Below are positions 1-64,000 of a stretch of 64,000 nucleotides of DNA, one piece after another. The notes under the pieces were generated by a model. The model was given only the letters and a program-made list of their open reading frames with translations, was not told the DNA's origin and did not search any database. The DNA comes from Gloeobacter violaceus PCC 7421 (GTDB lineage Bacteria > Cyanobacteriota > Cyanobacteriia > Gloeobacterales > Gloeobacteraceae): NCBI RefSeq assembly GCF_000011385.1, contig NC_005125.1, positions 4,092,001 to 4,156,000 of the forward strand, written 5' to 3'. The position numbers and the translations under genes are program-made. Numbering within the stretch: position 1 is the stretch's first letter; every line of letters begins with the position of its first letter.

Positions 1-258
1 GTTCTTCTCGATTTGCTGCACTTCGATTTGATCGATCTGCTCTGCACGCACGATCCCGTCCACCGAAAAGAAGACGGCGGCGCACTGCTCCCAAAAGCGC
101 TTTTCATCGGCTACCTGCTGACAGGCGAGCTGAAAAAAGCGCGTACCACTGGTGCGGTAGAGTTCTTCGAGAACCTGGCGTTCGGTCTCGCCGGCGCTCA
201 CCGCGCCGATGAAGCGTTCGATACGATTTTGAGTTCGGGTGGATGGGGAACTTTTCAT
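1..258 (-). CDS. Hypothetical protein downstream of the secretin (partial, C-terminus off window)
   Basis: An open frame starts at an ATG at 256-258 and stays open to the left edge, giving 86 residues that begin MKSSPSTRTQNRIERF. The start lies only 5 bases after the secretin stop codon (264-266), so the two are probably one operon transcribed leftward. The visible part is mostly helical and charged, with no signal peptide or membrane segment. I do not recognise the family. A function linked to the neighbouring pilus/secretion genes is inference from position only. The C-terminus lies outside the window. Confidence 0.6.
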   Translation of the reverse strand, partial: MKSSPSTRTQNRIERFIGAVSAGETERQVLEELYRTSGTRFFQLACQQVADEKRFWEQCAAVFFSVDGIVRAEQIDQIEVQQIEKN

Positions 259-263
259 GGCTG

Positions 264-1313
264 TCACTTGAGCGGCGTGATCCCGGAGGCGGGTTTGTGG
301 CTGGCAAATTCAGGGGGCAGGTTGCGGGGACTGTCGGCGGCCGGAGCTTCCGCTTCGAGCAGTTCCGCCCCAGCGAGGGGCTGCTCCTGGATGACCGGCT
401 CGATCATCACCAGCAGCCGCTGGTCCTTGACCACCCGGTTGGAGGATTTGAACAGATCTCCCAAAATTGGAATGGCACTCAGCACCGGCACCCGGTACTC
501 GATATTCGCCTCGTCGTGGCGGGTGATCCCACCCAGCAGGGCGACGCCGCCGCTGTCGAGGCGCAAATTTGGGATATCGATCGAATTGGTATTGATCACC
601 AGGCCCTCCCCGGATCCCTGGGGATCGGAAAAATCGCCGCGCACCGAGATGGCGACCTGCTTTTTGGAGGGCAAGACCATCGGGGTGAGGTTGAGGGTGG
701 TGCGGGCGTTGATCGCCTGGGTAGAACTGAGGGCGGTGCCGTTGGAGACGATGGTCTGGGGAATGCGAAACTGGACATTCTGGCTGATGGTCGCCGTTTC
801 ACCGTCGCTGACCACCAGTTGTTGATCGATGAGCGTCTGCAGGGCGTTGACCTGCTGAAGCAGCTGCAGCTGTAGAACAATATTTGCAAATGTCAAAGTA
901 AGGGCGGAGCGGTTGGGCAGTACGCCGTTGTTGCCCAGAGGAGCGGTGCTCAAGGCCCCGGCCCCGGCCGCAAGCCCCGAGTACTGTGGAAACGTGCTGC
1001 CTCCCAACGCCCCGCCGTTGCCGAGATCCAGGCCGAAGCGGCCCATCGCCACCGGGCGGCCGAAGGCGTCGTAGGAACCGGAGGTGATCCCGGTGCCCAG
1101 GCTGAGGCCGCGTTCATTGGCGACGCTGTCGTTGACCAACAGCACCCGCAGCCGGATGACCACCTGGGCGGGAGCACTCAGCTTGTCGGAGACATAAATG
1201 ATGTTGCGGCTAGCCCGAGAGCGAAAGGCCCGAAAGCCGATGATTTCAAGAATTTCCTTGAGTTGGGCGTAAGCGTCGAGGCCCTGGAGGTTGCTGAAGC
1301 AAAAGCTTCCAAT
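264..1313 (-). pseudogene. Secretin gene, 3' fragment (C-terminal about 350 codons), separated from its 5' end by an inserted element
   Basis: This is the C-terminal part of a PilQ/GspD-type outer-membrane secretin. The frame has no start of its own: it runs back in frame through NLQGLDAYAQLKEIL and RNIIYVSDKLSAPAQVVIRL, and stays open past the recombination point at 1312-1313. The secretin core follows, with a beta-rich segment, GGVALLGGITR, and the family signature VPVLSAIPILGDLFKSS followed by DQRLLVMIEPVI. The 5' fragment lies 12.8 kb away at 14085-14453 on the same strand. Joining the halves at the shared AT gives a 472-residue secretin without a frameshift or stop. In the integrated state no full-length protein can be made. 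The downstream partial gene at 258 follows closely. This may be one of several secretin genes in the genome, so its loss need not be lethal. Confidence 0.9.
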
Positions 1314-1328
1314 AGTGGTAAAATTTTC
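1306..1328. other. attL: left junction of the integrated element
   Basis: The sequence TTCCAATAGTGGTAAAATTT marks the left junction. The crossover is placed at AT (1312-1313) because this is the only dinucleotide shared with attR (14083-14084) that keeps the secretin reading frame. Reading inward, both ends begin CCAAT (or its inverse) followed by a G-rich part and GTAAAA, as expected for imperfect half-site symmetry in serine recombinase sites. The assignment is inference from sequence; the exact crossover has not been observed. Confidence 0.7.
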
Positions 1329-1351
1329 CCAGTGTTAGACGGAGCCCGGGA

Positions 1352-2782
1352 ATGGGAAAGCTGGCGCGGTTGCCGATTGGTGCGGCGGGTCTGGTGTACG
1401 GGTATGCGCGCGTGAGCACTGCCGAGCAAGCGGACAGTCAGCACGCGCTTACTCAGCAGTGCGAGCGCCTGAAGCGGGCTGGGACGGATGAGCTTCTGAT
1501 TGATGTGCAGTCGGGCCGCAAGGATGACCGGCGCAACTTTCAGAAGCTGCTACGTCTGGCAGAGGGTGGGCATGTACGGGAAATCGTGGCGACGCGGCTT
1601 GATCGGTTGGGCCGCAACGTCCGGGCGATCCTGGAATTGGTGGACAAGCTTGACGATCTGGGTGTTGCCCTTCGCCTGCTGGATGAGAAGGTGGACACTT
1701 CCACCGCATCGGGGCGCATGTACCTGACGATCCGGGCTGCCGTCGATGAGCAAGAATCGCGTTTGTTGAGTGAACGGGTCAGCCACGGCATGAAACACCG
1801 GCGATTGCGGGGTGCGGCCCACCCGAAACCACCCTTCGGCTACCGTATGGGGGCAGACGATCGCTATGTGCTCAACGTGACGGCTTTGTGTCGTATTGCC
1901 GATCACTCCGAATGGACGATCGAGGGCATTGCGCGGTGGCTGATCGCCGAATTCTTGAGAACCGGCCGGGTGCGCGGCACCCTCAAAGGTTGTGTCGAGA
2001 TGTTCGGTTTCACTCCCTTCACCCACATTGGGTTTAGCGGGTGGCTTACCTCCCCTGCCTTGCGTGGTCACATCGTCTATGGCGACGGCACGACCTATCC
2101 CGACGCTCACCCGGCCTATCTGGATGCCGACACTGCCAGGGCGGCGAAGCTGGCCCTAGAGCGCGGCAAACAGCTCGGGGGGTGGGGAAGTGCGGAGGGG
2201 CCACGCAATCGCCCGCTGACCGGCCTGGTACGGTGCCCCCTCTGCAGTGGAGGCACCTACTACAGAGATCAGCGCACCCAGAGAAAGATGGCTGATGGCT
2301 CCACGAAGACGTACCGGAGGGAGTCCTACCACTGTTCGGCTGCGGGCCGCGAGGGCAGTTGCTCAAACACGAAAAGCGTCACCGTGGAATGCATCGAGGC
2401 CGCTATCGAGGCGGCATTGCGGGCAAAGGCCGTCGAACTAGCGTCCATGGTCTCGGCCGGTCTCGGGCAGCCGGTGGAGGAACCGGAGACGGTCAAGGCA
2501 CTGCGCGCGCAACTGTCGGCACTGGAAGCGATTCCCAACCCGGTCGGGGCGCTTCAAGATGCGATGGGCCATTTGCGCCGCCAGATCGATAATCTTTTGG
2601 GCGCGGCGGCGGGGGAACGCAAAGAAGCGGACCTCAAGGCCGAGCAGCTACATCAGGCGTTCGCTGATCCGGATTTCTGGGCGACGATTACCCAGGAAGA
2701 ACGGCGCACGGTTTACAGGGATCTCGTCCGCAAAATACTGATCGCCGGTGGCAAAGTGGTGGCCGTCGAACTGATGATCTGA
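1352..2782 (+). CDS. Large serine recombinase (site-specific integrase/excisionase, XisF-like)
   Basis: This 476-residue protein has the large serine recombinase layout. The resolvase catalytic domain (residues about 14-150) contains VYGYARVST with the nucleophile Ser22, and the arginine-rich helix near LDRLGRNVRAILELVDKL. A recombinase domain (about 155-290) follows. A zinc ribbon (about 296-345) has CPLC and later YHC and CSN cysteines, and the C-terminal helical region (about 350-440) is rich in charged heptads. It is expected to join attB and attP by double-strand breaks with a 2-bp overlap. The ATG at 1352 has GGAG 8 bases upstream. It lies 38 bases from attL, so its promoter must lie in the flanking secretin fragment when integrated, or at the opposite element end when circular. 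A terminator follows at 2812. It resembles XisF of heterocystous cyanobacteria in architecture. Confidence 0.93.
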   Translation: MGKLARLPIGAAGLVYGYARVSTAEQADSQHALTQQCERLKRAGTDELLIDVQSGRKDDRRNFQKLLRLAEGGHVREIVATRLDRLGRNVRAILELVDKLDDLGVALRLLDEKVDTSTASGRMYLTIRAAVDEQESRLLSERVSHGMKHRRLRGAAHPKPPFGYRMGADDRYVLNVTALCRIADHSEWTIEGIARWLIAEFLRTGRVRGTLKGCVEMFGFTPFTHIGFSGWLTSPALRGHIVYGDGTTYPDAHPAYLDADTARAAKLALERGKQLGGWGSAEGPRNRPLTGLVRCPLCSGGTYYRDQRTQRKMADGSTKTYRRESYHCSAAGREGSCSNTKSVTVECIEAAIEAALRAKAVELASMVSAGLGQPVEEPETVKALRAQLSALEAIPNPVGALQDAMGHLRRQIDNLLGAAAGERKEADLKAEQLHQAFADPDFWATITQEERRTVYRDLVRKILIAGGKVVAVELMI

Positions 2783-2811
2783 TACCGGCGCACCACCACC
2801 TGTAGCGCAGA

Positions 2812-2842
2812 AGCCCCCTGGATCGAGTCTGGGGGGCTTTTT
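2812..2842 (+). terminator. Rho-independent terminator after the serine recombinase
   Basis: AGCCCCC (2812-2818) pairs with GGGGGCT (2832-2838) around a partly paired loop, followed by TTTT (2839-2842). It sits 30 bases after the recombinase stop and isolates it from the downstream operon. Confidence 0.8.
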
Positions 2843-3018
2843 GCCGTGCAGGCATGGAGCGGAGACAAAATTCTCAGCAGAATTGCCGGATTGAGTGGTC
2901 CGGCGGCTTTATGCTCTGGATGTGGACAGAAACACCTGCCGATGTCCACAAAGCAAGTGACCAGCCGATACGAGACAGGCGCTAGTCGCCTTTCTGCTCA
3001 CCCACCCTTCTGGAGCTA

Positions 3019-3309
3019 GTGACCGTGAATGTAGCACCGATCGCCGAAGAAGATCAATCCCCCCAGCCCGTCTGGGTTGGCCCCTTTGCTGCCGCTAGGC
3101 ACCTCGGATACGCGTGCGCCCGATCCATGGAGCGTCTGCGCCCCCGGATGCCGGAGGGCATTTGCTGGGTCAAACTGAACTCCCGGACGGTCCGGTACAA
3201 CCTGGACGCGCTTGAGCTTTGGGCCGAGTGCCAGGGCTCCCCCGATGTGTGGGCGGCGGCCGTCGAAGAACTGCGCGCCCAACGCGCGGCCCGGGTAGGT
3301 GTGCTGTGA
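3019..3309 (+). CDS. Small winged-helix/excisionase-like DNA-binding protein (candidate recombination directionality factor)
   Basis: A 96-residue protein starts at GTG 3019, with TGGAG just upstream. Residues 20-70 read FAAARHLGYACARSMERLRP then WVKLNSRTVRYNLDALELW, the layout of MerR/excisionase-type winged helices: an HTH that starts with an alanine-rich turn, then a beta hairpin, then a tyrosine-containing line ending in ALELW. Small proteins of this kind next to integrases act as excisionases, AlpA-type activators or repressors. It is the first gene after the recombinase terminator and heads the replication gene group. I infer a directionality or regulatory role; the homology is only by motif. 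Confidence 0.7.
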   Translation: MTVNVAPIAEEDQSPQPVWVGPFAAARHLGYACARSMERLRPRMPEGICWVKLNSRTVRYNLDALELWAECQGSPDVWAAAVEELRAQRAARVGVL

Positions 3310-3398
3310 GCATCGCCAATCGACCCGAGACCGCGGCCGAGATCTTGCGACGCCGCGCCCGTGAATTTCTGGCCAGGAAATTAGCGGCAGCCGCCTGA
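3306..3398 (+). CDS. Possible 30-residue small protein overlapping the wHTH gene
   Basis: A GTG at 3306 overlaps the stop of the previous gene (GTGA) and opens a frame of 30 codons to TGA at 3396-3398. The product is helical and basic (EILRRRAREFLARKLAAAA). The translational-coupling overlap is the only support; it may be spurious. A hairpin follows at 3410. Confidence 0.35.
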   Translation: MSIANRPETAAEILRRRAREFLARKLAAAA

Positions 3399-3409
3399 CC
3401 TGCCAAAAC

Positions 3410-3435
3410 AAAAGCCCTCGATTCGCATCGGGGGC
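3410..3435 (+). terminator. Hairpin after the small wHTH genes
   Basis: AGCCCTCGAT pairs with ATCGGGGGCT around a TTCGC-type loop, with one G-U pair. No T-run follows (CATCAAATTG), so it is more likely an RNA-processing or attenuating structure than a strong terminator. It lies about 60 bases before the primase/helicase start. Confidence 0.5.
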
Positions 3436-3491
3436 TCATCAAATTGCTGTCAGAGATCAGCTCTTCCCCCCTCTCACAGAAGGAAAACCCG

Positions 3492-6011
3492 ATGCCTGCT
3501 TGTCTCCATTATAACTCAGAATCCGCCCCCCTGGCTGATTTGCACCGCGCCGAATTGATGGACTCCGCTATCCATCCCGGCATAATTGCCCTGAACTTCC
3601 GCACGATCGAAGATTCCCCGCCGACCGCCCACACAGATCCGGAATTCCCGATCGTAGAGTTTCTGGGCTGGAGGGCACCGGACAAAAAAACGCCTTACCG
3701 CCGAGGCTGGGCATGCCAGGGGCTGGACCCGTCCAAGGACTGGAAACCAATGGAATGGGGCTGCCTGAAGCTGGATACCGAGCACCAGCGAGAGAATCAC
3801 CAGAAGCCGGGCAAGCGGATCAAGTATGAGCACCCTTCTGGTCAACCCACCCGCGCCTTTTTCCTCGATGTACCGGCCGAGGTCGCTGCACTCGTTGCTG
3901 AGCGCGCCGGACTGGAACCACCAGCCGGGGCTTTCTGGCCGTGGGTACTCGCCAGCCGGTTGCCCATCGTCATCACCGAGGGAGCCAAGAAGGCTGCCGC
4001 CCTACTCTCCATCGGCCTGCCTGCGGTCGCTCTGCCGGGCATCTGGGGGGGCTGTCGCAAGGGTGACCGCAACGTCGCCGCTTCTCTGCGCGAGGATACC
4101 GCCCGGCTGGCGGATGCCGGATGCCCGATCCTGTTTTGTTTCGACAACGATGTGAAGGAGCGCACGATCCAGGATGTCAAAAACGCGATTCGCAAAACCA
4201 GCGCCCTGATTGTTGAGCGCGGGGGCCGGGCGGGAAAACTTGGATTCCCCGGTCCGCACAAGGGCATCGATGACTATCTCGCCGCCGATGTGACCCACGC
4301 CGACGCGCTGATTGCTGCCTACCACGAAGCGATAGCGGCACTCGACACGCCCCAGGAGGTAGAGGAGTCCGGCAAGCGTACCCGGCCATCGAGAGCGGAA
4401 ATCATTGCTGACATCCGACAGTTCTACCAGGGTCGGGTGCGCCGCAACCTACTGGGCGAGACGGTCGAACTTGATGGCAAGGAATGGGGCGGGATGGACC
4501 GCGCCTATCTCGACCTGGCGACCGAGCAGGGCATCGAGGCGGCCAAAGAGTTCGTTATCGATGTGCTGGCTGGACTCGCCGATGAGAACGCCTACAGCCC
4601 CGTTGAGCAGTACCTCAAGAATGTGTACGCGCTGCACCAGGACAAGACCGTCCACCTGCTTGATGATCTGGCGTTCCGCTACTTTGGCACGGATGACCCG
4701 CTGCACAACACCTATTTGCGCCGGTGGCTGGTGGGAGCCGTGGCGCGTGTCCGCCGCCCGGGTTGCAAGTTCGATCTGACCCTGATCCTTAAGGGTCGCC
4801 AAGGCGTTGGGAAGTCTTCCTTCTTTCGAATTCTCGGCGGCACCTGGTTCTCTGACTCGATGGCGCAGATCGACAACAAAGACGATCTGATGGTGATGCA
4901 CCGCGCCTGGATCAACGAGTGGGCGGAACTGGAGAACGTCACCGGGCGGCGCGATATCAGCGAGGTGAAATCCTTCCTCACTCGCCAGGAGGATGCCTAC
5001 CGGCGGCCCTACGCGAGGGATACAGTCCCACATCCCCGCCGGTCTGTGATCGTGGGCACCACCAACCGCGATGAGTTTCTTGCAGACGAAACAGGAGATC
5101 GGCGCTTCATGGTCGTCCCAGTCCACCAGCAGATCGACTTCGCCCAGTTGGGGGCCGAGCGCGATGCCATATGGGCGGCGGCAGTGGATTTGTTCCTGAA
5201 GGGCGAGCCGTACTACCTGACGGCCGCCGAGACCGCCTTGCAGGCGCGGGCCAACGAGACGTATGCCGTCAGCGATAGCTGGGAGGAGAAGATCCTTCCC
5301 TATCTGGCGCATCGCACGGAGGTAACCACTTCGGAGATTCTTGAGCGCGCACTGGGTATCGAGGCCGGGCGACACACCAACCCCGATCAAAAACGTGTCG
5401 GCATTATCCTGCGCCGCCGGGGCTGGGAATCAGTCCGAACCAAAGCGCGCCGCTACTGGCGCCCCCCGGGAGAAGGTGACGGGGTGACGGGGGAGAATGC
5501 GGGTCCCGTCACCCTCCCGTCACCACCTGAAATCCAGTCAACGCAAGTCTTTCAGCCTGCTGGTGACGGGGTGACGGGAGAAACTACTAAAACTCTCCCA
5601 GAGAGATCAAAGTCTTATGAGAACCAGGGATTACATAAGAGTTTTGATTCTCCGGTCCTATTAAAGAATTCTCCCGTCACCTCCCGTCACCCGTCACCGG
5701 AAAAGCGAGTGACGGGTCTCCCGGATGCTCCGTCTCCAGAGCCTGAAATGCCCGCCAGGACTACCGATCAGGCAGATCCCCCCGTTTCCCTGAGCGAGGG
5801 CGACCGGGTGACGCTGACAGATCTGGCATCACTCCCCCGAACTCACGCTCACCTGACCGTGGGTGTCCTGGGCACGGTAGCCAAAGACTGCCCCGCTCTC
5901 ATGGCTCTCGTGGGAATCCGATTCGACGGCGAGCAGGACGTGGCGCGAGTGAAAAGAACCAGCCTTGCCCTTGTGTCTCCCGACAGTCAACCGACCGACG
6001 ACGATTTTTGA
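3492..6011 (+). CDS. Primase-helicase replication initiator: DUF3854 (TOPRIM-like) plus VapE/SF3-like ATPase
   Basis: The ATG at 3492 has AGAAGGA upstream and is preferred over the earlier in-frame ATG at 3444; the product is 839 residues. The N-terminal third has the DUF3854 features (LPIVITEGAKKAAALLSIG, then a FDNDV acidic motif and KGIDDYLA), a TOPRIM-like module found in plasmid and island primases. The central part is a VapE-type helicase with Walker A GRQGVGKSSF (encoded near 4796-4825), Walker B INEWAELE (near 4912), and a sensor/arginine segment TTNRDEFLADETGDRRF. The C-terminal 200 residues are low complexity. Their DNA carries a cluster of octamer iterons. Together this is a self-contained replication module like those of SaPI-type islands. 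Confidence 0.88.
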   Translation: MPACLHYNSESAPLADLHRAELMDSAIHPGIIALNFRTIEDSPPTAHTDPEFPIVEFLGWRAPDKKTPYRRGWACQGLDPSKDWKPMEWGCLKLDTEHQRENHQKPGKRIKYEHPSGQPTRAFFLDVPAEVAALVAERAGLEPPAGAFWPWVLASRLPIVITEGAKKAAALLSIGLPAVALPGIWGGCRKGDRNVAASLREDTARLADAGCPILFCFDNDVKERTIQDVKNAIRKTSALIVERGGRAGKLGFPGPHKGIDDYLAADVTHADALIAAYHEAIAALDTPQEVEESGKRTRPSRAEIIADIRQFYQGRVRRNLLGETVELDGKEWGGMDRAYLDLATEQGIEAAKEFVIDVLAGLADENAYSPVEQYLKNVYALHQDKTVHLLDDLAFRYFGTDDPLHNTYLRRWLVGAVARVRRPGCKFDLTLILKGRQGVGKSSFFRILGGTWFSDSMAQIDNKDDLMVMHRAWINEWAELENVTGRRDISEVKSFLTRQEDAYRRPYARDTVPHPRRSVIVGTTNRDEFLADETGDRRFMVVPVHQQIDFAQLGAERDAIWAAAVDLFLKGEPYYLTAAETALQARANETYAVSDSWEEKILPYLAHRTEVTTSEILERALGIEAGRHTNPDQKRVGIILRRRGWESVRTKARRYWRPPGEGDGVTGENAGPVTLPSPPEIQSTQVFQPAGDGVTGETTKTLPERSKSYENQGLHKSFDSPVLLKNSPVTSRHPSPEKRVTGLPDAPSPEPEMPARTTDQADPPVSLSEGDRVTLTDLASLPRTHAHLTVGVLGTVAKDCPALMALVGIRFDGEQDVARVKRTSLALVSPDSQPTDDDF
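5476..5716. repeat. Ten GTGACGGG iterons flanking an AT-rich stretch (candidate replication origin)
   Basis: Exact copies of GTGACGGG occur on the plus strand at 5476, 5484, 5563, 5571 and 5709, and on the minus strand (CCCGTCAC) at 5505, 5516, 5673, 5683 and 5690. Most are in tandem pairs 8 to 11 bases apart, in alternating orientation. The copies fall in different codon phases and on both strands, so they are conserved as DNA rather than as peptide repeats. An AT-rich stretch at about 5580-5672 lies between the two main groups. This matches the architecture of SaPI-type origins, where initiator-binding iterons flank a melting region next to or inside the initiator gene. Origin function is inferred. 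Confidence 0.75.
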
Positions 6012-6055
6012 CTCACTGACAAAAGCTGACAAAACCCCTCACCAGGAGACTGACC

Positions 6056-6283
6056 ATGAACGCCCCGATCCACTTCGCCGAGACCGACAGCGGTCCCCGC
6101 GGACCGAAACGCTTCCAACTCACCGAACCCAAGATTCCCCGCGGCACTCGGGTCACGTTGGCCTCCGATCCAACCCGCCGGGGAGAGGTGCGAGTAGCTG
6201 CCGCTGACGGCATGCTGCTGACACTCTGGGCAGATTACACCTGTAGCATCCACCACCCTTCTGAACTGGAGGCGCAACCGTGA
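6056..6283 (+). CDS. Small hypothetical protein (element)
   Basis: This 75-residue protein starts at ATG 6056 with a good site (CAGGAGAC) upstream. The centre (TRVTLASDPTRRGEVRVAAADGMLLTLWADYTCSIHHPSELEA) looks like a small beta-barrel/KOW- or SH3-like fold: alternating strands with a Gly-Glu-Val turn. A related-looking segment (GDRVTLTDLASL) occurs in the C-terminal tail of the preceding primase-helicase protein. No function can be assigned. The next gene starts at GTG 6280 overlapping its stop, so they are translationally coupled. Confidence 0.7.
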   Translation: MNAPIHFAETDSGPRGPKRFQLTEPKIPRGTRVTLASDPTRRGEVRVAAADGMLLTLWADYTCSIHHPSELEAQP

Positions 6284-6723
6284 ATCGATTGACGCGTCCG
6301 GTCCGCCGCCCCCAGCTGCCCGAACCGACGGCCCACCACGGGCTACTCGCCGACGATCTGCACTTCCTGATCGCCCACCTCCGTCGCGAAAGCAAACAGC
6401 ACCAGACCGCATCGAAGCGATTCGCCCGTGCCGGCAGTCTCGACATCGCCCGGTACTTCCATGAGACCGGCCGGCGCTTATGGGCGATCGCTGAGGTACT
6501 CGCTGACGAAACCCCCGCCAGCCCAGCCACGGCGCCGCCAGACAGGCCAATTGCCCCGACAGGTGGAACGCACGTCCCAATTCCCCGAGACCCGTCATGG
6601 TCTACCCCGAGAGGCCGCTACCCGGGACCACCGCCTCACGCAATGGGGTCGCCCAACCTACTGAGACAATCACCGCAAAGGAGGACAACCGGTCATGACC
6701 AAAGTCGGAGAAGTGTTTTTTGA
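6280..6723 (+). CDS. Hypothetical protein with helical N-terminus and Pro/Arg-rich tail (element)
   Basis: The GTG at 6280 overlaps the stop of the upstream gene (GTGA), supporting translation. Residues about 20-75 form a helical segment (HHGLLADDLHFLIAHLRRESKQ, then RYFHETGRRLWAIAEVLADE). The remainder is proline- and arginine-rich and may be disordered. The last 28 bases overlap the next gene at 6695, which has a stronger ribosome site. The tail might therefore be non-functional extension after a lost stop; the helical half is the better supported part. Unknown function. Confidence 0.5.
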   Translation: MNRLTRPVRRPQLPEPTAHHGLLADDLHFLIAHLRRESKQHQTASKRFARAGSLDIARYFHETGRRLWAIAEVLADETPASPATAPPDRPIAPTGGTHVPIPRDPSWSTPRGRYPGPPPHAMGSPNLLRQSPQRRTTGHDQSRRSVF

Positions 6724-6970
6724 TATCACCGCGCGCACCGATGGCCTGGACACCGCGTTCGATCGGGCAAGGCGTGACGCCGATGCGACCGGCCGATCCG
6801 TAAGCGGCGCCCTCGGACCCGACGTTGCCGACTTCCTTCGCCAGTGTGCCCGGCTACTCAACGAAAAAGCCAGCGAGATCGAATCGGCCGACGCCATCGA
6901 CGACGAAAGTCACTGCGCACCAGCCGGATCGGTCCAACCCGCCCACTACTCACAGGAGCAATCATCATGA
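6695..6970 (+). CDS. Small protein resembling the N-terminus of phage tail tape-measure proteins
   Basis: The ATG at 6695 is preceded by AAAGGAGGAC, the best ribosome site in the element. The first 35 residues (GEVFFDITARTDGLDTAFDR...) fit the short repeat that opens many tail tape-measure proteins: hydrophobic-Asp-Ile-x-Ala followed by a helix. At 91 residues it lacks any hydrophobic or coiled body of a tape measure. It could be an interfering fragment acting on a helper-phage tail, a decayed gene, or a coincidental similarity. The stop overlaps the ATG of the next gene (ATGA at 6967). Confidence 0.6.
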   Translation: MTKVGEVFFDITARTDGLDTAFDRARRDADATGRSVSGALGPDVADFLRQCARLLNEKASEIESADAIDDESHCAPAGSVQPAHYSQEQSS

Positions 6971-7197
6971 CACCCAAGGAGCGCAAGGAAATCGAACGGG
7001 TGATGCGCGACGCCCGCGCCCAAATCCGCGAACTACTCTACACCGCCGACCAATGTGACCAGCGAGGTTTCACGGATGGAGCTGCCCAACGCTTTCGGGC
7101 CCTCGCCACAACCTTGCAGGGAGCGATCGCCCGACTGCAGGCCGACCTAGACGCGGACCATGTCGCTACTGCAATGCCCCCGGAGAGCGGGGTTTAG
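6967..7197 (+). CDS. Small helical hypothetical protein (element)
   Basis: This 76-residue protein begins at ATG 6967, inside the stop of the previous gene, with CAGGAG nearby. It consists of two amphipathic helices (ERKEIERVMRDARAQIRELLYTA and AAQRFRALATTLQGAIARLQADLDAD) separated by a glycine turn, which would form a helical hairpin or coiled-coil dimer. No catalytic motif is visible. Position suggests a role in the satellite's late or regulatory operon; no assignment is possible. Confidence 0.6.
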   Translation: MTPKERKEIERVMRDARAQIRELLYTADQCDQRGFTDGAAQRFRALATTLQGAIARLQADLDADHVATAMPPESGV

Positions 7198-7199
7198 CA

Positions 7200-7730
7200 T
7201 TGTCGTGTCGCTCAGTGTCGCCTAACGTGTCGCCCTCCTGTCACCCGCCCTCATCCATCCATGTCCGGCAAAAAGCCATCGCCCTTCTTGCTGGTGGCGC
7301 CACCATGGCCGATGTCGCTCGGCAAATCGGCGTCGCCGAGCGCACCCTCCAGCGATGGATGAAAAGACCTGATTTTGCCGCCGAGGTCGAACATTCCCGA
7401 ACCACGCAGACCCGCGCCGTCGCAAAGGTGACAGCCGAAGACTTGGGTAGGCAGTACGCCGCGCTCTTGCCTCTCGCTCTGAGCACAATCCATGAATTGA
7501 TGACCGACGCCAGGACAAAGCCGGAAGTGCGCCTGCGGGCGGCCGTCCAAACACTCACCCTCGCCGGTCTGGCACTCCGACAGGCTGTCGAACCGGCTAC
7601 CGCGCCGAGCTATGTGGCCGTTTTGCCGGAGGAGGACGATCGGGATTGGTCGGACCCGAATAAACCCAAGTTCATGACCAAAGAACGCCGGGACGCGGTC
7701 ATGGAGGCGGCCTTTTTGGATCTGGGCTGA
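7200..7730 (+). CDS. HTH protein resembling phage terminase small subunit (TerS-like)
   Basis: The frame opens at a TTG at 7200, two bases after the previous stop; the start is uncertain because no ATG or GTG lies early in frame. The N-terminal HTH reads RQKAIALLAGGATMADVARQIGVAERTLQRWMKRPDFAAEVEHSR, the pattern of phBC6A51-type terminase small subunits, in which the HTH is followed by a residue line on the growing chain. A long helical segment follows (LGRQYAALLPLALSTIHELM...). The C-terminus ends ...ERRDAVMEAAFLDLG. No large terminase is present. In PICI/SaPI satellites a TerS homologue redirects helper-phage packaging; this is the inference here. A transposase-like or regulatory HTH is the alternative. 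Confidence 0.6.
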   Translation: MSCRSVSPNVSPSCHPPSSIHVRQKAIALLAGGATMADVARQIGVAERTLQRWMKRPDFAAEVEHSRTTQTRAVAKVTAEDLGRQYAALLPLALSTIHELMTDARTKPEVRLRAAVQTLTLAGLALRQAVEPATAPSYVAVLPEEDDRDWSDPNKPKFMTKERRDAVMEAAFLDLG

Positions 7731-7853
7731 GTAGTTCGAGCTACAGCAATGCCCCCCAAGATCGGCATGCATACTAGGTTTCACTGGCTTCCTGCTCCCC
7801 TTCCCCCCGTAGCCAGAGTCCAAGATCACTCCTCATTTTCTGGAGACAGCACG

Positions 7854-8210
7854 ATGAGTTATCAAAATCAAGGCCCGACACAGGACGCAAATATCCGCGC
7901 GTTTGCCGCTCAAATGCTGGATGTCCTGAAGACCGCCCAAAAGAACGGGACGAGTCCTCGTCAAGCTCTCGAAAAAACGCTGACCGAATACGCGACCGAT
8001 CCGCAAATCGACGACGCACCGGCACCGAACTACATGGCCTCGGTGGATGCTGCCCTCAAGACGGCCAATCCCCCGAGCAAAAAGCAGACGGTACCGGCCA
8101 AAAATCCGAATATCAATGACCAGGGCGCCCCGATGGTCATCAGTCGTCGTGATGCCAAGGGCATCGGCCGGGCAATCGAATCAAAGAAACCTTTCGTATT
8201 GGGAGATTAA
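7854..8210 (+). CDS. Hypothetical protein (element), possible structural/capsid-associated small protein
   Basis: The ATG at 7854, 11 bases after CTGGAGAC, is preferred over upstream in-frame starts; the product is 118 residues. It has a helical N-terminal half (ANIRAFAAQMLDVLKTAQKNG..RQALEKTLTEYA), a polar middle and a C-terminus with RRDAKGIGRAIESKKPFVLGD. No signal peptide or transmembrane helix. I recognise no family. It is followed six bases later by the next gene, so the two are one transcription unit. Confidence 0.65.
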   Translation: MSYQNQGPTQDANIRAFAAQMLDVLKTAQKNGTSPRQALEKTLTEYATDPQIDDAPAPNYMASVDAALKTANPPSKKQTVPAKNPNINDQGAPMVISRRDAKGIGRAIESKKPFVLGD

Positions 8211-8216
8211 TCAATC

Positions 8217-8888
8217 ATGCACGTCATCGACAAAAAGACCGCTGACAAACGGGTTGCCTGCCGCCCCGTCAAGTTGCGCGATCTCACTGAGTCGGCCCGT
8301 GCCGAACAGAAGCAGCGCTTCGAAGATCATCTTCGTCACTACCGCCCGGAGTTGCTTGAGGCCGACCCCGAGGCCGCCAAGTTGCAGCGGGAACTGGTAG
8401 CCACCCAGGGCAAAATCGAGAGTCTCAAGGTCGTCCTGATCGAACTGGGCCGGCAGTTGGTTGCCGCGGGAGAACCGGATCTTTCCGCACCCGAGACCTT
8501 CACTGTGGAATCGTTCATCACGGCTGGTCAGTCTGCTGCCCCCGCTGCTCTGACCCGCATCGCTCTGAATGATTCCATCTCGCGTGCCGAGGCCGCACGG
8601 TCCAAAGCGGAAGCCCACCGCGCCTCGCTGGAGGTTCAAATCCAGTCGGCCCACGATGCCCGTAAAGCAGCGATCCGGGCTGAGTACATCGAGTATGCCC
8701 CGAGCCAAATCCAGGCCGCTAGCGCCGCCCTGGCAGTGCTGATGGGCACTTTGGTCGATGAGCACAACTACATGGCGACTACCTCTGTCGATCGCGAAGT
8801 TCGCTTGCCTCATGCCATGCTCGACGGCGTTGCCCTGAGTGTTGCCGGTTGGCGCGACATCGTCCAGTTCGCACGGGAGGGCCGCTAG
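8217..8888 (+). CDS. Coiled-coil hypothetical protein (element)
   Basis: This 223-residue protein starts at ATG 8217, six bases after the previous stop. Residues 20-90 and 125-180 are strongly helical and charged (ARAEQKQRFEDHLRHYRPELLEADPEAAKLQRELVATQG; SISRAEAARSKAEAHRASLEVQIQSAHDARKAAIRAEYIEY), typical of a long coiled coil. It could be scaffold-like, a size-redirecting protein or an anti-phage/anti-host regulator. No motif allows a choice. Its base composition matches the rest of the left half of the element. Confidence 0.7.
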   Translation: MHVIDKKTADKRVACRPVKLRDLTESARAEQKQRFEDHLRHYRPELLEADPEAAKLQRELVATQGKIESLKVVLIELGRQLVAAGEPDLSAPETFTVESFITAGQSAAPAALTRIALNDSISRAEAARSKAEAHRASLEVQIQSAHDARKAAIRAEYIEYAPSQIQAASAALAVLMGTLVDEHNYMATTSVDREVRLPHAMLDGVALSVAGWRDIVQFAREGR

Positions 8889-8890
8889 CC

Positions 8891-9211
8891 ATGAGTTGGA
8901 AAGGAGTGTCGGCCGATCCGAATCCCCGGAATCGCAAGGCTATCACTTTCAGCCCGGAATTCCTGGCGAAGCGGGCGAGTGGAGAGCGGATCATAGACTT
9001 CCGCCTGGCTCTGAGTTCAGACTTTATTTCTCGTCCGAAGGACCTCACGAAGGCCCGATTCATCGCCACGATGATCGAAAACTATGCATGCTCGCACCAG
9101 ATGCGAATCACCGACGTGTATCCCGACGCATTCGAAGCGGTCCGCCGGAAGGGTTTGCACACGGCTGCCCTGGAAGCGGAAGTGCGCCGGTTGCTGGAGA
9201 TGACGGATTGA
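8891..9211 (+). CDS. Small basic hypothetical protein, last gene of the element's left operon
   Basis: The ATG at 8891 follows the preceding stop by two bases, with GGAGGG upstream; the product is 106 residues. It is basic and mixed alpha/beta, with SKxRFIATMIENYACSHQMRITDVYPDAFEAVRRKGLHTAALEAEVRRLLEM at the C-terminus, resembling a small HTH or three-helix unit. No assignment. A very strong terminator follows at 9239, closing the operon that starts near 3019. Confidence 0.65.
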   Translation: MSWKGVSADPNPRNRKAITFSPEFLAKRASGERIIDFRLALSSDFISRPKDLTKARFIATMIENYACSHQMRITDVYPDAFEAVRRKGLHTAALEAEVRRLLEMTD

Positions 9212-9238
9212 AAGTTTGTGCTGTCAACGCAAGGTCTT

Positions 9239-9274
9239 GAGGCCAGTGGAGTGATTCCACTGGCCTCTTTTTTT
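9239..9274 (+). terminator. Strong rho-independent terminator closing the element's left operon
   Basis: GAGGCCAGTGGA (9239-9250) pairs perfectly with TCCACTGGCCTC (9256-9267) around GTGAT, followed by seven T residues (9268-9274). This is the clearest terminator in the window and separates the replication/packaging-like genes from the accessory half. Confidence 0.92.
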
Positions 9275-9393
9275 GGCGCGACGTGGGCGTTACATCACCC
9301 CCGCGACGTTGACCGGCGGGGCGGCTGGCAGACGGGGGAGGTATGAACGGCCGTCCTTGGATTGTCGCTTGTATGGCCCTTGGGAGAACTGGC

Positions 9394-10080
9394 CTACTGC
9401 TGAGTGTCTAGACCGCCATCGCCGGGTGCTTCTCTGTCTATCTCTTTAAGAACCCGATCAAAAAACTGTTCAAGTTCAGACGGAAAAGGAAGCTCTAACG
9501 AAAACACATCCTCCTCCTTGAGAAACCTATTGGTAGGTGGGCCATTCTTGAAATACTTCTTATAATCTTCTGGTTTCCTGGGAATGGGGTACCGTCCGTA
9601 CCAAGTAGTTAACTGCTCCATATCCTTAAGTAAATTTTCCTCCTCAGACGAAAGATCCATCTTTGCGGTTTTGGCCAACTTTTTTAGGTCGTGGTGATTT
9701 ATATCCGAACCTCCCGAATTACTATCTTTTTTACGCATCGCCAGCTCTTTAAGTAGGACCAGCTCTTTAAGTAGGTTTTCGAGAGCTAGTGCGACCAAAA
9801 AAAAGCCTACGGAAGAGAAGCTAAGATAATTTCTTATCGTCTTTTGTTCCTCAGGAGTACAGTGAACTACACTTAAACCACGGATAGACTCATAGAGGGT
9901 TTTGGCTTTAACCTGCTCATTCGCGGCTTCTTTCAAGAGAAGCTCGGCTGCATCGTACAACGACGCAGCCGAGCTTCTCCTCGCCATTGGCTGGGAGCAA
10001 GCTGACTCGAAAAAAAAGTCGATAACTAGATCTGGATCTTGGCTATAATCCACCTGTTGATTTCCCACAGAAATTTCCAT
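9394..10080 (-). CDS. HEPN-like domain protein (accessory gene of the element)
   Basis: The ATG at 10080 (MEISVGNQQ) is the likely start; a longer frame to 10167 has no ribosome site. The 228-residue product has, after residue 100, a long helix SVGFFLVALALENLLKELVLL, then HHDLKKLAKTAKMDLSSEEENLLKDMEQLTTWYGRYPIPRKPEDY. The ALE-x2-LK helix, the HDL..L motif and the GRYP turn are typical of HEPN-fold proteins near toxins and defence genes. The RNase RxxxxH motif is not obvious, so activity is unproven. The gene is AT-richer than its neighbours and in opposite orientation, which suggests recruited cargo. An 18-bp tandem duplication (9737-9772) repeats the peptide ELVLLK. Confidence 0.65.
   Translation of the reverse strand: MEISVGNQQVDYSQDPDLVIDFFFESACSQPMARRSSAASLYDAAELLLKEAANEQVKAKTLYESIRGLSVVHCTPEEQKTIRNYLSFSSVGFFLVALALENLLKELVLLKELAMRKKDSNSGGSDINHHDLKKLAKTAKMDLSSEEENLLKDMEQLTTWYGRYPIPRKPEDYKKYFKNGPPTNRFLKEEDVFSLELPFPSELEQFFDRVLKEIDREAPGDGGLDTQQ
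9737..9772. repeat. 18-bp tandem duplication inside the HEPN-like gene
   Basis: The unit AGCTCTTTAAGTAGGACC is followed at once by AGCTCTTTAAGTAGG, so the segment is repeated twice in frame and lengthens one helix by six residues. Looks like slipped replication. Confidence 0.7.
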
Positions 10081-10146
10081 ATGACTAAGTTGACTTTTTC
10101 TGTCGAATTGTAGCATAGAAGCCTCAACCACACAGTCGGTTCTCAC

Positions 10147-10371
10147 AGGGCAAGCGCATCTTAACAATGCTTGACAGATTCAAAATTGCGTGAAATTCCT
10201 GTGAGAAGAAGGCTTAAGGCTTCTGGATTAAGGTTGCGGATGCTGGATTGTTAAGCACGATGCACAAGATTTTTCTTGCTTCCCCGTCTCAGATCTGGCA
10301 TTGAATCCATGCGTGGCACTCAACTCAGGCGAAACCACTTTTGTCAAGAGGAGATTAGATGCGCTTGCCCT
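10147..10371. repeat. 15-bp inverted repeat in the gap between HEPN-like and regulator genes
   Basis: AGGGCAAGCGCATCT (10147-10161) and its exact reverse complement AGATGCGCTTGCCCT (10357-10371) bound a 195-bp gene-free stretch. The right arm is followed by CGGTTCTCAT, which partly matches the sequence beside the left arm. Could be a remnant of a small non-autonomous insertion. Confidence 0.5.
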
Positions 10372-10635
10372 ATCGGTTCTCATCGATTAGAAGTTAATGT
10401 CCAGAGCACACATGTTTGTCTCGATCTTAGTGCTTGTAAGCTGAGGAAAAACCTGGTTGTTTGCCATAGAAAATGCTCCGTCTTGAGCAAAGGGGCTGTC
10501 GCACCAAAGTTCATAGAGAAGCACAGCCCGCTACTCGACGGCAGCCGCACAAGTGGAAGGGTCTGAATTTTTTTCAGACCCAGGCGGCAAACAGGCGACT
10601 CAGCCAATGTCACCGGTGACATCCCGGGGACAGCG
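10168..10635. other. 468-bp stretch without a supported gene
   Basis: It holds one arm of the inverted repeat ending at 10371 and a short hairpin (GGGTCTGA/TCAGACCC, 10559-10581, loop of A and T). A 96-codon frame at 10276-10566 has a cysteine-scattered, low-likelihood product and no ribosome site, so I do not call it. Confidence 0.5.
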
Positions 10636-11055
10636 CTAACCTACTAAGGCTGGCTGCCTCAGCGCGTAAACCTTCAAGGGCTTCTCGATCACGACAATAC
10701 GGCCATCTGCCACCAGTCTGTTAAGCACGGCCAGACAACGATCGATGTCGGGGCCGAGTCCATCCGCACGATCGAAGCTGCGGGCGTCGCATATCTGCGA
10801 GAAACTGTATTCCCCGCTCACTGCCAACCGTTCGAGTATGCCCGCTGCATTGTCGTGGCGGACGATAGCGTAGAGCTTCTTGCCTCCCCGTCCGGCAGCC
10901 TCACGTCCGCGTCTGACTACGCCGTCCATCACCAAAGCATGGAGCACCCGCGCCGTAGCCAGTTCGCTCAGGCGGATACCGGCAGCAATGTCCTGCAAGG
11001 TGCCTATTTCGTACTCGCACAGATAATCCACAACATCAGACCGGGGGCATTGCAT
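10636..11055 (-). CDS. Winged-helix transcriptional regulator-like protein
   Basis: The ATG at 11055 has TTGGAGAC 8 bases upstream, better than the first frame start at 11103; the product is 139 residues. Two successive winged-helix-like units are visible: DVVDYLCEYEIGTLQDIAAGIRLSELATARVLHALVMDGVVRRGR, and a second half with ICDARSFDRADGLGPDIDRCLAVLNRLVADGRIVVI. It has no catalytic residues. It lies divergently from the toxin-antitoxin pair across an AT-rich region with overlapping dyads (11116-11150), which may be its operator. A repressor of the element's accessory genes is the simplest inference. Confidence 0.65.
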   Translation of the reverse strand: MQCPRSDVVDYLCEYEIGTLQDIAAGIRLSELATARVLHALVMDGVVRRGREAAGRGGKKLYAIVRHDNAAGILERLAVSGEYSFSQICDARSFDRADGLGPDIDRCLAVLNRLVADGRIVVIEKPLKVYALRQPALVG

Positions 11056-11115
11056 GTCTGTCTCCAATGGGTTGGGTTTGCCTCCCAAGGCTAGCGCGAA
11101 CACCTTAGAAAGCCA

Positions 11116-11150
11116 AATTAGTAATTACTTATCGAATTTGATAACTAATT
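11116..11150. promoter_or_regulatory. AT-rich overlapping dyads upstream of the regulator gene (candidate operator)
   Basis: TTATCGAATTTGATAA (11129-11144) is a near-perfect 16-bp palindrome. AATTAGT (11116-11122) and ACTAATT (11144-11150) form an exact outer inverted repeat with a different centre. The site sits 60-95 bases before the leftward regulator start and 220 bases before the rightward antitoxin. An autoregulatory role is inference from location. Confidence 0.5.
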
Positions 11151-11369
11151 GCTGTGCCCTCTGTGCCTGTGTCTTGCTGCCTGTGATTGAAATACTTGTG
11201 TGTCAGGGGAGCAGTCAATCACCGCACTAGGCTGCCCCTAAGAGGCGGTGGCAAACTTGACCCAAAAAGCGCTTTACATATTTCTATAATGAACTAGATG
11301 TTCACAAAGATATGGACAGGCGTAGTCACATGGGGTTACAATGGTCTCCCAAGTTGCCCTTAGCAAAGA

Positions 11370-11807
11370 GTGAGAAAGATGGGTACAGCTGATGACGCCG
11401 CTGCATATATTTTGAACAAGCTTGGCGCAATAACAGCTATGAAGTTGCAAAAGCTTCTATACTACTCCCAAGCTTGGTCTCTTGTGTGGGATGATCATCC
11501 TCTGTTTGATGAGCGTATTGAGGCGTGGGCCAACGGACCTGTGATACCCGCCATCTACGAGCAGCACAGGGGGCAGTACCTGGTGACCGAGTGGTTGGCA
11601 GGCAATCCTGGTAACTTAGGCTCTGACGCCATCGAAACAATTGATGCCGTTCTCAAAGTCTACGGGGACAAGTCCTCCCAATGGCTCAGTGACTTGACCC
11701 ACAAGGAGGCTCCTTGGCGCGATGCCCGCTTGGGCATTCCAACTGGTGTTCCCTGCAAACAAGAGATCACACAGGCATCCATGGCAGAGTACTACGGCAG
11801 CTTGTAA
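11370..11807 (+). CDS. Panacea-domain (SocA-like, former DUF4065) antitoxin
   Basis: This 145-residue protein starts at 11370, though the internal ATG at 11379 (MGTADDAAAYIL) is also possible. It shows the Panacea signature: DDAAAYILNKLGAITAMKLQKLLYYSQAWSLVWDDHPLFDERIEAWANGPVIPAIYEQH, then KSSQWLSDLTHKEAPWRDAR. Proteins with this domain neutralise varied toxins as the first gene of a two-gene operon or act as proteolysis adaptors (SocA). The gene that follows 7 bases later is the expected toxin. A toxin-antitoxin pair would stabilise the element in its host and penalise loss after excision. Confidence 0.85.
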   Translation: MRKMGTADDAAAYILNKLGAITAMKLQKLLYYSQAWSLVWDDHPLFDERIEAWANGPVIPAIYEQHRGQYLVTEWLAGNPGNLGSDAIETIDAVLKVYGDKSSQWLSDLTHKEAPWRDARLGIPTGVPCKQEITQASMAEYYGSL

Positions 11808-11814
11808 AACGTCT

Positions 11815-12276
11815 GTGAGCCAAGGAAAGAATAAAAAAACTAAGGATCCCAAAATTACTGAGAAGCCTTCCTCGGCTAAGACGCCGCGCTTCGGTAACGA
11901 CCCAGATGAGTTTTACACACTCTCTCCGGCATGGCGACTTTCGAAGTTAGAGATGGTTGAGCCCTTTGGTTGGCATAAGGTCGATGGTGCTACTCTTGCT
12001 TCTATTAGAAGCAAGTTGGCATCTTTCGAAAGCATGACCTGGAAAGAAATCCTTTGCGATGCAAGCACGAAAAATCACTTCATTGGAGTTGATCGGCTTT
12101 GTCTCGAAGCACGGCAGCGCCTCGAAGAAATAAAACAAGGCGATATCGACCAGTTGATGTCTCTCAGGCTTGGTGGCAAGCAGAGAGTTTGGGGCATTGT
12201 GGACCAGGGCATCATGACAGTGCTCTGGTGGGATCCAGATCACAAAGTCTACCCAGTTAATAAAAAGCACACTTGA
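11815..12276 (+). CDS. Probable toxin partner of the Panacea antitoxin
   Basis: The GTG at 11815 (VSQGKNKKTK) is 7 bases after the antitoxin stop and gives 153 residues. An upstream ATG in this frame lies inside the antitoxin and is rejected. The C-terminal 75 residues read HFIGVDRLCLEARQRLEEIKQGDIDQLMSLRLGGKQRVWGIVDQGIMTVLWWDPDHKVYP, a RelE/ParE-like small alpha-beta pattern (helix, then strand-rich R-x-W-G-I and LLWWDP motifs) that I have seen paired with Panacea antitoxins. The N-terminal 45 residues are lysine-rich. The type of target is unknown; I infer an RNase- or translation-directed toxin. Confidence 0.72.
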   Translation: MSQGKNKKTKDPKITEKPSSAKTPRFGNDPDEFYTLSPAWRLSKLEMVEPFGWHKVDGATLASIRSKLASFESMTWKEILCDASTKNHFIGVDRLCLEARQRLEEIKQGDIDQLMSLRLGGKQRVWGIVDQGIMTVLWWDPDHKVYPVNKKHT

Positions 12277-12475
12277 TGCAGCTACAGCTATTCCCGTCGC
12301 CCGAGCCGGGGCCGTTCCCTCACCCGCCCGGTGAACTTATGCCGTGGGTAGAGCCCCTATTCAACCGGGCCGGGGCCGTGCAGACGCAGGAGCGGGGCGA
12401 GCGGCATCAAAAGCTTCACCCTCCCCGAGCGGCTTCCTAGGAGCGGCGGAGGTGCTATCTGCCGGTGATCGAGAT
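12277..12475. other. Gene-free stretch between the toxin and the small membrane protein
   Basis: About 200 bases with GC-rich inverted segments (CCGGGCCGGGGCC-like) and the first copy of the 16-bp repeat (12468-12483). A 63-codon minus frame across it has no plausible product. Confidence 0.4.
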
Positions 12476-12760
12476 CTAGGGCAGGCCAAACACCGCTTCC
12501 AGCCATAGCATGATCCACACGAGCATCCCCGCCAGCAGCACCAGCCAAAGCATCGCGCTCAGCGCAGCCTGACGGCGTGCGTCGAAAAGATCGGGGGCGA
12601 AGCGCCGGTAGCCGTCGATTAGGAATGCAGCAGGCAGCAGGACCGCCAGAAACAGGCCCACGGCGATGATCTGAGCTGTGTCTGTTAACCTCTCCGCAAG
12701 CCTATGATAAGGCGACTGGTGAGCAGATGCCAAGAAAAATGCTGACTTATGTTGCAACAC
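12476..12760 (-). CDS. Small membrane protein (element)
   Basis: The frame encodes 94 residues; the true start may be an internal GTG near 12664, as the first 30 residues look unlike protein. Two hydrophobic helices are clear: IIAVGLFLAVLLPAAFLI and LWLVLLAGMLVWIMLWLEAV, joined by a charged loop with YRRFAPDLFDARR. It ends LP-stop in the same TAG-containing 16-bp sequence as the other membrane gene at 13631, suggesting a shared origin of their 3' ends. Function unknown. Confidence 0.5.
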   Translation of the reverse strand: MLQHKSAFFLASAHQSPYHRLAERLTDTAQIIAVGLFLAVLLPAAFLIDGYRRFAPDLFDARRQAALSAMLWLVLLAGMLVWIMLWLEAVFGLP

Positions 12761-12814
12761 AGTTTCTGGGGAAGGACGTTAGAGGCGAAGTTGTGTCAGG
12801 ACATAGGTGCTGCC

Positions 12815-13054
12815 CTAGAGATGGTATGCAGTGACAACTGTCTTCATGTCTTGGCTGTAAATTGCGGCCACCTTCCTGTGCTGCAGGTGTATCCAAGAAA
12901 CCATGCGCCGCCCTCCCTGGGCTGGCATTGCACTGGTCTTGATATAACCAACCTGTAACAACAGCCCCTCAAATTGCGTTGCTGACATAACTTTGGTATT
13001 GAACGGGGGAAGACCGTCAAGACGATGCTTATCAAGAGTCATGTACTCAATCAT
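12815..13054 (-). CDS. Small hypothetical protein (element right end)
   Basis: Starts considered are ATG at 13054 (MIEYMTLDKHRLDG) and TTG at 13072; neither has a strong ribosome site. The 79-residue product ends with MVSWIHLQHRKVAAIYSQDMKTVVTAYHL, a strand-strand pattern similar to short DUF4258- or HicA-like toxins (K-x-A-A-I-Y then K-T-V-V-T). This similarity is weak. It is AT-richer than the host genes. Confidence 0.45.
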   Translation of the reverse strand: MIEYMTLDKHRLDGLPPFNTKVMSATQFEGLLLQVGYIKTSAMPAQGGRRMVSWIHLQHRKVAAIYSQDMKTVVTAYHL

Positions 13055-13105
13055 AATGGGTGCACGACTCAAGCCTTCGTGCCAAAGAAATGTCTTCTTT
13101 TCTTC

Positions 13106-13396
13106 CTAGGCGTCAAAGTCGCCCCGATACGTTGTAAAGATCCTGTAACCCGGCAAAACAATTCCTGCGCCGAACCAGCTTTTCACTGTGCCCGGATAAT
13201 TCGGTTCCGCTATCGATCCACCAATGCGGACATGAAAAGGACCAGCCCAGACATACAGCCCAGGCAAAAGCGCATCCATACTGTAGGCGATTGCTCGCTT
13301 CTCAGAGCATGGCTCGCACGCGTCATTAACCCGCTCACCCGCATCGTTTAGTGTGCCAGGGCGGGAACCTCTGAATCCGCCGTATACATGAGACAT
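13106..13396 (-). CDS. Hypothetical protein (element right end)
   Basis: The ATG at 13396 has GGAG 8 bases upstream and gives 96 residues; the frame extends upstream but without a good site. The C-terminal half is strand-rich with many aromatic and glycine residues (LLPGLYVWAGPFHVRIGGSIAEPNYPGTVKSWFGAGIVLPGYRIFTTYRGDFDA). Two cysteines are present (ACEPC). No family recognised. It sits between two membrane-protein genes that share 3' sequence. Confidence 0.45.
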   Translation of the reverse strand: MSHVYGGFRGSRPGTLNDAGERVNDACEPCSEKRAIAYSMDALLPGLYVWAGPFHVRIGGSIAEPNYPGTVKSWFGAGIVLPGYRIFTTYRGDFDA

Positions 13397-13630
13397 AGGT
13401 GTAACTCCGTGTTCGTGCCTCTCAGCCGCATTGCCAACGGGTAGCATCTCCACCGGGCAAGGCGGGATGGCCTCATATGACATATGACGTCTTACTAAGA
13501 TACTACCGATCACGGCTCGAAGTTCTACACCCAAGAGAGAAGTTCATATTGAAGGTGCAAGTCACTCATCCAAAACAGGGTTTCAAATGCGCACCCCATA
13601 AACACCCAGAAGTTTTGCGGTAATCGAGAT

Positions 13631-13948
13631 CTAGGGCATACCGATCATTCCACTCAGCGCGGCCACCCCCAACCCGATGAGGGCACCGCACATCGCCGGT
13701 TGAATCGCCTCCAGCACTTCCGGTCCGAACAGCCCAAACCATTCCGCCAGCACGTACCCGCCCAGCAGTGCGACGGTTGTCGAGACGATCAGGCCGGTGA
13801 TCATGCCCGGCAGCAGCATACCCAGAGCGAGGGCCGTACCCAGCCCGACAATCATCCCCCAGATCAAAGCGGGAGCGCCCGAGTAGCGCCGCCAGGCTGC
13901 CGCGATGACCACGGCCGAGATGATCAGCGATGCAGTGGTCCAGAACAT
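13631..13948 (-). CDS. Small integral membrane protein with 3-4 helices (element right end)
   Basis: The ATG at 13948 gives 105 residues, almost all hydrophobic: MFWTTASLIISAVVIAAAW, PALIWGMIVGLGTALALGMLLPGMITGLIVSTTVALLGGYVLAEW, and MCGALIGLGVAALSGMIGMP. Glycine zippers suggest packed helices, as in holins or small channel proteins. It is 18 bases downstream of the 33-residue membrane peptide gene and on the same strand as the interrupted secretin, so secretin-promoter transcripts would run into it. Confidence 0.65.
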   Translation of the reverse strand: MFWTTASLIISAVVIAAAWRRYSGAPALIWGMIVGLGTALALGMLLPGMITGLIVSTTVALLGGYVLAEWFGLFGPEVLEAIQPAMCGALIGLGVAALSGMIGMP

Positions 13949-13966
13949 GCCCTCAGAATAATCCCC

Positions 13967-14068
13967 TCAGCGCAGCAACCCGACCTGCACCAGCCCCCAG
14001 AGCAGGAGTACCCCGAGCGTTGCCGGAATGGGCGAAAGGGCAAGCGCCCAGATATCCTTGTGCTTCAT
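13967..14068 (-). CDS. 33-residue single-helix membrane peptide at the element's right edge
   Basis: An ATG at 14066-14068 opens 33 codons ending TGA at 13967. The product MKHKDIWALALSPIPATLG.. has a single hydrophobic helix (LGVLLLWGLVQVGLLR). It begins 15 bases inside attR and directly continues the transcript of the truncated secretin. It could be a holin-like, toxin-like or regulatory micropeptide. It is too short for ordinary gene callers. Confidence 0.5.
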   Translation of the reverse strand: MKHKDIWALALSPIPATLGVLLLWGLVQVGLLR

Positions 14069-14069
14069 G

Positions 14070-14092
14070 ACTGTTTTACACCATTGGCAGGT
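14070..14092. other. attR: right junction of the integrated element
   Basis: The sequence GTTTTACACCATTGGCAGG marks the right junction; the crossover AT is at 14083-14084. Codon phase of this AT (second and third positions of CAT read on +) matches that of AAT at 1311-1313. Joining outer flanks gives TTCCAATTGGCAGG, whose centre CCAATTGG is a perfect palindrome, as expected for a serine recombinase attB. Joining inner flanks gives an imperfect dyad TTTTACACC-AT-AGTGGTAAAA as attP. Confidence 0.7.
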
Positions 14093-14453
14093 TTACTAAG
14101 CTGAGATTAAACTGCGACGGCAGCGGGATGTCGATGCGTTTGCCGCGGGGGTTGGGGTTGGCAAGGCCGGGGGTATTGGAGGTGGTGTTGACGACATTAT
14201 TGCCGGAGTAAACGTCCCCTTCGGGCCGGGATTGTTCATTGGGCGCCTCCGTTCCCGTGGCGGCTCGCCCCTGGCCCCGTTCGATAAACACTACCGTCAG
14301 GCCCGCCTGGGAGGCCAGATTCTGGATGAAGTCCCGGGCGGAGACATTGCTTTGGGCTGAGAGGTTGAAGGTGCTGCTCTGGGCGCAGGCCGGACCGCCT
14401 GTGAGCAAAGCCGCCAGTGCCCCGGTGACCAGAGGTAAGGTGCGGATGTGCAT
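14076..14453 (-). pseudogene. Secretin gene, 5' fragment (signal peptide and N-terminal STN-like domain)
   Basis: The ATG at 14453 begins a 125-residue product. It has a signal peptide (MHIRTLPLVTGALAALLTGG..ACAQ) and an STN/N0-like domain: FNLSAQSNVSARDFIQNLASQAGLTVVFIE, a 45-residue polar insert, and IDIPLPSQFNLSLVNLP, which in secretins is the second strand of the fold. Then the insertion adds MV and a stop. Codons 14453-14085 are host sequence. The remaining secretin is at 264-1313. The truncated protein would probably be degraded or non-functional in the periplasm. The upstream neighbour ends at 14463, nine bases away. Confidence 0.88.
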
Positions 14454-14462
14454 GGGGTGGGG

Positions 14463-15329
14463 TTAATAAAGGGGTGTGATTTGCTCTGGGCTGGGGACGG
14501 GCGGTGGCACAGACGATTCGAGCCGGGCGAGTGCTTCCGGGGGGCTGCCGGTGGTTGCCGCGCCGCTCACCAGACTGAGTTCCACCGCCCGGCCGTCCGC
14601 CTGGCGCACTCGCACGCGATAGCGGCCCGGGCTGGTGTGCGCCGAGACTACGGTGACGGAGCGTGGGCCGCTCTGGCCGGGAGCGAGTTGCACCCGTTCG
14701 CCTTCGACCTCAAGCAGTACCACCCGCTCGTTGCCGCCAATCAGGGCAATTTTTGTCTGGCTGGCCTCCTGGGCAGGGCGCACCGGCGGCGGCAAGGGCG
14801 TAACACGATTCAGGGAGGGAGGCGCGGCAAGGGGCGGCAAAGGGGGCAGTTGACGCACCGGCGGCGGCAGCATCTGGGCAAAACGCGGGGGGGCTGCCGG
14901 GGGCGGCGGCGGGGGCGGCAGGGTCAGGACCGGCCGGGGAGGGCCATCCTGTTCAAGCAGTTGTTCGATACTGGTCTGCACCTCAGCACCTTTGCGGGCG
15001 GCTTCGCTTTGCACGGAGTTTGCGGTGCGCTCGATTTGTCGGTCGAGGGTGTGCCGTTGGCGGACCAGCCACCAGTCTTGAGCAAGGGCGTACCCCCCGC
15101 CCGCCAGGAGCAGCATACCCGCGAGCACGAACAGCACCGGTCTTTGCCACTGCCGGCGGTGCACCGGCTCGATGCCGTCCCACTCCGGGTCCGGTACGAG
15201 CGGTTCGCTCGCCGCAGCGTCGCGCCCACTCAGCAAGGGGGCAATACTCGGCTCCGATGACTCTGGGATAAAACCCGCCTGTGAAGCCGAATCAAACCGT
15301 TTTTTCCACTGTTCGCGCAAAAATGTCAT
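14463..15329 (-). CDS. Bitopic inner-membrane protein with C-terminal PilP/GspC-like beta domain
   Basis: This 288-residue protein has a cytoplasmic N-terminus (about 65 residues), one membrane helix (PVLFVLAGMLLLAGGGYALAQ), a coiled region, a proline-rich linker with runs of Pro, and a C-terminal domain (SQTKIALIGGNERVVLLEVEGERVQLAPGQSGPRSVTVVSAHTSPGRYRVRVRQADGRAVELSL). The layout is that of PilP/GspC-type proteins, which link the inner-membrane assembly to the secretin. It directly precedes the secretin gene (9-base gap), supporting that role. The Pro-rich linker would span the periplasm. Confidence 0.7.
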   Translation of the reverse strand: MTFLREQWKKRFDSASQAGFIPESSEPSIAPLLSGRDAAASEPLVPDPEWDGIEPVHRRQWQRPVLFVLAGMLLLAGGGYALAQDWWLVRQRHTLDRQIERTANSVQSEAARKGAEVQTSIEQLLEQDGPPRPVLTLPPPPPPPAAPPRFAQMLPPPVRQLPPLPPLAAPPSLNRVTPLPPPVRPAQEASQTKIALIGGNERVVLLEVEGERVQLAPGQSGPRSVTVVSAHTSPGRYRVRVRQADGRAVELSLVSGAATTGSPPEALARLESSVPPPVPSPEQITPLY

Positions 15330-15334
15330 GGTGA

Positions 15335-15964
15335 TTAACCTGTCATCTGGTGAGCATCGGGACGGCGGCTACTGGGGCAGGCCCGTCCCGGGGTGCACCG
15401 GTGGCCATGGGGCTCGCAGCAAAGAACGGCTTCTGGATAATTGAGCAAAATGTGGTGCCAGAGCGAGCCGGGTTCCTCCGCCCGATAGCGGCCTGATAAC
15501 GGAAGCGGCTCGACCCCCAGCGACTGCAGGTAGTCGTGGCGGTAGCGGGCGAGGCCCAATCCGAAGGTGCGTCTGGAGCGTTGCAGCCGCTCGATGCAGT
15601 TGCGCACCCTGGCCATATTTTGAGGATCGACATCGGGGTGCACCAGCGTCAGCAGTCGCACCTCCGGCTCACCGGGGATGGCGCTCTGATTACTGATGAG
15701 GGCCAGTTCCTCCGCCCGGATCACGAGCAAGTCGCCGCGTTCGAGCCAGCGGGTGCGCCAGAGACGAAAAATATGCATCAAAAGCGTATCGTCCGCGTAG
15801 CTGCGACCACCCGCCACCCGTGCTCCCACGACCACATCCTGCAGATGGATGGGCGGCCGTTCCGGATGCAATTCGACGTGGGGCGGTTGTTCGCCCTGCA
15901 AGTCGCCCGCGACGATAAACCATCCCTCCGTTGTCCGGATGATCAAGCGCCCCACCTTGGTCAT
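15335..15964 (-). CDS. Hypothetical protein of the secretin cluster
   Basis: The ATG at 15964 gives 209 residues without signal peptide. The N-terminal half is strand-rich (VGRLIIRTTEGWFIVAGDL; VVVGARVAGGRSYADDTLLMHIFRLW), the middle helical with many arginines (NMARVRNCIERLQRSRRTFGLGLARYRHDYL), and the C-terminus cysteine-containing (CCEPHGHRC). I do not recognise it. Position between the Pro-rich protein and the PilP-like protein suggests a cytoplasmic partner in the pilus/secretion machine. Confidence 0.6.
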   Translation of the reverse strand: MTKVGRLIIRTTEGWFIVAGDLQGEQPPHVELHPERPPIHLQDVVVGARVAGGRSYADDTLLMHIFRLWRTRWLERGDLLVIRAEELALISNQSAIPGEPEVRLLTLVHPDVDPQNMARVRNCIERLQRSRRTFGLGLARYRHDYLQSLGVEPLPLSGRYRAEEPGSLWHHILLNYPEAVLCCEPHGHRCTPGRACPSSRRPDAHQMTG

Positions 15965-15968
15965 GGCC

Positions 15969-16763
15969 TTACACCGAAGTTTGGACGTCGTACCAGGCCG
16001 CCTGACGGGCGGCCTCCGCGAGCATGCCCGCAGTCATGCCCGCACTGGTCAGATACGTGCTGACATAAGCCTCGAAGCCGGCGCTTTTGGGATCGAGGTG
16101 GGCGGCTTTTTCTAAGAAGCGATGCAGCCTTGGAAACTGGCGCAGCTTGCCGCGGTGGCGGACGATGGCGTCGAGATCGGTGCCGGCACCCAGGCGCGGC
16201 TCGATGCTCAATGGTTCGCTGGCCGGACGCAAGGGTAAAGCCGGGACTACGGCGGTAGGTGCTGTCGCATCCATGGCGAGCCCGGGTCGGGCAACTGTGA
16301 CGAGTGTATCGGCGCGCACCGCGAGCGGGGCCACCGCAGGATCGACGTTGACCCGCGGCACTTCGATGGTCGCGGGCTGCTCCGCGACCAGCCCACCGGG
16401 CAATACCGTGGGTGTCGAAGTCTCCGGGGGTGCCTGAGCCGCAGAGTGGCGCACCGAGCGCAATTGGGCCAACTCGCCCTTGAGGCGGTCGATAATCGCC
16501 TGCTGCTCCTGGTCGCGGCGGACCATCAACTCGATGATCCGCGCCTCGCTCATCAGCAACTCTTCGCGGCGCACCGCCTGCTCCGGCCCAAAATACTGGC
16601 TTGCCGGATTGGTCTTGAAGATGCCATGCTTTTCGAGCACCTCCAGCCACCGCGCCTGGGCGGGATTGAGATCTTTAAATCGCGAGGCAGTCGCAGCGGG
16701 CGGCGGCGTCTGAATGCTCGCCACCTGGGGGGGCTCGGGGGGCAGCGGAAGGATAGGCGCCAT
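15969..16763 (-). CDS. Hypothetical coiled-coil protein, first gene of the leftward secretin cluster
   Basis: The ATG at 16763 (MAPILPL) has AGGAG six bases upstream and is preferred to a longer frame to 16826. The 264-residue product has a Pro-rich start, a helical coiled segment (REELLMSEARIIELMVRRDQEQQAIIDRLKGELAQLRS), a Pro/Ala/Val-rich linker and a helical C-terminal domain (RFLEKAAHLDPKSAGFEAYVSTYLTSAGMTAGMLAEAARQAAWYDVQ). No membrane helix. It begins the operon that ends with the secretin, divergent from the 16954 gene. Confidence 0.6.
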   Translation of the reverse strand: MAPILPLPPEPPQVASIQTPPPAATASRFKDLNPAQARWLEVLEKHGIFKTNPASQYFGPEQAVRREELLMSEARIIELMVRRDQEQQAIIDRLKGELAQLRSVRHSAAQAPPETSTPTVLPGGLVAEQPATIEVPRVNVDPAVAPLAVRADTLVTVARPGLAMDATAPTAVVPALPLRPASEPLSIEPRLGAGTDLDAIVRHRGKLRQFPRLHRFLEKAAHLDPKSAGFEAYVSTYLTSAGMTAGMLAEAARQAAWYDVQTSV

Positions 16764-16953
16764 GTCTACTCCTGAGGAATTTACCCTGTCTGGGATGCGA
16801 TGTCCGGATTGTGACAAATTTCCCACGTGTGGTCAAGGGTTCGGTCAAATTTTTCCGGTATTGATTTTTGTCCAGGTGCCACACACTCCCGGCGGTGGCC
16901 GAGCTTGCCCGCGGCAATATTTTGGTAAGGTGGTGGCAGCGCGACAGCTTGTG
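16764..16953. promoter_or_regulatory. Divergent promoter region of the secretin cluster
   Basis: 190 bases separate the starts of two oppositely transcribed operons with related functions. I see AT-rich parts (AATTTTTCCGGTATTGATTTTTG) but no promoter that I can assign with confidence. Confidence 0.4.
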
Positions 16954-17748
16954 ATGTATCCCTGGGAAAAACCAGTCAGTTCTTCTTCAGAGGCGGACAT
17001 TGGCTCCGTCGAAGATTCGTCCGAGAGCTACCCCTGGCTTAAACCGGCGGCTTCGGCGGAGGCGCTGACCACCTTTGAGGAGGAGGTTGCGGCGGCGCGT
17101 TCCCCGGACGAAGAACGTCTGCTCGAACAGATTGCCGCCAACGTGCCTGTAGCCTTGAGCCGGTCTGCGAGTGTGAGTTACAGCGAGCCGGATAGGCCCA
17201 ACTGGCTGCCCCTGGCCGGGGTGCTCTTCGGTGCCATCCTGGTGGGGGCACTGGCGGTCTGGTGGGTGCGCCCGGGCCCGTCCGAGGAGCCCACGGTGCC
17301 ATCCGGCCCCGCGCCAAAAACGCCCCCGGCGAGCGCTCCGTCCCGGACCGGAGCCGAACAGAAGCCCCCGGTGGCTGTGCTCATCGAACCGTCTGCGACG
17401 CGGCCTCTGGTCGAAAAGACCCTCAAAGACGGCGGTCGGACGAATCCCTTTGGCAGTGCCCTGCCTGAAGCGGCTCCCCCAAGACCGCCCGAGAATTTGC
17501 CGCCTGCCGCGGTGATCCGCACCCCGCCCCCGCTGCCTCCGGCCCCGCCGGTGCTGAATTTGGTGAGCCTCGCTGTCTCGACAAGCAGCCGGGCGGCCCT
17601 CATACAGGTCACTGGCGAAGGGAGCGAGCCCAGTTACCACGAGGTGACCGTGGGCGATACGGTGGCGGGTTGGCGGGTTGTCGAGATTACGCGGGAGCGG
17701 GTGCGACTCACCCAGGGCAGCAAAAAGCAGACCCTGCTTGCCCAATGA
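16954..17748 (+). CDS. PilP/GspC-like bitopic membrane protein
   Basis: The start is ATG 16954 (or GTG 16951 just before it). The 264-residue product has an acidic cytoplasmic part with two YPW-KP motifs, one membrane helix (WLPLAGVLFGAILVGALAVWWV), a proline-rich linker, RTNPFGSALP (a PilP-type NPF motif) and a C-terminal beta domain (LVSLAVSTSSRAALIQVTGEGSEPSYHEVTVGDTVAGWRVVEITRERVRLTQGSKKQTL), very like the PDZ-less GspC/PilP homology region. It is a second protein of the same architecture as the 14463-15329 product, on the other side of the divergent promoter. Its stop overlaps the next ATG (ATGA). Confidence 0.75.
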   Translation: MYPWEKPVSSSSEADIGSVEDSSESYPWLKPAASAEALTTFEEEVAAARSPDEERLLEQIAANVPVALSRSASVSYSEPDRPNWLPLAGVLFGAILVGALAVWWVRPGPSEEPTVPSGPAPKTPPASAPSRTGAEQKPPVAVLIEPSATRPLVEKTLKDGGRTNPFGSALPEAAPPRPPENLPPAAVIRTPPPLPPAPPVLNLVSLAVSTSSRAALIQVTGEGSEPSYHEVTVGDTVAGWRVVEITRERVRLTQGSKKQTLLAQ

Positions 17749-18368
17749 AACGCATCGCGGCCTTTGGGCTTGCGCTGGCGGCCCTGGTGCTCCCGGCAGC
17801 GGCGGCCCCCCTGGCCCAGATTGAGCCGGTGGAGGGCGAGAAAGAAAAAATGATCCGCATCAGTGCCCAGGGGCCACTGCCCTTCGAGGTACTCGAGAAA
17901 TCGGCCTCTTCGTTGGTGCTGTTTTTGCCCCGCGCCGAATTGGGCAATGCCCCGGCACTATTGTCGCTTGCGCCTTTGGCGAATCTGACGCTGGAGCAGA
18001 ACCCTGTGGGGGTGCGGGTCATTTTCGAAAACCTGAAGACGCCGTTTCTGGTGCGCGCGGGCAAAAAACCCGGCATCGTTGAGATCAGTTTTCCCGAGCC
18101 GCCCCCGCCACCCCCGCCGTCGGCCACTACCACACAGAAAGGGCGAACCGGCACACCGGGAGCGCCGGGTCTGCCCGGGTCTGCCGGTACCGCACAACGC
18201 ACCGGCGTGCAGCCCGCAGGCACCCTGCAACCCTCGGATATCGAGCAGGGTCAGCTCACCGACACTTCCCAGGTGGGCAAAGCCTCCGAAATCGCCGAGG
18301 AGGAACCGGACCCCCCGCGGCCAGGGATCGCCCCGATGCCCCCACGACCCAACCCACCGCGACCCTGA
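17745..18368 (+). CDS. Secreted AMIN-like domain protein
   Basis: ATG 17745 overlaps the previous stop by four bases, so the pair is coupled. The 207-residue protein has a signal peptide (MKRIAAFGLALAALVLPAAAAP), an AMIN-like beta domain (KMIRISAQGPLPFEVLEKSASSLVLFLPRAEL... LTLEQNPVGVRVIFENLKTPFLVRAGKKPGIVEISF) and a proline-rich disordered tail. AMIN domains occur at the N-terminus of PilQ secretins and amidases, where they bind peptidoglycan. A separate AMIN protein beside a short secretin suggests the normal PilQ domains are divided between two genes here. Confidence 0.65.
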   Translation: MKRIAAFGLALAALVLPAAAAPLAQIEPVEGEKEKMIRISAQGPLPFEVLEKSASSLVLFLPRAELGNAPALLSLAPLANLTLEQNPVGVRVIFENLKTPFLVRAGKKPGIVEISFPEPPPPPPPSATTTQKGRTGTPGAPGLPGSAGTAQRTGVQPAGTLQPSDIEQGQLTDTSQVGKASEIAEEEPDPPRPGIAPMPPRPNPPRP

Positions 18369-18409
18369 ACTCGCGCTTGCATAATGAAACTAGCATTGGA
18401 AGATTTGCC

Positions 18410-18772
18410 GTGCAGATCGTTCGGGCTTTGCACACAGCGCTCCTGGTCAGCGACCTGGAGCGCGCCGAATATTTCTACGGAAGCGTTCTGGGTCTTGCCA
18501 AAGTCGAGCGCCCATCGCACTTTGCCGGAGCCTGGTACCAGGTGGCCGACTACCAGATTCACCTGATTACCGCCACGCAGCGTGTGGACGACCGCGTCGA
18601 CCACGAGCGCTGGGGGCGCAACCGCCACATTGCCTTTGCGGTTGCCGATGTGCAAGCTGCCAAAGACCAACTGCTGCGACACGGCTACGCACTCCAGATG
18701 AGTGCTTCGGGCCGGACGGCACTGTTTACCGAAGATCCCGACGGCAATCTCGTCGAATTGAGTGAGATGTGA
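18410..18772 (+). CDS. VOC-family (glyoxalase/dioxygenase fold) protein
   Basis: The GTG at 18410 (VQIVRALHTALLVSDLERAEYFYGSVLGL) has GGAAG upstream and matches the family start better than a TTG at 18377. The 120-residue product has two beta-alpha-beta-beta-beta modules with metal-ligand-like positions: LHTALLVSDL, HLITATQ, HIAFAVADV and EDPDGNLVELSE. Single-domain members dimerise and act as lyases, dioxygenases or resistance proteins. The substrate cannot be predicted. It faces the ribosomal cluster tail to tail. Confidence 0.85.
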   Translation: MQIVRALHTALLVSDLERAEYFYGSVLGLAKVERPSHFAGAWYQVADYQIHLITATQRVDDRVDHERWGRNRHIAFAVADVQAAKDQLLRHGYALQMSASGRTALFTEDPDGNLVELSEM

Positions 18773-18782
18773 ACTTAAAATG

Positions 18783-18811
18783 ATCCCCGTCACTGGGGAG
18801 GCAACGGGGAT
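18783..18811. terminator. Hairpin between converging VOC gene and rplO
   Basis: ATCCCCGT (18783-18790) pairs with ACGGGGAT (18804-18811) around a 13-base loop. It may end transcription from one or both sides; no clear T-run is visible. Confidence 0.5.
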
Positions 18812-18838
18812 TCGCCTTCGGATCGCAAAGCGAAGCAG

Positions 18839-19294
18839 TTACGCTTCGACCGTGCAGGTACCCCCGGCCGCTTCGATCTTTTCTCTGGCCGAGGCCGTGA
18901 AGTAAGCGGCCGTGATCTGGAGCGCCACGTGCGCTTCGCCGTCGCCCAGTACCCGCAAGGGGCCGCTGGTAGCCGTCAAAATGCCGGCATCGAGCAGCGT
19001 TTCGATGTTCACTTCACTATCGGCGGGCAGATCGCGCAGTTGCTTGAGATTGACGATCGTGTAGGAACTGGGATTGACCAACTCGAAGCCCTTGAGCTTG
19101 GGCAAGCGCATGTAGAGCGGGATCTGGCCGCCCTCGAAGCCGGGGCGCACACCGCCCCCGGAGCGGCACTTCTGACCGCGCATGCCCCGGCCGCTGGTCT
19201 TGCCCTGACCGGCGGAATGGCCCCGGCCGACGCGCAGCTTGCGGTGGCGCGAGCCGGACTGGGGAACGGCGTCCTCAAGACGGAGGCTTTTCAT
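18839..19294 (-). CDS. rplO: 50S ribosomal protein L15
   Basis: This 151-residue protein shows the L15 signature, with the basic glycine-rich N-terminus (RLEDAVPQSGSRHRKLRVGRGHSAGQGKTSGRGMRGQ) and GFEGGQIPLYMRLPKLKGF. L15 binds 23S rRNA late in 50S assembly. It is the last gene of this cluster; secY, adk and the rest of the usual alpha-operon genes do not follow here. Start ATG 19294 lies three bases after the rpsE stop. Confidence 0.97.
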   Translation of the reverse strand: MKSLRLEDAVPQSGSRHRKLRVGRGHSAGQGKTSGRGMRGQKCRSGGGVRPGFEGGQIPLYMRLPKLKGFELVNPSSYTIVNLKQLRDLPADSEVNIETLLDAGILTATSGPLRVLGDGEAHVALQITAAYFTASAREKIEAAGGTCTVEA

Positions 19295-19297
19295 CGC

Positions 19298-19969
19298 TTA
19301 TCGACTCCACAGATTCGAGACGGGCACGCCGCGCTCGCCGGCGACTTCTGAGAGGGTACGCAGGCGCGACAGGGCGTCGGCAGCGGCCCGGGCATTGTTG
19401 AGGGGCGACTTGGAGCCCAGGGATTTGGCCAGGACGTTTTTGATCCCGGCCAATTCCAGTACCGTGCGCACCGCACCGCCCGCGATGACGCCAGTACCGC
19501 CCGAGGCCGGTTTGAGAAAGACGTTGGCCGCCCCTGAGCTGCCGCTCATGGGGTGGGGAATCGAGTTGATCTTGTTGAGGGGAACCCGGATGAGCGCCTT
19601 GCGCGCATCGGAGACGCCCTTCTTGACCGCGCCGATGACGTCGTTGGCTTTGCCCACGCCGACGCCGACCCGGCCGTTGCCGTCGCCCACAACGATCACC
19701 GCTCTGAAGCTGAGTTTTTTGCCGCCCTTGACGACCTTGGTGACGCGGCGAATCTGGACGACGCGCTCTTGAAATTCGGTTTCAGCCTGGGCCCGCTCGG
19801 CTTTGTCGCCGCCGCCGCGACCGGCACCGCGGCCCCGGCCGCGGCGCCGTTCACCCCCGGACTCGCGATCGGGATCTTCGGGTGCTTGCTCGGGGCCGGG
19901 ACCGCCGGGACCGCCGGGACCGCCGGGTCCACGGCCGCGACCTCTGCCTCTTTGTTGCTGTGGGGGCAT
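19298..19969 (-). CDS. rpsE: 30S ribosomal protein S5 with a long Gly/Arg-rich N-terminal extension
   Basis: The start is placed at ATG 19969; a longer upstream frame covers rplR and is rejected. The 223-residue product has the S5 double-stranded RNA-binding and C-terminal domains ([46 protein letters not shown], then [20 protein letters not shown]). S5 helps decoding accuracy and mRNA entry. The first 60 residues are RG- and PG-repeats ([14 protein letters not shown]... [15 protein letters not shown]), absent in ordinary bacterial S5 of about 165-175 residues. This could add RNA contacts. Confidence 0.95.
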
Positions 19970-19988
19970 AACTGCTCTCCTTAAGTAC

Positions 19989-20351
19989 TTAAAAATCGAG
20001 TCCGGCTTCGCGGGCTGCATCGGCCACCGCTTTGACCCGGCCGTGGTACAACTTGCCGCCCCGGTCGAAGACCACGGCGGTGATCCCTTTTTCTTTGGCG
20101 CGCTCGGCCACCAGCCGGCCGACCGCCGTGGCCGCCTCACAGGTGGCGGTGCCCTCCTCGCCGGAGCGCAAAGGCGCTTCCAGGGTCGAAGCCGCCACGA
20201 GCGTCCGCTGGTGAACATCGTCGATCACCTGAGCGTAGATGTGCCGGTTGGAGCGATAAACCGCCAGACGCGGCTGCTCGGGCGTGCCCGCGATCTTGCG
20301 GCGGATGCGCTGGTGGCGGCGGTGGGTGGCTGTTTTGCGATCGACTTTCAT
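19989..20351 (-). CDS. rplR: 50S ribosomal protein L18
   Basis: 120 residues with the L18 pattern ([39 protein letters not shown], ending AREAGLDF). It binds 5S rRNA together with L5. The ATG at 20351 is the clear start. It lies between rplF and rpsE in the standard spc order with short spacing (19 bases to rpsE start). Confidence 0.97.
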
Positions 20352-20374
20352 GTGCCGTCTCTAGATGCGGTGGA

Positions 20375-20950
20375 CTACTTCTTGCCGGATTTGCCGGCCT
20401 TGAGCAAGATTTTCTCGGCGGTGTAACGGATGCCCTTGCCCTTGTAAGGCTCGGGCGGACGAATGTCGCGGATCTTGGCCGCCAGGTCGCCTACCGCCTG
20501 CTTGTCGAAGCCTTTGATGACAAAGTTGAAGCCCTGCTGGTTACGGGTGCCGGCAATCGCCGACGCCTTCGGGTCGACTTCGATGTCGATGCCTGCCGGC
20601 AACTCGATTTCGATCGGGTGACTGAAACCGGCGTTGATCGTCAGTTTGCGGCCGGTGAGGGCGACGCGGTAACCGACCCCGGCGATTTGCATGGGCTTGG
20701 TGAAGCCGGTGGTCACCCCAGTGACCATGTTGGCCACCAGCGTGCGGCCAAGACCGTGCTGCTCGCGGGCGCGGCGGCTCTCGCCGCGGCGGGTCACCAA
20801 AAGCCTGCCGTCCTCGCGTACCACCTCGACCGAGTCGGGCAGGGTGAGATCGAGGGTACCCTTGGGGCCTTTGACGACGACGCGCCGGCCATCCAGGGTG
20901 ACTTCGACCTTGGGCGGGATTGCGATCGGAAGTTTGCCGATACGGGACAT
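20375..20950 (-). CDS. rplF: 50S ribosomal protein L6
   Basis: 191 residues with two homologous L6 domains: MSRIGKLPIAIPPKVEVTLDGRRVVVKGPKGTL and the C-terminal signature PEPYKGKGIRYTAEKILLKAGKSGKK. L6 lies near the factor-binding site of the 50S subunit. Length is slightly above the usual 177-180. Order rpsH-rplF-rplR is canonical. Confidence 0.97.
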   Translation of the reverse strand: MSRIGKLPIAIPPKVEVTLDGRRVVVKGPKGTLDLTLPDSVEVVREDGRLLVTRRGESRRAREQHGLGRTLVANMVTGVTTGFTKPMQIAGVGYRVALTGRKLTINAGFSHPIEIELPAGIDIEVDPKASAIAGTRNQQGFNFVIKGFDKQAVGDLAAKIRDIRPPEPYKGKGIRYTAEKILLKAGKSGKK

Positions 20951-20959
20951 GGCGCGCTC

Positions 20960-21361
20960 CTAAAAGACGTAGCAGAGGACTTCACCGCCCACACCCGCCC
21001 GCCGGGCGTCGCGGTCGGTCATCACCCCCTGGGAGGTGGAGATGATGGCGATGCCGATGCCGCCCAGCACACGGGGCAACTCCTTGCGGTTGGCGTAGAC
21101 CCTCAGCCCCGGGCGCGAGACGCGCTTGAGGTTGGTGATCAGCGGGCGACGTTGACGACCGGCGTACTTGAGGGTGAGCAGGAGCTGGCGATCTTTGCCT
21201 TCGCCCTGGTCCTGGTATTCGAGTATCAACCCTTCCATCTTCAGCACCTCCGCCACCGAGCGCGTCATGCGCGTCGAAGGCACTGGGACGATATCGTGTT
21301 TGACGATACTCGCGTTGCGGATGCGGGTGAGCATATCGGCAAGGGTGTCATTTACCGCCAT
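20960..21361 (-). CDS. rpsH: 30S ribosomal protein S8
   Basis: 133 residues beginning [32 protein letters not shown] and ending with the S8 signature [28 protein letters not shown]8 binds helix 21 of 16S rRNA and in many bacteria represses the spc operon by binding its mRNA. The order after rpsN is standard. Confidence 0.97.
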
Positions 21362-21370
21362 GGTCTTCTC

Positions 21371-21577
21371 CTACCAGCTTGCTTTGACGACGCCGGGCAA
21401 CAGACCCTGGTGGGCCATCTCCCGAAAACAGATGCGGCACAGGCCAAAGTCGCGGATGTAACCGCGGGGGCGCCCGCACCGCCAGCAGCGGTTGTGCAGC
21501 CGGGTGTCGGAGAGCTTGCCCTTTAAGACCAGTTTCTGGCGCTTCTTCTCACGCTCGACCATCGATACTTTTGCCAT
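21371..21577 (-). CDS. rpsN: 30S ribosomal protein S14, short zinc-binding type
   Basis: 68 residues: [29 protein letters not shown] then [35 protein letters not shown]. The CxxC..CxxC pair is the zinc-ribbon of type-Z S14. It sits between rplE and rpsH, the ancestral position. From general knowledge, most cyanobacteria instead carry a 100-residue cysteine-free S14 elsewhere. This is either a retained ancestral form or a replacement. Start ATG 21577, six bases after rplE stop. Confidence 0.95.
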
Positions 21578-21581
21578 GTTG

Positions 21582-22130
21582 TTATTTCCTGAAGGGCATT
21601 CCGAGGGCGGCGAGCAGGGCGCGGCCCTCCTCGTCGGTTTTGGCCGTGGTGCAGATAGTAATGTCCATACCGCGGATTTTGTCGACCGAGTCGTACTCGA
21701 TCTCAGGGAAAATCAGTTGCTCGCGCAGGCCGAGGGTGTAGTTGCCGCGGCCGTCGAAGGCTTTGGGGCTGACGCCGCGAAAGTCGCGGATGCGCGGCAG
21801 GGCCACCGAGACCAGCCGGTCGAGAAACTCGTACATCCGCCGGGCCCTGAGGGTCACCGTGACGCCCACCGGCACCCCGGCGCGCAGCTTGAAGCCGGCG
21901 ATCGCCTTTTTGGCGCGGGTGACCACGGGCTTCTGACCGGCAATACGGGCCACTTCGGCAATCGACCCATCGAGGGCCTTGGCGTTCTGCGAAGCCTCAC
22001 CGAGGCCGCGGTTGATCACGATTTTGGAGATCTTGGGCACCTGCATGAGGTTGGTGTAGTTGAACTGCTCCTGCAGGCGCGGGACGACCTCCCGGTTGTA
22101 CTTGTCCTTCATGCGAACGGGGGTGGCCAT
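21582..22130 (-). CDS. rplE: 50S ribosomal protein L5
   Basis: 182 residues with L5 motifs ([54 protein letters not shown]; ENDs [25 protein letters not shown]). L5 binds 5S rRNA and forms an inter-subunit bridge. Short gap to rplX, canonical order. Confidence 0.97.
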
Positions 22131-22140
22131 GGTTTACTCT

Positions 22141-22491
22141 CTACTTGTCGAGGATCTCGCCGGTTTTCTTGAGCACGCGCACTTTTTTGCCCGCGTCGGT
22201 GACGGTGTGACCGACGCGGCTGGCCTGCTTCTTCTTGTCGGAGTACAGCATCACCTTGCAGCTGTAGATCGGGGCTTCGCGCCGTAGGGTCTGGCCCTGC
22301 TGGTCACCCTGGGGTTTGACGTGCTTGGTCTGCATGTTCACCCCCTCGACAATCACCTTGCCCGCGGTGGGTAACACCTCGCTCACCTTGCCGACTTTGC
22401 CCTTGTCCTTGCCGGAGATCACCTGGACAGTGTCGCCTTTTTTGACGTGGAATTTGTGCCGCGCCTTGCCGGCGCCGTTGTTGGTCGCCAT
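22141..22491 (-). CDS. rplX: 50S ribosomal protein L24
   Basis: 116 residues with the KOW motif near the N-terminus ([38 protein letters not shown]) typical of L24, an assembly initiator of the 50S subunit. The first codon overlaps the last base of rplN (22491), a sign of translational coupling. Confidence 0.97.
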
Positions 22492-22892
22492 CAGAGCACC
22501 TCCGGGGCCAGGGAAATGATCTTGGTGAAATTTTTCTCGCGCAACTCGCGCGCCACCGGTCCAAAGACGCGCGTGCCGCGGGGGTTGCCGTTTTTGTCGA
22601 TGATCACCGCGGCATTGTCGTCAAAGCGGATGACCATGCCGTTGTCGCGGCGAATCGCCTGGCGGGTGCGCACCACCACCGCGCGCACCACCTCAGATTT
22701 TTTGACCCCCATGTTGGGGGCGGCATCTTTGACCACGGCCACGACTATGTCGCCCACGAAGGCATAGCGGCGGTTGCCGCCGCCTTTGGTGAGACCCTTG
22801 GAGCCGACGGTCGAGCCGAGCACGCGGATGCACAACAGTTCGCGCGCTCCGGTGTTGTCGGCCACGCTCAGCCGGGACTGCTGCTGGATCAT
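22491..22892 (-). CDS. rplN: 50S ribosomal protein L14
   Basis: 133 residues: [30 protein letters not shown].. and the L14 signature with [19 protein letters not shown], ending [16 protein letters not shown]14 contacts 16S rRNA in an inter-subunit bridge. Overlaps rpsQ start region by four bases. Confidence 0.97.
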
Positions 22893-23140
22893 GGGTTGCG
22901 AGCCTCATCGAGAATGTCCAGCACGACCCACCGCTTGGTTTTGCTCAGGGGCGGCGATTCGAGAATGCGGACCCGATCGCCGACTTTGCAGCGGTTCTCT
23001 TCGTCGTGGGCTTTGAACTTGCGCGTGCGCACGACAATCTTTTTGTACTTGGGGTGGGGGACGCGGTTTTCGACGGCGACCACCACCGTCTTTTGCATCG
23101 CGTCACTGACCACCAATCCGATTTTTTCTTTGCGCGGCAT
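22889..23140 (-). CDS. rpsQ: 30S ribosomal protein S17
   Basis: 83 residues ([77 protein letters not shown]). It is an OB-fold 16S rRNA-binding protein. Standard position between rpmC and rplN. Confidence 0.97.
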
Positions 23141-23143
23141 GGG

Positions 23144-23356
23144 TTATTTCTCCTTGGCGGCGGCAGTGCGCTGGCTTTCAAGCAGCATCAGCTGGGCGAG
23201 CTTGTGCTTGGCGTGGCGCACGAGGTGCGGCTTTTCGAGCTGGCGCGTCGCCTTTTGCAACCGCAGTTCGAACAGTTCTTTTTTGGTGGCGAGGATCTGC
23301 TCGGAAATCTCCTCGTCGCTGAGTTCGCGCCAGTCGTCAATTTTAGGTAGGGGCAT
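23144..23356 (-). CDS. rpmC: 50S ribosomal protein L29
   Basis: 70 residues starting at ATG 23356 ([60 protein letters not shown]). L29 is a helical hairpin near the peptide exit tunnel. A longer frame to 23527 overlaps rplP and is rejected. The start lies within the end of rplP (overlap of 14 bases). Confidence 0.96.
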
Positions 23357-23783
23357 TGGTCGGCTCCTCAGCGGGGGCAGTCTCGCTTTTGACGATAAAT
23401 CGAGATTTGATGGGCAGCTTGGCCGCCGCCAGACGCATCGCCTCGCGGGCAATCTCCTCGGCGACCCCGTCAATCTCAAACAGGATCCGGCCGGGCTTGA
23501 CCACGCACACCCAGTACTCGGGCGCACCTTTGCCCGAACCCATGCGGGTCTCGGCGGCGCGCTGGGTGACGGGCTTATCCGGGAACACCCGGATATAAAT
23601 TTTGCCGCCGCGGCGGATGTAGCGGGTCATGGCCCGTCGGGCGGCTTCGATTTGCCGGGAAGTCATCCAGACGGGCTCAAGCGCCTGCAGCGCGTAGGTG
23701 CCGAACTCGATTTCGTTGCCGCGGCAGGCGGCCCCGTTCATGCGTCCGCGCTGCTGCTTGCGGAACTTGGTGCGTTTGGGCAT
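23343..23783 (-). CDS. rplP: 50S ribosomal protein L16
   Basis: Start ATG 23783 ([17 protein letters not shown]), the conserved L16 beginning, rather than ATG 23789. The 146-residue product carries the L16 motifs [51 protein letters not shown]16 organises the A-site of the 50S subunit. The C-terminus has a short Pro/Ala tail ([14 protein letters not shown]) in addition to the usual core. Confidence 0.97.
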
Positions 23784-23807
23784 CAACATGGTGCGACTCC
23801 GTGGCCT

Positions 23808-24551
23808 CTACTGCTCGTCGGTGCGTTCTTCGTACTGGATCTTTTTGCGGCGGCGGGGACGCTGATCAGGCTTGGGCTGGGCCGCCACCTCCTCGGGAGC
23901 CGCCGCCGGGCCGCCGGCGCCAGGCAAAATCTCGCCGCGGAAAATCCAGACTTTGACCCCCAGCGTGCCGTAGGTCGTCTGGGCAATTTTGTAGGCGTAA
24001 TCGATGTCGGCTCTGAGGGTATGCAGCGGAATGCGTCCCTCGCGCGTCCACTCCGAGCGGGCAATTTCGGCCCCGTTGAGGCGGCCTGCCACCATCACCT
24101 TGATGCCCTGCACCCCGGCGCGCTGGGCGCGCTGGATGGCCTGGCGCACCGCGCGCCTGAAGGCGACGCGCCGCTCCAGTTGGCCGACGATGTACTCGGC
24201 GATCAGGGCCGCCTCGGCGTCGACGCGCTGGACCTCGACGACATTGATGCGGATCTGGCGGCGGCCGATCAGCTTTTCGAGATTGGCCTTCAGTTCGTCG
24301 ATGCCCGCGCCGCCGCGGCCGACCACCACGCCCGGCCGGGCGGTGCGGATGGTGATCTCCACCTGATCGGCCTTGCGCTCGATGTCGACATCGGCGATGC
24401 CGCCGCTCGCCAGTTTCTTGACGATATAGGCGCGAATTTTGTGGTCTTCGGCCAACAGTGCGGGGTACTCGCCCGCCTTGGCGAACCAGCGCGAGCGGTG
24501 GTCACGGATAATGCCCAGACGCAGGCCGATCGGATGTACTTTCTGTCCCAT
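23808..24551 (-). CDS. rpsC: 30S ribosomal protein S3
   Basis: Start ATG 24551 ([24 protein letters not shown]). 247 residues with the KH domain ([20 protein letters not shown]) and C-terminal domain ([52 protein letters not shown]). S3 lines the mRNA entry channel. A basic, Pro/Lys-rich tail follows. The longer frame to 24917 crosses rplV and is rejected. Confidence 0.97.
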
Positions 24552-24553
24552 GG

Positions 24554-24904
24554 TTATTCGACCTCGCTGGTGGAGCGCACGGCGACGGTGATGTGGCTGG
24601 TGCGCTTGCGGACGGGGCGGGCACGGCCTCGATCGCCGGCGCGAAAGCGCTTGAGTACCGGACCGCCGTCGGCGAAGGCGGTGCTCACCACCAAAGCGCG
24701 CCGATCGAGGCTGAAATTGTGCTCGGCGTTGGCCGCCGCCGACTCGAGCACTTTTTTGATGGGCTCGGTGGCGGCGTGGGGCATGAACTGGAGGATGATC
24801 AGCGCGTCCTGATAGGAGCGCCCCCGGATCTGATCGAGGATCCGGCGCACCTTGAAAGGCGACATGCGAATGAAGCGAGCGACGGCTTTGACTTCGTCGG
24901 CCAT
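24554..24904 (-). CDS. rplV: 50S ribosomal protein L22
   Basis: Start ATG 24904 ([28 protein letters not shown]). 116 residues with the L22 signature ...[42 protein letters not shown]. Its loop lines the exit tunnel at the macrolide-binding constriction. It is the first gene of this cluster; rpsS and rplB, which normally precede it, are not upstream. The gap to the next gene (proA) has no ribosomal gene. Confidence 0.96.
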
Positions 24905-25095
24905 GGTTTGGGTACACCTTAGGGATCTGAACAGAGCGGACCGCCGACAGGCATGTCCCATACCCGTCAGGCTCGTCCCATAACGAACAGCAAAATCAGG
25001 CAAAGGGACTTAGGAAGCAAGCCTCCCAGTATCCACCCGGCTGCCGCAAGGCAACAGATATCGAGTGTAAGGCAAAAGGTGGCGAGTGTCCAGCC

Positions 25096-26373
25096 TCAGG
25101 GCCGGATCTGGCCGGAACCGCTCACAACATATTTGGTGGTGGTCAGTTCCACGAGGCCCACCGGCCCGCGCGCGTGCAACTTTTGGGTAGAAATGCCAAT
25201 CTCGGCCCCGAAGCCGAATTCGCCGCCGTCGGTAAAACGGGTCGAGGCGTTGACGTAGACCGCCGCCGCGTCGATAGCGGCGGTGAAGCGACGGGCTTCC
25301 TCGTAGTTGGCGGTGACGATCGCTTCTGAGTGGCGGGTGCCGTAGTGGTTGATCCAGTCGATCGCTTCACGGGTCGAATCGACCACTTTGATGGCGATGA
25401 TTTTGTCGAGGTACTCCTTGCCCCAGTCTTCTTCACCGGCACTTTTGACCTTCGGGTCGAAGGCAACGGTGCGCGGGCAGCCGCGCACTTCAATACCGTG
25501 GGCGTGCAGATCCTCCAGCAGCGGGGCCAAATGCGTCACCACCGTGTCTCGGTGCACCAGCAGCTTCTCGGCGGCGTTGCAGACCGAGGGGCGCTGGACC
25601 TTGGCGTTGATGACGATGCGGCGGGCCATCTCCAGATCGGCGGAGGCGGCGACGTAGATGTGGCAGTTGCCCACCCCCGTCTCCAGCACCGGCACAGTCG
25701 CGTTGCGCACGACAAAGTCGATGAGCGAGTGCCCTCCCCGGGGGATCACCAGGGCCAGATACGGATTAAGGCGAATCAGCGCCTCGACCACCGCCCGCTC
25801 GCCGGGCAGCTGCTCGATGCAGCCTTCCGGAATGCCCTGTTCGTAGGCGGCGGCTTTGAGGACAGAACTGATGGCCTGGTTGGAATTTTCGGCTTCTTTG
25901 CCGCCTTTCAAGAGCACTCCATTGCCGGACTTGAGGCACAGGCCGATGGCGTCGGCGGTAACATTGGGGCGTGCCTCGTAGATGATCCCGATGAGGCCCA
26001 GCGGCACCCGCACCCGCACGATTTCCAGGCCCTCGGGGTGCCGCCAGCCGCCCACGATTTCACCCACCGGATCTTTGAGTGCGGCGATTTGCTCCAAAGA
26101 AAGCGCCATACCTTCGAGGCGCTGGGGAGTCAGCTTCAGCCGGTCGAGCAACGTCTCAGAAAGGCCCATCTGGCGACCGAATTCGAGATCCGTCGTGTTC
26201 GATTCGAGGATTTCGCTGTGGGCGGTGCGCAGCGAACGGGCCATGGCGCGTAGCGCCTTGTTTTTGATTCCTGAAGGCACTTGAGCAAGCGCCATCGTCG
26301 AGCGCTGTGCCCGCTGCGCCGTGACTTTGAGGGTTTCGTAAAGCGAAGATTCCACCTGCAAAGGTTTCCGCAA
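25096..26373 (-). CDS. proA: Gamma-glutamyl phosphate reductase
   Basis: 425 residues, start TTG 26373 (or GTG at 26355). The second step of proline synthesis reduces gamma-glutamyl phosphate to the semialdehyde with NADPH. Motifs: VPLGLIGIIYEARPNVTADAIGLCLKSGNGVLLKGGKEA, IPRGGHSLIDFV, and the catalytic cysteine in VQRPSVCNAAEKLL. The conserved C-terminus reads DGGEFGFGAEIGISTQKLHARGPVGLVELTT. Not adjacent to proB. It is transcribed toward the ribosomal cluster with a 190-base gap. Confidence 0.97.
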   Translation of the reverse strand: MRKPLQVESSLYETLKVTAQRAQRSTMALAQVPSGIKNKALRAMARSLRTAHSEILESNTTDLEFGRQMGLSETLLDRLKLTPQRLEGMALSLEQIAALKDPVGEIVGGWRHPEGLEIVRVRVPLGLIGIIYEARPNVTADAIGLCLKSGNGVLLKGGKEAENSNQAISSVLKAAAYEQGIPEGCIEQLPGERAVVEALIRLNPYLALVIPRGGHSLIDFVVRNATVPVLETGVGNCHIYVAASADLEMARRIVINAKVQRPSVCNAAEKLLVHRDTVVTHLAPLLEDLHAHGIEVRGCPRTVAFDPKVKSAGEEDWGKEYLDKIIAIKVVDSTREAIDWINHYGTRHSEAIVTANYEEARRFTAAIDAAAVYVNASTRFTDGGEFGFGAEIGISTQKLHARGPVGLVELTTTKYVVSGSGQIRP

Positions 26374-26388
26374 GAACTGTAGTGATCT

Positions 26389-26781
26389 CTAGGGTCTAGA
26401 ACGGCGGGCCAGCCAGAAGATCAGCACGATCAGCGTCAACACCACCGTAATCGCAAGCGCTCCAAAGCCCGAACGCGACTGGAGCACCAGGGGCAGCCAG
26501 ACTGGAGGGATCAAAGCCAGGGCAACCAGAATAAAGGGGAAGTAGTTGTCCGTCAAAGAACGGTTTTGATCGCGCCAGTTTCCCCCGATCCACTGCCAAG
26601 CTTTTTTGTAGGGGTAGCTGGTCGAAAGCTGTTCAAGCACCAACCCATCCGGCGAGAGGCCGAATATCTGGCTGCAACGGTCACAGCCAAACGCTTCGGT
26701 GAGGACAATGGCCTGCAGCCTCCCCCGTTTGCAGCGCGGACACGGATACTCCACCTGGAGATCGATTTTTTCTGGCTTCAC
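26389..26781 (-). CDS. Zinc-ribbon membrane protein (cyanobacterial conserved hypothetical)
   Basis: 130 residues, ATG 26781. A zinc ribbon lies at residues 14-36 (CPRCKRG...CDRCSQIFGL) and two hydrophobic helices toward the end (FPFILVALALIPPVWLPLVL; GALAITVVLTLIVLIFWLARRS). Such proteins occur widely in cyanobacteria without known function. It ends 16 bases before the proA start and may be cotranscribed with it. Confidence 0.85.
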   Translation of the reverse strand: MKPEKIDLQVEYPCPRCKRGRLQAIVLTEAFGCDRCSQIFGLSPDGLVLEQLSTSYPYKKAWQWIGGNWRDQNRSLTDNYFPFILVALALIPPVWLPLVLQSRSGFGALAITVVLTLIVLIFWLARRSRP

Positions 26782-26960
26782 GGGTGCGACCCAGAACCTA
26801 TGCCCTTGAGTACCGCAATCTTAGGTCACACCTCAGGCAGTGGCAAGGCAACGCACCGGCGGCGGCGGACCGCTCCTGGGGCACGCCGTGCAACAATTCT
26901 TAGTTGACGAAGGGTTCTTTCGCTGGCTATATTAAGTCTTCGTTGACTTTAACCGAAATC

Positions 26961-27368
26961 ATGCCCACGATCGCCCAGCTCATTCGCCGTGAGCGCGGGA
27001 TTGCCCAGCGCAAAACCAAGTCGCCAGCCCTCAAGGCCTGCCCCCAGCGGCGCGGGGTGTGCACGCGCGTGTACACCACCACGCCCAAGAAGCCCAACTC
27101 GGCCCTGCGCAAGGTAGCCCGCGTCCGCCTGACCAGCGGCTTTGAAGTGACGGCGTACATCCCGGGCGTCGGCCACAACCTGCAGGAGCACTCCGTGGTA
27201 ATGATCCGCGGCGGTCGCGTCAAGGACTTGCCCGGCGTTCGCTATCACATCATCCGCGGCACCCTGGACACCGCCGGGGTCAAAAACCGTATGCAGAGCC
27301 GCTCCAAATACGGAACCAAGCGTCCCAAACCGGGACAGGCCGCCGCTCCCGCCGGTAAGAAACGTTAA
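26961..27368 (+). CDS. rpsL: 30S ribosomal protein S12
   Basis: Start ATG 26961 ([34 protein letters not shown]). 135 residues; the decoding loops show [15 protein letters not shown] and [19 protein letters not shown]. First gene of the str operon. The upstream 180 bases hold its promoter region but no motif that I can assign. The longer frame from 26904 is rejected because S12 begins at MPTI. Confidence 0.97.
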
Positions 27369-27394
27369 TCTTTCCACCGCAACCACCAAAACCT

Positions 27395-27865
27395 ATGTCC
27401 CGCCGTACCCGCGCCATATTGCGTCCTGTCACCGCCGATCCGCTCTACGCATCCAGGCTGGTGACGATGATGACCAACAAGCTGATGAAGGAAGGCAAAA
27501 AGGCCACCGCCGAGCGCATCCTCTACTCGGCGCTTGAACGCGTGCAGGAGCGCACCGGGCGCGAGCCGCTCGACGTGTTCAACCAGGCGGTGCTCAACTG
27601 CACCCCCCGCATCGAGGTCAAGGCCCGCCGCGTCGGCGGTGCGACTTACCAGGTGCCTATGGAGGTGCGCCAGGAGCGCGGCACGTCCCTGGCGCTGCGC
27701 TGGTTGGTGCAGTTCTCCCGCAAGCGCTCGGGCAAGAGCATGGTCGACAAGCTTTCCAACGAGCTGATGGACGCCGCCAACGACACCGGTTCGGCGGTGC
27801 GCAAGCGCGAAGAGACGCACCGCATGGCCGAGGCCAACAAAGCCTTTGCCCATTATCGTTACTAA
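27395..27865 (+). CDS. rpsG: 30S ribosomal protein S7
   Basis: 156 residues ([55 protein letters not shown]). It initiates assembly of the 30S head. Twenty-six bases after rpsL stop. Canonical position before fusA. Confidence 0.97.
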
Positions 27866-27973
27866 CCGGTAAGCGATGGCGGTTTGCTGTGCAAGCGACG
27901 CCAATGGTGTGGGCAGTTGGGCTAGGATTGTTACAGAACTTTTCGAACTCGCGGTGAATGCGAGGAGGTAACC

Positions 27974-30097
27974 GTGGCACGCAACATTCCCCTGGAGCGG
28001 GTACGCAACATCGGCATCGCAGCACACATCGATGCTGGCAAGACTACCACGACCGAGCGCATTCTGTTCTACTCCGGGGTAATCCACAAGATTGGCGAGG
28101 TGCACGAGGGCAACACCGTCACCGACTGGATGGCCCAGGAACGCGAGCGCGGCATCACGATTACCGCAGCGGCGATCACCACCGCCTGGACGCGCCGCGA
28201 CCCCGAAAATCCCACCCAGCCCCTGCCCGGTGCCCTGGAGCACAAGATCAACATCATCGACACCCCCGGCCACGTCGACTTCACCATCGAAGTCGAGCGC
28301 TCGATGCGCGTGCTGGATGGGGTGATCACGGTGCTGTGCTCGGTGGGTGGCGTGCAACCCCAGACCGAGACCGTCTGGCGCCAGGCCAACCGCTATAACG
28401 TGCCGCGCTTTATCTTCGTCAACAAGATGGACCGCACCGGCGCCAATTTCTACAAGGTTTACAGCCAGGTGCGCGACCGGCTGCGGGCCAACGCCGTGCC
28501 GATTCAGTTACCCATCGGCGCCGAGGACACCCTGAGCGGCATCGTCGATCTGGTGGGCATGAAGGCCTACGTCTACGGCAACGACATCGGCACCGATATC
28601 CGGGTTGAGGAAATCCCTGCTGATATGGAGGAACTGGTGCAGGAGTACCGCGCCAAGCTCATCGAAGCGGTCTCGGAGACCGACGATGTGCTGCTTGAGA
28701 AGTACTTCGGCGGTGAAGAGCTTACCGAGGCTGAGATCAAGGCTGCTCTGCGCAAAGGCACCGTCGCCAACACGATCGTGCCGATGCTCTGCGGCTCGGC
28801 TTTTAAGAACAAGGGCGTGCAGCAGATGCTCGATGCGGTGCTCGACTATTTGCCCTCGCCCCTCGACATCCCGCCCATCAAGGGCCTGCTGCCCAACGGT
28901 ACCGAGGTCGAGCGCAGCGCCGACGACAGCCAGCCGCTCTCGGCTCTGGCCTTCAAGATCATGGCCGACCCCTACGGACGGCTCACCTTCGTGCGCGTCT
29001 ACTCGGGCATTCTCCAGAAAGGCAGCTACGCCCTCAACGCCAGCAAGGACAAGAAGGAGCGCATCTCGCGGCTCATCGTGCTCAAGGCCGACGATCGCAT
29101 CGAGGTGGACGAGTTGCGCGCGGGCGACCTTGGCGCGGTGGTCGGCCTCAAGGACACCTTCACCGGCGACACGCTGTGTACCGAAGATTCGCCGGTCATC
29201 CTCGAATCGCTGTTTATTCCAGAACCGGTGATCTCGGTAGCCATCGAGCCCAAGACCAAAGCCGACCTCGACAAGCTCTCCAAGGCGCTGCAGTCGCTCT
29301 CCGAAGAAGACCCGACCTTCCGGGTCCACGTCGACCAGGAGACCAACCAGACGATTATCGCGGGGATGGGCGAACTGCACCTCGAGATCCTCGTGGACCG
29401 CATGCTGCGCGAGTTCAAGGTCGAGGCCAACGTCGGTGCGCCGCAGGTGGCCTACCGCGAGACGATTCGCAAAGCGGTCAATAATGTCGAGGGCCTCTAC
29501 AAGCGTCAGACCGGCGGCAAGGGTCAGTACGGTCACGTCGTCATCAACCTCGAACCGGGTGAGCCGGGTACGGGTTTCGAGTTCGTCTCGAAGATTGTCG
29601 GCGGCGTCGTGCCCAAGGAGTACATCGGTCCGGCCGAGCAGGGCATGAAGGAGCGCTGCGAGTCGGGGGTGATCGCGGGCTACCCGCTCATCGACGTGAA
29701 GGTGACGATGGTGGACGGCTCCTACCACGACGTCGATTCCTCCGAAATGGCCTTCAAGATCGCCGGTTCGCTGGCGCTGCGGGAAGCGGCTCAAAAGGCG
29801 CAGCCTGTGCTGCTCGAACCGATGATGAAGGTCGAGGTCGAAGTGTCCGGCGACTTCCTGGGCGATGTGATGGGCGATCTGAACGCCCGCCGCGGTCAGA
29901 TCGAGTCGATGGACAACGAAGGAGGCGTCTCGAAGGTCACCTCCCGGGTGCCCCTGGCCGAGATGTTCGGTTATGCCACCGACATCCGCTCCAAGACCCA
30001 GGGTCGTGGTACTTTCTCGATGGAGTTCAGCCATTACGAAGAAGTGCCGCGCAACGTCGCCGAGACGATCATCGCCAAAAACAAAGGGAACGCTTAA
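27974..30097 (+). CDS. fusA: Elongation factor G
   Basis: 707 residues, GTG start at 27974 with GAGGAGGT upstream. It translocates the ribosome with GTP. G1 [15 protein letters not shown], switch [17 protein letters not shown]4 NKMDRTGA, then domains II-V. C-terminal signature [49 protein letters not shown]. Full length, canonical. Confidence 0.98.
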
Positions 30098-30115
30098 CTA
30101 GAGGAAAGGAAACCC

Positions 30116-31345
<1,230 letters not shown>

Positions 31346-31358
31346 AGTAGATTCACCC

Positions 31359-31392
31359 GCAAAGGGTGGGGCGATCTCGCCCCACCCTTTGC
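31359..31392. terminator. Perfect 16-bp stem-loop between tufA and rpsJ
   Basis: GCAAAGGGTGGGGCGA (31359-31374) is exactly complementary to TCGCCCCACCCTTTGC (31377-31392) with a two-base gap. A T-run is absent (TCTGAGG follows). It may be a partial terminator, processing site or regulatory structure that lowers rpsJ relative to tufA. Confidence 0.75.
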
Positions 31393-31409
31393 TCTGAGGA
31401 TTCCAAGCC

Positions 31410-31724
31410 ATGGCGCTGACCCAGCAAAAAATTCGCATTCGTCTGCAGGCGTTCGATCACGGCCTGCTCGATCAATCCTGCTCAAAGATCGTCGATACGG
31501 CCAACCGCACCAACGCCGCCGCCGTGGGGCCGATTCCGCTGCCCACGCGCATCCGCCGTTACTGCGTTCTCAGATCGCCGCACGTCGACAAAGATTCGCG
31601 CGAGCACTTCGAGACGCGCACCCACCGCCGGATCATCGACATTTACCAACCCTCGGCAAAGACGATCGACGCGCTGATGCGCCTCGACTTGCCGGCGGGC
31701 GTCGATATCGAAGTCAAGCTTTGA
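31410..31724 (+). CDS. rpsJ: 30S ribosomal protein S10
   Basis: 104 residues ([74 protein letters not shown]). S10 completes the cyanobacterial str operon order. It starts 18 bases after the perfect stem-loop. Confidence 0.97.
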
Positions 31725-31837
31725 TACCCAGCGACAGAGATTCGAGGCGGGGGATGGCCGGCCCCGCATTCCTCTAGCTAGCTTCAATTTGCCGCCCTTG
31801 CCAAAATGGGGCTATCCGGCATTTCGAGGTCCCCACG

Positions 31838-32497
31838 GTGCAGTACGACCCGCTTGTTGAGCATCTGCCTTCTTCTGCGCAACTGCCGGATTCCGATGAG
31901 ACTCCCGTGGACAATGAACTTCAGGATTCTGTCCCGACCCTGTTGAAGATCATCCTGGCCGCCCTGTGGAAGCACCGCGAAGACTGGTTTTTCGGCATCG
32001 ACATGGCCGTCTACTACGCTCCGGACGAACCCCCAATCGTGCCGGACGGCTTTCTGTGCGTGGGCGTGTCGAGATTCAAGGGGGAGAACGGACGACCCAG
32101 CTATGTGCTCTGGGAAGAAGGTGAGGTTGTCCCGATTCTGGTTTTGGAAGTCGTCTCCAGAACCTATCGCGGTGAATACAACCGCAAGCTCAGGGACTAT
32201 GCAGAACTTGGTGTCCGATACTATGCCATCTACAATCCAAATCTTCGGCGCAAACGCGAGCCGCTCGAAATCTACGAATTGAATCAGGGCACCTTCACCC
32301 GCCTTACAGGGGAGCCCGTTTGGCTGGAGGGTATCGGGCTGAGCCTGGGACGGGGGCGTGGACGGTTCAATGGCTGGGAGCGCGAATGGTTGTACTGGTT
32401 TGGTGAAGACGGGCAAAGGTTCCCTTCCCCCGAAGAAAGAGCGGAACGCCTGGCGGCGTATCTTCGCAATCAAGGTGTCGATCCTGACAAAATTTGA
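31838..32497 (+). CDS. Uma2-family (DUF820) PD-(D/E)XK nuclease-like protein
   Basis: 219 residues, GTG 31838 start. The Uma2 signature is present: DMAVYYAPDEPPIVPDGFLCVGV, then PILVLEVVSRTYRGEYNRKLRDYAELGVRYYAIYNPN, with the PD..., E-x-V and lysine positions of the restriction-endonuclease-like fold. The family is very numerous in cyanobacteria and of uncertain role. The C-terminal GERIGLSLGRGRG.. pattern is typical. Single gene, converging on argB. Confidence 0.9.
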   Translation: MQYDPLVEHLPSSAQLPDSDETPVDNELQDSVPTLLKIILAALWKHREDWFFGIDMAVYYAPDEPPIVPDGFLCVGVSRFKGENGRPSYVLWEEGEVVPILVLEVVSRTYRGEYNRKLRDYAELGVRYYAIYNPNLRRKREPLEIYELNQGTFTRLTGEPVWLEGIGLSLGRGRGRFNGWEREWLYWFGEDGQRFPSPEERAERLAAYLRNQGVDPDKI

Positions 32498-32505
32498 TCG
32501 TCCAA

Positions 32506-33450
32506 TCAAACAAGTTCCGAGGCAACCAGCATGCTGCCGATGCCCTGATCGGTAAGCACCTCCAGCAAGAGCGCATGCATCTGCCGACCATCGACGATGT
32601 GGGCGGCGCGAACCCCTTGGGCGAGGGCGCGCACGCAGCACTGGACTTTGGGGATCATGCCCCCGTCCACGACGCCTTCGGCGATCAGTTTGCGGGCCTG
32701 GTAGATGTCCAGTTTTCGAATCAGCGACCTGGGATGGTCTTTGTCCAGCAAAATCCCCGGGGTATCGGTGAGCAGAATCAATTTCTCGGCATCGAGGGCC
32801 GCTGCGAGTTCCCCGGCGGCGGTGTCGGCGTTGATGTTGTAGGCTTGGCCGTTCTCGTCGCTCGCCACACTGGAAAGCACCGGGATGTGACCTTCTTTGA
32901 GCAGCGACTGAATCAATTTGGGGTTGACGCTCTGGATATCGCCCACAAAGCCGATGTCCGGCTGCAGTTGGGCGCTCTGGTGGGGACGCGCCTCGATAAT
33001 CGAGCCGTCGCGACCGCAAAGACCCACCGCCGAGCCGCCCGCCTGGTTGATCATCTGGACGATCGATTTATTCACTTTGCCCGCGAGGACCATCTCCACC
33101 ACTTCCATGGTGATCTTGTCGGTCACTCGCAAGCCGCCCACAAACTGCACCGGAATGTTGAGCCGCTCCAGCCAGCTGTTAATCTCGGGCCCGCCGCCAT
33201 GGACGACCACCGGCTTGATACCGACGGTGGCCAGAAACACGATGTCGCGAATGACCAGGTCGCGCAGGTTTTCTTTGACCATTGCCGCACCGCCGTACTT
33301 GACGACGATCGTCTTACCGGCAAAGCGCTGAATGTAGGGCAGCGCCTCGGCCAGCACCTGCACGCGGTCGGCCGGGGAGATGATGGCGGTAAAACAGCTC
33401 GGGGCGTCCTGGGACACCGCCTTTAGAGGATCTCCGGTCTTTTCGATCAC
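32506..33450 (-). CDS. argB: Acetylglutamate kinase
   Basis: 314 residues, ATG 33450. Second enzyme of arginine synthesis, phosphorylating N-acetylglutamate; in cyanobacteria it is controlled by PII. Motifs: [38 protein letters not shown] and [14 protein letters not shown]. The C-terminus with [31 protein letters not shown] is intact. The start overlaps the end of the next upstream gene by 4 bases. Confidence 0.96.
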
Positions 33451-33776
33451 GGCTCGAACACCTCGAAATCCCCACCACCATACGCCATCTGGCGGTCGAT
33501 GGCAGAAAGCACCCGGTTGCTGGCGCGGGCCGATTCTACACAGAGACAGGCAAGCAGGACAGCGTCGGCGCGGTGGATGGTCCCCGCCACGCGTGGATCT
33601 TCGGTGAGCACCCCGTTTCCGATAGCTGGTTGCGACTTGAGGCCGCCTGGCTGCCTAATCGTGTAGGCAAGTCCCCTACGGACGAGGCGCTGCTGGGCTT
33701 TGTCCTTGTTCAAGGGGTGACAGACATCCTTCAGATCCTTGCCCACAGAAGGTTTGAGCGATGTGGGTCTGCTCAA
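33447..33776 (-). CDS. Hypothetical protein coupled to argB
   Basis: A frame of 109 residues whose stop overlaps the argB start (ATGA). The C-terminal 50 residues ([45 protein letters not shown]) look protein-like; the N-terminal 50 residues look less so, and the true start is unclear. Overlap with argB is the main support for expression. No family recognised. Confidence 0.5.
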
Positions 33777-34115
33777 GTTGTGCCTGCTTGTTGACCAGAC
33801 TCGCCATAGACAAAGCCTGAAAACCGGATTCCTCCGTTCCCCGGATGCGGGACGAGGGTCGAAAACGGCACTCAGCCATGCGGGTGCCAGAAGCTCAAAT
33901 GCCCTTCAGGCGAGCCTTTGCCCATACTCTGTCACCCCTTGAACCATCCTTGACGAAGTAAGTGCCCTCGACTAGAGCGAAGGTTCAGCGAGACAGCGGT
34001 CTGTCCTCTGGGTTTTAGCGGCAGTGGCTCGGTGTTTTTAAGGGCGCCTACTTAGTCTCCGCTGCTGCGTCGTCTGTGCCTTAGAATTTCGACCGGTTCG
34101 GGCGGCTGGGGTTCA
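33777..34115. other. 339-bp stretch without a supported gene
   Basis: Several short frames exist on both strands but none has a ribosome site or plausible product. I see no tRNA or terminator. It is a likely promoter region for the leftward gene at 33776 plus decayed sequence. Confidence 0.4.
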
Positions 34116-34931
34116 TCAGCGTTCGATTCGAAGGTAAACTAAGCGCCGCGCAGCCGTTCCCGGCCACTCTTGAATGCAAAGATAACCGCGGACTTGGTTC
34201 GCTCCATCCGCTACCTCCCAGGTGCTCCAGGCGGATTGACCGTTCGCGCCTCGAGAACTTTGCCGCCAACCTGCGCGTGTGAGTTGCTCTCCAAAATGAC
34301 TTGCCAGTGCCTGTGCAGCTAGATGTATCGACAACGTCAGAGTCAGGAACCGACCCATCGAATCAAGACCGTGAAACGTGGAAAACTCTTCGACTCCAGC
34401 AGGCGGCTCCAAAAACGGTAGGCCAATCGTCGACCAGACGGTGGATTGCCCTCCCACAGTTGGTGCATCCACAACATTGAAAGTCCCACTCCCGCTGCGC
34501 TCATCATCTTGCCCGCCGAGCAAGTGCAACCGCACGTCCGTCAAGCGTTCCCCAACTAAAGAGGCAACCACCACCAACAATCGATTTCCAACGGGCAAGC
34601 GGAACCTCGCAGTGCCCGTCGAGCCGACAGATGCCGTTCCACTCATTAGAGGTACTGCCATTTTTAATTCGCGTCCACCGACTGCACCAACAGCCCTCCT
34701 GTAGTAGTCGAGGATGCTGTCTGGGGAAAGCTCCGTTTCGAGAACGACCTGGAACCGACCGGACTCTTGAACCAGACTGCCAAGGAGGCGCGTGCTTTCA
34801 GGCATAGAAATTTGACTTGGGAACTCCTCGGGCAGCCCGCCAACCAGCAACTGCGGTTCGGAGTGACCTTGCCCCGGTGGCGCAGATGACAAAAGGCGCT
34901 GGGCGAGTTGGTACAGATGCGAGATTTCCAT
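34116..34931 (-). CDS. Hypothetical protein with two similar halves
   Basis: 271 residues, ATG 34931. Two halves seem related: each has a short proline line (LPEEFPSQISMPESTRLLGSL / LPFLEPPAGVEEFSTFHGLDS) followed by a strand (GRFQVVLETELS / GRFLTLTLSIHL) and a helix that ends in ...YYRRAVGAVG / ...FGEQLTRAGW. No signal peptide. Family not recognised; an internal duplication is likely. Confidence 0.65.
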   Translation of the reverse strand: MEISHLYQLAQRLLSSAPPGQGHSEPQLLVGGLPEEFPSQISMPESTRLLGSLVQESGRFQVVLETELSPDSILDYYRRAVGAVGGRELKMAVPLMSGTASVGSTGTARFRLPVGNRLLVVVASLVGERLTDVRLHLLGGQDDERSGSGTFNVVDAPTVGGQSTVWSTIGLPFLEPPAGVEEFSTFHGLDSMGRFLTLTLSIHLAAQALASHFGEQLTRAGWRQSSRGANGQSAWSTWEVADGANQVRGYLCIQEWPGTAARRLVYLRIER

Positions 34932-35119
34932 ATTTAAAACTTTACGAGCGGCACAAGTCCTGTTTGAGAAGCAAACGCGTCAATGAGGATACAGATACAA
35001 TAACCGTAGCGATTGTAATTATGCTCTACAAGCATAATCACAAGGAGCTGGCTGCACACCCGCTGGCCTCGGGCATTGAAATCTTTATTTCTTGAAAATC
35101 CGCGATTTGCCAACACCTG

Positions 35120-35260
35120 TCATTCGATATGCAGCTCCCGGCGCAACTGTTCAAAGGCGGCGCGAACCTTGGCGTTTTGAGCGATCCCGGTTTGTCAAGC
35201 ATGCCTGCGAGCTGCTTGGCTTTGACGTCCGGGTTGGCATTTTTGACTGTGTAGGCAGTG
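35120..35260 (-). pseudogene. Remnant of an unknown gene with a frameshift
   Basis: Reading leftward, TVKNANPDVKAKQLAGMLDK in one frame continues as TGIAQNAKVRAAFEQLRRELHIE-stop in the next frame. Together they look like the C-terminus of a helical protein. No start is visible. The surrounding 34932-35315 has no other gene. Confidence 0.35.
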
Positions 35261-35315
35261 TTTACCCCGGCGACACCAATCTCCTATGATAAATCGATTG
35301 GCATGAAGGGCAAAA

Positions 35316-35660
35316 TTAGCGCACAGAGCGCAACAGCATATTGAGCCCCTGCTGAATCAACACGCCTTCGAGACTCTGGGGACGGCCGTAGTTGCTGTAG
35401 CCGGAGCGGCCGTAAGTGTTGTAACCGGAAGAGGAGTAGCCGGAGCGCGAGTACTGGCTGGGTCGGGCACCTGCGCAATCTTCGTAGCGCCCGCAGCGGT
35501 AGCCGTCGTTGTATCCCTGGGTGTAGCGGCTGTCGTTGCCGTTGGAATAACCCTGGTTGTACTGGTATCCCGGGCCGTAGTCGGAGGGGTAGTACTGCGC
35601 CTGGGCGGGGGCGGCAACGATTCCCAGGGCCAGTATGCCAAGCAAGAGCAGTTTTTTCAT
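35316..35660 (-). CDS. Secreted tyrosine/glycine/serine-rich small protein
   Basis: 114 residues, ATG 35660. A signal peptide (MKKLLLLGILALGIVAAPAQAQ) precedes a tyrosine-rich repeat region: short units such as YPSDYGPGYQY, YSNGNDSRYTQGYNDGYRCG, and SGYSSSGYNTYGRSGYSNYG. The C-terminus SLEGVLIQQGLNMLLRSVR is helical. Tyr-rich secreted proteins may be adhesive or cross-linked; function unknown. Divergent from dnaE across 217 bases. Confidence 0.8.
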   Translation of the reverse strand: MKKLLLLGILALGIVAAPAQAQYYPSDYGPGYQYNQGYSNGNDSRYTQGYNDGYRCGRYEDCAGARPSQYSRSGYSSSGYNTYGRSGYSNYGRPQSLEGVLIQQGLNMLLRSVR

Positions 35661-35877
35661 GGTGAGTGAGGGTGTGGGGAGAACTCGGCATCGGTGCGAT
35701 AAAGCGCACTACACCATGGTAGTAATTTGCAGAGCCTACCGGTCTCCCTCGTCAGGTGGAACCGGCTGCACTACAATCGATTGTAAACACATGTTCATAA
35801 CGGCCCCGGGCCACTTGCCGATTGATCCAGATTTAGTGCCCCTGTAGGATAATGACCTGTGCCCATAGTGTCTTGCC

Positions 35878-38800
35878 ATGCAGTACGTCAATCTCCACAC
35901 CCATAGCGACTACAGTTTGCTGGATGGTGCCAGCCAGGTGCCGGACCTCATCGAGCGGGCGAAGGGCCTGGAGATGCCGGCCATCGCGATCACCGATCAC
36001 GGGGTAATGTACGGGGCCATCGAGCTAATCAAAAAATGCCGCGCCGCCGGGCTCAAGCCGATCGTGGGCACCGAAGGGTACGTGATTAACGGCGACATCC
36101 GCGACAAGAGCCGCCGCTACCGGCGCTACCACCAGATTCTGCTGGCCAAGAACCTCACCGGCTACAAGAACCTCGTCAAGCTGGTGACGATCTCGCATCT
36201 GGACGGAGTGCAGGGCAAAGGGATCTTCTCCCGGCCCTGCATGAACAAGGAGATGCTCGTTCAGTACCACGAGGGGATTATCTGCACCTCCGCCTGTCTG
36301 GGGGGCGAAATCCCGCAGCTCATCCTGGCCGGCCAGTTCGAGCAGGCCCGCCGTACCACCCAGTGGTATAAAGACCTTTTTGGCGACGATTTTTATCTGG
36401 AGATTCAGGATCACGGCCAGCGCGAGGACCGCGTCGTCAACGTCGCCGTCGTCCACCTTGGGCGCGAGCTGGGCATCAAGGTAATCGCCACCAACGACTC
36501 GCACTTTACCTCCTGCGAGGATGTCGACGCCCACGACGCGCTGTTGTGCATCCAGACGGGCAAGCTGGTGGTCGAAGAGAACCGCATGCGCTACACCGGC
36601 ACCGAGTTTCTCAAAAGTGCCGAGCAGATGGCGGGTATGTTTCGCGACCACCTGAGCGACGAGGTGATCGCCCAGGCGCTCACCACCACTCTGGAGATCG
36701 CCGAAAAAGTCGAAAAGTATGACCGCGAACTATTGGGAGATTCGCGCCTGCCGCGCTTTCCGATCCCCCATGGCCACACCGCCGAGAGCTACCTGGAGCA
36801 GGTGACCTGGGAGGGCATGCGCGAGCGCTTCGGCAGCGAAATTGCCCCGGACTACCGCGAACGGCTCAAGTACGAACTGGGGATCATCGAGCAGATGGGT
36901 TTTGCCACCTACTTTCTGGTGGTCTGGGACTACATCAAGTACGCCCGCGACCACGGCATCGCCGTGGGTCCGGGTAGGGGCAGCGCGGCCGGATCCCTGG
37001 TGGCTTATGCGCTTCGCATCACCAACATCGACCCGGTGCGCTACAACCTGCTTTTTGAGCGCTTCCTCAACCCGGAGCGCAAGTCGATGCCCGACATCGA
37101 CACCGACTTTTGCATCGAGCGGCGCGACGAACTGATTCGCTACGTCACCGAGAAGTACGGCGAGCAGTACGTGGCGCAGATCATCACCTTCAACCGCCTC
37201 ACCTCCAAAGCGGTGCTCAAGGATGTCGCCAGAGTGCTCGACATTTCCTATAGTGAGGCAGACAAGCTTGCCAAGCTCATCCCGGTCGTGCGCGGCAAAC
37301 CCGTCCCGCTCAAGAAGATGATCTCCGAGGAAACCCCTGCCCCCGAGTTCAAGCAGTCCTACGAGGGCGACGAGCGGGTCAGAAAATGGGTGGAACTCGC
37401 CATGCGCATCGAGGGCACCAACAAAACCTTCGGCGTACACGCCGCCGGGGTGGTGATTTCGAGTGTGCCCCTTGACGAGTTGGTGCCTCTGCAGCGCAAC
37501 AACGACGGCCAGGTGATCACCCAGTACTACATGGAGGACATCGCCGATCTGGGCCTACTCAAGATGGACTTTCTGGGGCTTAGAAACCTGACGATGATCC
37601 ATCGCGCCCAGGAGTTGATTGAGCGTTACCGGGGGGTCCGCATCGACCTGGACAATCTGCCGCTGGAAGACTCCGGAACCTATGCACTACTGGGTAAGGC
37701 AGATCTGGAGGGTATTTTTCAACTTGAATCCTCAGGAATGAAGGCAGTTGTGCGCGATCTGCGCCCTTCAAATATTGAGGATATTTCTTCAATTCTTGCT
37801 CTTTATCGTCCTGGTCCACTGGACGCCGGGCTTATCCCAGAATTTATCAACCGAAAACATGGCCGCAAAAAAATAGAATATTTGCATCCACTGCTGGAAC
37901 CGATACTGAAAGAGACTTATGGTGTTCTATGCTATCAAGAACAGATCATGAAAGTTGCCCAAGAATTAGGTGGTTATACCCTCGGTCAAGCCGACCTTCT
38001 TCGAAGAGCAATGGGCAAGAAAAAGCGCGAAGAGATGGAGAAGCATCGTTCCATATTCGTGGATGGATCTGCCAAGAACGGCGTGCCCAGCCGAGTAGCA
38101 GATGAGTTGTTTGAGCAGATGGTTGTGTTCGCGGAGTACTGTTTCAATAAATCTCATTCTGCAGCTTACGGTTATGTTACTTTCCAAACGGCGTATTTAA
38201 AAGCGCACTACCCGGTCGAGTACATGGCTGCGCTGCTCAGTTCGGTCAAAGGCGATCAGGACAAGGTACAAAAATATATCGCAAGCTGCATGGGCATGGG
38301 TATTGAAATTGAACCGCCGGATATCAATCGTTCGGGTTTCGATTTTACGCCCCAAGAGAAGAGCATTCTGTTTGGATTGGGAGCGGTCAAAAACGTCGGT
38401 GAAGGAGCGATCCAGGCGTTGCTCGACGCTCGCGACAGTCAGGGTCCGTTCAAGAACCTCGCGAATCTTTGCGATCGGGTGGACATGCGGGTAATCAACA
38501 AGCGCGCCCTCGAATCGCTGATCAAAGCCGGGGCGTTCGATGCGTTTTCGTCCAATCGGGGACAGTTGATTGCCGACATGGAAAAGGTGGTCGATTGGGC
38601 GCAGGACCGTGCCCGCGACCGTGCCCTCGGACAGTTCAATCTTTTTGATGCACTCTCAGGTGGCGGGGATCGCAACCCAACCGGTTATCAAAGCGCTCCC
38701 AGTGCTCCGCCGACACCGGATCTGCCGCCCGCGGACAAACTCAAATTCGAACGGGAGCTGTTGGGCTTTTATATTTCCGATCATCCGCTCAAGGCGGTGC

Positions 38801-39357
38801 GCGAAAGTGCCCGGCTGCTCGCCCCGGTCAACCTCGCGGATCTGGCCGATTGCCGGGCTGAGAGCACCGTGAGCGCCATCGCCCTGGTGCGCGAGGTCAA
38901 AAACGTCGTCACCAAAAAAGGCGACCGGATGGCGATCGTGCAGATCGAGGATCTGACCGGCTCAACGGAGGCCGTGGTCTTTCCGAAAACCTACGAGCGG
39001 GTGGGCGGCTATTTTATTCCCGACGCGCGCTTGATGCTCTGGGCAAAGATAGATATGCGCGACGACCGGCCGCAACTGATCATTCAAGACGCCGAACCCG
39101 TCGAAGAAGTGCGCATGGTGGTCATTGACCTCGAAGCGCGCGCCGATTTACAGACCTGGCACCAGATCCGCGATGTGCTGCAGGCGCACCAGAACGAAAC
39201 TGCTCACATTGCGGTGATCGCTTCGGTGAAGACCGACCAACGCCACAAACTCGTGCGCTTCGGTCCCCAATTTCGTGTCAGCAACGACAGCTCGCTCATT
39301 CAAGCCCTCCAGTGCAAGGGCTTCTCGGCGCACACCACCCGGATTGTCGGCGGATAA
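35878..39357 (+). CDS. dnaE: DNA polymerase III subunit alpha (intact, intein-free)
   Basis: 1159 residues: PHP domain ([20 protein letters not shown]...), polymerase palm with catalytic aspartates in [20 protein letters not shown], and [11 protein letters not shown] carrying the third aspartate. The C-terminal OB-fold and tau-binding parts are present. The replicative polymerase of the chromosome. In most cyanobacteria the gene is split by a trans-splicing intein at Y|CFN; here [10 protein letters not shown] (junction between 38139 and 38140) is continuous. The stretch about 37670-38370 that spans this site is richer in A/T-ending codons than the rest, as though replaced by recombination. 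Confidence 0.98.
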
Positions 39358-39901
39358 GCGAGCAGCGATTTGAGTTTCGACAGACTATTCTTGATAGCCG
39401 AGGACCCTGAAACGCAGGAGATGTGAATGCCGGATGCTATATCGGGGGTGAGCTCGTGCATCCCATCATCAGGCCGTAGCCCCCTGACCTATCCGCGGAA
39501 GATTGATTATTATATGGATTCATTAAATAAATTCACATAACTGAAGCGATGGCAGTACAGTAGGCCGTGTGAGAGGTTCGCCATACCTGACGACTTTTCC
39601 TGGGAATCGGCTACGAACGAGCCGATGTCTATGCGGGTACCCGACCTGCTCCCGAGTGCCTCTGACGGTTGACGCTTGGTCCCATAGAACTGCTCAACCT
39701 CCTCGTCTCTCTAAAATTCACCAGACTTCATTGAGCAGCTGGCCAACCTTACCTACCAAGGAGCCTGCGAAGAGACCATTGCGACTTAAAGTAACTGTTT
39801 GCCACTGGGAGCCGACTGTTAGGTCGTGTCATTCTAAGCTAGGCTAGGCTTCTCATTTAGTTGGCAGAATTTATTCATCAGCAACTTTGGAGATTTTGAT
39901 C
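39358..39901. other. 544-bp stretch between dnaE and ocp
   Basis: AT-rich parts near 39500-39545 alternate with GC-richer parts. A 92-codon plus frame (39569-39847) has no ribosome site and an unlikely product. I see no tRNA. It presumably holds the ocp promoter; GGAG lies ahead of the ocp ATG. Confidence 0.45.
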
Positions 39902-40876
39902 ATGGTACTCACCATCGAGTCAGCACAGGCAATGTTCTCGGGGAACAGTTCCCCCAGTCCGATTCCAGCCATCCTCGACCAGTTCAATCAACTGAGTACG
40001 GAGGACCAGCTGGCCTTACTGTGGTACGCCTACACAGAGACGGGTCAATCTATTACACCCGCCGCCCTCAGCGCCTCAAGTATGTTCTTGATCGAAGATT
40101 TGCTCGATCGCATCCAGCGGATGAGTGGTCCCGAGCAGACGCAGGTGATGTTCGATCTTGTCAGACGGGCCGACTCCCCTATCAGCCGTTCTTATAGCTC
40201 CTACAGCGCCAACACCAAGCTTGGTTTCTGGTATCAGCTGGCCCGGTGGATGGCAGACGGTCTGGTCGCCCCTATTCAGTACGGTTACGAGTTGTCTTCC
40301 CAAGGACAGGAGCTGTTCGAGACCCTCAAACAGTTGGATGGCGGCCAGCAAATTCAGATCCTGCGCGACATCGTGGTGAACATGGGGTACGATCCTTCCA
40401 TCGCCAAGGTTGCTGCAGAACCGGTCGAATTCGATTTCATCCGCACCGAGCCGGTCGCCGCTGCCAAGCCCCACATTGAAGGCATCAAAGAACCGGTGGT
40501 GTTGGCTTACTTTGAGGCGATGAATACCGATAACTTCGATGCCGCCGTTGCTCTGTTTGCTCCCGACGGCGCCCTGCAGCCGCCGTTCAGAGAACCGATA
40601 GTCGGCCATCAGGCAATCGCTGCCTACATGCGCGAAGAGGCCAAGGGCCTGACCCTGATGCCGCAGCAGGGCATCAGTCAGGTCTTGGGCGATGGGTCCA
40701 AGCAGTTGAAGATTACGGGCAAAGTTCAGACTCCCTGGTTTGGCGTCAACGTTGCGATGAATATTGCCTGGCGGTTTGCCCTGAACCCGGAAGGAAAAAT
40801 CTTCTATGTAGGGATCGATCTGCTGGCTTCTCCCCAGGAGCTGCTGAACCTGCGACCGGACAAGCTAGCCCGTTAG
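39902..40876 (+). CDS. ocp: Orange carotenoid protein
   Basis: 324 residues, ATG 39902 (MVLTIESAQAMF). It binds a ketocarotenoid and, once activated by blue-green light, quenches phycobilisome excitation. The all-helical N-terminal domain has the carotenoid contacts Tyr44 (LLWYAY) and Trp110 (KLGFWYQLARWM). The linker is followed by an NTF2-like C-terminal domain (GIKEPVVLAYFEAMNTDNFDAAVALFAPDGALQPPF... ITGKVQTPWFGVNVAMNIAWRFALNPEGKIFYVGIDLLASP), with the Tyr and Trp that hydrogen-bond the carotenoid. An extra tail NLRPDKLAR extends the end. No fluorescence recovery protein gene is next to it. Confidence 0.97.
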   Translation: MVLTIESAQAMFSGNSSPSPIPAILDQFNQLSTEDQLALLWYAYTETGQSITPAALSASSMFLIEDLLDRIQRMSGPEQTQVMFDLVRRADSPISRSYSSYSANTKLGFWYQLARWMADGLVAPIQYGYELSSQGQELFETLKQLDGGQQIQILRDIVVNMGYDPSIAKVAAEPVEFDFIRTEPVAAAKPHIEGIKEPVVLAYFEAMNTDNFDAAVALFAPDGALQPPFREPIVGHQAIAAYMREEAKGLTLMPQQGISQVLGDGSKQLKITGKVQTPWFGVNVAMNIAWRFALNPEGKIFYVGIDLLASPQELLNLRPDKLAR

Positions 40877-40910
40877 TTGGAGAAGCGATTGCGGTCCGAG
40901 GTCAGCAAGC

Positions 40911-42509
40911 TCATCCGGTAGTGGGAGTGCCGGATTTGGCTTTGATCTCGACCGCTTTTCCTTGCGATGTTGAGTCGAGCGGATCGAAACCCAACTCGGC
41001 GATGATATGGCTGCGGGCTTCTTGCCGGTACTCGAAGAAATGCTCGGCGGCGGCGCACTGGCCCATGTACTCGAACACCAGGCGGGGCTTGCGCAGAACC
41101 ATGTCGATCAATTGCCGCCAGAACAAACCCCGGGTCTCGGCCCGGCGAATTCCCTGGCGCCAGACAAGTTGCCCCAAAAATCTCAGCAACTGCACCGCCG
41201 ACATGCCCGTGGGTGTGTTGTAGTGGGGACGGCGGTGCTCGTCGATCTGCCGATACTGCCGCCAGGTGCGCAGCAGATAGTCCCGCGGCTCGTAGAGTTC
41301 CCAGAGCGCCCGTAGATATTCAGCTGCGACCTGATCTAGGGGCCTGTCGGGAATAAAGTTCATCAGGTGGCTCTGCTCGCCCAGAGACATGCCGGTCAAC
41401 CGGCCCTCCGCCTCCAGGCGCTTCCACAGGTCGGTGTGCGGCAACGCGCCGAGCAGGCCGATCATTGCCCGGGGAATGGCCGTCACCTCCACAAAGGCGC
41501 GGATGCGCTCGCCTGCCCCGGCTTTCTCGCCGTCGAAGCCGACGATGAAGCCGGCCATGATTTCCAGTCCCGCCCGGTTGATCGCCCGACAGGCTTCCAC
41601 CAGGGATTGGCGGGTGTTCTGGAGCTTCTTGGTCAGTACCAGACTCTCGGTATCCGGCGTCTCGATTCCCAAAAACACCGACCAGAAACCGGCCCGGACC
41701 ATCAAGTCCAACAGCTCGCCTTCCTGGGCGAGGTTGAGGGAGGCTTCGGTAAAAAAGCCGAACGGATAGCGCCGCGCCTGCATCCAGGGGATGAGGGCAA
41801 GCAGCAGCTCTCCGACGCGGCGCTTGTTGCCGATAAAGTTGTCGTCGACCATGAACACCTGGCCCCGCCAGCCCAGCCGGTAGAGGCAATCGAGTTCTGC
41901 GAGCATTTGGGCGGGAGTTTTGGTGCGCGGCACCCGGCCGTAGAGGCTGGTGATGTCGCAGAACTCGCACATAAAGGGGCAGCCCCGCGAGAACTGTACG
42001 CACATCGCATAGTAGGCCCCAAGCTCGAGCAGGTCGAATCGGGGTATGGGCGTCTGGGAGACGTCCGGCTTGACCGTTGAGCGAAAGACTCCCCGGGGCA
42101 GCTGTTTTTCGATGGCGGCGACGAATTGAGGAATGGTCATCTCGCCTTCGTCCAAAACCAGGTAATCGGCCCCGGCTTCGAGGGCCTCCTCAGGCACGGA
42201 AGTCGGGTAGGGACCGCCGACTGCCACTGGTTTACCGCGTTGCTTCGCCTTGCGGATCAGCGCCTGGAAGTCGTCTTTTTGGACGAGCATGGCCGAGAGC
42301 ATGACCAGGTCGCACCACCGCCAGTCGGCCTCCGACAGAGCACGCACGTTGCAATCGACCAGACGCACTTCCCAACTGGAAGGCAACAGGGCAGCGACTG
42401 TGATCAGTCCCAGGGGCGGCATGATTGCCCGCCGCCCCATCATCTGAACGAGGCTGTCGTAGGACCAGAAGGAGCGGGGAAAGCGCGGGTAGACCAACAG
42501 AACATGCAT
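40911..42509 (-). CDS. B12-binding-domain radical SAM enzyme (DUF4070 type)
   Basis: 532 residues, ATG 42509. N-terminal cobalamin-binding-like domain (HVLLVYPRFPRSFWSYDSL... MPPLGLITVAALLP), then the radical SAM cluster motif SRGCPFMCEFCDI (CxxxCxxC) and VFMVDDNFIGNKRR. A C-terminal helical DUF4070-like region follows. Such enzymes methylate or rearrange unactivated carbons in hopanoid, chlorophyll and other pathways; the substrate is unknown. It stands alone. Confidence 0.92.
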   Translation of the reverse strand: MHVLLVYPRFPRSFWSYDSLVQMMGRRAIMPPLGLITVAALLPSSWEVRLVDCNVRALSEADWRWCDLVMLSAMLVQKDDFQALIRKAKQRGKPVAVGGPYPTSVPEEALEAGADYLVLDEGEMTIPQFVAAIEKQLPRGVFRSTVKPDVSQTPIPRFDLLELGAYYAMCVQFSRGCPFMCEFCDITSLYGRVPRTKTPAQMLAELDCLYRLGWRGQVFMVDDNFIGNKRRVGELLLALIPWMQARRYPFGFFTEASLNLAQEGELLDLMVRAGFWSVFLGIETPDTESLVLTKKLQNTRQSLVEACRAINRAGLEIMAGFIVGFDGEKAGAGERIRAFVEVTAIPRAMIGLLGALPHTDLWKRLEAEGRLTGMSLGEQSHLMNFIPDRPLDQVAAEYLRALWELYEPRDYLLRTWRQYRQIDEHRRPHYNTPTGMSAVQLLRFLGQLVWRQGIRRAETRGLFWRQLIDMVLRKPRLVFEYMGQCAAAEHFFEYRQEARSHIIAELGFDPLDSTSQGKAVEIKAKSGTPTTG

Positions 42510-42561
42510 GAGATGGACTCTTGAAGCGTTTTCTCACCGGCCGGATTTTGGCTGACTGAGT

Positions 42562-43029
42562 TTAGCTCTGCGCGCGAGAGGGCGCATAGCCTCTTCGGGA
42601 ATAGTTTTGAGGTGGCAAAGAAGCCATCTGCGTAGAAAACTTGAATCGGTAGTCATGCATAGTCATGCTCAAGCGTTCAGCATGACATTGTAATGATTTA
42701 CAAAGTACCAAACCGCTCCTATGTGATTGCTCAAGCATTTTGAAATAGAGCTGTGGTTGGACGTGGAAGGTCCACTCCTGGGCATCGATGTGCGGCACGA
42801 GCTTGCAACCCTCCGCCGTGACCAGCACCGGCACGCCTCTCACCCTGGCGAGGGCGTATTTCACTGGCATCCCGACCCAAGGCGGGCATGACACGGGTGC
42901 AAAATCGGGACTGGCGGCCACTTCATAGCCGCCAATCCGACTCGCTGCTATCTTATGGTTCCATCGACCCTTGTGAAGGGGCAAATCCAGGAACGAGAAA
43001 ATGCCGATCCCAAGCCCTTGAACTGCCAT
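42562..43029 (-). CDS. Doubtful hypothetical protein
   Basis: A 155-codon frame with start ATG 43029. The central part (WVGMPVKYALARVRGVPVLVTAEGCKLVPHIDAQEWTFHVQPQLYFKMLEQ) is plausible, the ends less so. No recognisable motif and a weak ribosome site. It may be a decayed gene between the APH-like and radical SAM genes. Confidence 0.35.
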   Translation of the reverse strand: MAVQGLGIGIFSFLDLPLHKGRWNHKIAASRIGGYEVAASPDFAPVSCPPWVGMPVKYALARVRGVPVLVTAEGCKLVPHIDAQEWTFHVQPQLYFKMLEQSHRSGLVLCKSLQCHAERLSMTMHDYRFKFSTQMASLPPQNYSRRGYAPSRAQS

Positions 43030-43045
43030 TAATTGGTCACCTCGA

Positions 43046-44068
43046 CTACCAAGTTTTGGTCAAAGTCATAGTGTCAAGCAAACGCTGGACCATACTGTGA
43101 ACGATTGCTTCTTTATCCAGCAGATCCCGGTAGACGGCGATTTGTCGGCGGCAGCGCGCCAGATTGTGCTCGCGGCGATTCGGATACGTCTCGGGATCCC
43201 ACTGGAAGTAGCAATCGTCAAAGTAATCCTTCAAATAGCGCATCGCCAGTTCGAGGGTGATGAGCTTGACGGCGGCCACCAGGTAGGTACTGTCGAGCGC
43301 CTCGCAGGCGCCCGATTGGGCATAACCGCTCAGGCTCGCTTCGAGCAACTGCAGGTTGAAGGTTTCTCCGGCGGTGCACCACGAGCGCAGTGCGTCGCCC
43401 AGCTCCACGTAGAGGCTGTGGTACATGAACGTGTCGAGGTCGACGATGCCCACCACCCCTCCGCGCTCGTCGAACAGAAAATTGGTCAGCTTCAGATCGC
43501 CGTGGATGATCTGCCTGGGCAAACCGGCGGGCAACAGCAGCGCCGGTACGCTTTCGAGCAGATAGGCCCACTCCGCTTCGACTTTGCTGTCGCACGGGCA
43601 CGCCTGCAGCTGCCGGTGGATCTGGGGGGTGTTGTGGAAGTTGGGCAACTGAAAGCGAAAGCTGTGCTCGAAGCCGGCCAACAGCCGGTGCATCTTTCCG
43701 GCGACCTGGCCCGCCTGACGCAGGTAGACCGGGTCAGGAGCGGTGCGGTGGGAGACGCCGGGCAGACAGGTCATCACCCGCCAGCGTCCGCCTTCGCCCT
43801 CGAAGTGCAGCTCGCCCGCGCGGGTGGTCAGAAACTCGGGAATCACAAATCCCTGGCGCCGCAGGTAGGCGCTGACCGCCTGGGCGTCCTCGGTCACCGC
43901 TTTGGCGAAAGCCAAATGGAGGCTCTGGCAGATGTAGCGGCCTGCGGTCGTCTCAAGACGCCAGGTCTGCTGAATTTGACCAATCTGCAACCGCACCAGA
44001 CGCAGAGGCCGGCCTAGATCAAAGGCATCGGCCACGGACTGCAGCCAGGGGGGATCACTATTTGCCAT
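43046..44068 (-). CDS. Aminoglycoside phosphotransferase-like (APH/choline kinase fold) protein
   Basis: ATG 44068 (MANSDPPWLQSVADAFDLG) is preferred over the frame start at 44152, which begins in an unlike peptide. 340 residues. Kinase-fold motifs: HGDLKLTNFLFDERGGVVGIVDLDTFMYHS (the Brenner HGD..N and DLD motifs). This family phosphorylates small alcohols or sugars; homologues near cyanobacterial genes often have unknown substrates. It is not proof of drug resistance. The gene runs leftward behind the Sua5-like gene. Confidence 0.88.
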   Translation of the reverse strand: MANSDPPWLQSVADAFDLGRPLRLVRLQIGQIQQTWRLETTAGRYICQSLHLAFAKAVTEDAQAVSAYLRRQGFVIPEFLTTRAGELHFEGEGGRWRVMTCLPGVSHRTAPDPVYLRQAGQVAGKMHRLLAGFEHSFRFQLPNFHNTPQIHRQLQACPCDSKVEAEWAYLLESVPALLLPAGLPRQIIHGDLKLTNFLFDERGGVVGIVDLDTFMYHSLYVELGDALRSWCTAGETFNLQLLEASLSGYAQSGACEALDSTYLVAAVKLITLELAMRYLKDYFDDCYFQWDPETYPNRREHNLARCRRQIAVYRDLLDKEAIVHSMVQRLLDTMTLTKTW

Positions 44069-44158
44069 ACTCCTCACAACACCGCTCAGGCACCATGCCA
44101 ACTTTAGAGCATAGCCCCCGGGAGTCCGGCTGTAAAACGAAATCCTCTCCAAGTGCCC

Positions 44159-44830
44159 TCAGGCGGGCTCAGGGGCGTACCCGGCCCGCTGCAAAAAGGT
44201 GGCCGCCCGCTCCCAGCCGAGTCCCCGCCGCACGACGACAGGTTGCTCCCCGCTCAGGTCGATCACCGTCGAGACCTGGGTGAGGAGCAGGCCGTCCTGG
44301 GCCGGGGGGTCCAATTCGACGATCCCATCGACCACCGGGGCGAGCGCTTCGAATAGTTCGTATTCGTAGCGGATTTCGCTCCCATCCGCCGAGCGGGCGG
44401 AAGTGGAGATGAGCGGGTTGCCCAATCCCGCAAGCAGCGCCTGGCAGAGCGGGTGGTCGGGGACTCGGATGCCGGTGGTGCGGCGTTTAGGATCGAGCAC
44501 CAGCTTCGGCAGGGCGCGGGTGGCGGGCAGCAAAAAAGTATAGGGACCGGGGAGCAAGTGGCGCATCAGGCGGTAGGCGTCGTCGCCAACCCGGGCGTAG
44601 GTGGCCACGTTCGAAAGCGACGGGCACAAAAAGGTGAGCGGCTTGTCGTTGCTGAGGCGCTTGATGCGCTGCACCCGCTCGATGGCGCCCTTGTGGAGCA
44701 AATCGCAGCCGATGGCGTAGGTGGTGTCGGTGGGATAGAGCAAGACGGCCCCAGCGCGCAGCGCCTGCACAATCCGCCCGAGGCGTTCGGGCTGCGGGTC
44801 TTTGGGGTGCAGATAGTAAGTGTTGGCCAT
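44159..44830 (-). CDS. Sua5/YciO/YrdC-family protein (threonylcarbamoyl-AMP synthase type)
   Basis: ATG 44830 (MANTYYLHPKDPQPERL) gives 223 residues; the frame to 44965 overlaps the divergent HAD gene and is rejected. The YrdC core reads AGAVLLYPTDTTYAIGCDLLHKGAIERVQRIKRLSNDKPLTFLCPSL, then GPYTFLLPAT, RTTGIRVPDH and PLISTSARSADG. Members make L-threonylcarbamoyl-adenylate for the t6A tRNA modification; the YciO branch has unknown function and this sequence looks somewhat YciO-like. Divergent start next to the HAD gene. Confidence 0.88.
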   Translation of the reverse strand: MANTYYLHPKDPQPERLGRIVQALRAGAVLLYPTDTTYAIGCDLLHKGAIERVQRIKRLSNDKPLTFLCPSLSNVATYARVGDDAYRLMRHLLPGPYTFLLPATRALPKLVLDPKRRTTGIRVPDHPLCQALLAGLGNPLISTSARSADGSEIRYEYELFEALAPVVDGIVELDPPAQDGLLLTQVSTVIDLSGEQPVVVRRGLGWERAATFLQRAGYAPEPA

Positions 44831-44939
44831 GGCCGGACCTCCTGGGGGCGGTGTCGCTCCTCTATTTTCAGTTTCAACGATCGCGCCGCACCTGCAAGCG
44901 CTTGCCGCCCAGCGGTGCGGTGTGGCACGATAGGCGGCT

Positions 44940-45626
44940 GTGGAAAGACTGGTGCTGTTCGACATCGACGGGACGATCCTGAACGTCCATGGCGTCGGTT
45001 CGCGGGCGTTGCTCGCGGCGATGGAGGCCGTGTTCGAACGGCAAATCGACCCGGCGGGCTACTCGATGAGCGGCAAGACCGACACCCAGATCGTGGTCGA
45101 ACTGCTTGAGCGCACCGGCGGCTGGCCGGGGGAGGTGGCGCCGTTGCTGCCGCGGGTTTGGGACAACTATCTGGAGCGATTCACCCCGGCTCTCGCGGCT
45201 TGCCATCCGCACGTCTACGCCGGGATCGTGCCGCTGTTGGCGGCTCTAGAGAACCGTAGCGAGGTGGTCATCGGCCTGCTCACCGGCAACGTCGAACCGG
45301 CCGCCTGGCTGAAACTGCGGCGGGTGGACCTTGCCGAGCCGTTTCGACTGGGAGCCTTCGGCGACGCCGCCCCCGAGCGCTGCCTGCTGCCCGAGATCGC
45401 CGTCGAGAACGCCCGCAAACTCACCGGCCACCATTTCAGGGGCAAGGAGATCGTGATCATCGGCGATACCCCCAACGATGTCGCCTGCGGTCGCCATCTG
45501 GGGGCAAAGTCGATCGCCGTGGCCACGGGCCGCTTTGATGAAGCGCAACTGGCCTCGCACCGCCCTGACCATCTCTTTTTGGATCTGGGCGACACTGAGC
45601 AAGCCCTGGCGGCGATCCTGGATTAG
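44940..45626 (+). CDS. HAD-superfamily phosphatase
   Basis: 228 residues, GTG 44940 start. Motif I VLFDIDGTILNVHG, motif II near GLLTGN, motif III/IV GKEIVIIGDTPNDVACGRHLGAKSIAVATGRFDEAQL. The cap domain is helical (residues 15-90), as in phosphoglycolate-phosphatase-like HADs. Substrate unknown. It is divergent from the YrdC gene with about 110 bases between starts. Confidence 0.92.
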   Translation: MERLVLFDIDGTILNVHGVGSRALLAAMEAVFERQIDPAGYSMSGKTDTQIVVELLERTGGWPGEVAPLLPRVWDNYLERFTPALAACHPHVYAGIVPLLAALENRSEVVIGLLTGNVEPAAWLKLRRVDLAEPFRLGAFGDAAPERCLLPEIAVENARKLTGHHFRGKEIVIIGDTPNDVACGRHLGAKSIAVATGRFDEAQLASHRPDHLFLDLGDTEQALAAILD

Positions 45627-45935
45627 CAGACCGGGTCACGCTCAATTTCCCCCCGTCCGGAGGCCCCGGTGGCGTGGAGGGCACCAGCGAGCGGTTGCGC
45701 ATGTCCCCCAGACGAAAACCGCAGGCCCGTCGGAACCGTCCGATGGGTTGAGTGGAATATTCGTGAAAACCTGCCAAGGTCAATGCCACGTCATGGGCAA
45801 CCGTTGAACAGTTCACGGGCGAGTAGTCAACGATTGGGCGGCGATTGGCCTGGATGTGGACAAGGTTTCTTTCGAGGATGAAGGCGAACGACCGGATATT
45901 GCCCGGTTGTCCCTTCCCTTCTTAAGGAGACGATA

Positions 45936-46970
45936 ATGATGCGACGCATGCTGTTGCAATGGTGCTGCGCGGGCACCCTCGCCCTCGGTGGCATCCTTCT
46001 GCCGGGCGTCCCCGCCCTGGCGGGGGCCACGGCGACGACCGTGTCGGCTTCCGGAAACGAACTCAGGGCCACCACAACAACCGCTTTGCTGGGAGGCAAA
46101 GACGAAGGCTTCGGCTGTGCCAAGGCCACAGAAGGACAGGCCAAACAGACCGACGAGGACCCCAAGGCGGATCCGGCGGCCAAGCCCCCGAAAAAAGGCG
46201 GATGCGACGACGTCTACGACGCCATCAACAAAGTGAACGATGCCCGCAGCGCGAAAGCCGTCGCCGGTAACACCACCGCCGAGGGTGGTGCGGGACTCAC
46301 TGCAAAAAATAACACGGACAAAACATACAGAGTAGCGGCCAGGACCGTGGCCAACAACAACGGCACCGCCGACGCCAAGGGATCGTTCAAAGATCCCCTG
46401 GTGGTGGGCAGCGAAACCGGCGAAGCCTTCTCGACCGATATCGTCCACTCGCTGGAGACACTGACCATGTCCGGGTCGAGGGACAACGAACTGTCCTCGG
46501 CCAGCACCACCTTCCACTACGACATGGCTTTTGCCGTGGCCCCGGACGAGGTATCGGCGGGCAGTCCGACGCCGTTGTTTTCCTTCGACATCGGTTACAC
46601 GGTCGGGCAAACCCCGACGCTGTCGCTGTTCGTGGCCCCGGCCCTATCCGGCGTGCCGGGTTGGGAGCAAAGCGCCCTCGAAAGCCAACTGCGCGCGCTG
46701 GTGACAGCGGGTGGAACCGCCGGGGTGAACCTGGGTGGCTACGCTTTCCCGGCCATCCCCTTTTCTGTGCCGGCCGGCCAATCGCTGATTCTCTACACCA
46801 CCGACACCGCCCAGACCAACGCCTGCAGCAATGACGAACCGGCACCCATCGGCACGCTGAAAAGCGGCGTTACCAACGGGGAGCCCATCATCGAGGTGGC
46901 CTGCCTTAACGCGGCTATCGTCGACCGGGGCAGACCCGTGGACGGTGGCCTCGGCCGGTCGGCACCGTAG
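45936..46970 (+). CDS. Secreted hypothetical protein
   Basis: 344 residues, ATG 45936 following TAAGGAGACG. Signal peptide (MMRRMLLQWCCAGTLALGGILLPGVPALAG), then a Thr/Ala/Asn-rich region with few cysteines (GFGCAKATE, KGGCDDVYD, NACSND, VACLN). The body (residues 120-300) is beta-rich: FHYDMAFAVAPDEV, FSFDIGYTVGQTPTLSLFVAP, FPAIPFSVPAGQSLILYTTDTA. It may be a secreted beta-sandwich. No family recognised. The upstream 309 bases (45627-45935) have no gene. Confidence 0.7.
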   Translation: MMRRMLLQWCCAGTLALGGILLPGVPALAGATATTVSASGNELRATTTTALLGGKDEGFGCAKATEGQAKQTDEDPKADPAAKPPKKGGCDDVYDAINKVNDARSAKAVAGNTTAEGGAGLTAKNNTDKTYRVAARTVANNNGTADAKGSFKDPLVVGSETGEAFSTDIVHSLETLTMSGSRDNELSSASTTFHYDMAFAVAPDEVSAGSPTPLFSFDIGYTVGQTPTLSLFVAPALSGVPGWEQSALESQLRALVTAGGTAGVNLGGYAFPAIPFSVPAGQSLILYTTDTAQTNACSNDEPAPIGTLKSGVTNGEPIIEVACLNAAIVDRGRPVDGGLGRSAP

Positions 46971-47030
46971 AGCGTGAACTTGTCCGGTGTGTCCGGGGGT
47001 CTCGCTCCAGGGGTGAGGCCCCCAAACCGT

Positions 47031-47355
47031 TCACAGTTGCCTGCGGGCCGCCTCGGCGACCATCCAGGCAATTTGTAAAAGGGTGTAGTCCTCTTGCAGT
47101 TGTGCGACCAGTCCGGGGGTCCGGCCGCCGGGCCTCAAGCACCTTTCGACCCGGCGCACACCGACTTCAAAGCGCAACGGTTGACTCGTCTGCCAGGCTT
47201 CCATCTGCGAGCGCCACTGCCCAAACAGCACCGGGTCGATGGGCACCAGACCGGCGCGAAAATCCAACAGGTGCCGCAGGAGAACTTCCTGGTTCTCGGG
47301 GGGCTGTGTTGCAAATATAATTTGTGATGCAGTTTTTTCCAGAATATCCGTCTGC
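47031..47355 (-). pseudogene. Truncated hypothetical gene (5' end lost)
   Basis: A continuous leftward frame reads TDILEKTASQIIFATQPPENQEVLLRHLLDFRAGLVPIDPVLFGQWRSQMEAW... ending VAEAARRQL. No ATG, GTG or TTG lies before the internal TTG at 47267, and an in-frame stop precedes the frame at 47356. The preserved part is about 105 residues. It seems to have lost its 5' end, next to insertion-sequence debris. Family not recognised. Confidence 0.55.
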
Positions 47356-47462
47356 TAGGCGGCTAATCCAAACAGACCCGTCTAATCCACAGATAATGCC
47401 CCTGCTTGGCAGGATCTCTATGCCCTGACGATTTGGAGGCGGCACTCCTTGCCGACGGGCTC

Positions 47463-48167
47463 TCAGGACACCGCGGGTCGCCGCTGGGCAAGATTGATTT
47501 CAGTGATGGTCGATGCTGGGGACATTGCGAGGGCACAGTCGATCACTGCTGCTAGGTCTGCGAGTGGAATCGCTTGCTGTTCGCCAAAGCGTCCCTCGGC
47601 AATATCCGCCTCGACCTCGGGGGTGGCGACATTGCCTGGGTTAATCACCGTCAGCCCGATGCCGTGCGGGCGCAGGTTGATTTGCATCGCTTGCACGGCT
47701 CCGCGCAGGCCGTACTTCGAGGCTGAGTTGGCGACCTCTCGTGTCGCGGTGTTGTCGAGTGCGGACAGCGAACCGATGAACACCGCCCGCGGATTGGCCG
47801 CCCGCTGAAGGTTGGGGAGGAGAGTCTGGACTAGCAGGATTGGCGCTGTTAAGTTTACCGAAAGCACGAAGGCCGTCTCCTCCGGTGGACTTCCCTCAAA
47901 GTCGTAGGCGTCTGTGAAAGCTCCCTTCTCCCAAACACCGCCAAGATAAAGCAGAACGTCGAGCGGCTCTTTCCCCATTGCCGCACCAATCCGGGCGATA
48001 TCTTCGCGTTTGGACACATCCGCTTGGAGCCACCGACCCACCGGTGAGGTTGTGCGCGATACAGTCCATAGATGCTCGACACGATTGACATAGTGCGCTG
48101 CCACGTAGGCCCCAATTCCTCGACTGGCACCGACGATAAGCATCGTTTTAATCACAATTGCAGTCAT
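47463..48167 (-). CDS. Short-chain dehydrogenase/reductase
   Basis: 234 residues, ATG 48167. SDR motifs: TMLIVGASRGIGAYVAAHYV (TGxxxGxG-type nucleotide site), NSASKYGLRGAVQAM (YxxxK catalytic), and the NAG-like LYLGG segment. NAD(P)-dependent reduction of an unknown carbonyl substrate. It ends beside a region of short imperfect repeats. The 10-bp inverted repeat (47375/48871) brackets this gene and the following IS remnant. Confidence 0.9.
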   Translation of the reverse strand: MTAIVIKTMLIVGASRGIGAYVAAHYVNRVEHLWTVSRTTSPVGRWLQADVSKREDIARIGAAMGKEPLDVLLYLGGVWEKGAFTDAYDFEGSPPEETAFVLSVNLTAPILLVQTLLPNLQRAANPRAVFIGSLSALDNTATREVANSASKYGLRGAVQAMQINLRPHGIGLTVINPGNVATPEVEADIAEGRFGEQQAIPLADLAAVIDCALAMSPASTITEINLAQRRPAVS

Positions 48168-48254
48168 TTATTGTTGACGGGGTGACAGAAAGGCTGAAAC
48201 GCCTGCACCATCTCGCTTTGATGCCTGTAACCTAAAGAAGAAGGGCTTGCCACT

Positions 48255-48836
48255 GTGGGCAAACCCCATATCCAAATTATGTTGCCTTTATTCTACCAAC
48301 ACTTCCTCAAACATCGACTTGCCGAAGACCAGGTCATCTTCCTTCAGCTTCTTGTCCATACTCTCCAATGTCAACAGCACCTCTGCATCCAACGACTTGC
48401 CGAGGCGCTTCCCCTGACGATCAAGACCGACAGCAGGCGCAAAGCCATCCAACGCTTTCTGCTGCTTCCCCAACTCAACATCTGGCGCCTCTGGCTGCCC
48501 TTGCTTGCCCTGATTATCAACCGCTTTGCCGATAATCCTCATCGCCTTATCCTCGCTTTCGACCGCACCAACTGGTACAAGTACAATCTGCTGATGGTTG
48601 CTCTCATCTGGCAAAAACGTGCCATCCCCATTTACTGGCGGCTACTTAATCATGACGGCAATTCCAGTTTGGCTGAGCGCAGAAGTGTTCTTCGACCTGT
48701 TTTCCGATTCTTCCGCTCCAAATCGATCGTGGTCCTCGGGGACCGCGAGTTCGGTTCTGTCGATTTCGCCCGGTGGCTCTAGGCACAGAACGTCGCTTAC
48801 TGTCTGCGGTTGAAGCAAAGCGAGTGGTAATCCTGG
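48255..48836 (+). pseudogene. IS4-family transposase remnant with an internal stop
   Basis: The frame from 48255 encodes MGKPHIQIMLPLFYQHFLKHRLAEDQVIFLQLLVHTL... LILAFDRTNWYK (DDE first Asp) and ..IVVLGDREFGSVDFARWL, then TAG at 48780. Past the stop the same frame continues AQNVAYCLRLKQSEW, so the protein is broken by a nonsense codon; the third catalytic part is missing. A decayed insertion sequence. Confidence 0.8.
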
Positions 48837-48877
48837 CAATGCCTGGGGAATATCCATCTTGAACCTAAGTAGACGGG

Positions 48878-49345
48878 TCAATTAAAAAGGTAGCGTTCGC
48901 ACGCATATCCCTTGTGACGGTAGCGGCCGTCTATCGCCTCGATCACCGCCACACCCAGTTCGTATTCCATCTCGTAACTTCGACCTTGCATCCCGTGACG
49001 TTTGATTTGCAACCACTCCCCTTCGATGTCATTCAACTGCGGACTGTACGGCGGCAAAAAGAAAATGTACAATCCCTGCTCTTGCCATTGCGGCCATTTC
49101 TCCCGTACACGCCAATGGCGATGCACTGAATAATTATCCTGCACAATCACTGTGATTTGACCAGATTCTTGCAAGCGTTGCAACGCTTTTTTTGCCTCCC
49201 ATTCCATCAATTCGATATACGTTGCACTTTTAATGCTTCCAAAACATACTCCGTAATCAAAACTGCTTTCTGGACAATAAATTCCCAGAACGCTGATGCG
49301 CTTTCCAATTACAGATAAGTCTGAAATTATTGCCTCAACGGACTA
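48878..49345 (-). pseudogene. IS630-family transposase remnant (C-terminal part)
   Basis: The frame reads VEAIISDLSVIGKRISVLGIYCPESSFDYGVCFG...IVQDNYSVHRHWRV...FLPPYSPQLNDIEGEWLQIK with the D and E of the DDE domain, but has no start and is preceded in frame by a stop at 49345-49350. The first about 170 residues expected of the family are absent. Directly follows the other transposase remnant in opposite orientation, a nest of old insertions. Confidence 0.8.
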
Positions 49346-49455
49346 ATTTCTGGGCGCTTTCGGATTTGCAAATTGCCTCGAAAAACAAGTTTAAGGACTG
49401 GATGCGGTTGTTAGCGGTTCGTTGTTTTATGAGCAGGGTATGGGCATCTCAGAAA

Positions 49456-50199
49456 TTAATTAATAATTTCTCCTTTGTTATTGTCCAACTTTTCACGCCA
49501 TTTTTGGAGTTCCTCAGGTGTTTGTCTCACCCAATCTGTTACTTCGCCAACGATTTTTAATGGTGCTTGGGAGCGATATGAGCGTGTCGGATTGCCCGGA
49601 AATTTTTTGTCTGTAACATTCAGGTCATTTTCAAAACCCCCTGTCGGTTCAACGATATAAACACGTTCACGTCCATCGCCTTTTGCTAATGCAGCAGCTA
49701 GTCCCGCCCCATTAACAAGGGCTGTGAGATAAATGTGATTCATTTTGAGTTCAGGTTTGTAATTAGAACTGCCCCCTGCTGTCAGCAAATCGCCAACCTG
49801 CAAATCTGCTTTCGTCCCATGATAAAAAGGGCCTTTGTCAGAAGGTTTATCCTTAAACGAAGTTGCTAATTCATAATTCTTTTTTGCCTTGTCAGGGTCG
49901 CTTAAGTCCTCATAGCATTTGGCAATGTTTGAATATAGAGAAGGGAAAGCACTCTTAACAGTGTCGTTATTTATTTTTAATGCAAACTGCAAAGCCATTT
50001 CGAGCCATTTTAATTTATCGGAAACATTTTTTTGATGTCGGGCTACATAATGAGCTGAAATAAATTTTTCAAAGTCGTTTGTCGCTTCGTTCCAGGCTTG
50101 AAAAAACGGTTTACTTGCTTCTTCAGGTTTGCCTTTTTCTTCCATGCCCATACCTTGAAGACAGAGTTTAACAACATTGTTGTTTGGGTTGAATTCCAT
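49456..50199 (-). CDS. TPR-like domain fused to Arr rifampin ADP-ribosyltransferase
   Basis: 247 residues, ATG 50199 (MEFNPNNNVVKLCLQGMGMEEKGKPEE). The N-terminal about 125 residues form tetratricopeptide-like helices. The C-terminal about 120 residues match Arr enzymes: GPFYHGTKADLQVGDLLTAGGSSNYKPELKMNHIYLTAL, RERVYIVEPTGGFENDLNVTDKKFPGNPTRSYRS, then LKIVGEVTDW. Arr transfers ADP-ribose from NAD to rifampin-type drugs. Composition is strongly AT-rich relative to neighbours (a 60-base sample at 49981 counts 21 G+C) and the fusion recalls Bacteroidetes proteins, suggesting recent transfer. Flanked by IS remnants. Confidence 0.88.
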   Translation of the reverse strand: MEFNPNNNVVKLCLQGMGMEEKGKPEEASKPFFQAWNEATNDFEKFISAHYVARHQKNVSDKLKWLEMALQFALKINNDTVKSAFPSLYSNIAKCYEDLSDPDKAKKNYELATSFKDKPSDKGPFYHGTKADLQVGDLLTAGGSSNYKPELKMNHIYLTALVNGAGLAAALAKGDGRERVYIVEPTGGFENDLNVTDKKFPGNPTRSYRSQAPLKIVGEVTDWVRQTPEELQKWREKLDNNKGEIIN

Positions 50200-50566
50200 A
50201 ATTATTTTGTCTCTCAATTATTGTAATATCAATTTAGTTGCTTGTCCTTAGACCGTTAAAGTTTATAGCAACTACCGCTAACAATCCAAATGCAGCGGAC
50301 GGACGAAAACCGCTGGTGCATTGTGAAAGGGAACTGCCGCCGCTGATTTGGGGCGTTAGCTGGCCCTTGGACACTCGATCGCCGCTTCACGGGTATTACC
50401 TGCCAAATTGCGTCATTTATTCTGAGACGCGACACCAGATGCCGCTGTCCAGGGGCAGGTACGTGGTAGGGACAAGGGGCTCGGGAAGTGATCCGAGTCC
50501 CTTTGTCCGCAGTGGGTGGGGCTAGCGGGTGGCCTGGCCTATCGAGGCCCCGGCGAGATGTTCTGC

Positions 50567-50998
50567 TCAGACGTAGCCGAGTTTTTTGACCTCGCTGCGG
50601 AGCCGCTCCTCCTGTTCCCGCAGTTCGGGCGTGAAGGCTTCCCCGAAGTCGCCAGCCTCGAAGACCGGGCGAATCTCGATCTCAGATTCGCCTTCCATCG
50701 GGCAGGGACAGCGTTTGACCCATTCGATGGCCTCCTCCATCGAATTCACCTGCCAGATCCAAAAACCAGCAATCAGTTCCTTGGTCTCCGTAAAAGGTCC
50801 GTCGATGACACTGCGACTGGTGCCGGAGAAGCGCACGCGCGCTCCCCTGGAACTGGGATGCAACCCCTCGCCGACGAGCATAATTCCCGCCTTGACCAGT
50901 GCTTCATTGTACTGCCCCATCTCGGTCAGCAGTTGCTCGCTGGGCATCACACCAGCCTCGGACTCCTGGGTGGCTTTGATGAGAACCATGACTTTCAT
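50567..50998 (-). CDS. YCII-related (DGPF) domain protein
   Basis: 143 residues, ATG 50998. MKVMVLIKATQESEAGVMPSEQLLTEMGQYNEALVKAGIML, with the name-giving VIDGPFTETKELIAGFWIWQVNSMEEAIEWVKR. Ferredoxin-like fold, active site unknown. It is the usual partner of ECF42-type sigma factors; its sigma gene follows leftward-upstream at 51145. Gap of 147 bases. Confidence 0.92.
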   Translation of the reverse strand: MKVMVLIKATQESEAGVMPSEQLLTEMGQYNEALVKAGIMLVGEGLHPSSRGARVRFSGTSRSVIDGPFTETKELIAGFWIWQVNSMEEAIEWVKRCPCPMEGESEIEIRPVFEAGDFGEAFTPELREQEERLRSEVKKLGYV

Positions 50999-51144
50999 TA
51001 CTCAATCTCCCTGTATGCGCAGTTTCCGAACTGGGCTGCCGGTCGCAGAAGACCGCGTCTCAACCCTTGCTCTGCTACCTAGTCGAACTGGAACTCGCCC
51101 AATCGACACTGCGGGCAGATTTTTTCCGTAGAAGGACCGTTCGT

Positions 51145-52416
51145 TCAGCCCATCTCCCGCAGGCGTCTTTCGAGGAAGCGCCGCTCGGCTTCCTGTTTCA
51201 CCAGGGCGAGGGCGCGCCGGTAGGACGTCTTTGCCTCGGCGGTCCTGCCCAGCCGCCGACACAGGTCGGCCCGCGCCGCATGGGCGAGGTAGTAGTGCGC
51301 CAGGTCTCCCCGGGATAGGAGGGCGTCGATCAGCTCCAACCCCGCCAGGGGGCCGTCGCGCATCGCCACCGCCACCGCCCGATTCAAGTCGATGACCGGC
51401 GACGGTTCGACTTGGGCGAGCAGGTCGTAGAGGGCAACCACCCGGGCCCAGTCGGTTGCCTCAACACTCGGTGCTGTGGCGTGCACCGCCGCGATGGCCG
51501 CCTGGAGCGTGTACCGACCGAACCGGCCCGACGCCAGGGCCTGCTGCACCAGCGCCCTGCCCTCGGCGATCTGCGGCTGGTTCCAGAGGGTACGGTCTTG
51601 ATCCTCAAGCAGGACCACATCGCCCGTCGACGAAGTGCGTGCGGCGCGGCGCGATTCTTGCAACAGCAGCAGGCCGAGGAGCCCCGCCACCTCGGCCTGC
51701 GGCAGAAGTTCCAGGAGCAGTCGCCCCAGACGAAGGGCTTCTTCCACAAGATCCGCCCGCGTCAGGGCGTCACCGGAGGAGGCCAGGTATCCCTCGTTGA
51801 ACACCAGGTAGATCACCTGGAGCACCCTGTCCAAGCGTTCAGGCAGGTCGGCCGTAGACGGCACCTGGTACGGAATGGACGCCTCGCGCAGCCGCGCTTT
51901 GGCACGCACGATCCGCTGGGCCAGGGCGGCGGGAGCAACGAGGAAGGCACTTGCGACAGCTTCGGTCGTCAGCCCACACACTTCCCGCAGAGTCATCGCC
52001 ACCTGCGCTTCGCTGGATAGGACAGGATGACAACAGGTAAAAATCAGGCGCAATCGGTCGTCCTCGACATCCTCGTCTCCACCGGGCGCAGTGGCGTGGG
52101 CGTCCAGTTGCCGGGCGAGTTGGTCAACCGAGGCGTCGAAGCGGGTGCGCCGCCGAAGGGCATCGATCCCCCTGAAGCGGCCCACCGACACTAACCATGT
52201 TCGCGGGTTGGCAGGTAGGCCGTCCCGTGGCCATTGCTCGACGGCGGCGGTGAAGGCTTCGTGCATGGCCTCCTCGGCCAGGTCAAAGTCCCCCAGCAGA
52301 CGGATGAGGCTTGCGAAGACGCGACGCGATTCAAAGCGATAGATATCATCTATCCGCCCGCGTATCTGATCGGCAGGGTTCTCCAGCATCCATCGCACTG
52401 CCCGTTCTCTAACCAT
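51145..52416 (-). CDS. ECF-type RNA polymerase sigma factor with C-terminal helical extension (ECF42-like)
   Basis: ATG 52416 (MVRERAVRWMLENPAD) is chosen over a longer frame to 52536 that overlaps the next gene. 423 residues. Region 2 reads FASLIRLLGDFDLAEEAMHEAFTAAVEQWPRDGLPANPRTWLVSVGRFRGIDALRRR; region 4 is LTTEAVASAFLVAPAALAQRIVRAKARLR. The C-terminal about 200 residues are TPR-like helices (LLGLLLLQESRRAAR ... AHAARADLCRRLGRTAEAKTSYRRALALV). No anti-sigma gene. ECF42 regulators control DGPF genes, the adjacent YCII gene fits. Confidence 0.9.
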   Translation of the reverse strand: MVRERAVRWMLENPADQIRGRIDDIYRFESRRVFASLIRLLGDFDLAEEAMHEAFTAAVEQWPRDGLPANPRTWLVSVGRFRGIDALRRRTRFDASVDQLARQLDAHATAPGGDEDVEDDRLRLIFTCCHPVLSSEAQVAMTLREVCGLTTEAVASAFLVAPAALAQRIVRAKARLREASIPYQVPSTADLPERLDRVLQVIYLVFNEGYLASSGDALTRADLVEEALRLGRLLLELLPQAEVAGLLGLLLLQESRRAARTSSTGDVVLLEDQDRTLWNQPQIAEGRALVQQALASGRFGRYTLQAAIAAVHATAPSVEATDWARVVALYDLLAQVEPSPVIDLNRAVAVAMRDGPLAGLELIDALLSRGDLAHYYLAHAARADLCRRLGRTAEAKTSYRRALALVKQEAERRFLERRLREMG

Positions 52417-52468
52417 TGTGAGGAAGCAGCACAGAAAGCGCAGGCACCCCCGAAAATGGATGGCCTCG

Positions 52469-53152
52469 TCAGTCGGGGGTACTCTCGAGGGCCGGGGGCG
52501 TCGAGCGCGGCGAGCGCAGTTTTTCGTAGACGGCAAAGCTGCCGTCCGCCTCCCGCAGATAAACCTGTTCGGGTTCTATCTCACGGCTGCCCAGAAAAAT
52601 GGTGTTGCGCTTGAAGATGTAGCCGGAACTGACCAGACCGCTAGCCTCGATGCGGCGTTCGCCGGTGCGGACATAGCCGAATTGGCCGTAGCTGATCCAC
52701 TCGGGGGCGCTGTTAAATTCGCGGTGGACGGCGAGGGCCTGCTGGTCCTGAAGCACCTGGCGCAGTGAGGTGGCCCACTCCTGGGCCAGGGCGCGGGCGG
52801 AGGTGTTGTGTTTGGCGGTATCGGCGGCGGTGATCGTCACCAGCAGCGCGTCTCCCAGCAGCACCTGCCAGTTGCCGCCGAGAGCTTTGGCCGCCACGGG
52901 CGGGTCGCTGCGGCGGGCCAGCACCTCGTTGAGGCGGGCCTGCACCAGGGCGGTGCGCGCCGCGAGCGCCTCGGCGTCGGCAGCCCCCAGCGTAAAGATG
53001 CCCCGCGTGTCGAGCACCACCTGTCCGGGAAAGCGGACAGGCTCCGGGACATCAAGTTGAGCAGCGGCCGGAAAGGCACCAAAAAGCAGCGCCACGCCCA
53101 CAAGCCAACCGCACGCCCATCGTTTTGAAGATTGCAAAGAACGCTTGCCCAT
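52469..53152 (-). CDS. Secreted protein resembling the periplasmic domain of cyanobacterial MscS-like channels
   Basis: 227 residues, ATG 53152. A signal peptide (WACGWLVGVALLFGAFPAAAQ) precedes VRFPGQVVLDTRGIFTLGAADAEALAARTALVQARLNEVLAR, a pattern that in cyanobacterial MscS-family proteins forms the N-terminal periplasmic domain. The channel helices are absent here, so it stands alone. It ends 53 bases before the sigma gene start. Role unknown. Confidence 0.65.
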   Translation of the reverse strand: MGKRSLQSSKRWACGWLVGVALLFGAFPAAAQLDVPEPVRFPGQVVLDTRGIFTLGAADAEALAARTALVQARLNEVLARRSDPPVAAKALGGNWQVLLGDALLVTITAADTAKHNTSARALAQEWATSLRQVLQDQQALAVHREFNSAPEWISYGQFGYVRTGERRIEASGLVSSGYIFKRNTIFLGSREIEPEQVYLREADGSFAVYEKLRSPRSTPPALESTPD

Positions 53153-53219
53153 CGTCGGTCAACAATACACTCCTCCCATCAAAGGGCATCTGTCCGACCC
53201 AGGCAACCGCGCGCCCGGA

Positions 53220-54356
53220 TCAATCGAGCCGCTCGAGCGCCTCAAGCAGTGCGGCGATCTCCCCGGTTGTGTTGAAGTAGTGCACCGAGGCGCGCAGACA
53301 CAGCGGCTGGGGAATGGCCCGCACAAAGATTCCACGCGCTTCGAGCCACTGCACCCGACTTCTGAGATCGGCGAAGGTGAGCGCCCTTTTTGGGCGCCAG
53401 CACACCAGTCCCGCCTCCGGCGGTTGCTCGGCCAACAGTTCCACCTGCGGGTCGGCTTTGAGCCTTTCCCACAACTGCCCGGCCAGATCCCGGATGGCCC
53501 GGGCGCGCAGGTCGGCGGATCCCGCCTGGGCGTGCAGCGCAAGCGACTGCTCAAGCGCTGCGAGCAACTCGACTGGGATCGTCGCCACCTCGAAGGCGCG
53601 GCCGTCCGGATACCAGACCGGATCCGGCCAATAGCGCTCGGCACTGCGCCAGCCGACGTAGGTCGGTTGCAAACGAGGACGCACCCGCTCGCTGACGTAG
53701 AGAAACCCCGTGCCCGCCGGACCCATCCACCATTTGTGGCAGGTGGAGGCGTACAAGTCGACCTGGGAGTAATCGAGGGGCAGCACGCCCGCTCCCTGGG
53801 CACCGTCCCAGAGCACCAGCACCCCCCGCTCGCGGCAAAGCCGGGTCATCTGATCCACCGGCAGCACCCGGCCGCTGTTCCAGAGCACATGCGAAAGCAG
53901 CACCAGCCGCGTATTCGGTTGGAGGGCCGCCTCCACCGCCGCGAGCGGATCCGCCGCCGGCGAGAGCGCCACACTCTGCCGCTGCAGCCCGAAGCGCTCG
54001 GCCACCCGGCAGGCGGGGGCGAGCGCTCCCGGGTGCTCGCAGTCGGAGACAAGCAGCCCGTCGCCGGGGCGCCAGTCCAAGCCCCACAGGGCGATATTGA
54101 GGCTGTGGCTGGTGCTTTCGGCCCAACTGAGGGTGCTGCCTGCCACCCCCAGTTGGGTCGCCAGTGCTTCACGGGTGCGCTGCACCTGCTCTGCCGCCAA
54201 CCGCTCGGCTTGCTGCGAAAATGGCCCGCACCGCCGCCAGTGGCGATAGCACCAGATCAGGCGTTCCAGACTCGATTCGGGCAATAAACCCTGCCCGCCG
54301 TGGTTGAAATAGACGCGGCCGTCGAGATCCAGTTGAGCGCGCAACGCTTGAAGCAT
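53220..54356 (-). CDS. Class V aminotransferase (cysteine-desulfurase/isopenicillin epimerase-like)
   Basis: 378 residues, ATG 54356. PLP-enzyme features: YFNHGGQGLLP, WAESTSHSLNIAL, LVLLSHVLWNSGRVLPVDQMT, LVLWDGAQGAGVLPLD, and the Schiff-base lysine in STCHKWWMGPAGTGFLYV. C-terminal small domain ends VHYFNTTGEIAALLEALERL. The substrate is unknown; family members remove sulfur from cysteine, transaminate or epimerise. Not next to Suf genes. Confidence 0.93.
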   Translation of the reverse strand: MLQALRAQLDLDGRVYFNHGGQGLLPESSLERLIWCYRHWRRCGPFSQQAERLAAEQVQRTREALATQLGVAGSTLSWAESTSHSLNIALWGLDWRPGDGLLVSDCEHPGALAPACRVAERFGLQRQSVALSPAADPLAAVEAALQPNTRLVLLSHVLWNSGRVLPVDQMTRLCRERGVLVLWDGAQGAGVLPLDYSQVDLYASTCHKWWMGPAGTGFLYVSERVRPRLQPTYVGWRSAERYWPDPVWYPDGRAFEVATIPVELLAALEQSLALHAQAGSADLRARAIRDLAGQLWERLKADPQVELLAEQPPEAGLVCWRPKRALTFADLRSRVQWLEARGIFVRAIPQPLCLRASVHYFNTTGEIAALLEALERLD

Positions 54357-54431
54357 GGCAAACCCACCTCTGCTCTGGCAGGATAGCGCATCCGGCCCGG
54401 CAGTCGCCGCCGGGCCGGAAACGCTCTGCGC

Positions 54432-56606
54432 TCAATTGCCCGAATCACTGGTGGGACGCACCGGCGGCGGCACGACGTACTGGTTGTGGGCATTCATGAA
54501 TTCCACCAGCTCGGTATAGTAATCGCCCCGGAGCCTGGGCAGCCGGTCGCCCTGCACGTTCGCTTCGATGTCCATGTCGCGGGTGCCCGTGTCGGAGACG
54601 TACCAGCCGTAATCGCGCAGCGCCCGCAGGATCTTCTTGGTCAGGGTATCGAGCTTCTTGCCGTTCGCCAGGACGAAATTGTCGATATCGGCGTTGGTCA
54701 GATCCGGATCCAACCGCACCAGCGCCCCGTAGGGCAGATACCCCTGGTTGAGGCCCTTGGCCTTGTCCGACTGGTAGCCGCCGTCCATGCCCCGGCCCGG
54801 ATAGACCAGCGCCGCCATGATCCAGTCGGTCGCACCCATCAGCGCATGGCCGATATCGGCATTGTCCAACAGTTCGCTGTCGTGCATCGTGCCGCCCACC
54901 CCAGTGACCTTCGCGGCGTTGTAGCCCCCCGCTTTGTCCCCGAGGTGCGGCAGCCGGTTGATGGGCTCCCCGTAGCGGCTGACCGTATCGCCGTCGTAGC
55001 TGCCGCAACCGGGACGGTAGTGGTAGTACTCGGTCTCCCAATAGCTGCCGTCCGATTCTTTAAAGACGTGGTGGACCACCGAGTCGTTGGAGTTGTCGGG
55101 GGTGACCGGGCCGTTGTTGGTGTTGCCCCCCGAGCGCACCGCCGGGTTGATCGCATCTTTGAGCCGGACGGTGCCGTCCCCGCGCGGACCGCCGCTGTAG
55201 GGATTGTAGTAGACGTCGGGGCAATCGCCGGTGGAACCGTCGCCGTCGCCCACCATCGCCTGGCGCACGGGGTCGGCGGGCTCGCCGTACATATGGCCGG
55301 TGCCGTTGGAGTCGTCGCTGTCGGTGGTGCCGAAGTTGATCTTCCGCCAGGGCTTGCCGTCTTTGAAGCGGGCTCTGTCGATAAGCAGATGGGGCCATTC
55401 GGCCTTGCCGGGGACTTGCTTGTAGAAGTACGAATCGATCGACAGGGGCTTCAGGTACGGCGGCAACCCGTCACCCTGCATCTGGCTCGACCAGGTGGAG
55501 GGCTTCCAGGCGTCTATCTGGTCCTTGGTTTTTCTGAGGTCGTGACCGCTTCTGCGGTAGAAATCGACCACCGCCTCGCGCAGGGCCAACTGGTCGCCCT
55601 CGGACTTGAACCAGGCGGTCTTCGGGTTTTCGTCGTCTTCCCAGCCGCCGCTCGTACTGGGTTTACCGATGTAGCCCACGATGTCGTCGGTGCTCACACC
55701 GTCCAGGTTGTCGGCACTGGGGGTGTCGTAATCGCTCGACCACGACAGGCCCCCGCCGGTGCTGCCCCCGCCGCTCGGTGAAACCGTAAACCCGATCGCT
55801 GCAGAGTCGTAGGTCATCCCGTCGACGGAGGCTCTGGCGAACAGACTGTGGCTGCTGCCGGTGGTAAGGCTGGAAACCGAGTAGCCGTTGACGGTGTTAC
55901 CGGAGTTGCCCCCCAACCAGTAGGGCGCATTGTTTTCTGTCCATACCAACCGATTATCGATGTAAAAATCAACTTTTTTTGCTTTTTTGGAACTGGAGAT
56001 TGTCGCTTCAACGAAAAGCTTACTGGTCTCAGCAATGCTCTGCCCATCGCTAAGTCCGCTGAGATTGACGGTAACGGTGGAACTGGCGGCCCCAACGCTA
56101 AAGCTAACCGTAGAAGAGGTATATGTGTTGCCGCTGACTATTGCTTTTGCTTGCAAGGTATGGCTGCCGTCGGCAAGTCCATTTAGACTCCAGCCGTTGG
56201 GTTTTCCAGAATTGTCTCCCCCAAGAAAATAGGGCGAAACATATTCGGTGCCGACGATCTTGCCGTCCAACAAAAACTGGACCTCCGACGGCTTCGGACC
56301 GGAGACTTTTGCCTCGACATAGATCACACTATCCGGTGCTAACACCTGTCCGTTGCCGATGCCGCTCAAGGTGATCGTTGTAGCCTGGGCAATTTTCCAG
56401 GTGCCGACGCTCGTGTTTGAGCCATTTTCTGTAAGCAAGCGGTCGCTTGCAAATCCCGAGGTTACTGGAATGGGCAGAGCACTTTGGTTGATTTCCGCCT
56501 GGACAGCGTCGAGGTTTGCGAAAAGAATGCCTGCGCTAAACAGCAGGGCAAATTGGACATGTTTAAGCCTGCACGAGGCTGTTGTAAGCCGTGCTTGTTC
56601 AGACAT
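54432..56606 (-). CDS. Large secreted protein with two Ig-like domains and an unknown C-terminal domain
   Basis: ATG 56606 follows GGAGGAAAT and replaces an earlier frame start at 56672. 724 residues. Signal-like helix (FALLFSAGILFANLDAVQAE). Two tandem Big-type beta-sandwich repeats of about 90 residues: TTITLSGIGNGQVLAPDSVIYVEAKVSG... LADGSHTLQAKAIVSGN, and VTVNLSGLSDGQSIAETSKLFVEATIS... TTGSSHSLFARASVDG. After a Gly-rich spacer comes a 430-residue C-terminal region rich in Asp, Gly and Trp with several DGDG-like motifs (DGDGSTGDCPDVYYNPYSGGP; YDGDTVSRYGEPINR; GGTMHDSELLDNADIGHALMG). No known fold recognised; possibly a calcium-dependent extracellular enzyme or adhesin. Confidence 0.8.
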   Translation of the reverse strand: MSEQARLTTASCRLKHVQFALLFSAGILFANLDAVQAEINQSALPIPVTSGFASDRLLTENGSNTSVGTWKIAQATTITLSGIGNGQVLAPDSVIYVEAKVSGPKPSEVQFLLDGKIVGTEYVSPYFLGGDNSGKPNGWSLNGLADGSHTLQAKAIVSGNTYTSSTVSFSVGAASSTVTVNLSGLSDGQSIAETSKLFVEATISSSKKAKKVDFYIDNRLVWTENNAPYWLGGNSGNTVNGYSVSSLTTGSSHSLFARASVDGMTYDSAAIGFTVSPSGGGSTGGGLSWSSDYDTPSADNLDGVSTDDIVGYIGKPSTSGGWEDDENPKTAWFKSEGDQLALREAVVDFYRRSGHDLRKTKDQIDAWKPSTWSSQMQGDGLPPYLKPLSIDSYFYKQVPGKAEWPHLLIDRARFKDGKPWRKINFGTTDSDDSNGTGHMYGEPADPVRQAMVGDGDGSTGDCPDVYYNPYSGGPRGDGTVRLKDAINPAVRSGGNTNNGPVTPDNSNDSVVHHVFKESDGSYWETEYYHYRPGCGSYDGDTVSRYGEPINRLPHLGDKAGGYNAAKVTGVGGTMHDSELLDNADIGHALMGATDWIMAALVYPGRGMDGGYQSDKAKGLNQGYLPYGALVRLDPDLTNADIDNFVLANGKKLDTLTKKILRALRDYGWYVSDTGTRDMDIEANVQGDRLPRLRGDYYTELVEFMNAHNQYVVPPPVRPTSDSGN

Positions 56607-57453
56607 ATTTCCTCCATTATTGGGCGAACAATATCCGCTGTCTACCGAGATTAACTGTCGGCAAGCAAGCACAAAAAGGAGCCTTCAGGCCCAACTATGA
56701 GTGATTGGCCAAGAGCAACGACCCGGTTGATGACAATCGAGAGCTGCACTCAATATTTCAATAGGAAGAGTAGCGCCAGGCCAGATCAATCACTGTCTGG
56801 ACTAGCTTTCGGAAGGGACGACGTCACAACGAAACTTTGATGACGTTGAATGCATATCTGGCGTTACAAGACGGTTACATGATTTGCAGCAAAGCATAGG
56901 TTTCAAGATAATCACAATTATTCTCCTGCATCGAGTGAAATTTCTCTGCTTCTGCGGCCAAGGATTCTTCGTTGTGCCACGAAGGCCCTGTGCTTCAAAT
57001 GATCGACTCGGCGTTCCTCTAGGGACTACACGTAGGCGGCGAAAAGGGAAAACAGAGTCGGTACGCCAGTGCACACAGCTACCAGAACAAAAAACAGAAA
57101 CAGTCCCGCCAGCCTAACCCTGGTCCATTGCTAAACACTCTTCGTGCTGTCAACTGAACGAACGAGGGAGGGCTCGGGCTGAGCATAACGCTCAAAAGAT
57201 AGCATGTTCTTCCACCAAATTAGTGAAGTGGCGAATATAGGGCGGAAGTTACGAATTGCTGAAATCGCGCTTTCCTGTTCTGAAATGCTTGATTAGACTA
57301 TCCAATCGATTCGAGACCACGTTGATGTGTTGCAAGGCACATTCGCTTGAAATGCTCTCGGGGCAATACTTTTACTGATTTAGTTATTAATTTTTCCTTT
57401 TTGTTATGCAACACCCCTGTACAATGTCTCCGGTCACGCTGGTGTGGGGGCCG
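56607..57453. other. 847-bp stretch without a supported gene
   Basis: No frame of good quality on either strand; two 77-90-codon frames at 56802-57117 lie over one another and have no ribosome site. An AT-rich part precedes the IS630 fragment. I see no RNA gene. Confidence 0.45.
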
Positions 57454-57909
57454 ATGCCAAGGCTGTCCGGTTTTGAAATTGCTGAGAGTGTACAGGAGCT
57501 TTCTCGCTTGTTGCGCGAGTGTGTTTCGACAAGGGGCAAAGAGCGCCTGCAGGTGCTGTATCTGTACAAAGCGGGTTTGATGGGCTGCGAGCGCGACCTT
57601 GCCGCCTTTGTCGGCCGCAATCCTTCGACGGTCTATCGCTGGCTGCAGTGCTACAGGCGGGGAGGGCTTCGTCGGCTGTTGTCCCCCAAGAGCGGCGGCG
57701 GTCGGACTGCCGGCATCCGCGGCACTGTCCTGGACAAACTGGTCGCCTACCTGGAGGCGGCCCAGGGCTTTAACAGCTACAAACAGGTACAGGCCTGGCT
57801 CAGAAACGAGTGCGGCCTGGAGGTGTCCTACAAGGTCGTCCATGCCACGCTGCGCTACCGCCTGGGGTTGAGGCCGTCGTCAGGACCACCAGGCACAGGC
57901 AATGCGTGA
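57454..57909 (+). pseudogene. IS630-family transposase N-terminal fragment
   Basis: From ATG 57454 (MPRLSGFEIAESVQELSRLLRE). HTH domain: ERLQVLYLYKAGLMGCERDLAAFVGRNPSTVYRWLQCYRRGGLRRLL, then LVAYLEAAQGFNSYKQVQAWLRNECGLEVSYKVVHATLRYRLGLR. After this the family continuation is found in the next frame (VVRTTRHRQ), so a frameshift ends the ORF; the DDE domain is missing and the ArsR gene follows. Different from the 48878 remnant. Confidence 0.8.
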
Positions 57910-57920
57910 ATACCCCGGAT

Positions 57921-58265
57921 TTAGCGGACTGCGGAGCGCAACCGCGAAGCGCGCTCCGCAGCCTGCGCCTCCAGGCGCTCGGCCAGGGTGTCGCAGACTT
58001 GTTCGCACAGAGCAAAAATCAAGGGATCGATGATCGTGTAGATGGCGCTTGTCCCCTGCGCCCGGCGGCTGACCATACCGGCGTCCAACAGAATCTGCAG
58101 GTGCTTGGAGACATTGGCCTGGGTGCCGGCCGTCGCCTCGACCACCTGGCCGACACTCATCGGTCCGCCGCGCAGCGCCGCCAGAATTTTTAGCCGCGTG
58201 GGCTCAGCAAGCACCCGAAAATAACCCGCCACCTCCGCGATTGCCCCATCGCTCGACGGTTTCAT
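57921..58265 (-). CDS. ArsR-family transcriptional regulator
   Basis: ATG 58265 (MKPSSDGAIAEVAGYFRVLAEPTRLKILAALR) gives 114 residues; a frame to 58451 has no good site. ArsR wHTH: SVGQVVEATAGTQANVSKHLQILLDAGMVSRRAQGTSAIY. The usual alpha-3 metal motif (CxC) is missing; two cysteines lie near the end (ALCEQVCDTL), so a different metal site or redox role is possible. No transporter gene adjacent. Autoregulation is typical. Confidence 0.9.
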   Translation of the reverse strand: MKPSSDGAIAEVAGYFRVLAEPTRLKILAALRGGPMSVGQVVEATAGTQANVSKHLQILLDAGMVSRRAQGTSAIYTIIDPLIFALCEQVCDTLAERLEAQAAERASRLRSAVR

Positions 58266-58738
58266 CCAACCCCCAGTCACAATCGGGTGTACCAGCAGCT
58301 CGATTGTAGCACTGTAATACTTTAAAACTGAGTAACGATGCTTTGTGGCTGCGCGCTCAATAATTGCATGTGCCGGATATCTTTGGGCGCAAGCACAGCT
58401 CAGAGTGCCAATCGATACTGCATCACTGTGAATCGAGGATTGGCACCCCAAGCCCTAAGCTGGAAAATTGTCTGAACGTCACCAATCAGCCCCGCACCGC
58501 GCCACAAACTTATCTATGGTTTCGCCGGGGAACTTTCAATAGATTATTGTCGCTAAAATTTTAGGAATAGCATTTAAATAGTTGCAGATTGATTGCTTCT
58601 TTGAAAGGTTTTTGTGTGTCATTGCAATTTATTTGTATGTGTAATTTTGATTTTACTTGTAGCCTGAATTCCTTCTTAATCTCCGTATAACCAGATGTAG
58701 GATAAACCCTTGAATCGGTAGGTTGTGAGGAGTAATCC
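58266..58738. other. 473-bp stretch upstream of the porin gene
   Basis: AT-rich, especially 58560-58740. It contains the ArsR and porin promoters in a divergent arrangement. No RNA gene or strong repeat visible. Confidence 0.45.
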
Positions 58739-60442
58739 ATGGTTCGATGGAAGCTGTTTGCCATCGGTGCATTCGGTGCTGCGTCGATGGTGTTCTCCAG
58801 TGATGCCGCCTCTGCCCAGACCGGCGATCTCGAGCAGATCGACCGCTACACCCGCGAGATTTTTGGCCCGGGTCTGGCCCAGGTCAATTCGGTTTCGGAG
58901 TTGAGCGATGTCGATCCCAATTCCTGGGCATTCCAGGCGCTCAAGAGCGTCGTCGAGCGTTACGGCTGTCTGGAGGGCTATCCCGACAGGACCTATCTGG
59001 GCAATCGGCCGCTGTCGCGCTACGAATTTGCCGCCGGCCTCAACGCCTGTCTTGAAAAAGTCAACGAATTGCTCGCCGCATCGAGCGGCAACAAGGTGAC
59101 CAAAGAAGACCTGACGAATCTGCAGCGGCTGCAGGAGGAATTTCGCAACGAACTGGCGGCTTTGCGCGGCCGGGTCGATGCTCTGGAGGCCAAGACCCGC
59201 GACATCGAGAGCAAACTGTTTTCAGCCAACGCCAAACTGGACGGTTCGGTGGTCATGGCGGTCACCGGCGGCGGTGGGGGCGGCAGCAACACGGTCCTGA
59301 CGCCGAGTGCCGCCACGGGGCCCTTCGGCGATTCGGCCTTTTCCCAGTTTCTCGGACCGCTAAGGGCGATCCCGGCCGCCTCGGCCAACGTCAGCTTCGT
59401 CGCCCGCACCACCCTCAATCTGCGTGCCTCGATCACCGGCAAAGACGAACTGCTGATTCGCCTGCGCGGCGTCACCGGCCAGGATCTCGGAGCCGTTTTC
59501 CCCAACCAGGCGAGCAACTTCGGTACGCTCTTCTACGCCCTCGGTCCGGGCAATGTCGCCTACGACGCCTCCACACCCAACGGCCGCGTCGACGGTGCAG
59601 CGCCGGTCTCCATCGACAAGGTCCGCTATCTCTACAACTTCTCAGAAGGGTTTCGCGCCTTTATCGGCCCGCGCGTCGACATTTACGAATTTATCGACAC
59701 CAACTCCTTCTCCAACGAAGAGACCGACTTTTCGAGCGGCTTCACCATCAACAACCCGATGGTGACCTTCTATTTCACCGGCCCGGGCGGCGGCTTCGAT
59801 TGGGACATCACCGGCAACCTCGCCTGGCGCGCCATCTACTTCGCCACCACCGGCGGTTCGGCGATCGCCGGCCCCTTCGGCAGCACGGGCCTGTTCGGCG
59901 GCACCAACGTGATTGCCACCGAATTCGAGTTCAACCCGAGCAAGACTGCGTTTATCAAGCTGCAGTACGTGCGCCTCACCGAGCTGGGAACACTCTTTGC
60001 CACCGGCCTGGGGGAGTTGGCCAACGGCTCCAACAGCGACATTCTGGGGGTGAGCGCCGAGTGGGCGATTGTGCCGCAGGTCGTGCTGTTCGGCCGCTTC
60101 GGACAGCTCTGGTCCAATTTGAACGGCAGGCCCGCCGAGAGCACCTTCAACACCGTCACCGGCACCACCTACCAGGTGGGTCTCGGTTTTCCGAACCTGC
60201 TGGCGGCGGGGAACGCGGCGGGGGCCATCTTTGGTCAGCCCATCCGCTTTACCGGCGGCCAGTACAACGGCCTCGACTTTGCCACCGCCGGGATCGAGAA
60301 CGTCATCGAGGTCTACTACCGCCTGCAGTTGAGCGACCGCTTCAGCATCACCCCCGACCTCCAGTTCGTCATCCAGCCCGCCAACACCCGCGACAGCAAC
60401 GGCCTCACCATCGGCACGCTGCGCGCCACCTTCCAGTTCTAA
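58739..60442 (+). CDS. SLH-domain OprB-family outer-membrane porin (cyanobacterial Som type)
   Basis: 567 residues, ATG 58739. Signal peptide (KLFAIGAFGAASMVFSSDAASAQ), an SLH domain (SVSELSDVDPNSWAFQALKSVVERYGCLEGYPDRTYLGNRPLSRYEFAAGLNACLEKVNELL), a coiled coil (LQRLQEEFRNELAALRGRVDALEAKTRDIESKL) and a large beta-barrel ending in a terminal aromatic residue (LRATFQF). The SLH domain anchors it to pyruvylated peptidoglycan-linked polymer; the barrel transports small solutes, possibly iron or ions. Full length. Confidence 0.95.
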   Translation: MVRWKLFAIGAFGAASMVFSSDAASAQTGDLEQIDRYTREIFGPGLAQVNSVSELSDVDPNSWAFQALKSVVERYGCLEGYPDRTYLGNRPLSRYEFAAGLNACLEKVNELLAASSGNKVTKEDLTNLQRLQEEFRNELAALRGRVDALEAKTRDIESKLFSANAKLDGSVVMAVTGGGGGGSNTVLTPSAATGPFGDSAFSQFLGPLRAIPAASANVSFVARTTLNLRASITGKDELLIRLRGVTGQDLGAVFPNQASNFGTLFYALGPGNVAYDASTPNGRVDGAAPVSIDKVRYLYNFSEGFRAFIGPRVDIYEFIDTNSFSNEETDFSSGFTINNPMVTFYFTGPGGGFDWDITGNLAWRAIYFATTGGSAIAGPFGSTGLFGGTNVIATEFEFNPSKTAFIKLQYVRLTELGTLFATGLGELANGSNSDILGVSAEWAIVPQVVLFGRFGQLWSNLNGRPAESTFNTVTGTTYQVGLGFPNLLAAGNAAGAIFGQPIRFTGGQYNGLDFATAGIENVIEVYYRLQLSDRFSITPDLQFVIQPANTRDSNGLTIGTLRATFQF

Positions 60443-60457
60443 TCCGCCCCTGCGGCT

Positions 60458-60952
60458 CTAGCAGCCGAGTGTCCGGCGCGTCTGGCGCTTGGTGAGGCCG
60501 TTGGTCCCGGTGGCCCGGCCGCACTGGTAGGTTTTTTGCTGGTTGTTGATGATCGTCCCGGTGAAGTCGGCGCCGTCGACGGAGACGTCCTTGAGCCTGG
60601 CAGCAGTCATATACGCACCGGCCAGCACCGCCTGGTCGAGCTTCGCCCCCTGCAAGTCGGCGTTCGACAACTCGGCGTCATCCAGGCGCGCTTTGTTGAA
60701 ATTGGCGCCCCGCAGGCTCGCCGCAAACAGGCTGGCTCCGCGCAGGTCGCTGCTGCTGAAGTCGACTCCCCGCAGGTTGGCTTTGTAGAACTGGGCCTGC
60801 TTGAGGTTCTGTTCGGCAACGGAGCGTCCCTCCAGGTACGCCCCGTTGTAGTTGTTCTGGATGTCCGCCTGGGCAGACACTAGGCCCGGCAGAACGAGCC
60901 CCGCCGCCAGTCCCGCCAAAACGCCGCTTCGCCACATCGATTGTCCTTCCAA
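60458..60952 (-). CDS. Secreted pentapeptide-repeat protein
   Basis: 164 residues, ATG 60952. A signal peptide is followed by A(D/N)LXX-type repeats: AYLEGRSVAEQNLKQAQFYKANLRGVDFSSSDLRGASLFAASLRGANFNKARLDDAELSNADLQGAKLDQAVLAGAYM. These form a right-handed beta helix. C-terminal part has two Cys (QCGRATG, TLGC). Role unknown; it converges with the porin. Confidence 0.9.
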   Translation of the reverse strand: MEGQSMWRSGVLAGLAAGLVLPGLVSAQADIQNNYNGAYLEGRSVAEQNLKQAQFYKANLRGVDFSSSDLRGASLFAASLRGANFNKARLDDAELSNADLQGAKLDQAVLAGAYMTAARLKDVSVDGADFTGTIINNQQKTYQCGRATGTNGLTKRQTRRTLGC

Positions 60953-61098
60953 ACTGCACCGTCCATCCTATCGCCGGGGCCGGCAGACGAGCGGGCGGCG
61001 GCCCATATTTTCCAGCCGAAGGATCAGGTGCCAGGGAGCGCGTGCTGACACCTCATCCAAGCATGACGAGACCAATGGTGCCGGTAGGCGATCCGTCC

Positions 61099-62388
61099 TC
61101 AAGCGCGCGCAGCGATCTCGAAGCTGTCAAGATACGCAACCGGGTTGGACGGGTCGAACCGCCGCCTGTCGATGAAGGTGTTTTCGGATTTATAGTCCTG
61201 GGCAGGAGCCTTGATCCCCAGCTCCGCCGCCGCCTGCCGGTAAATATCTACCCTGTAGACCCGGTCAAGCAATTTATCCACCCCGGCCGGGATCGCCGGG
61301 ATCTGCCCCCAGCGCGCCATCTGGGTCAAAATCCACAGGCCGTGGGACTTCCAGGGGAAGGTGGCTTGATCGTTTCCGACCAGGTAGTCCGCATCCCGTT
61401 TGAAGAACACGACAAAATCCGGTACATCCTTCAGGCTGGCGGTCGCCTTGCCTTCGCCGTCGAAGCCGCCGAAGTCCAGACGACCGCTCAGGGCGGGTTC
61501 GAGCAAAAAAGGCTGCGCTGCCAGGTAGGTGCGTAGCGACAGGGTGCGCAGCACCTCCTGGCGATGGGCCGGCTCGTCGCAGTAGCGGCAGGCTTCAAGG
61601 AGCGCTTTGACTAACGCGAGGTGGGTGTTGGGGTGCGTCCTTGCCCAGGGCTCCATGACGGCGAGCACCTTCTCCGGGTGACCGCCCCACACGTCGCGAT
61701 CGGCAATGACCGTAAACCCGGCGCCCTCGGCGTGGGCGCGGGTGTTCCACGGTTCGGTGACGCAGAAAAAATCGATATTGCCCGCTTCGAGATTGGCAAT
61801 CAACTGGGCCGGGGTCAGGGTGATCAGGCGCACATCGCGGTAGGGGTGGATATCGTGGTGGGCCAACCAGTAGCAGAGGTTGTAGTTGTACATCGAGGAG
61901 GCGGAGACCATCGCTCCGGTGAGGGTGCGGCCCACCTTGCCGGTGGCGATGATTTTTTTGAGATCCGCGCCGCTGCGCACCCCGGCCTGCCAGAGGCGCT
62001 TGGAAAAGGTGATGGCGTTGCCGTTGAGGTCGAGGGACATAGCGGTTATCAGCGGAGCAGGCGCCTTGCCTTCGGCGCCCAACTGCACCGCCAGCGGCGT
62101 GCCCGCCAGGGCGTGGGAGGCATCCAGGCGTCCTGTGATCAGTCCCTCGCGCACGCTCGCCCAGCTCTCCTCTTTGGAGAGCTCGACATCGAGACCGTGG
62201 CGCTCAAAAAAGCCCCGCTCGCGGGCGATGACCAGTGGTGCGCAGTCGATGAGTGCGATAAAACCGACTTTGAGCTTTGGTTTTTCTAGTGCGCCCTTCG
62301 CTAAGGCTTTCGGTAGCCAGAGGGTCGGTCCAATTGTGGCTGCCGCCCCGGCGATCAATGTTCGTCTATGCATAGTTCCAGTCATCAC
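61099..62388 (-). CDS. NrtA/CmpA-like ABC transporter substrate-binding protein
   Basis: 429 residues from GTG/ATG near 62388; ATG 62373 (MHRRTLIAGAAATIGPTLWLP) would also make sense as a Tat-type signal (RRT). Periplasmic binding protein of the nitrate/bicarbonate family: KVGFIALIDCAPLVIARERGFFERHGLDVEL, SWASVREGLITGRLDASHALAGTPLAVQLG, and the ligand-site region WFCVTEPWNTRAHAEG, GFTVIADRDVWGG. Transport partner genes (permease, ATPase) are not adjacent, which suggests a sensor or orphan component. Ligand uncertain (nitrate, bicarbonate, or other). Confidence 0.9.
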   Translation of the reverse strand: MMTGTMHRRTLIAGAAATIGPTLWLPKALAKGALEKPKLKVGFIALIDCAPLVIARERGFFERHGLDVELSKEESWASVREGLITGRLDASHALAGTPLAVQLGAEGKAPAPLITAMSLDLNGNAITFSKRLWQAGVRSGADLKKIIATGKVGRTLTGAMVSASSMYNYNLCYWLAHHDIHPYRDVRLITLTPAQLIANLEAGNIDFFCVTEPWNTRAHAEGAGFTVIADRDVWGGHPEKVLAVMEPWARTHPNTHLALVKALLEACRYCDEPAHRQEVLRTLSLRTYLAAQPFLLEPALSGRLDFGGFDGEGKATASLKDVPDFVVFFKRDADYLVGNDQATFPWKSHGLWILTQMARWGQIPAIPAGVDKLLDRVYRVDIYRQAAAELGIKAPAQDYKSENTFIDRRRFDPSNPVAYLDSFEIAARA

Positions 62389-62574
62389 TTAGCGGGTGCT
62401 TCTTTGGGCGGATGGTTCGGCAGCCCAGCGGTGGGCCTCGGCGTAGCCGAGTCGAAAGTCATAAAAGATCGCGAAGGCCAGGCGTTGGATCGGTGGCAGG
62501 GGTCTGTGAAGGCGGCTGTTCCAGCCTAAGCTGTAAAGCCTGTAGTTCAGCGAAAGCAGGGGATTCACTTTCAT
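62389..62574 (-). CDS. Small hypothetical protein upstream of the binding protein
   Basis: 61 residues (MKVNPLLSLNYRLYSLGWNSRLHRPLPPIQRLAFAIFYDFRLGYAEAHRWAAEP..). Its end overlaps the next start region, so it could be coupled. No motif beyond a short aromatic/Arg-rich pattern. Real but unknown at best. Confidence 0.4.
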   Translation of the reverse strand: MKVNPLLSLNYRLYSLGWNSRLHRPLPPIQRLAFAIFYDFRLGYAEAHRWAAEPSAQRSTR

Positions 62575-62777
62575 CTAAGATACCTCGCCGATATTGCAAT
62601 GTTTTAGCTCTATTCAGTCCTAGCTTTATTCATCGGCGAATATGCACCGGCAAACCAGATCTTCGACAATTAGCAGTTGACAAAATAGTTCATGCATGCA
62701 AATTCATCCCATCCGATCCAGGATAGATCCTGAAATCGAATGGGATGAACGATTCGATTTAGCTAAAAAACAGACGT

Positions 62778-63344
62778 TTAGGGAAGCGGTGCCTCGGGAA
62801 GGGCATTCTTCGAGGACATTGCCGCCAGACCGGCTTCACCGTCGCCGTCGAAGGGAGTGACAAAGCCGGTGCTGCCGTCGGTGAAGCACTCATCGTCATC
62901 TTCAGGATTGGCAAACCAGAAGACGACGTGGTTCAGCTCCTTGCGGGAAACGGCTCCGGAGGCGTCCGGCACCAGGGAGAAAGCCTCCTCGATGATCGTC
63001 GAGGTGCTCACCGAACCCGCACCTGACTTGTCGGTGGTAAAGTCGGCGATGTACTGGGCCTGGCCAAAGGGCGGTTCGGCCAACTCCGTCAAAAACAAAG
63101 CGAAGGGGGTGTTTGCCTTCAAGCCTGCAACTTTGATCTTGAGCGAATCGACACCGCGCTTTTCTTCGCTTGCAATGAAGGTGACGGTGGCGGAGGCATC
63201 AGGAAAGCAGGTTGTAAACGGATCGAAAGTTTCCAGTGTGAAGCGCTTCACTTGCGGGTATTCTGAGGCACTTACCGAGGCCGTGTAAAGGCTCAGGAGC
63301 ACACCGACAGCGGTCAGCGAAGCTGCCAGCAACTGTTTTTTCAT
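62778..63344 (-). CDS. Secreted hypothetical protein
   Basis: 188 residues, ATG 63344. Signal peptide (MKKQLLAASLTAVGVLLSLYTASVSA), then a beta-sandwich like unit (ATVTFIASEEKRGVDSLKIKVAGLKANTPFALFLTELAEPPFGQAQYIADFTTDKSGAGSVSTSTIIEEAF), ending in an acidic C-terminal region with two possible disulfides (CFP, DECF). Similar to cyanobacterial secreted proteins of unknown role. Confidence 0.8.
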   Translation of the reverse strand: MKKQLLAASLTAVGVLLSLYTASVSASEYPQVKRFTLETFDPFTTCFPDASATVTFIASEEKRGVDSLKIKVAGLKANTPFALFLTELAEPPFGQAQYIADFTTDKSGAGSVSTSTIIEEAFSLVPDASGAVSRKELNHVVFWFANPEDDDECFTDGSTGFVTPFDGDGEAGLAAMSSKNALPEAPLP

Positions 63345-63492
63345 GAATGGTACCTTGTAATCACGGATTCACAGTAATTACTCCGCCCATCCCCAGGCGG
63401 ATCGCCCGCGGGTCTAAAGAAACGAGTTACTATCCTCCGAGTGTCGCCCAAGCGACTGCAATCGGTGGGGTAGCCAGCGCATTCTGATCGAC

Positions 63493-64000
63493 ATGAGCGC
63501 CCCTGTGCAAATTCCCGCCCCGGCCCAATCGCGCGATTGGCCCTACCTCGTCGGTGTGGGCGGCTACGCGATCCTCGACACCGTCCTGCAGACGTGGCTG
63601 ATATTTTTGTTTACCGCCCAGACGGCCCCGGGCGGGCCGCTGGTCGCTCCGGCCGTCTTTGGGCTGGCGCTTTTGGCGGCGCGCATCTGCGAGGCGGTGG
63701 CCAACCCCCTGGCCGGATTCGGGGCCGACCGCAGCGGCAGGCCGTGGCTGTTTTTGCTGGTGGGGACTTTGGTCTTCGGCGGGGCGGGATTGGCGCTATT
63801 CTGGGCGCCGGGTCCGGGCCTCGGGCCGCTCAACGCCGCGCTGCTCTTTGCGCTGTTGCCCCTCGCCCTGGTGGCACAGTCGAGCTACATCGTGCCGTAC
63901 CTCGGACTGTTGCCGCAGTTGGCCCGCGACGACGAGCGCCGCGTGCGCGTGAGTAACGGCCAGGCGCTGGTGCTGCTGGCCGGTGTGTTCGTGGGTCAGG
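63493..64000 (+). CDS. MFS/MelB-like transporter (partial, runs off the window)
   Basis: From ATG 63493 (MSAPVQIPAPAQSRDWPYLVGVGGYAILDTVLQTWLIFLF) the frame is open to the right edge. It has five to six hydrophobic helices in the visible 169 residues and the MelB/GPH-type motif ARICEAVANPLAGFGADRSGRPWLFLL (equivalent of the D-x-x-x-D and R-x-x-P loop). Probably a sugar or organic-solute cation symporter. C-terminus unseen. Confidence 0.85.
   Translation, partial: MSAPVQIPAPAQSRDWPYLVGVGGYAILDTVLQTWLIFLFTAQTAPGGPLVAPAVFGLALLAARICEAVANPLAGFGADRSGRPWLFLLVGTLVFGGAGLALFWAPGPGLGPLNAALLFALLPLALVAQSSYIVPYLGLLPQLARDDERRVRVSNGQALVLLAGVFVGQ

Follow-up and report, generated by a model that had tools for sequence, protein, structure and literature searches.

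A 12.8-kb insert in the secretin gene pilQ of Gloeobacter violaceus, probably a circularising gene-interruption element of the XisF type

Two kinds of mobile DNA that bear on the locus described here, XisF-type interruption elements and insertions in competence genes, are both already known. In a survey of the former, a recombinase (xis) gene running opposite to the gene that is split was located at its far end, with a single exception among 70 cases, and three elements were recorded in unicellular, non-heterocystous species, where they interrupt other genes; Gloeobacter is not mentioned (PMC4874684). As for the latter, the insertion of mobile elements into comM, seen in several other bacteria, has been explained as a defence against removal by transformation (PMC4774983).

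The stretch of DNA that we analysed, hereafter the window, comprises 64,000 nucleotides of the 4,659,019-bp genome of Gloeobacter violaceus PCC 7421 (G000:C1:4092001-4156000). It contains an insert that we consider, with a probability of roughly 0.83, to be an integrative, circularising gene-interruption element of the XisF type, 12.8 kb long. Genome comparison establishes the insert itself, both of its ends, the splitting of the gene and a reading frame that can be restored exactly, and the integrase, the replication initiator and its iterons are intact.

Boundaries of the insert and the split pilQ gene

The insert occupies positions 1301-14101 (12,801 bp) and splits the secretin gene pilQ; two genomes of the same genus have these flanks without the insert between them. 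The 3' part of this host gene (264-1300, - strand; PF00263, 1.8e-30) lies to the left of the integrase, and the 5' part (14102-14453, - strand) runs on into the 3' part in the uninterrupted loci L011 and L012. At the protein level PilQ, the 3' part included, is 98-99% identical to the intact PilQ of the same-genus genomes G001 and G003, and the breaks relative to pilQ of these genomes fall exactly at 1300 and 14101. A short direct repeat, AAGC, is found at both element ends, as the attL core (1297-1300) and the attR core (14098-14101), the junctions being defined against the uninterrupted pilQ of L011 and L012. At the left break, GGTTGCTGAAGC is followed by AAAAGC (attL context GGTTGCTGAAGC then AAAAGCTTCC); at the right break, GGTTTACTAAGC is followed by TGAGATT; the uninterrupted sequence reads GGTTGCTGAAGCTGAGATT.

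When the flanks are joined at AAGC, they give a 462-codon PilQ frame with neither stop codon nor frameshift, equal in length to PilQ of the relatives. Joining the ends of the insert, as in a circle, gives TTTTACACCATTGGCAGGTTTACTAAGCAAAAGCTTCCAATAGTGGTAAAA, an attP with inverted symmetry at 16 of 25 positions, a value that is reached by one of 500 shuffles. Since the joined flanks restore an intact pilQ and attP is symmetric, 1301-14101 is one element with both ends intact. Few amino-acid changes have accumulated in either part of pilQ (dN/dS of 0.08, relative to G003), so that the insertion must either be recent or be reversible. The other secretins of the genome are only remote ones and pilQ is split, so that statements on the pili and competence of G. 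violaceus need a caveat, among them the published tally that credits the strain with a full pil set (PMC7690421).

Gene content of the element

The integrase, a 476-aa large serine recombinase (1352-2782, + strand; PF00239, 1.2e-34; Zn_ribbon_recom, 6.6e-9), has XisF, the excision recombinase of the fdxN element, as its best named match (NF041201, 5.6e-108 over 451 residues), with a score of 361.8 bits that is just below the NCBIfam cut-off of 375. It is about 29% identical to the annotated XisF of NC_007411, a free circular replicon with an XisF-type gene. A preliminary description of this DNA had rightly seen a serine recombinase but missed its kinship with the XisF group. The integrase is on the + strand and pilQ on the - strand, and the integrase adjoins the 3' part of pilQ, towards the element end; this position and direction agree with the rule in PMC4874684 and were therefore counted for the XisF-type reading. 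In a tree of related integrases, the Gloeobacter protein forms a lone long branch that groups clearly with neither the comM nor the moaE types. The XisI profile (PF08869) had no match in four Gloeobacter genomes, but its positive control was also silent and the result carries no weight.

Relatives of this integrase in 370 cyanobacterial genomes (E <= 1e-30) amount to 29 loci outside G. violaceus, of which four adjoin moaE at its 3' end (L092, L093, L095 and L098, one of them in genome G329), 13 have no assigned gene and 12, some of these being near-copies and thus not independent, abut a comM fragment. The comM-abutting loci (L096, L100-L104, L107, L110, L111, L113, L114 and L117) come from several cyanobacterial families, and comM is broken at three places (at about residues 112-132, 310-320 and 353-356). 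The missing part of comM is found on the same strand about 40 kb away in G069 and about 24 kb away in G070; on the integrase tree, three or more changes of label are required to account for the comM-abutting loci. Natural transformation involves ComM as well as PilQ. Together with pilQ, the comM pattern suggests that XisF-like elements often break DNA-uptake genes, something already known from unrelated elements elsewhere. At a separate locus, L128:11012-11650, next to an XisF-like integrase, a prepilin-like N-terminal motif, GYTLLEILVVMTMIGILSAIAAPGW, is fused downstream of an unrelated N-terminus; the element there may have split or captured a pilin gene.

The replication initiator (3444-6011, + strand; 855 aa) joins a primase-like part to an SF3 helicase, and its early assignment to the DUF3854-VapE type was sound (PF12965, DUF3854, 2.3e-35; PF05272, VapE, 9.9e-75). 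So was the recognition of iterons: the octamer CCCGTCAC/GTGACGGG has 10 copies between 5440 and 5760, in the 3' part of the initiator gene, whereas no 8-mer exceeded five copies in 500 codon shuffles of that gene. The array (5475-5716) is a putative origin within the initiator gene. Iterons of other sequence lie at the same place in six of 12 related initiator genes (GGACAACC in L076, L080 and L081, GACCAACC in L086, GACCGACC in L087 and another in L078), so that an in-gene origin would be a recurrent arrangement. Relatives of VapE occur in 274 plasmid records, including that of a 5.8-kb plasmid, and also in elements with a tyrosine integrase and in L161, a viral contig that encodes a major head protein. 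Judged by its sequence relatives, which are found in both, this initiator type does not tell phage from plasmid.

Initiators of the DUF3854-VapE type recur elsewhere (L073, L086, L157, L162, L163, L165 and L194), in several cases in elements with a tyrosine integrase; L157 is a Microcystis NIES-298 plasmid (NZ_CP046059, 17.3 kb). These elements measure about 17-18 kb where complete, and their operons encode Pro-rich, collagen-like, 255-aa and 130-aa proteins, to which L073 adds a phage lysozyme and an M15-like peptidase. The operon proteins had no PHROG match, and no capsid, portal or terminase was recognised among them. Genome G303 holds an 18.3-kb contig of such an element, with an equal-scoring copy on another contig. 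They are possibly an undescribed family of virus-like elements.

The genes from 3019 to 9211 of the Gloeobacter element are all on the + strand and end at an intrinsic terminator (9239-9267, + strand; 13-bp stem, T7). This same-strand series with its strong terminator had been described correctly as a left-half operon, but with the larger insert (1301-14101) and the split of pilQ unseen. Just 5' of the initiator is a small wHTH-like protein (3019-3309, + strand) with no family match; L082 and L083 have similar proteins, of the HTH_17 family, in this position. Four small coupled ORFs (6056-6283, 6280-6723, 6695-6970 and 6967-7197, within 6056-7197, + strand), with GGAG-type sites upstream and a high GC3, have no significant family match. 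They are followed by a 176-aa TerS/phBC6A51-like protein with an HTH and a helical domain (7200-7730, + strand), to which we return below, and by a 118-aa protein (7854-8210, + strand; no family), a 223-aa coiled-coil-like protein (8217-8888, + strand), for which searches of viral contigs, phages and plasmids gave no relative, and a 106-aa protein, the last of the operon (8891-9211, + strand). The 118-aa and 106-aa proteins have no relative in viral contigs (IMG/VR). The product of 6695-6970, once likened to the N-terminus of tail tape measures, was dropped as a tape-measure mimic, because its match is not significant (phrog_10574, E = 0.096, residues 5-41 only) and tblastn gave no match at E <= 1 in 50,697 phage records.

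The right half of the element (9-14 kb) has a lower G+C content and loosely packed ORFs. It encodes a 257-aa cargo protein of no family (9394-10167, - strand; lower G+C), a 155-aa winged-helix-like protein (10636-11103, - strand; phrog_1123, 2.4e-4; weak HTH_IclR), a SocA/Panacea-type antitoxin (11370-11807, + strand; PF13274, 2.8e-19; NF047745, 2.3e-13) and its partner, a likely toxin (11722-12276, + strand; phrog_8366, 2.6e-8; MAG6450 family, 2.6e-4), the true start of which is probably downstream of 11807. Two small membrane-protein-like ORFs follow (12476-12760 and 13631-13948, both - strand), whose DNA is about 75% like another chromosomal site (12527-12693 like G000:C1:3582736-3582906; 13654-13961 like G000:C1:3582977-3583289). 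Owing to its lower G+C and to these pieces, the right half may be composite. At the other site (L149, G000:C1:3582736-3583289) the two ORFs are 70 bp apart, against about 960 bp in the window (12463-13961), and in the element each of them follows the repeat GATCGAGATCTAGGGCA, which would fit an insertion between the two. The ORF at 9394-10167 contains a near-perfect 20-bp inverted repeat with a 3-bp loop (9937-9979).

Across the whole element, the families recognised concern integration, replication, DNA binding and toxin-antitoxin functions. Family searches of its ORFs recognised no relaxase, coupling protein, T4SS, portal, large terminase, capsid or lysis family, in line with the original remark that structural, portal, large terminase and lysis genes are not visible, and no RNA families were found in the element.

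Proposed mechanism and route between cells

If the insert is an XisF-type interruption element, the recombinase (1352-2782) would recombine a circular attP with an attB inside pilQ, leaving AAGC at both junctions, and it would also excise the circle and so restore pilQ, probably helped by a directionality factor, for which the wHTH and the other small proteins are candidates. Like plasmids and phages that use this type of initiator, the circle would replicate from the iterons inside the DUF3854-VapE gene, and the Panacea-type toxin-antitoxin pair (11370-12276) would stabilise it. From gene function, the inserted state should abolish PilQ, and with it type IV pili and DNA uptake; the loss of PilQ would shield the element from replacement by transformation and could block pilus-dependent phages. 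With neither virion nor conjugation genes, transfer would have to be borrowed from a phage or a conjugative element, or take place as free DNA. Two of the explanations that can be weighed, an integrated plasmid and a phage satellite, are statements on this transfer, and both are compatible with a pilQ-splitting element, which is the better supported identity.

A tentative case can be made for an integrated mobilisable plasmid, in which a plasmid-type Rep would be combined with a site-specific integrase, conjugation would be supplied in trans (the element contributing only an oriT) and the HTH protein at 7200-7730 would be a plasmid DNA-binding protein. DUF3854 is a domain of cyanobacterial plasmid Rep proteins (PMC10079941), which fits this route, as do the plasmid records with VapE relatives, the 5.8-kb plasmid among them. 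The nearest element to share both integrase type and initiator type, in G329 (C1, about 7.470-7.488 Mb), points the same way, with an XisF-like integrase, a VapE initiator, a TrwC relaxase and a ParA-like protein on one element. However, identity to the G329 counterparts is low, at 34% for the integrase and 44% for the helicase part, and in the Gloeobacter element there is no relaxase, coupling protein or T4SS, and an oriT was not identified.

That the insert is a phage satellite of the PICI/SaPI type, as first proposed, we regard as possible but doubtful. On this account a helper phage would induce the element, the VapE iterons would replicate it and the TerS-like protein would redirect the TerL of the helper for packaging. 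The anatomy fits, since the size of 12.8 kb, the order of integrase, wHTH, primase/helicase with an origin, small genes and TerS-like gene, and the lack of virion genes are those of PICI (PMC6092414), but the features that would single out a satellite are weak or did not hold up. The TerS-like protein does match a terminase small subunit family over residues 24-131, past the HTH (phrog_2538, 4.7e-11), so that the terminase-small-subunit likeness first noted for it stands as a likeness. Of six cyanobacterial relatives examined, two adjoin TerL (L138 and L140), whereas four do not (L135, L136, L137 and L139), and L137 and L135 have a large replication-type protein close by. An AF2 single-sequence model of the protein is of low confidence (pLDDT 66, pTM 0.36) and gave only weak matches, the probability against phBC6A51 (2ao9) reaching 0.94 but with E > 0.1. 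Moreover, the PF03237 large terminase is absent from the G. violaceus genome (the same profile, PF03237 only, finds one in G002), so that there is no obvious resident helper. The searched operon genes have no relatives in IMG/VR, phages or plasmids, with one marginal HTH match each in phages and in plasmids for the TerS-like protein; the likeness to tape measures is not significant; and a divergent repressor pair was not seen, the genes from 1352 to 9211 being all on the + strand with one small wHTH-like protein. The preliminary description had itself held that relatives carrying a relaxase would count against a satellite, and the G329 element goes part of the way in that direction.

An immobile remnant, left by an integrated phage or plasmid that has decayed, is stripped of its transfer genes and persists as a null insertion in pilQ, would agree with the low G+C, loose ORFs and chromosomally shared pieces of the right half and with the failure to find a complete relative, but it is unlikely in view of the undecayed integrase, initiator, iterons, att ends and pilQ halves.

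The XisF-type interruption element could also be extended into a much bolder and rather improbable picture, in which XisF-like elements would prefer DNA-uptake genes throughout the cyanobacteria, comM in many and pilQ in Gloeobacter, the pilQ insertion would be reversible and regulated, excision would bring back PilQ and with it pili and competence, and the excised circle would replicate and be carried by a phage. If true, this would amount to an on/off switch of DNA uptake in the deepest cyanobacterial branch, with parallels in the comK prophage switch and in the gene editing of heterocysts.

Meaning and comparison with known systems

The XisF-type reading places recombinases of the programmed-excision type outside heterocyst formers and at a new target, and, to judge by the comM pattern, cyanobacterial genomes too may be shaped by the conflict of transformation with mobile elements that is known in other bacteria. 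A limited literature search found no report of pilQ as a target, of an occurrence in Gloeobacter or of a recurrent association of cyanobacterial XisF-like integrases with comM.

Tycheposons have tyrosine recombinases and use tRNA sites, a description that sets them apart from the Gloeobacter element. They resemble it as integrative elements, in their case of marine picocyanobacteria, that have been proposed as satellites (as cited in PMC11389934). The cyanobacterial plasmids with a DUF3854 Rep (CyRepA, PMC10079941) or with VapE share the DUF3854 and VapE replication modules, but CyRepA has a DEXDc helicase instead of VapE and those plasmids are free. PICI/SaPI elements (PMC6092414), similar in the anatomy set out above, integrate by a tyrosine rather than a serine recombinase, whereas the target here is within a coding gene, and the Gloeobacter element is without their divergent repressor pair, PICI-exclusive orthologues and a known helper. 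The mobile elements of competence genes (comK, comYC, comFA and comM) likewise inactivate a gene for DNA uptake or transformation, but the recombinases here are XisF-like, and PMC4774983 mentions neither cyanobacteria nor pilQ.

Differences from the fdxN/XisF-type elements (PMC4874684) also exist: the split gene is pilQ and not a nitrogen-fixation gene, in an organism that makes no heterocysts; the insert measures 12.8 kb, against a mean of 41.5 kb in the survey; the integrase scores under the XisF cut-off; and XisH/XisI, which the fdxN element has, were not seen among the annotated families of the Gloeobacter element. What the two have in common is an XisF-group serine recombinase whose gene borders the element and runs against the split gene, a split protein-coding gene that can be restored exactly, and a short direct repeat.

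Follow-up and report, generated by a model that had tools for sequence, protein, structure and literature searches.

Directionality factors (RDFs) of serine integrases are few and, according to the part of PMC5311408 available, hard to predict, which limits reversible genome-engineering switches. The known small RDFs of that text span 58-110 aa, and RDFs of serine integrases have little sequence in common and differ in size and gene position. Examples in the accessible sections of PMC4111918 and PMC5311408 are Rv1584c (73 aa), ORF7 (64 aa) and phiJoe gp52 (62 aa), whose gene adjoins int; the RDF genes of phiRv1 and SPBc lie within 1-2 ORFs of int. Two serine-integrase RDFs, gp3 and gp47, contact the enzyme, and attP sites in a table of large serine recombinases are 34-52 bp long (both from excerpts of PMC4111918). 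In tyrosine systems, winged-HTH (wHTH) excisionases bind att DNA together with the integrase and also regulate promoters (PMC5882170 and PMC11963761, each in extract). RdfS of ICEMlSym-R7A (8dgl) is a small, integrase-linked wHTH protein of the MerR type; its partner is the tyrosine integrase IntS and, as described in the portion of PMC11963761 at hand, it has an extra N-terminal oligomerisation helix. The fdxN element, with XisF and XisH/XisI, interrupts a cyanobacterial gene, and two accessory genes are needed for its excision (PMC4874684, abridged text).

The DNA analysed here, called the window, comprises 64 kb at positions 4,092,001-4,156,000 of contig NC_005125.1 of Gloeobacter violaceus PCC 7421. 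Window positions 1-1300 and ~14085/14089-18774 are contiguous in two genomes of the same genus (G386 and G388) at 94-97% identity, and the comparison with sister genomes together with the junctions delimits an integrative element at 1297..14101. This mobile element of ~12.8 kb interrupts a secretin gene: the C-terminal part (PF00263) is located at 264..1300 and the N-terminal part, with the start MHIRTLPLV, at 14098..14453, on the minus strand in each case; two sister genomes (loci L034 and L035) have the gene intact. The two junctions have only AAGC in common (attL, 1297..1300; attR, 14098..14101), and excision at this core would restore the secretin gene. Three further secretin matches are present in the same genome. 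The element is thus like the fdxN element in that it interrupts a cyanobacterial gene, but unlike it in carrying a wHTH protein in place of XisH/XisI: Pfam includes families for both, and none of their models matched the 96-aa protein described below or the other scanned ORFs of the element.

The recombinase ORF begins ~50 bp inside the left end and encodes a large serine recombinase of 476 aa (1352..2782, plus strand) with a Resolvase domain (PF00239, E 1.2e-34), a zinc ribbon (PF13408, E 6.6e-9) and a PHROG integrase match (E 5.2e-61); PF07508 was matched only below the Pfam cut-off, and viral contigs gave one distant match (25%). Large serine recombinases follow a two-base crossover rule. 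In attP, reconstructed by joining the element ends, 16 of 25 pairs are symmetric around the AA of the core (the next centres reach 13 and 10), and attB has no comparable symmetric centre (best 10 of 25). Both features, a core of only AAGC and a palindromic attP of ~50 bp, agree with a large serine recombinase.

Phage-inducible chromosomal islands follow a gene plan of integrase, small wHTH, primase-helicase and TerS-like gene. The gene set of the present element resembles that of such a phage satellite: within its ~12.8 kb it has an integrase, a small wHTH protein, a primase-helicase and a TerS-like HTH protein (7200..7730, plus strand; phrog_2538, E 4.7e-11). It differs from these islands in having a serine recombinase and in sitting in a protein gene. 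PHROG scans of the element revealed no other convincing structural gene. At 11370-12276, a SocA/Panacea antitoxin-like gene (PF13274, E 2.8e-19) overlaps an ORF with weak NsnC similarity (PADLOC, E 1.1e-4), and the pair is a possible toxin-antitoxin or defence cargo. A literature search returned nothing on the present element, about which reports may still exist in print.

The small wHTH gene of the element had been proposed, in a sequence-only reading of this DNA, to encode the RDF of the serine recombinase. Its 96-residue ORF is present as described there (3019..3309, plus strand, GTG start), 236 bases downstream of the recombinase ORF. Another in-frame GTG at 3025 is better spaced from the GGAG at 3012-3015, so that the product may be 94 aa long. 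Homologues elsewhere and a GC3 of 0.74, like that of the neighbouring recombinase (0.72) and primase (0.70) genes, indicate that the ORF is not merely due to chance. The terminator that the same reading had placed between the two genes was also recovered as a hairpin followed by a U run (2811..2843, plus strand; arms 2811-2818/2832-2839); the fold of 2800-2850 has -29.7 kcal/mol and a z of -4.4, and a simple scan did not list this hairpin. Since such a strong terminator-like structure separates the wHTH gene from the recombinase gene, it probably has its own promoter within 2844-3018, a stretch for which the simple scan listed none. Upstream of the gene lies a perfect 8-bp inverted repeat, TGTGGACA-14-TGTCCACA (2921..2950), the sole such pair in the 64 kb and found in 0 of 100 shuffles, which may be an operator.

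The position at the head of a replication operon, also suggested earlier, holds in part. The wHTH gene precedes, on the same strand, the gene for a primase-helicase with DUF3854 and VapE-like domains (3444..6011; Pfam, PHROG), but the likely start ATG of the latter at 3492 leaves a gap of 182 nt. This gap contains a putative 30-aa ORF (3306..3398, plus strand), whose GTG overlaps the wHTH stop codon and which is possibly translationally coupled to the wHTH gene, and a stable hairpin (3413..3436, z -4.0). A search for att-arm repeats, in the form of 9-mers and near 12-mers common to element ends and intergenic regions, gave nothing convincing. The att ends have no exact 9-mers in common with the intergenic region that precedes the wHTH gene; near 12-mers shared by this region and the right end numbered 14 versus 4.35 in mononucleotide shuffles, and the wHTH-primase gap shares 3 exact 9-mers with the right end versus 0.6 in shuffled sequence, both being counts from overlapping windows with a crude control.

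Used alone as a query, the window protein had matches at E <= 0.01 in six other cyanobacterial genomes out of 386 (seven with its own), the best in another genome at E 8.7e-9; the six include a doubtful match in G118 (E 0.005, internal stop). At least 80 of 124 pattern-matched stretches from named genomes (genome_contigs) were confirmed by tblastn with the window protein (best E 2e-8, relative to those stretches), and a profile that includes the window protein found the family in 27 of the 386 genomes at E <= 0.001, the weakest of these matches being short. Family members are 79-139 aa long, with start codons picked by script. Alignment A2, which like A3 consists of the window protein and 39 of the 80 tblastn loci listed, has the invariant residues R39, E46, W50, N54, R56, Y60, W68 and A81, the window protein itself being one of its rows, and identity of the window protein to the other 39 members is 23-33%.

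Excisionase models were matched, weakly to moderately, by the relatives. Among the ten members of alignment A1, two of which are nearly identical, seven matched phrog_539 'excisionase' (best E 2.7e-6), six phrog_66 'excisionase and transcriptional regulator' (best 1.6e-6), six phrog_23175 'excisionase' (best 0.007) and four the Pfam family DUF1233 'putative excisionase' (best 0.0017), all at E <= 0.1. In this the family is like the DUF1233/phrog_539 excisionases, whereas the window protein itself matched neither of them at E 0.1, nor any other Pfam, PHROG or NCBIfam model at this threshold; its homology to excisionases is seen through relatives only, and it joins the family by single-sequence search. 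The best match of the family profile among PDB sequences was the RDF RdfS (E 0.0035), followed by ribosomal S16 proteins (0.027 and 0.042). A search of PDB sequences with the window protein alone gave a chance match only. Phage and plasmid records held no match to the window protein or to a central family member, and viral contigs none to the family alignment. By sequence similarity, the 96-aa protein is a member of a cyanobacterial family of small Xis-like (MerR/HTH_17-type) winged-HTH proteins.

The wHTH fold assigned earlier to the 96-aa protein is predicted with confidence for the family and less so for the protein itself. Since the model of the window protein (pLDDT 63) gave no usable fold match in the PDB and nothing of note, the central family member L097 was modelled (pLDDT 86); both models have the helix/strand order H-H-E-E-H-H. 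With the family model, Foldseek ranked 2kvv first, the two chains of 8dgl (RdfS) second and third, and then 4j2n and 8c3t; all of these are excisionases or RDFs, at E 0.016-0.22 and none below 0.001. The best structural match, the putative excisionase 2kvv, had a VIA Z of 7.1, which is tied with the 6.5 of MerR regulators, and RdfS reached 5.3. The family model thus has an excisionase-type winged-HTH fold that MerR regulators share, so that fold alone cannot separate an excisionase from a regulator.

This bears on an alternative in which the protein does no more than regulate transcription (Cox/AlpA-like) of the primase operon, the recombinase gene or both, and the RDF is another protein or does not exist. 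Besides the shared fold, the perfect inverted repeat upstream of the wHTH gene is consistent with it, and wHTH excisionases are described as activating other promoters and binding their own (RdfS; portions of PMC5882170 and PMC11963761). Where promoters steer excision, a regulator of this kind overlaps with the broader proposal, favoured below, that the protein controls the state of the element.

The gene neighbourhoods speak against regulation alone. A tyrosine integrase (PF00589) is encoded within 3 kb of 18 of the 23 other family members versus ~0.3 expected, an association far above chance. Downstream of the integrase on the same strand, the wHTH gene is found in ten of these 18 cases; in the other eight the two are convergent, tail to tail, an arrangement in which an operon role is not obvious. 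This count covered 24 members including that of the window (E <= 2.8e-8) from 16 genomes, several with more than one member, and took in 22 of the 37 matches of the profile search and two of three further ones. Of 43 resolvase matches, 19 were used; the others lie on contigs that lack a family member, apart from one that is the second piece of a match already used. Serine recombinases were found within 3 kb of none of the 23 other members; only the window member has one.

The same picture emerged from the 80 tblastn loci listed, some of which were placed at a standard match position: a tyrosine integrase is within 3 kb in 46 and a serine recombinase in none. That the recombinase neighbours of the family elsewhere belong to the other class is the most telling fact about this protein, and it was absent from the sequence-only reading. 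Among the loci examined, the family is paired with a serine recombinase just once, and a protein inherited from tyrosine systems need not work with a serine recombinase.

The single pairing also fits a leftover of an earlier tyrosine-integrase module that has no present role in excision, as does the divergence of the window protein from its 39 aligned relatives. Such a leftover is improbable, as the ORF is intact, its GC3 is like that of its neighbours, and the conserved family residues are present, although the window protein contributed a row to the alignment that defines them.

The link of the family to integrases is not exclusive: in 31 of the 80 loci listed the retrieved DNA shows no tyrosine integrase, and among the 46 whose flanks exceed 3 kb in both directions, only 22 have one within that distance. 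Other recurrent neighbours among the 80, whose names come from scanning a single representative of each, are a DUF3987 replication protein (15 loci, downstream), an S24-type repressor (14 loci, upstream on the opposite strand) and a small HTH_35 protein (11 loci); the first two are what would be expected beside a regulator. A further group of neighbours, cluster 4, is encoded upstream of the wHTH gene in 14 of the 80 loci (including L071, L072 and L076; median 383 aa) and occurs in ten of the 31 loci that lack a tyrosine integrase. A hidden integrase was rejected for this group (hhalign probability 0.1), and nothing was found in Pfam at E 0.01 or in PDB searches. Visual inspection suggests an actin-type partition protein; should that hold, some family members reside on elements that segregate, and a regulatory role would gain weight.

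A locus in the same genus (L150 in G387) has the same gene order as the window element. There, a tyrosine integrase (6986-8128), a wHTH gene (8796-9074; phrog_539, E 0.0056) and a primase-helicase gene (9301-11436) are followed by a homologue (41% over 56 aa, E 1e-5) of a 147-aa ORF of the window element (6280..6723, plus strand) and by a TerS-like HTH gene (12804-13313). The wHTH protein of G387 is joined to that of the window through the family profile only (E 1.6e-20 and 1.3e-23); blastp from the window protein did not retrieve it at E <= 1. In G392 and at L262, tyrosine integrase, wHTH and primase genes occur in this order with other ORFs in between. The primases of G387 and G392 (AAA_25/phrog_239) are of another family than that of the window. 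The position of the wHTH gene ahead of replication genes hence persists with either recombinase class and with different primase families, an arrangement that suits a regulator. The loci of the 20 best-scoring relatives of the window primase hold a tyrosine integrase in nine cases, a serine recombinase in none and a family member in three (L250, L262 and, weakly at E 0.0069, L264). Exchange of the recombinase module in the window element would be the simplest history.

Relatives of the window recombinase are found in 23 of the 386 genomes, its own included (E <= 1e-20). We fetched 20 regions that cover 22 of the 28 other matches, and none of these 20 loci has a family member nearby (best E 0.93); identity to these recombinases is only 27-44% across the aligned portion, which makes this a weak test of the partnership. 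The element and the surroundings of these relatives have no neighbours in common except the recombinase and, in L211, the primase, and clustering of the neighbours revealed no obvious RDF. At three loci the related serine recombinases (L192, 5326-7697; L193, 5091-7249; L197, 6236-8362) adjoin Mg-chelatase-like fragments, which we take to be ComM-like; all three have PF01078, plus PF13541 or PF13335. The group may hence favour insertion in protein genes, possibly competence-related ones.

Another gene of the element could encode the RDF, for example a 75-aa ORF (6056-6283), a wHTH-like ORF on the minus strand (10636-11103), the TerS-like ORF at 7200-7730 or an unscanned small ORF; this would be compatible both with regulation alone and with a leftover. 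The variety of serine integrase RDFs in homology, size and place, as stated in the part of PMC5311408 cited above, leaves room for such a gene, and the ORF at 7200-7730 weakly matches phrog_66 'excisionase and transcriptional regulator' (E 0.014), although its matches to terminase small subunits are stronger. This was the only other excisionase-like match among the 19 scanned ORFs of the element, none of the rest matching an excisionase, XisH or XisI model, which also counts against regulation alone. The argument is weak because homology is a poor guide to known RDFs, and we consider an RDF encoded elsewhere in the element unlikely.

To summarize, the proposal that the 96-aa protein is the RDF of the serine recombinase stands in so far as the protein has Xis-like relatives and a predicted Xis-like fold, lies in the same element as the serine integrase, adjoins its gene, and has a length within the range of known small RDFs. 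In being a small protein encoded 1-2 genes from a serine integrase it is like Rv1584c of phiRv1 and gp52 of phiJoe, to which we liken it by size and position only (PMC4111918 and PMC5311408, in part). The proposal is weakened by the pairing of the family with tyrosine integrases elsewhere, and by the lack of family members at the 20 loci of recombinase relatives and of serine recombinases at the 80 family loci listed. We favour the broader reading that the protein steers the excision or replication state of the element by some route, with a probability of roughly 0.55. That it does so directly, as the RDF of the present serine recombinase, we rate somewhat short of even odds, and regulation alone is nearly as likely.

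How a protein of this family would have come to direct a serine recombinase can be outlined as follows. The ancestors of the wHTH protein would have worked with tyrosine integrases. A large serine recombinase would then have taken over from the earlier recombinase module, with the wHTH gene remaining in front of the primase gene. Upon induction of the element, the wHTH protein may be made from its own promoter and bind DNA near this promoter and the element end; contact with the serine recombinase would favour recombination of attL with attR. Excision would free the element beside its primase and restore the secretin gene.

Tentatively, we extend this to the family: one RDF family would serve both recombinase classes, and an Xis-like protein kept through the integrase swap would now direct a serine enzyme. 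Under this extension, held with the same reserve, the protein would either have acquired a new protein contact or have always worked via the DNA and promoters of the element.

The defined recombinase, the exact att sites and one strong RDF candidate make up a three-component system. If the protein does act as the RDF, gene order in satellite-like elements could be used to look for RDFs, and the retention of an RDF through a change of recombinase class would be open to direct study. As excision would restore the secretin gene, control of the direction of recombination could have a consequence for the host.
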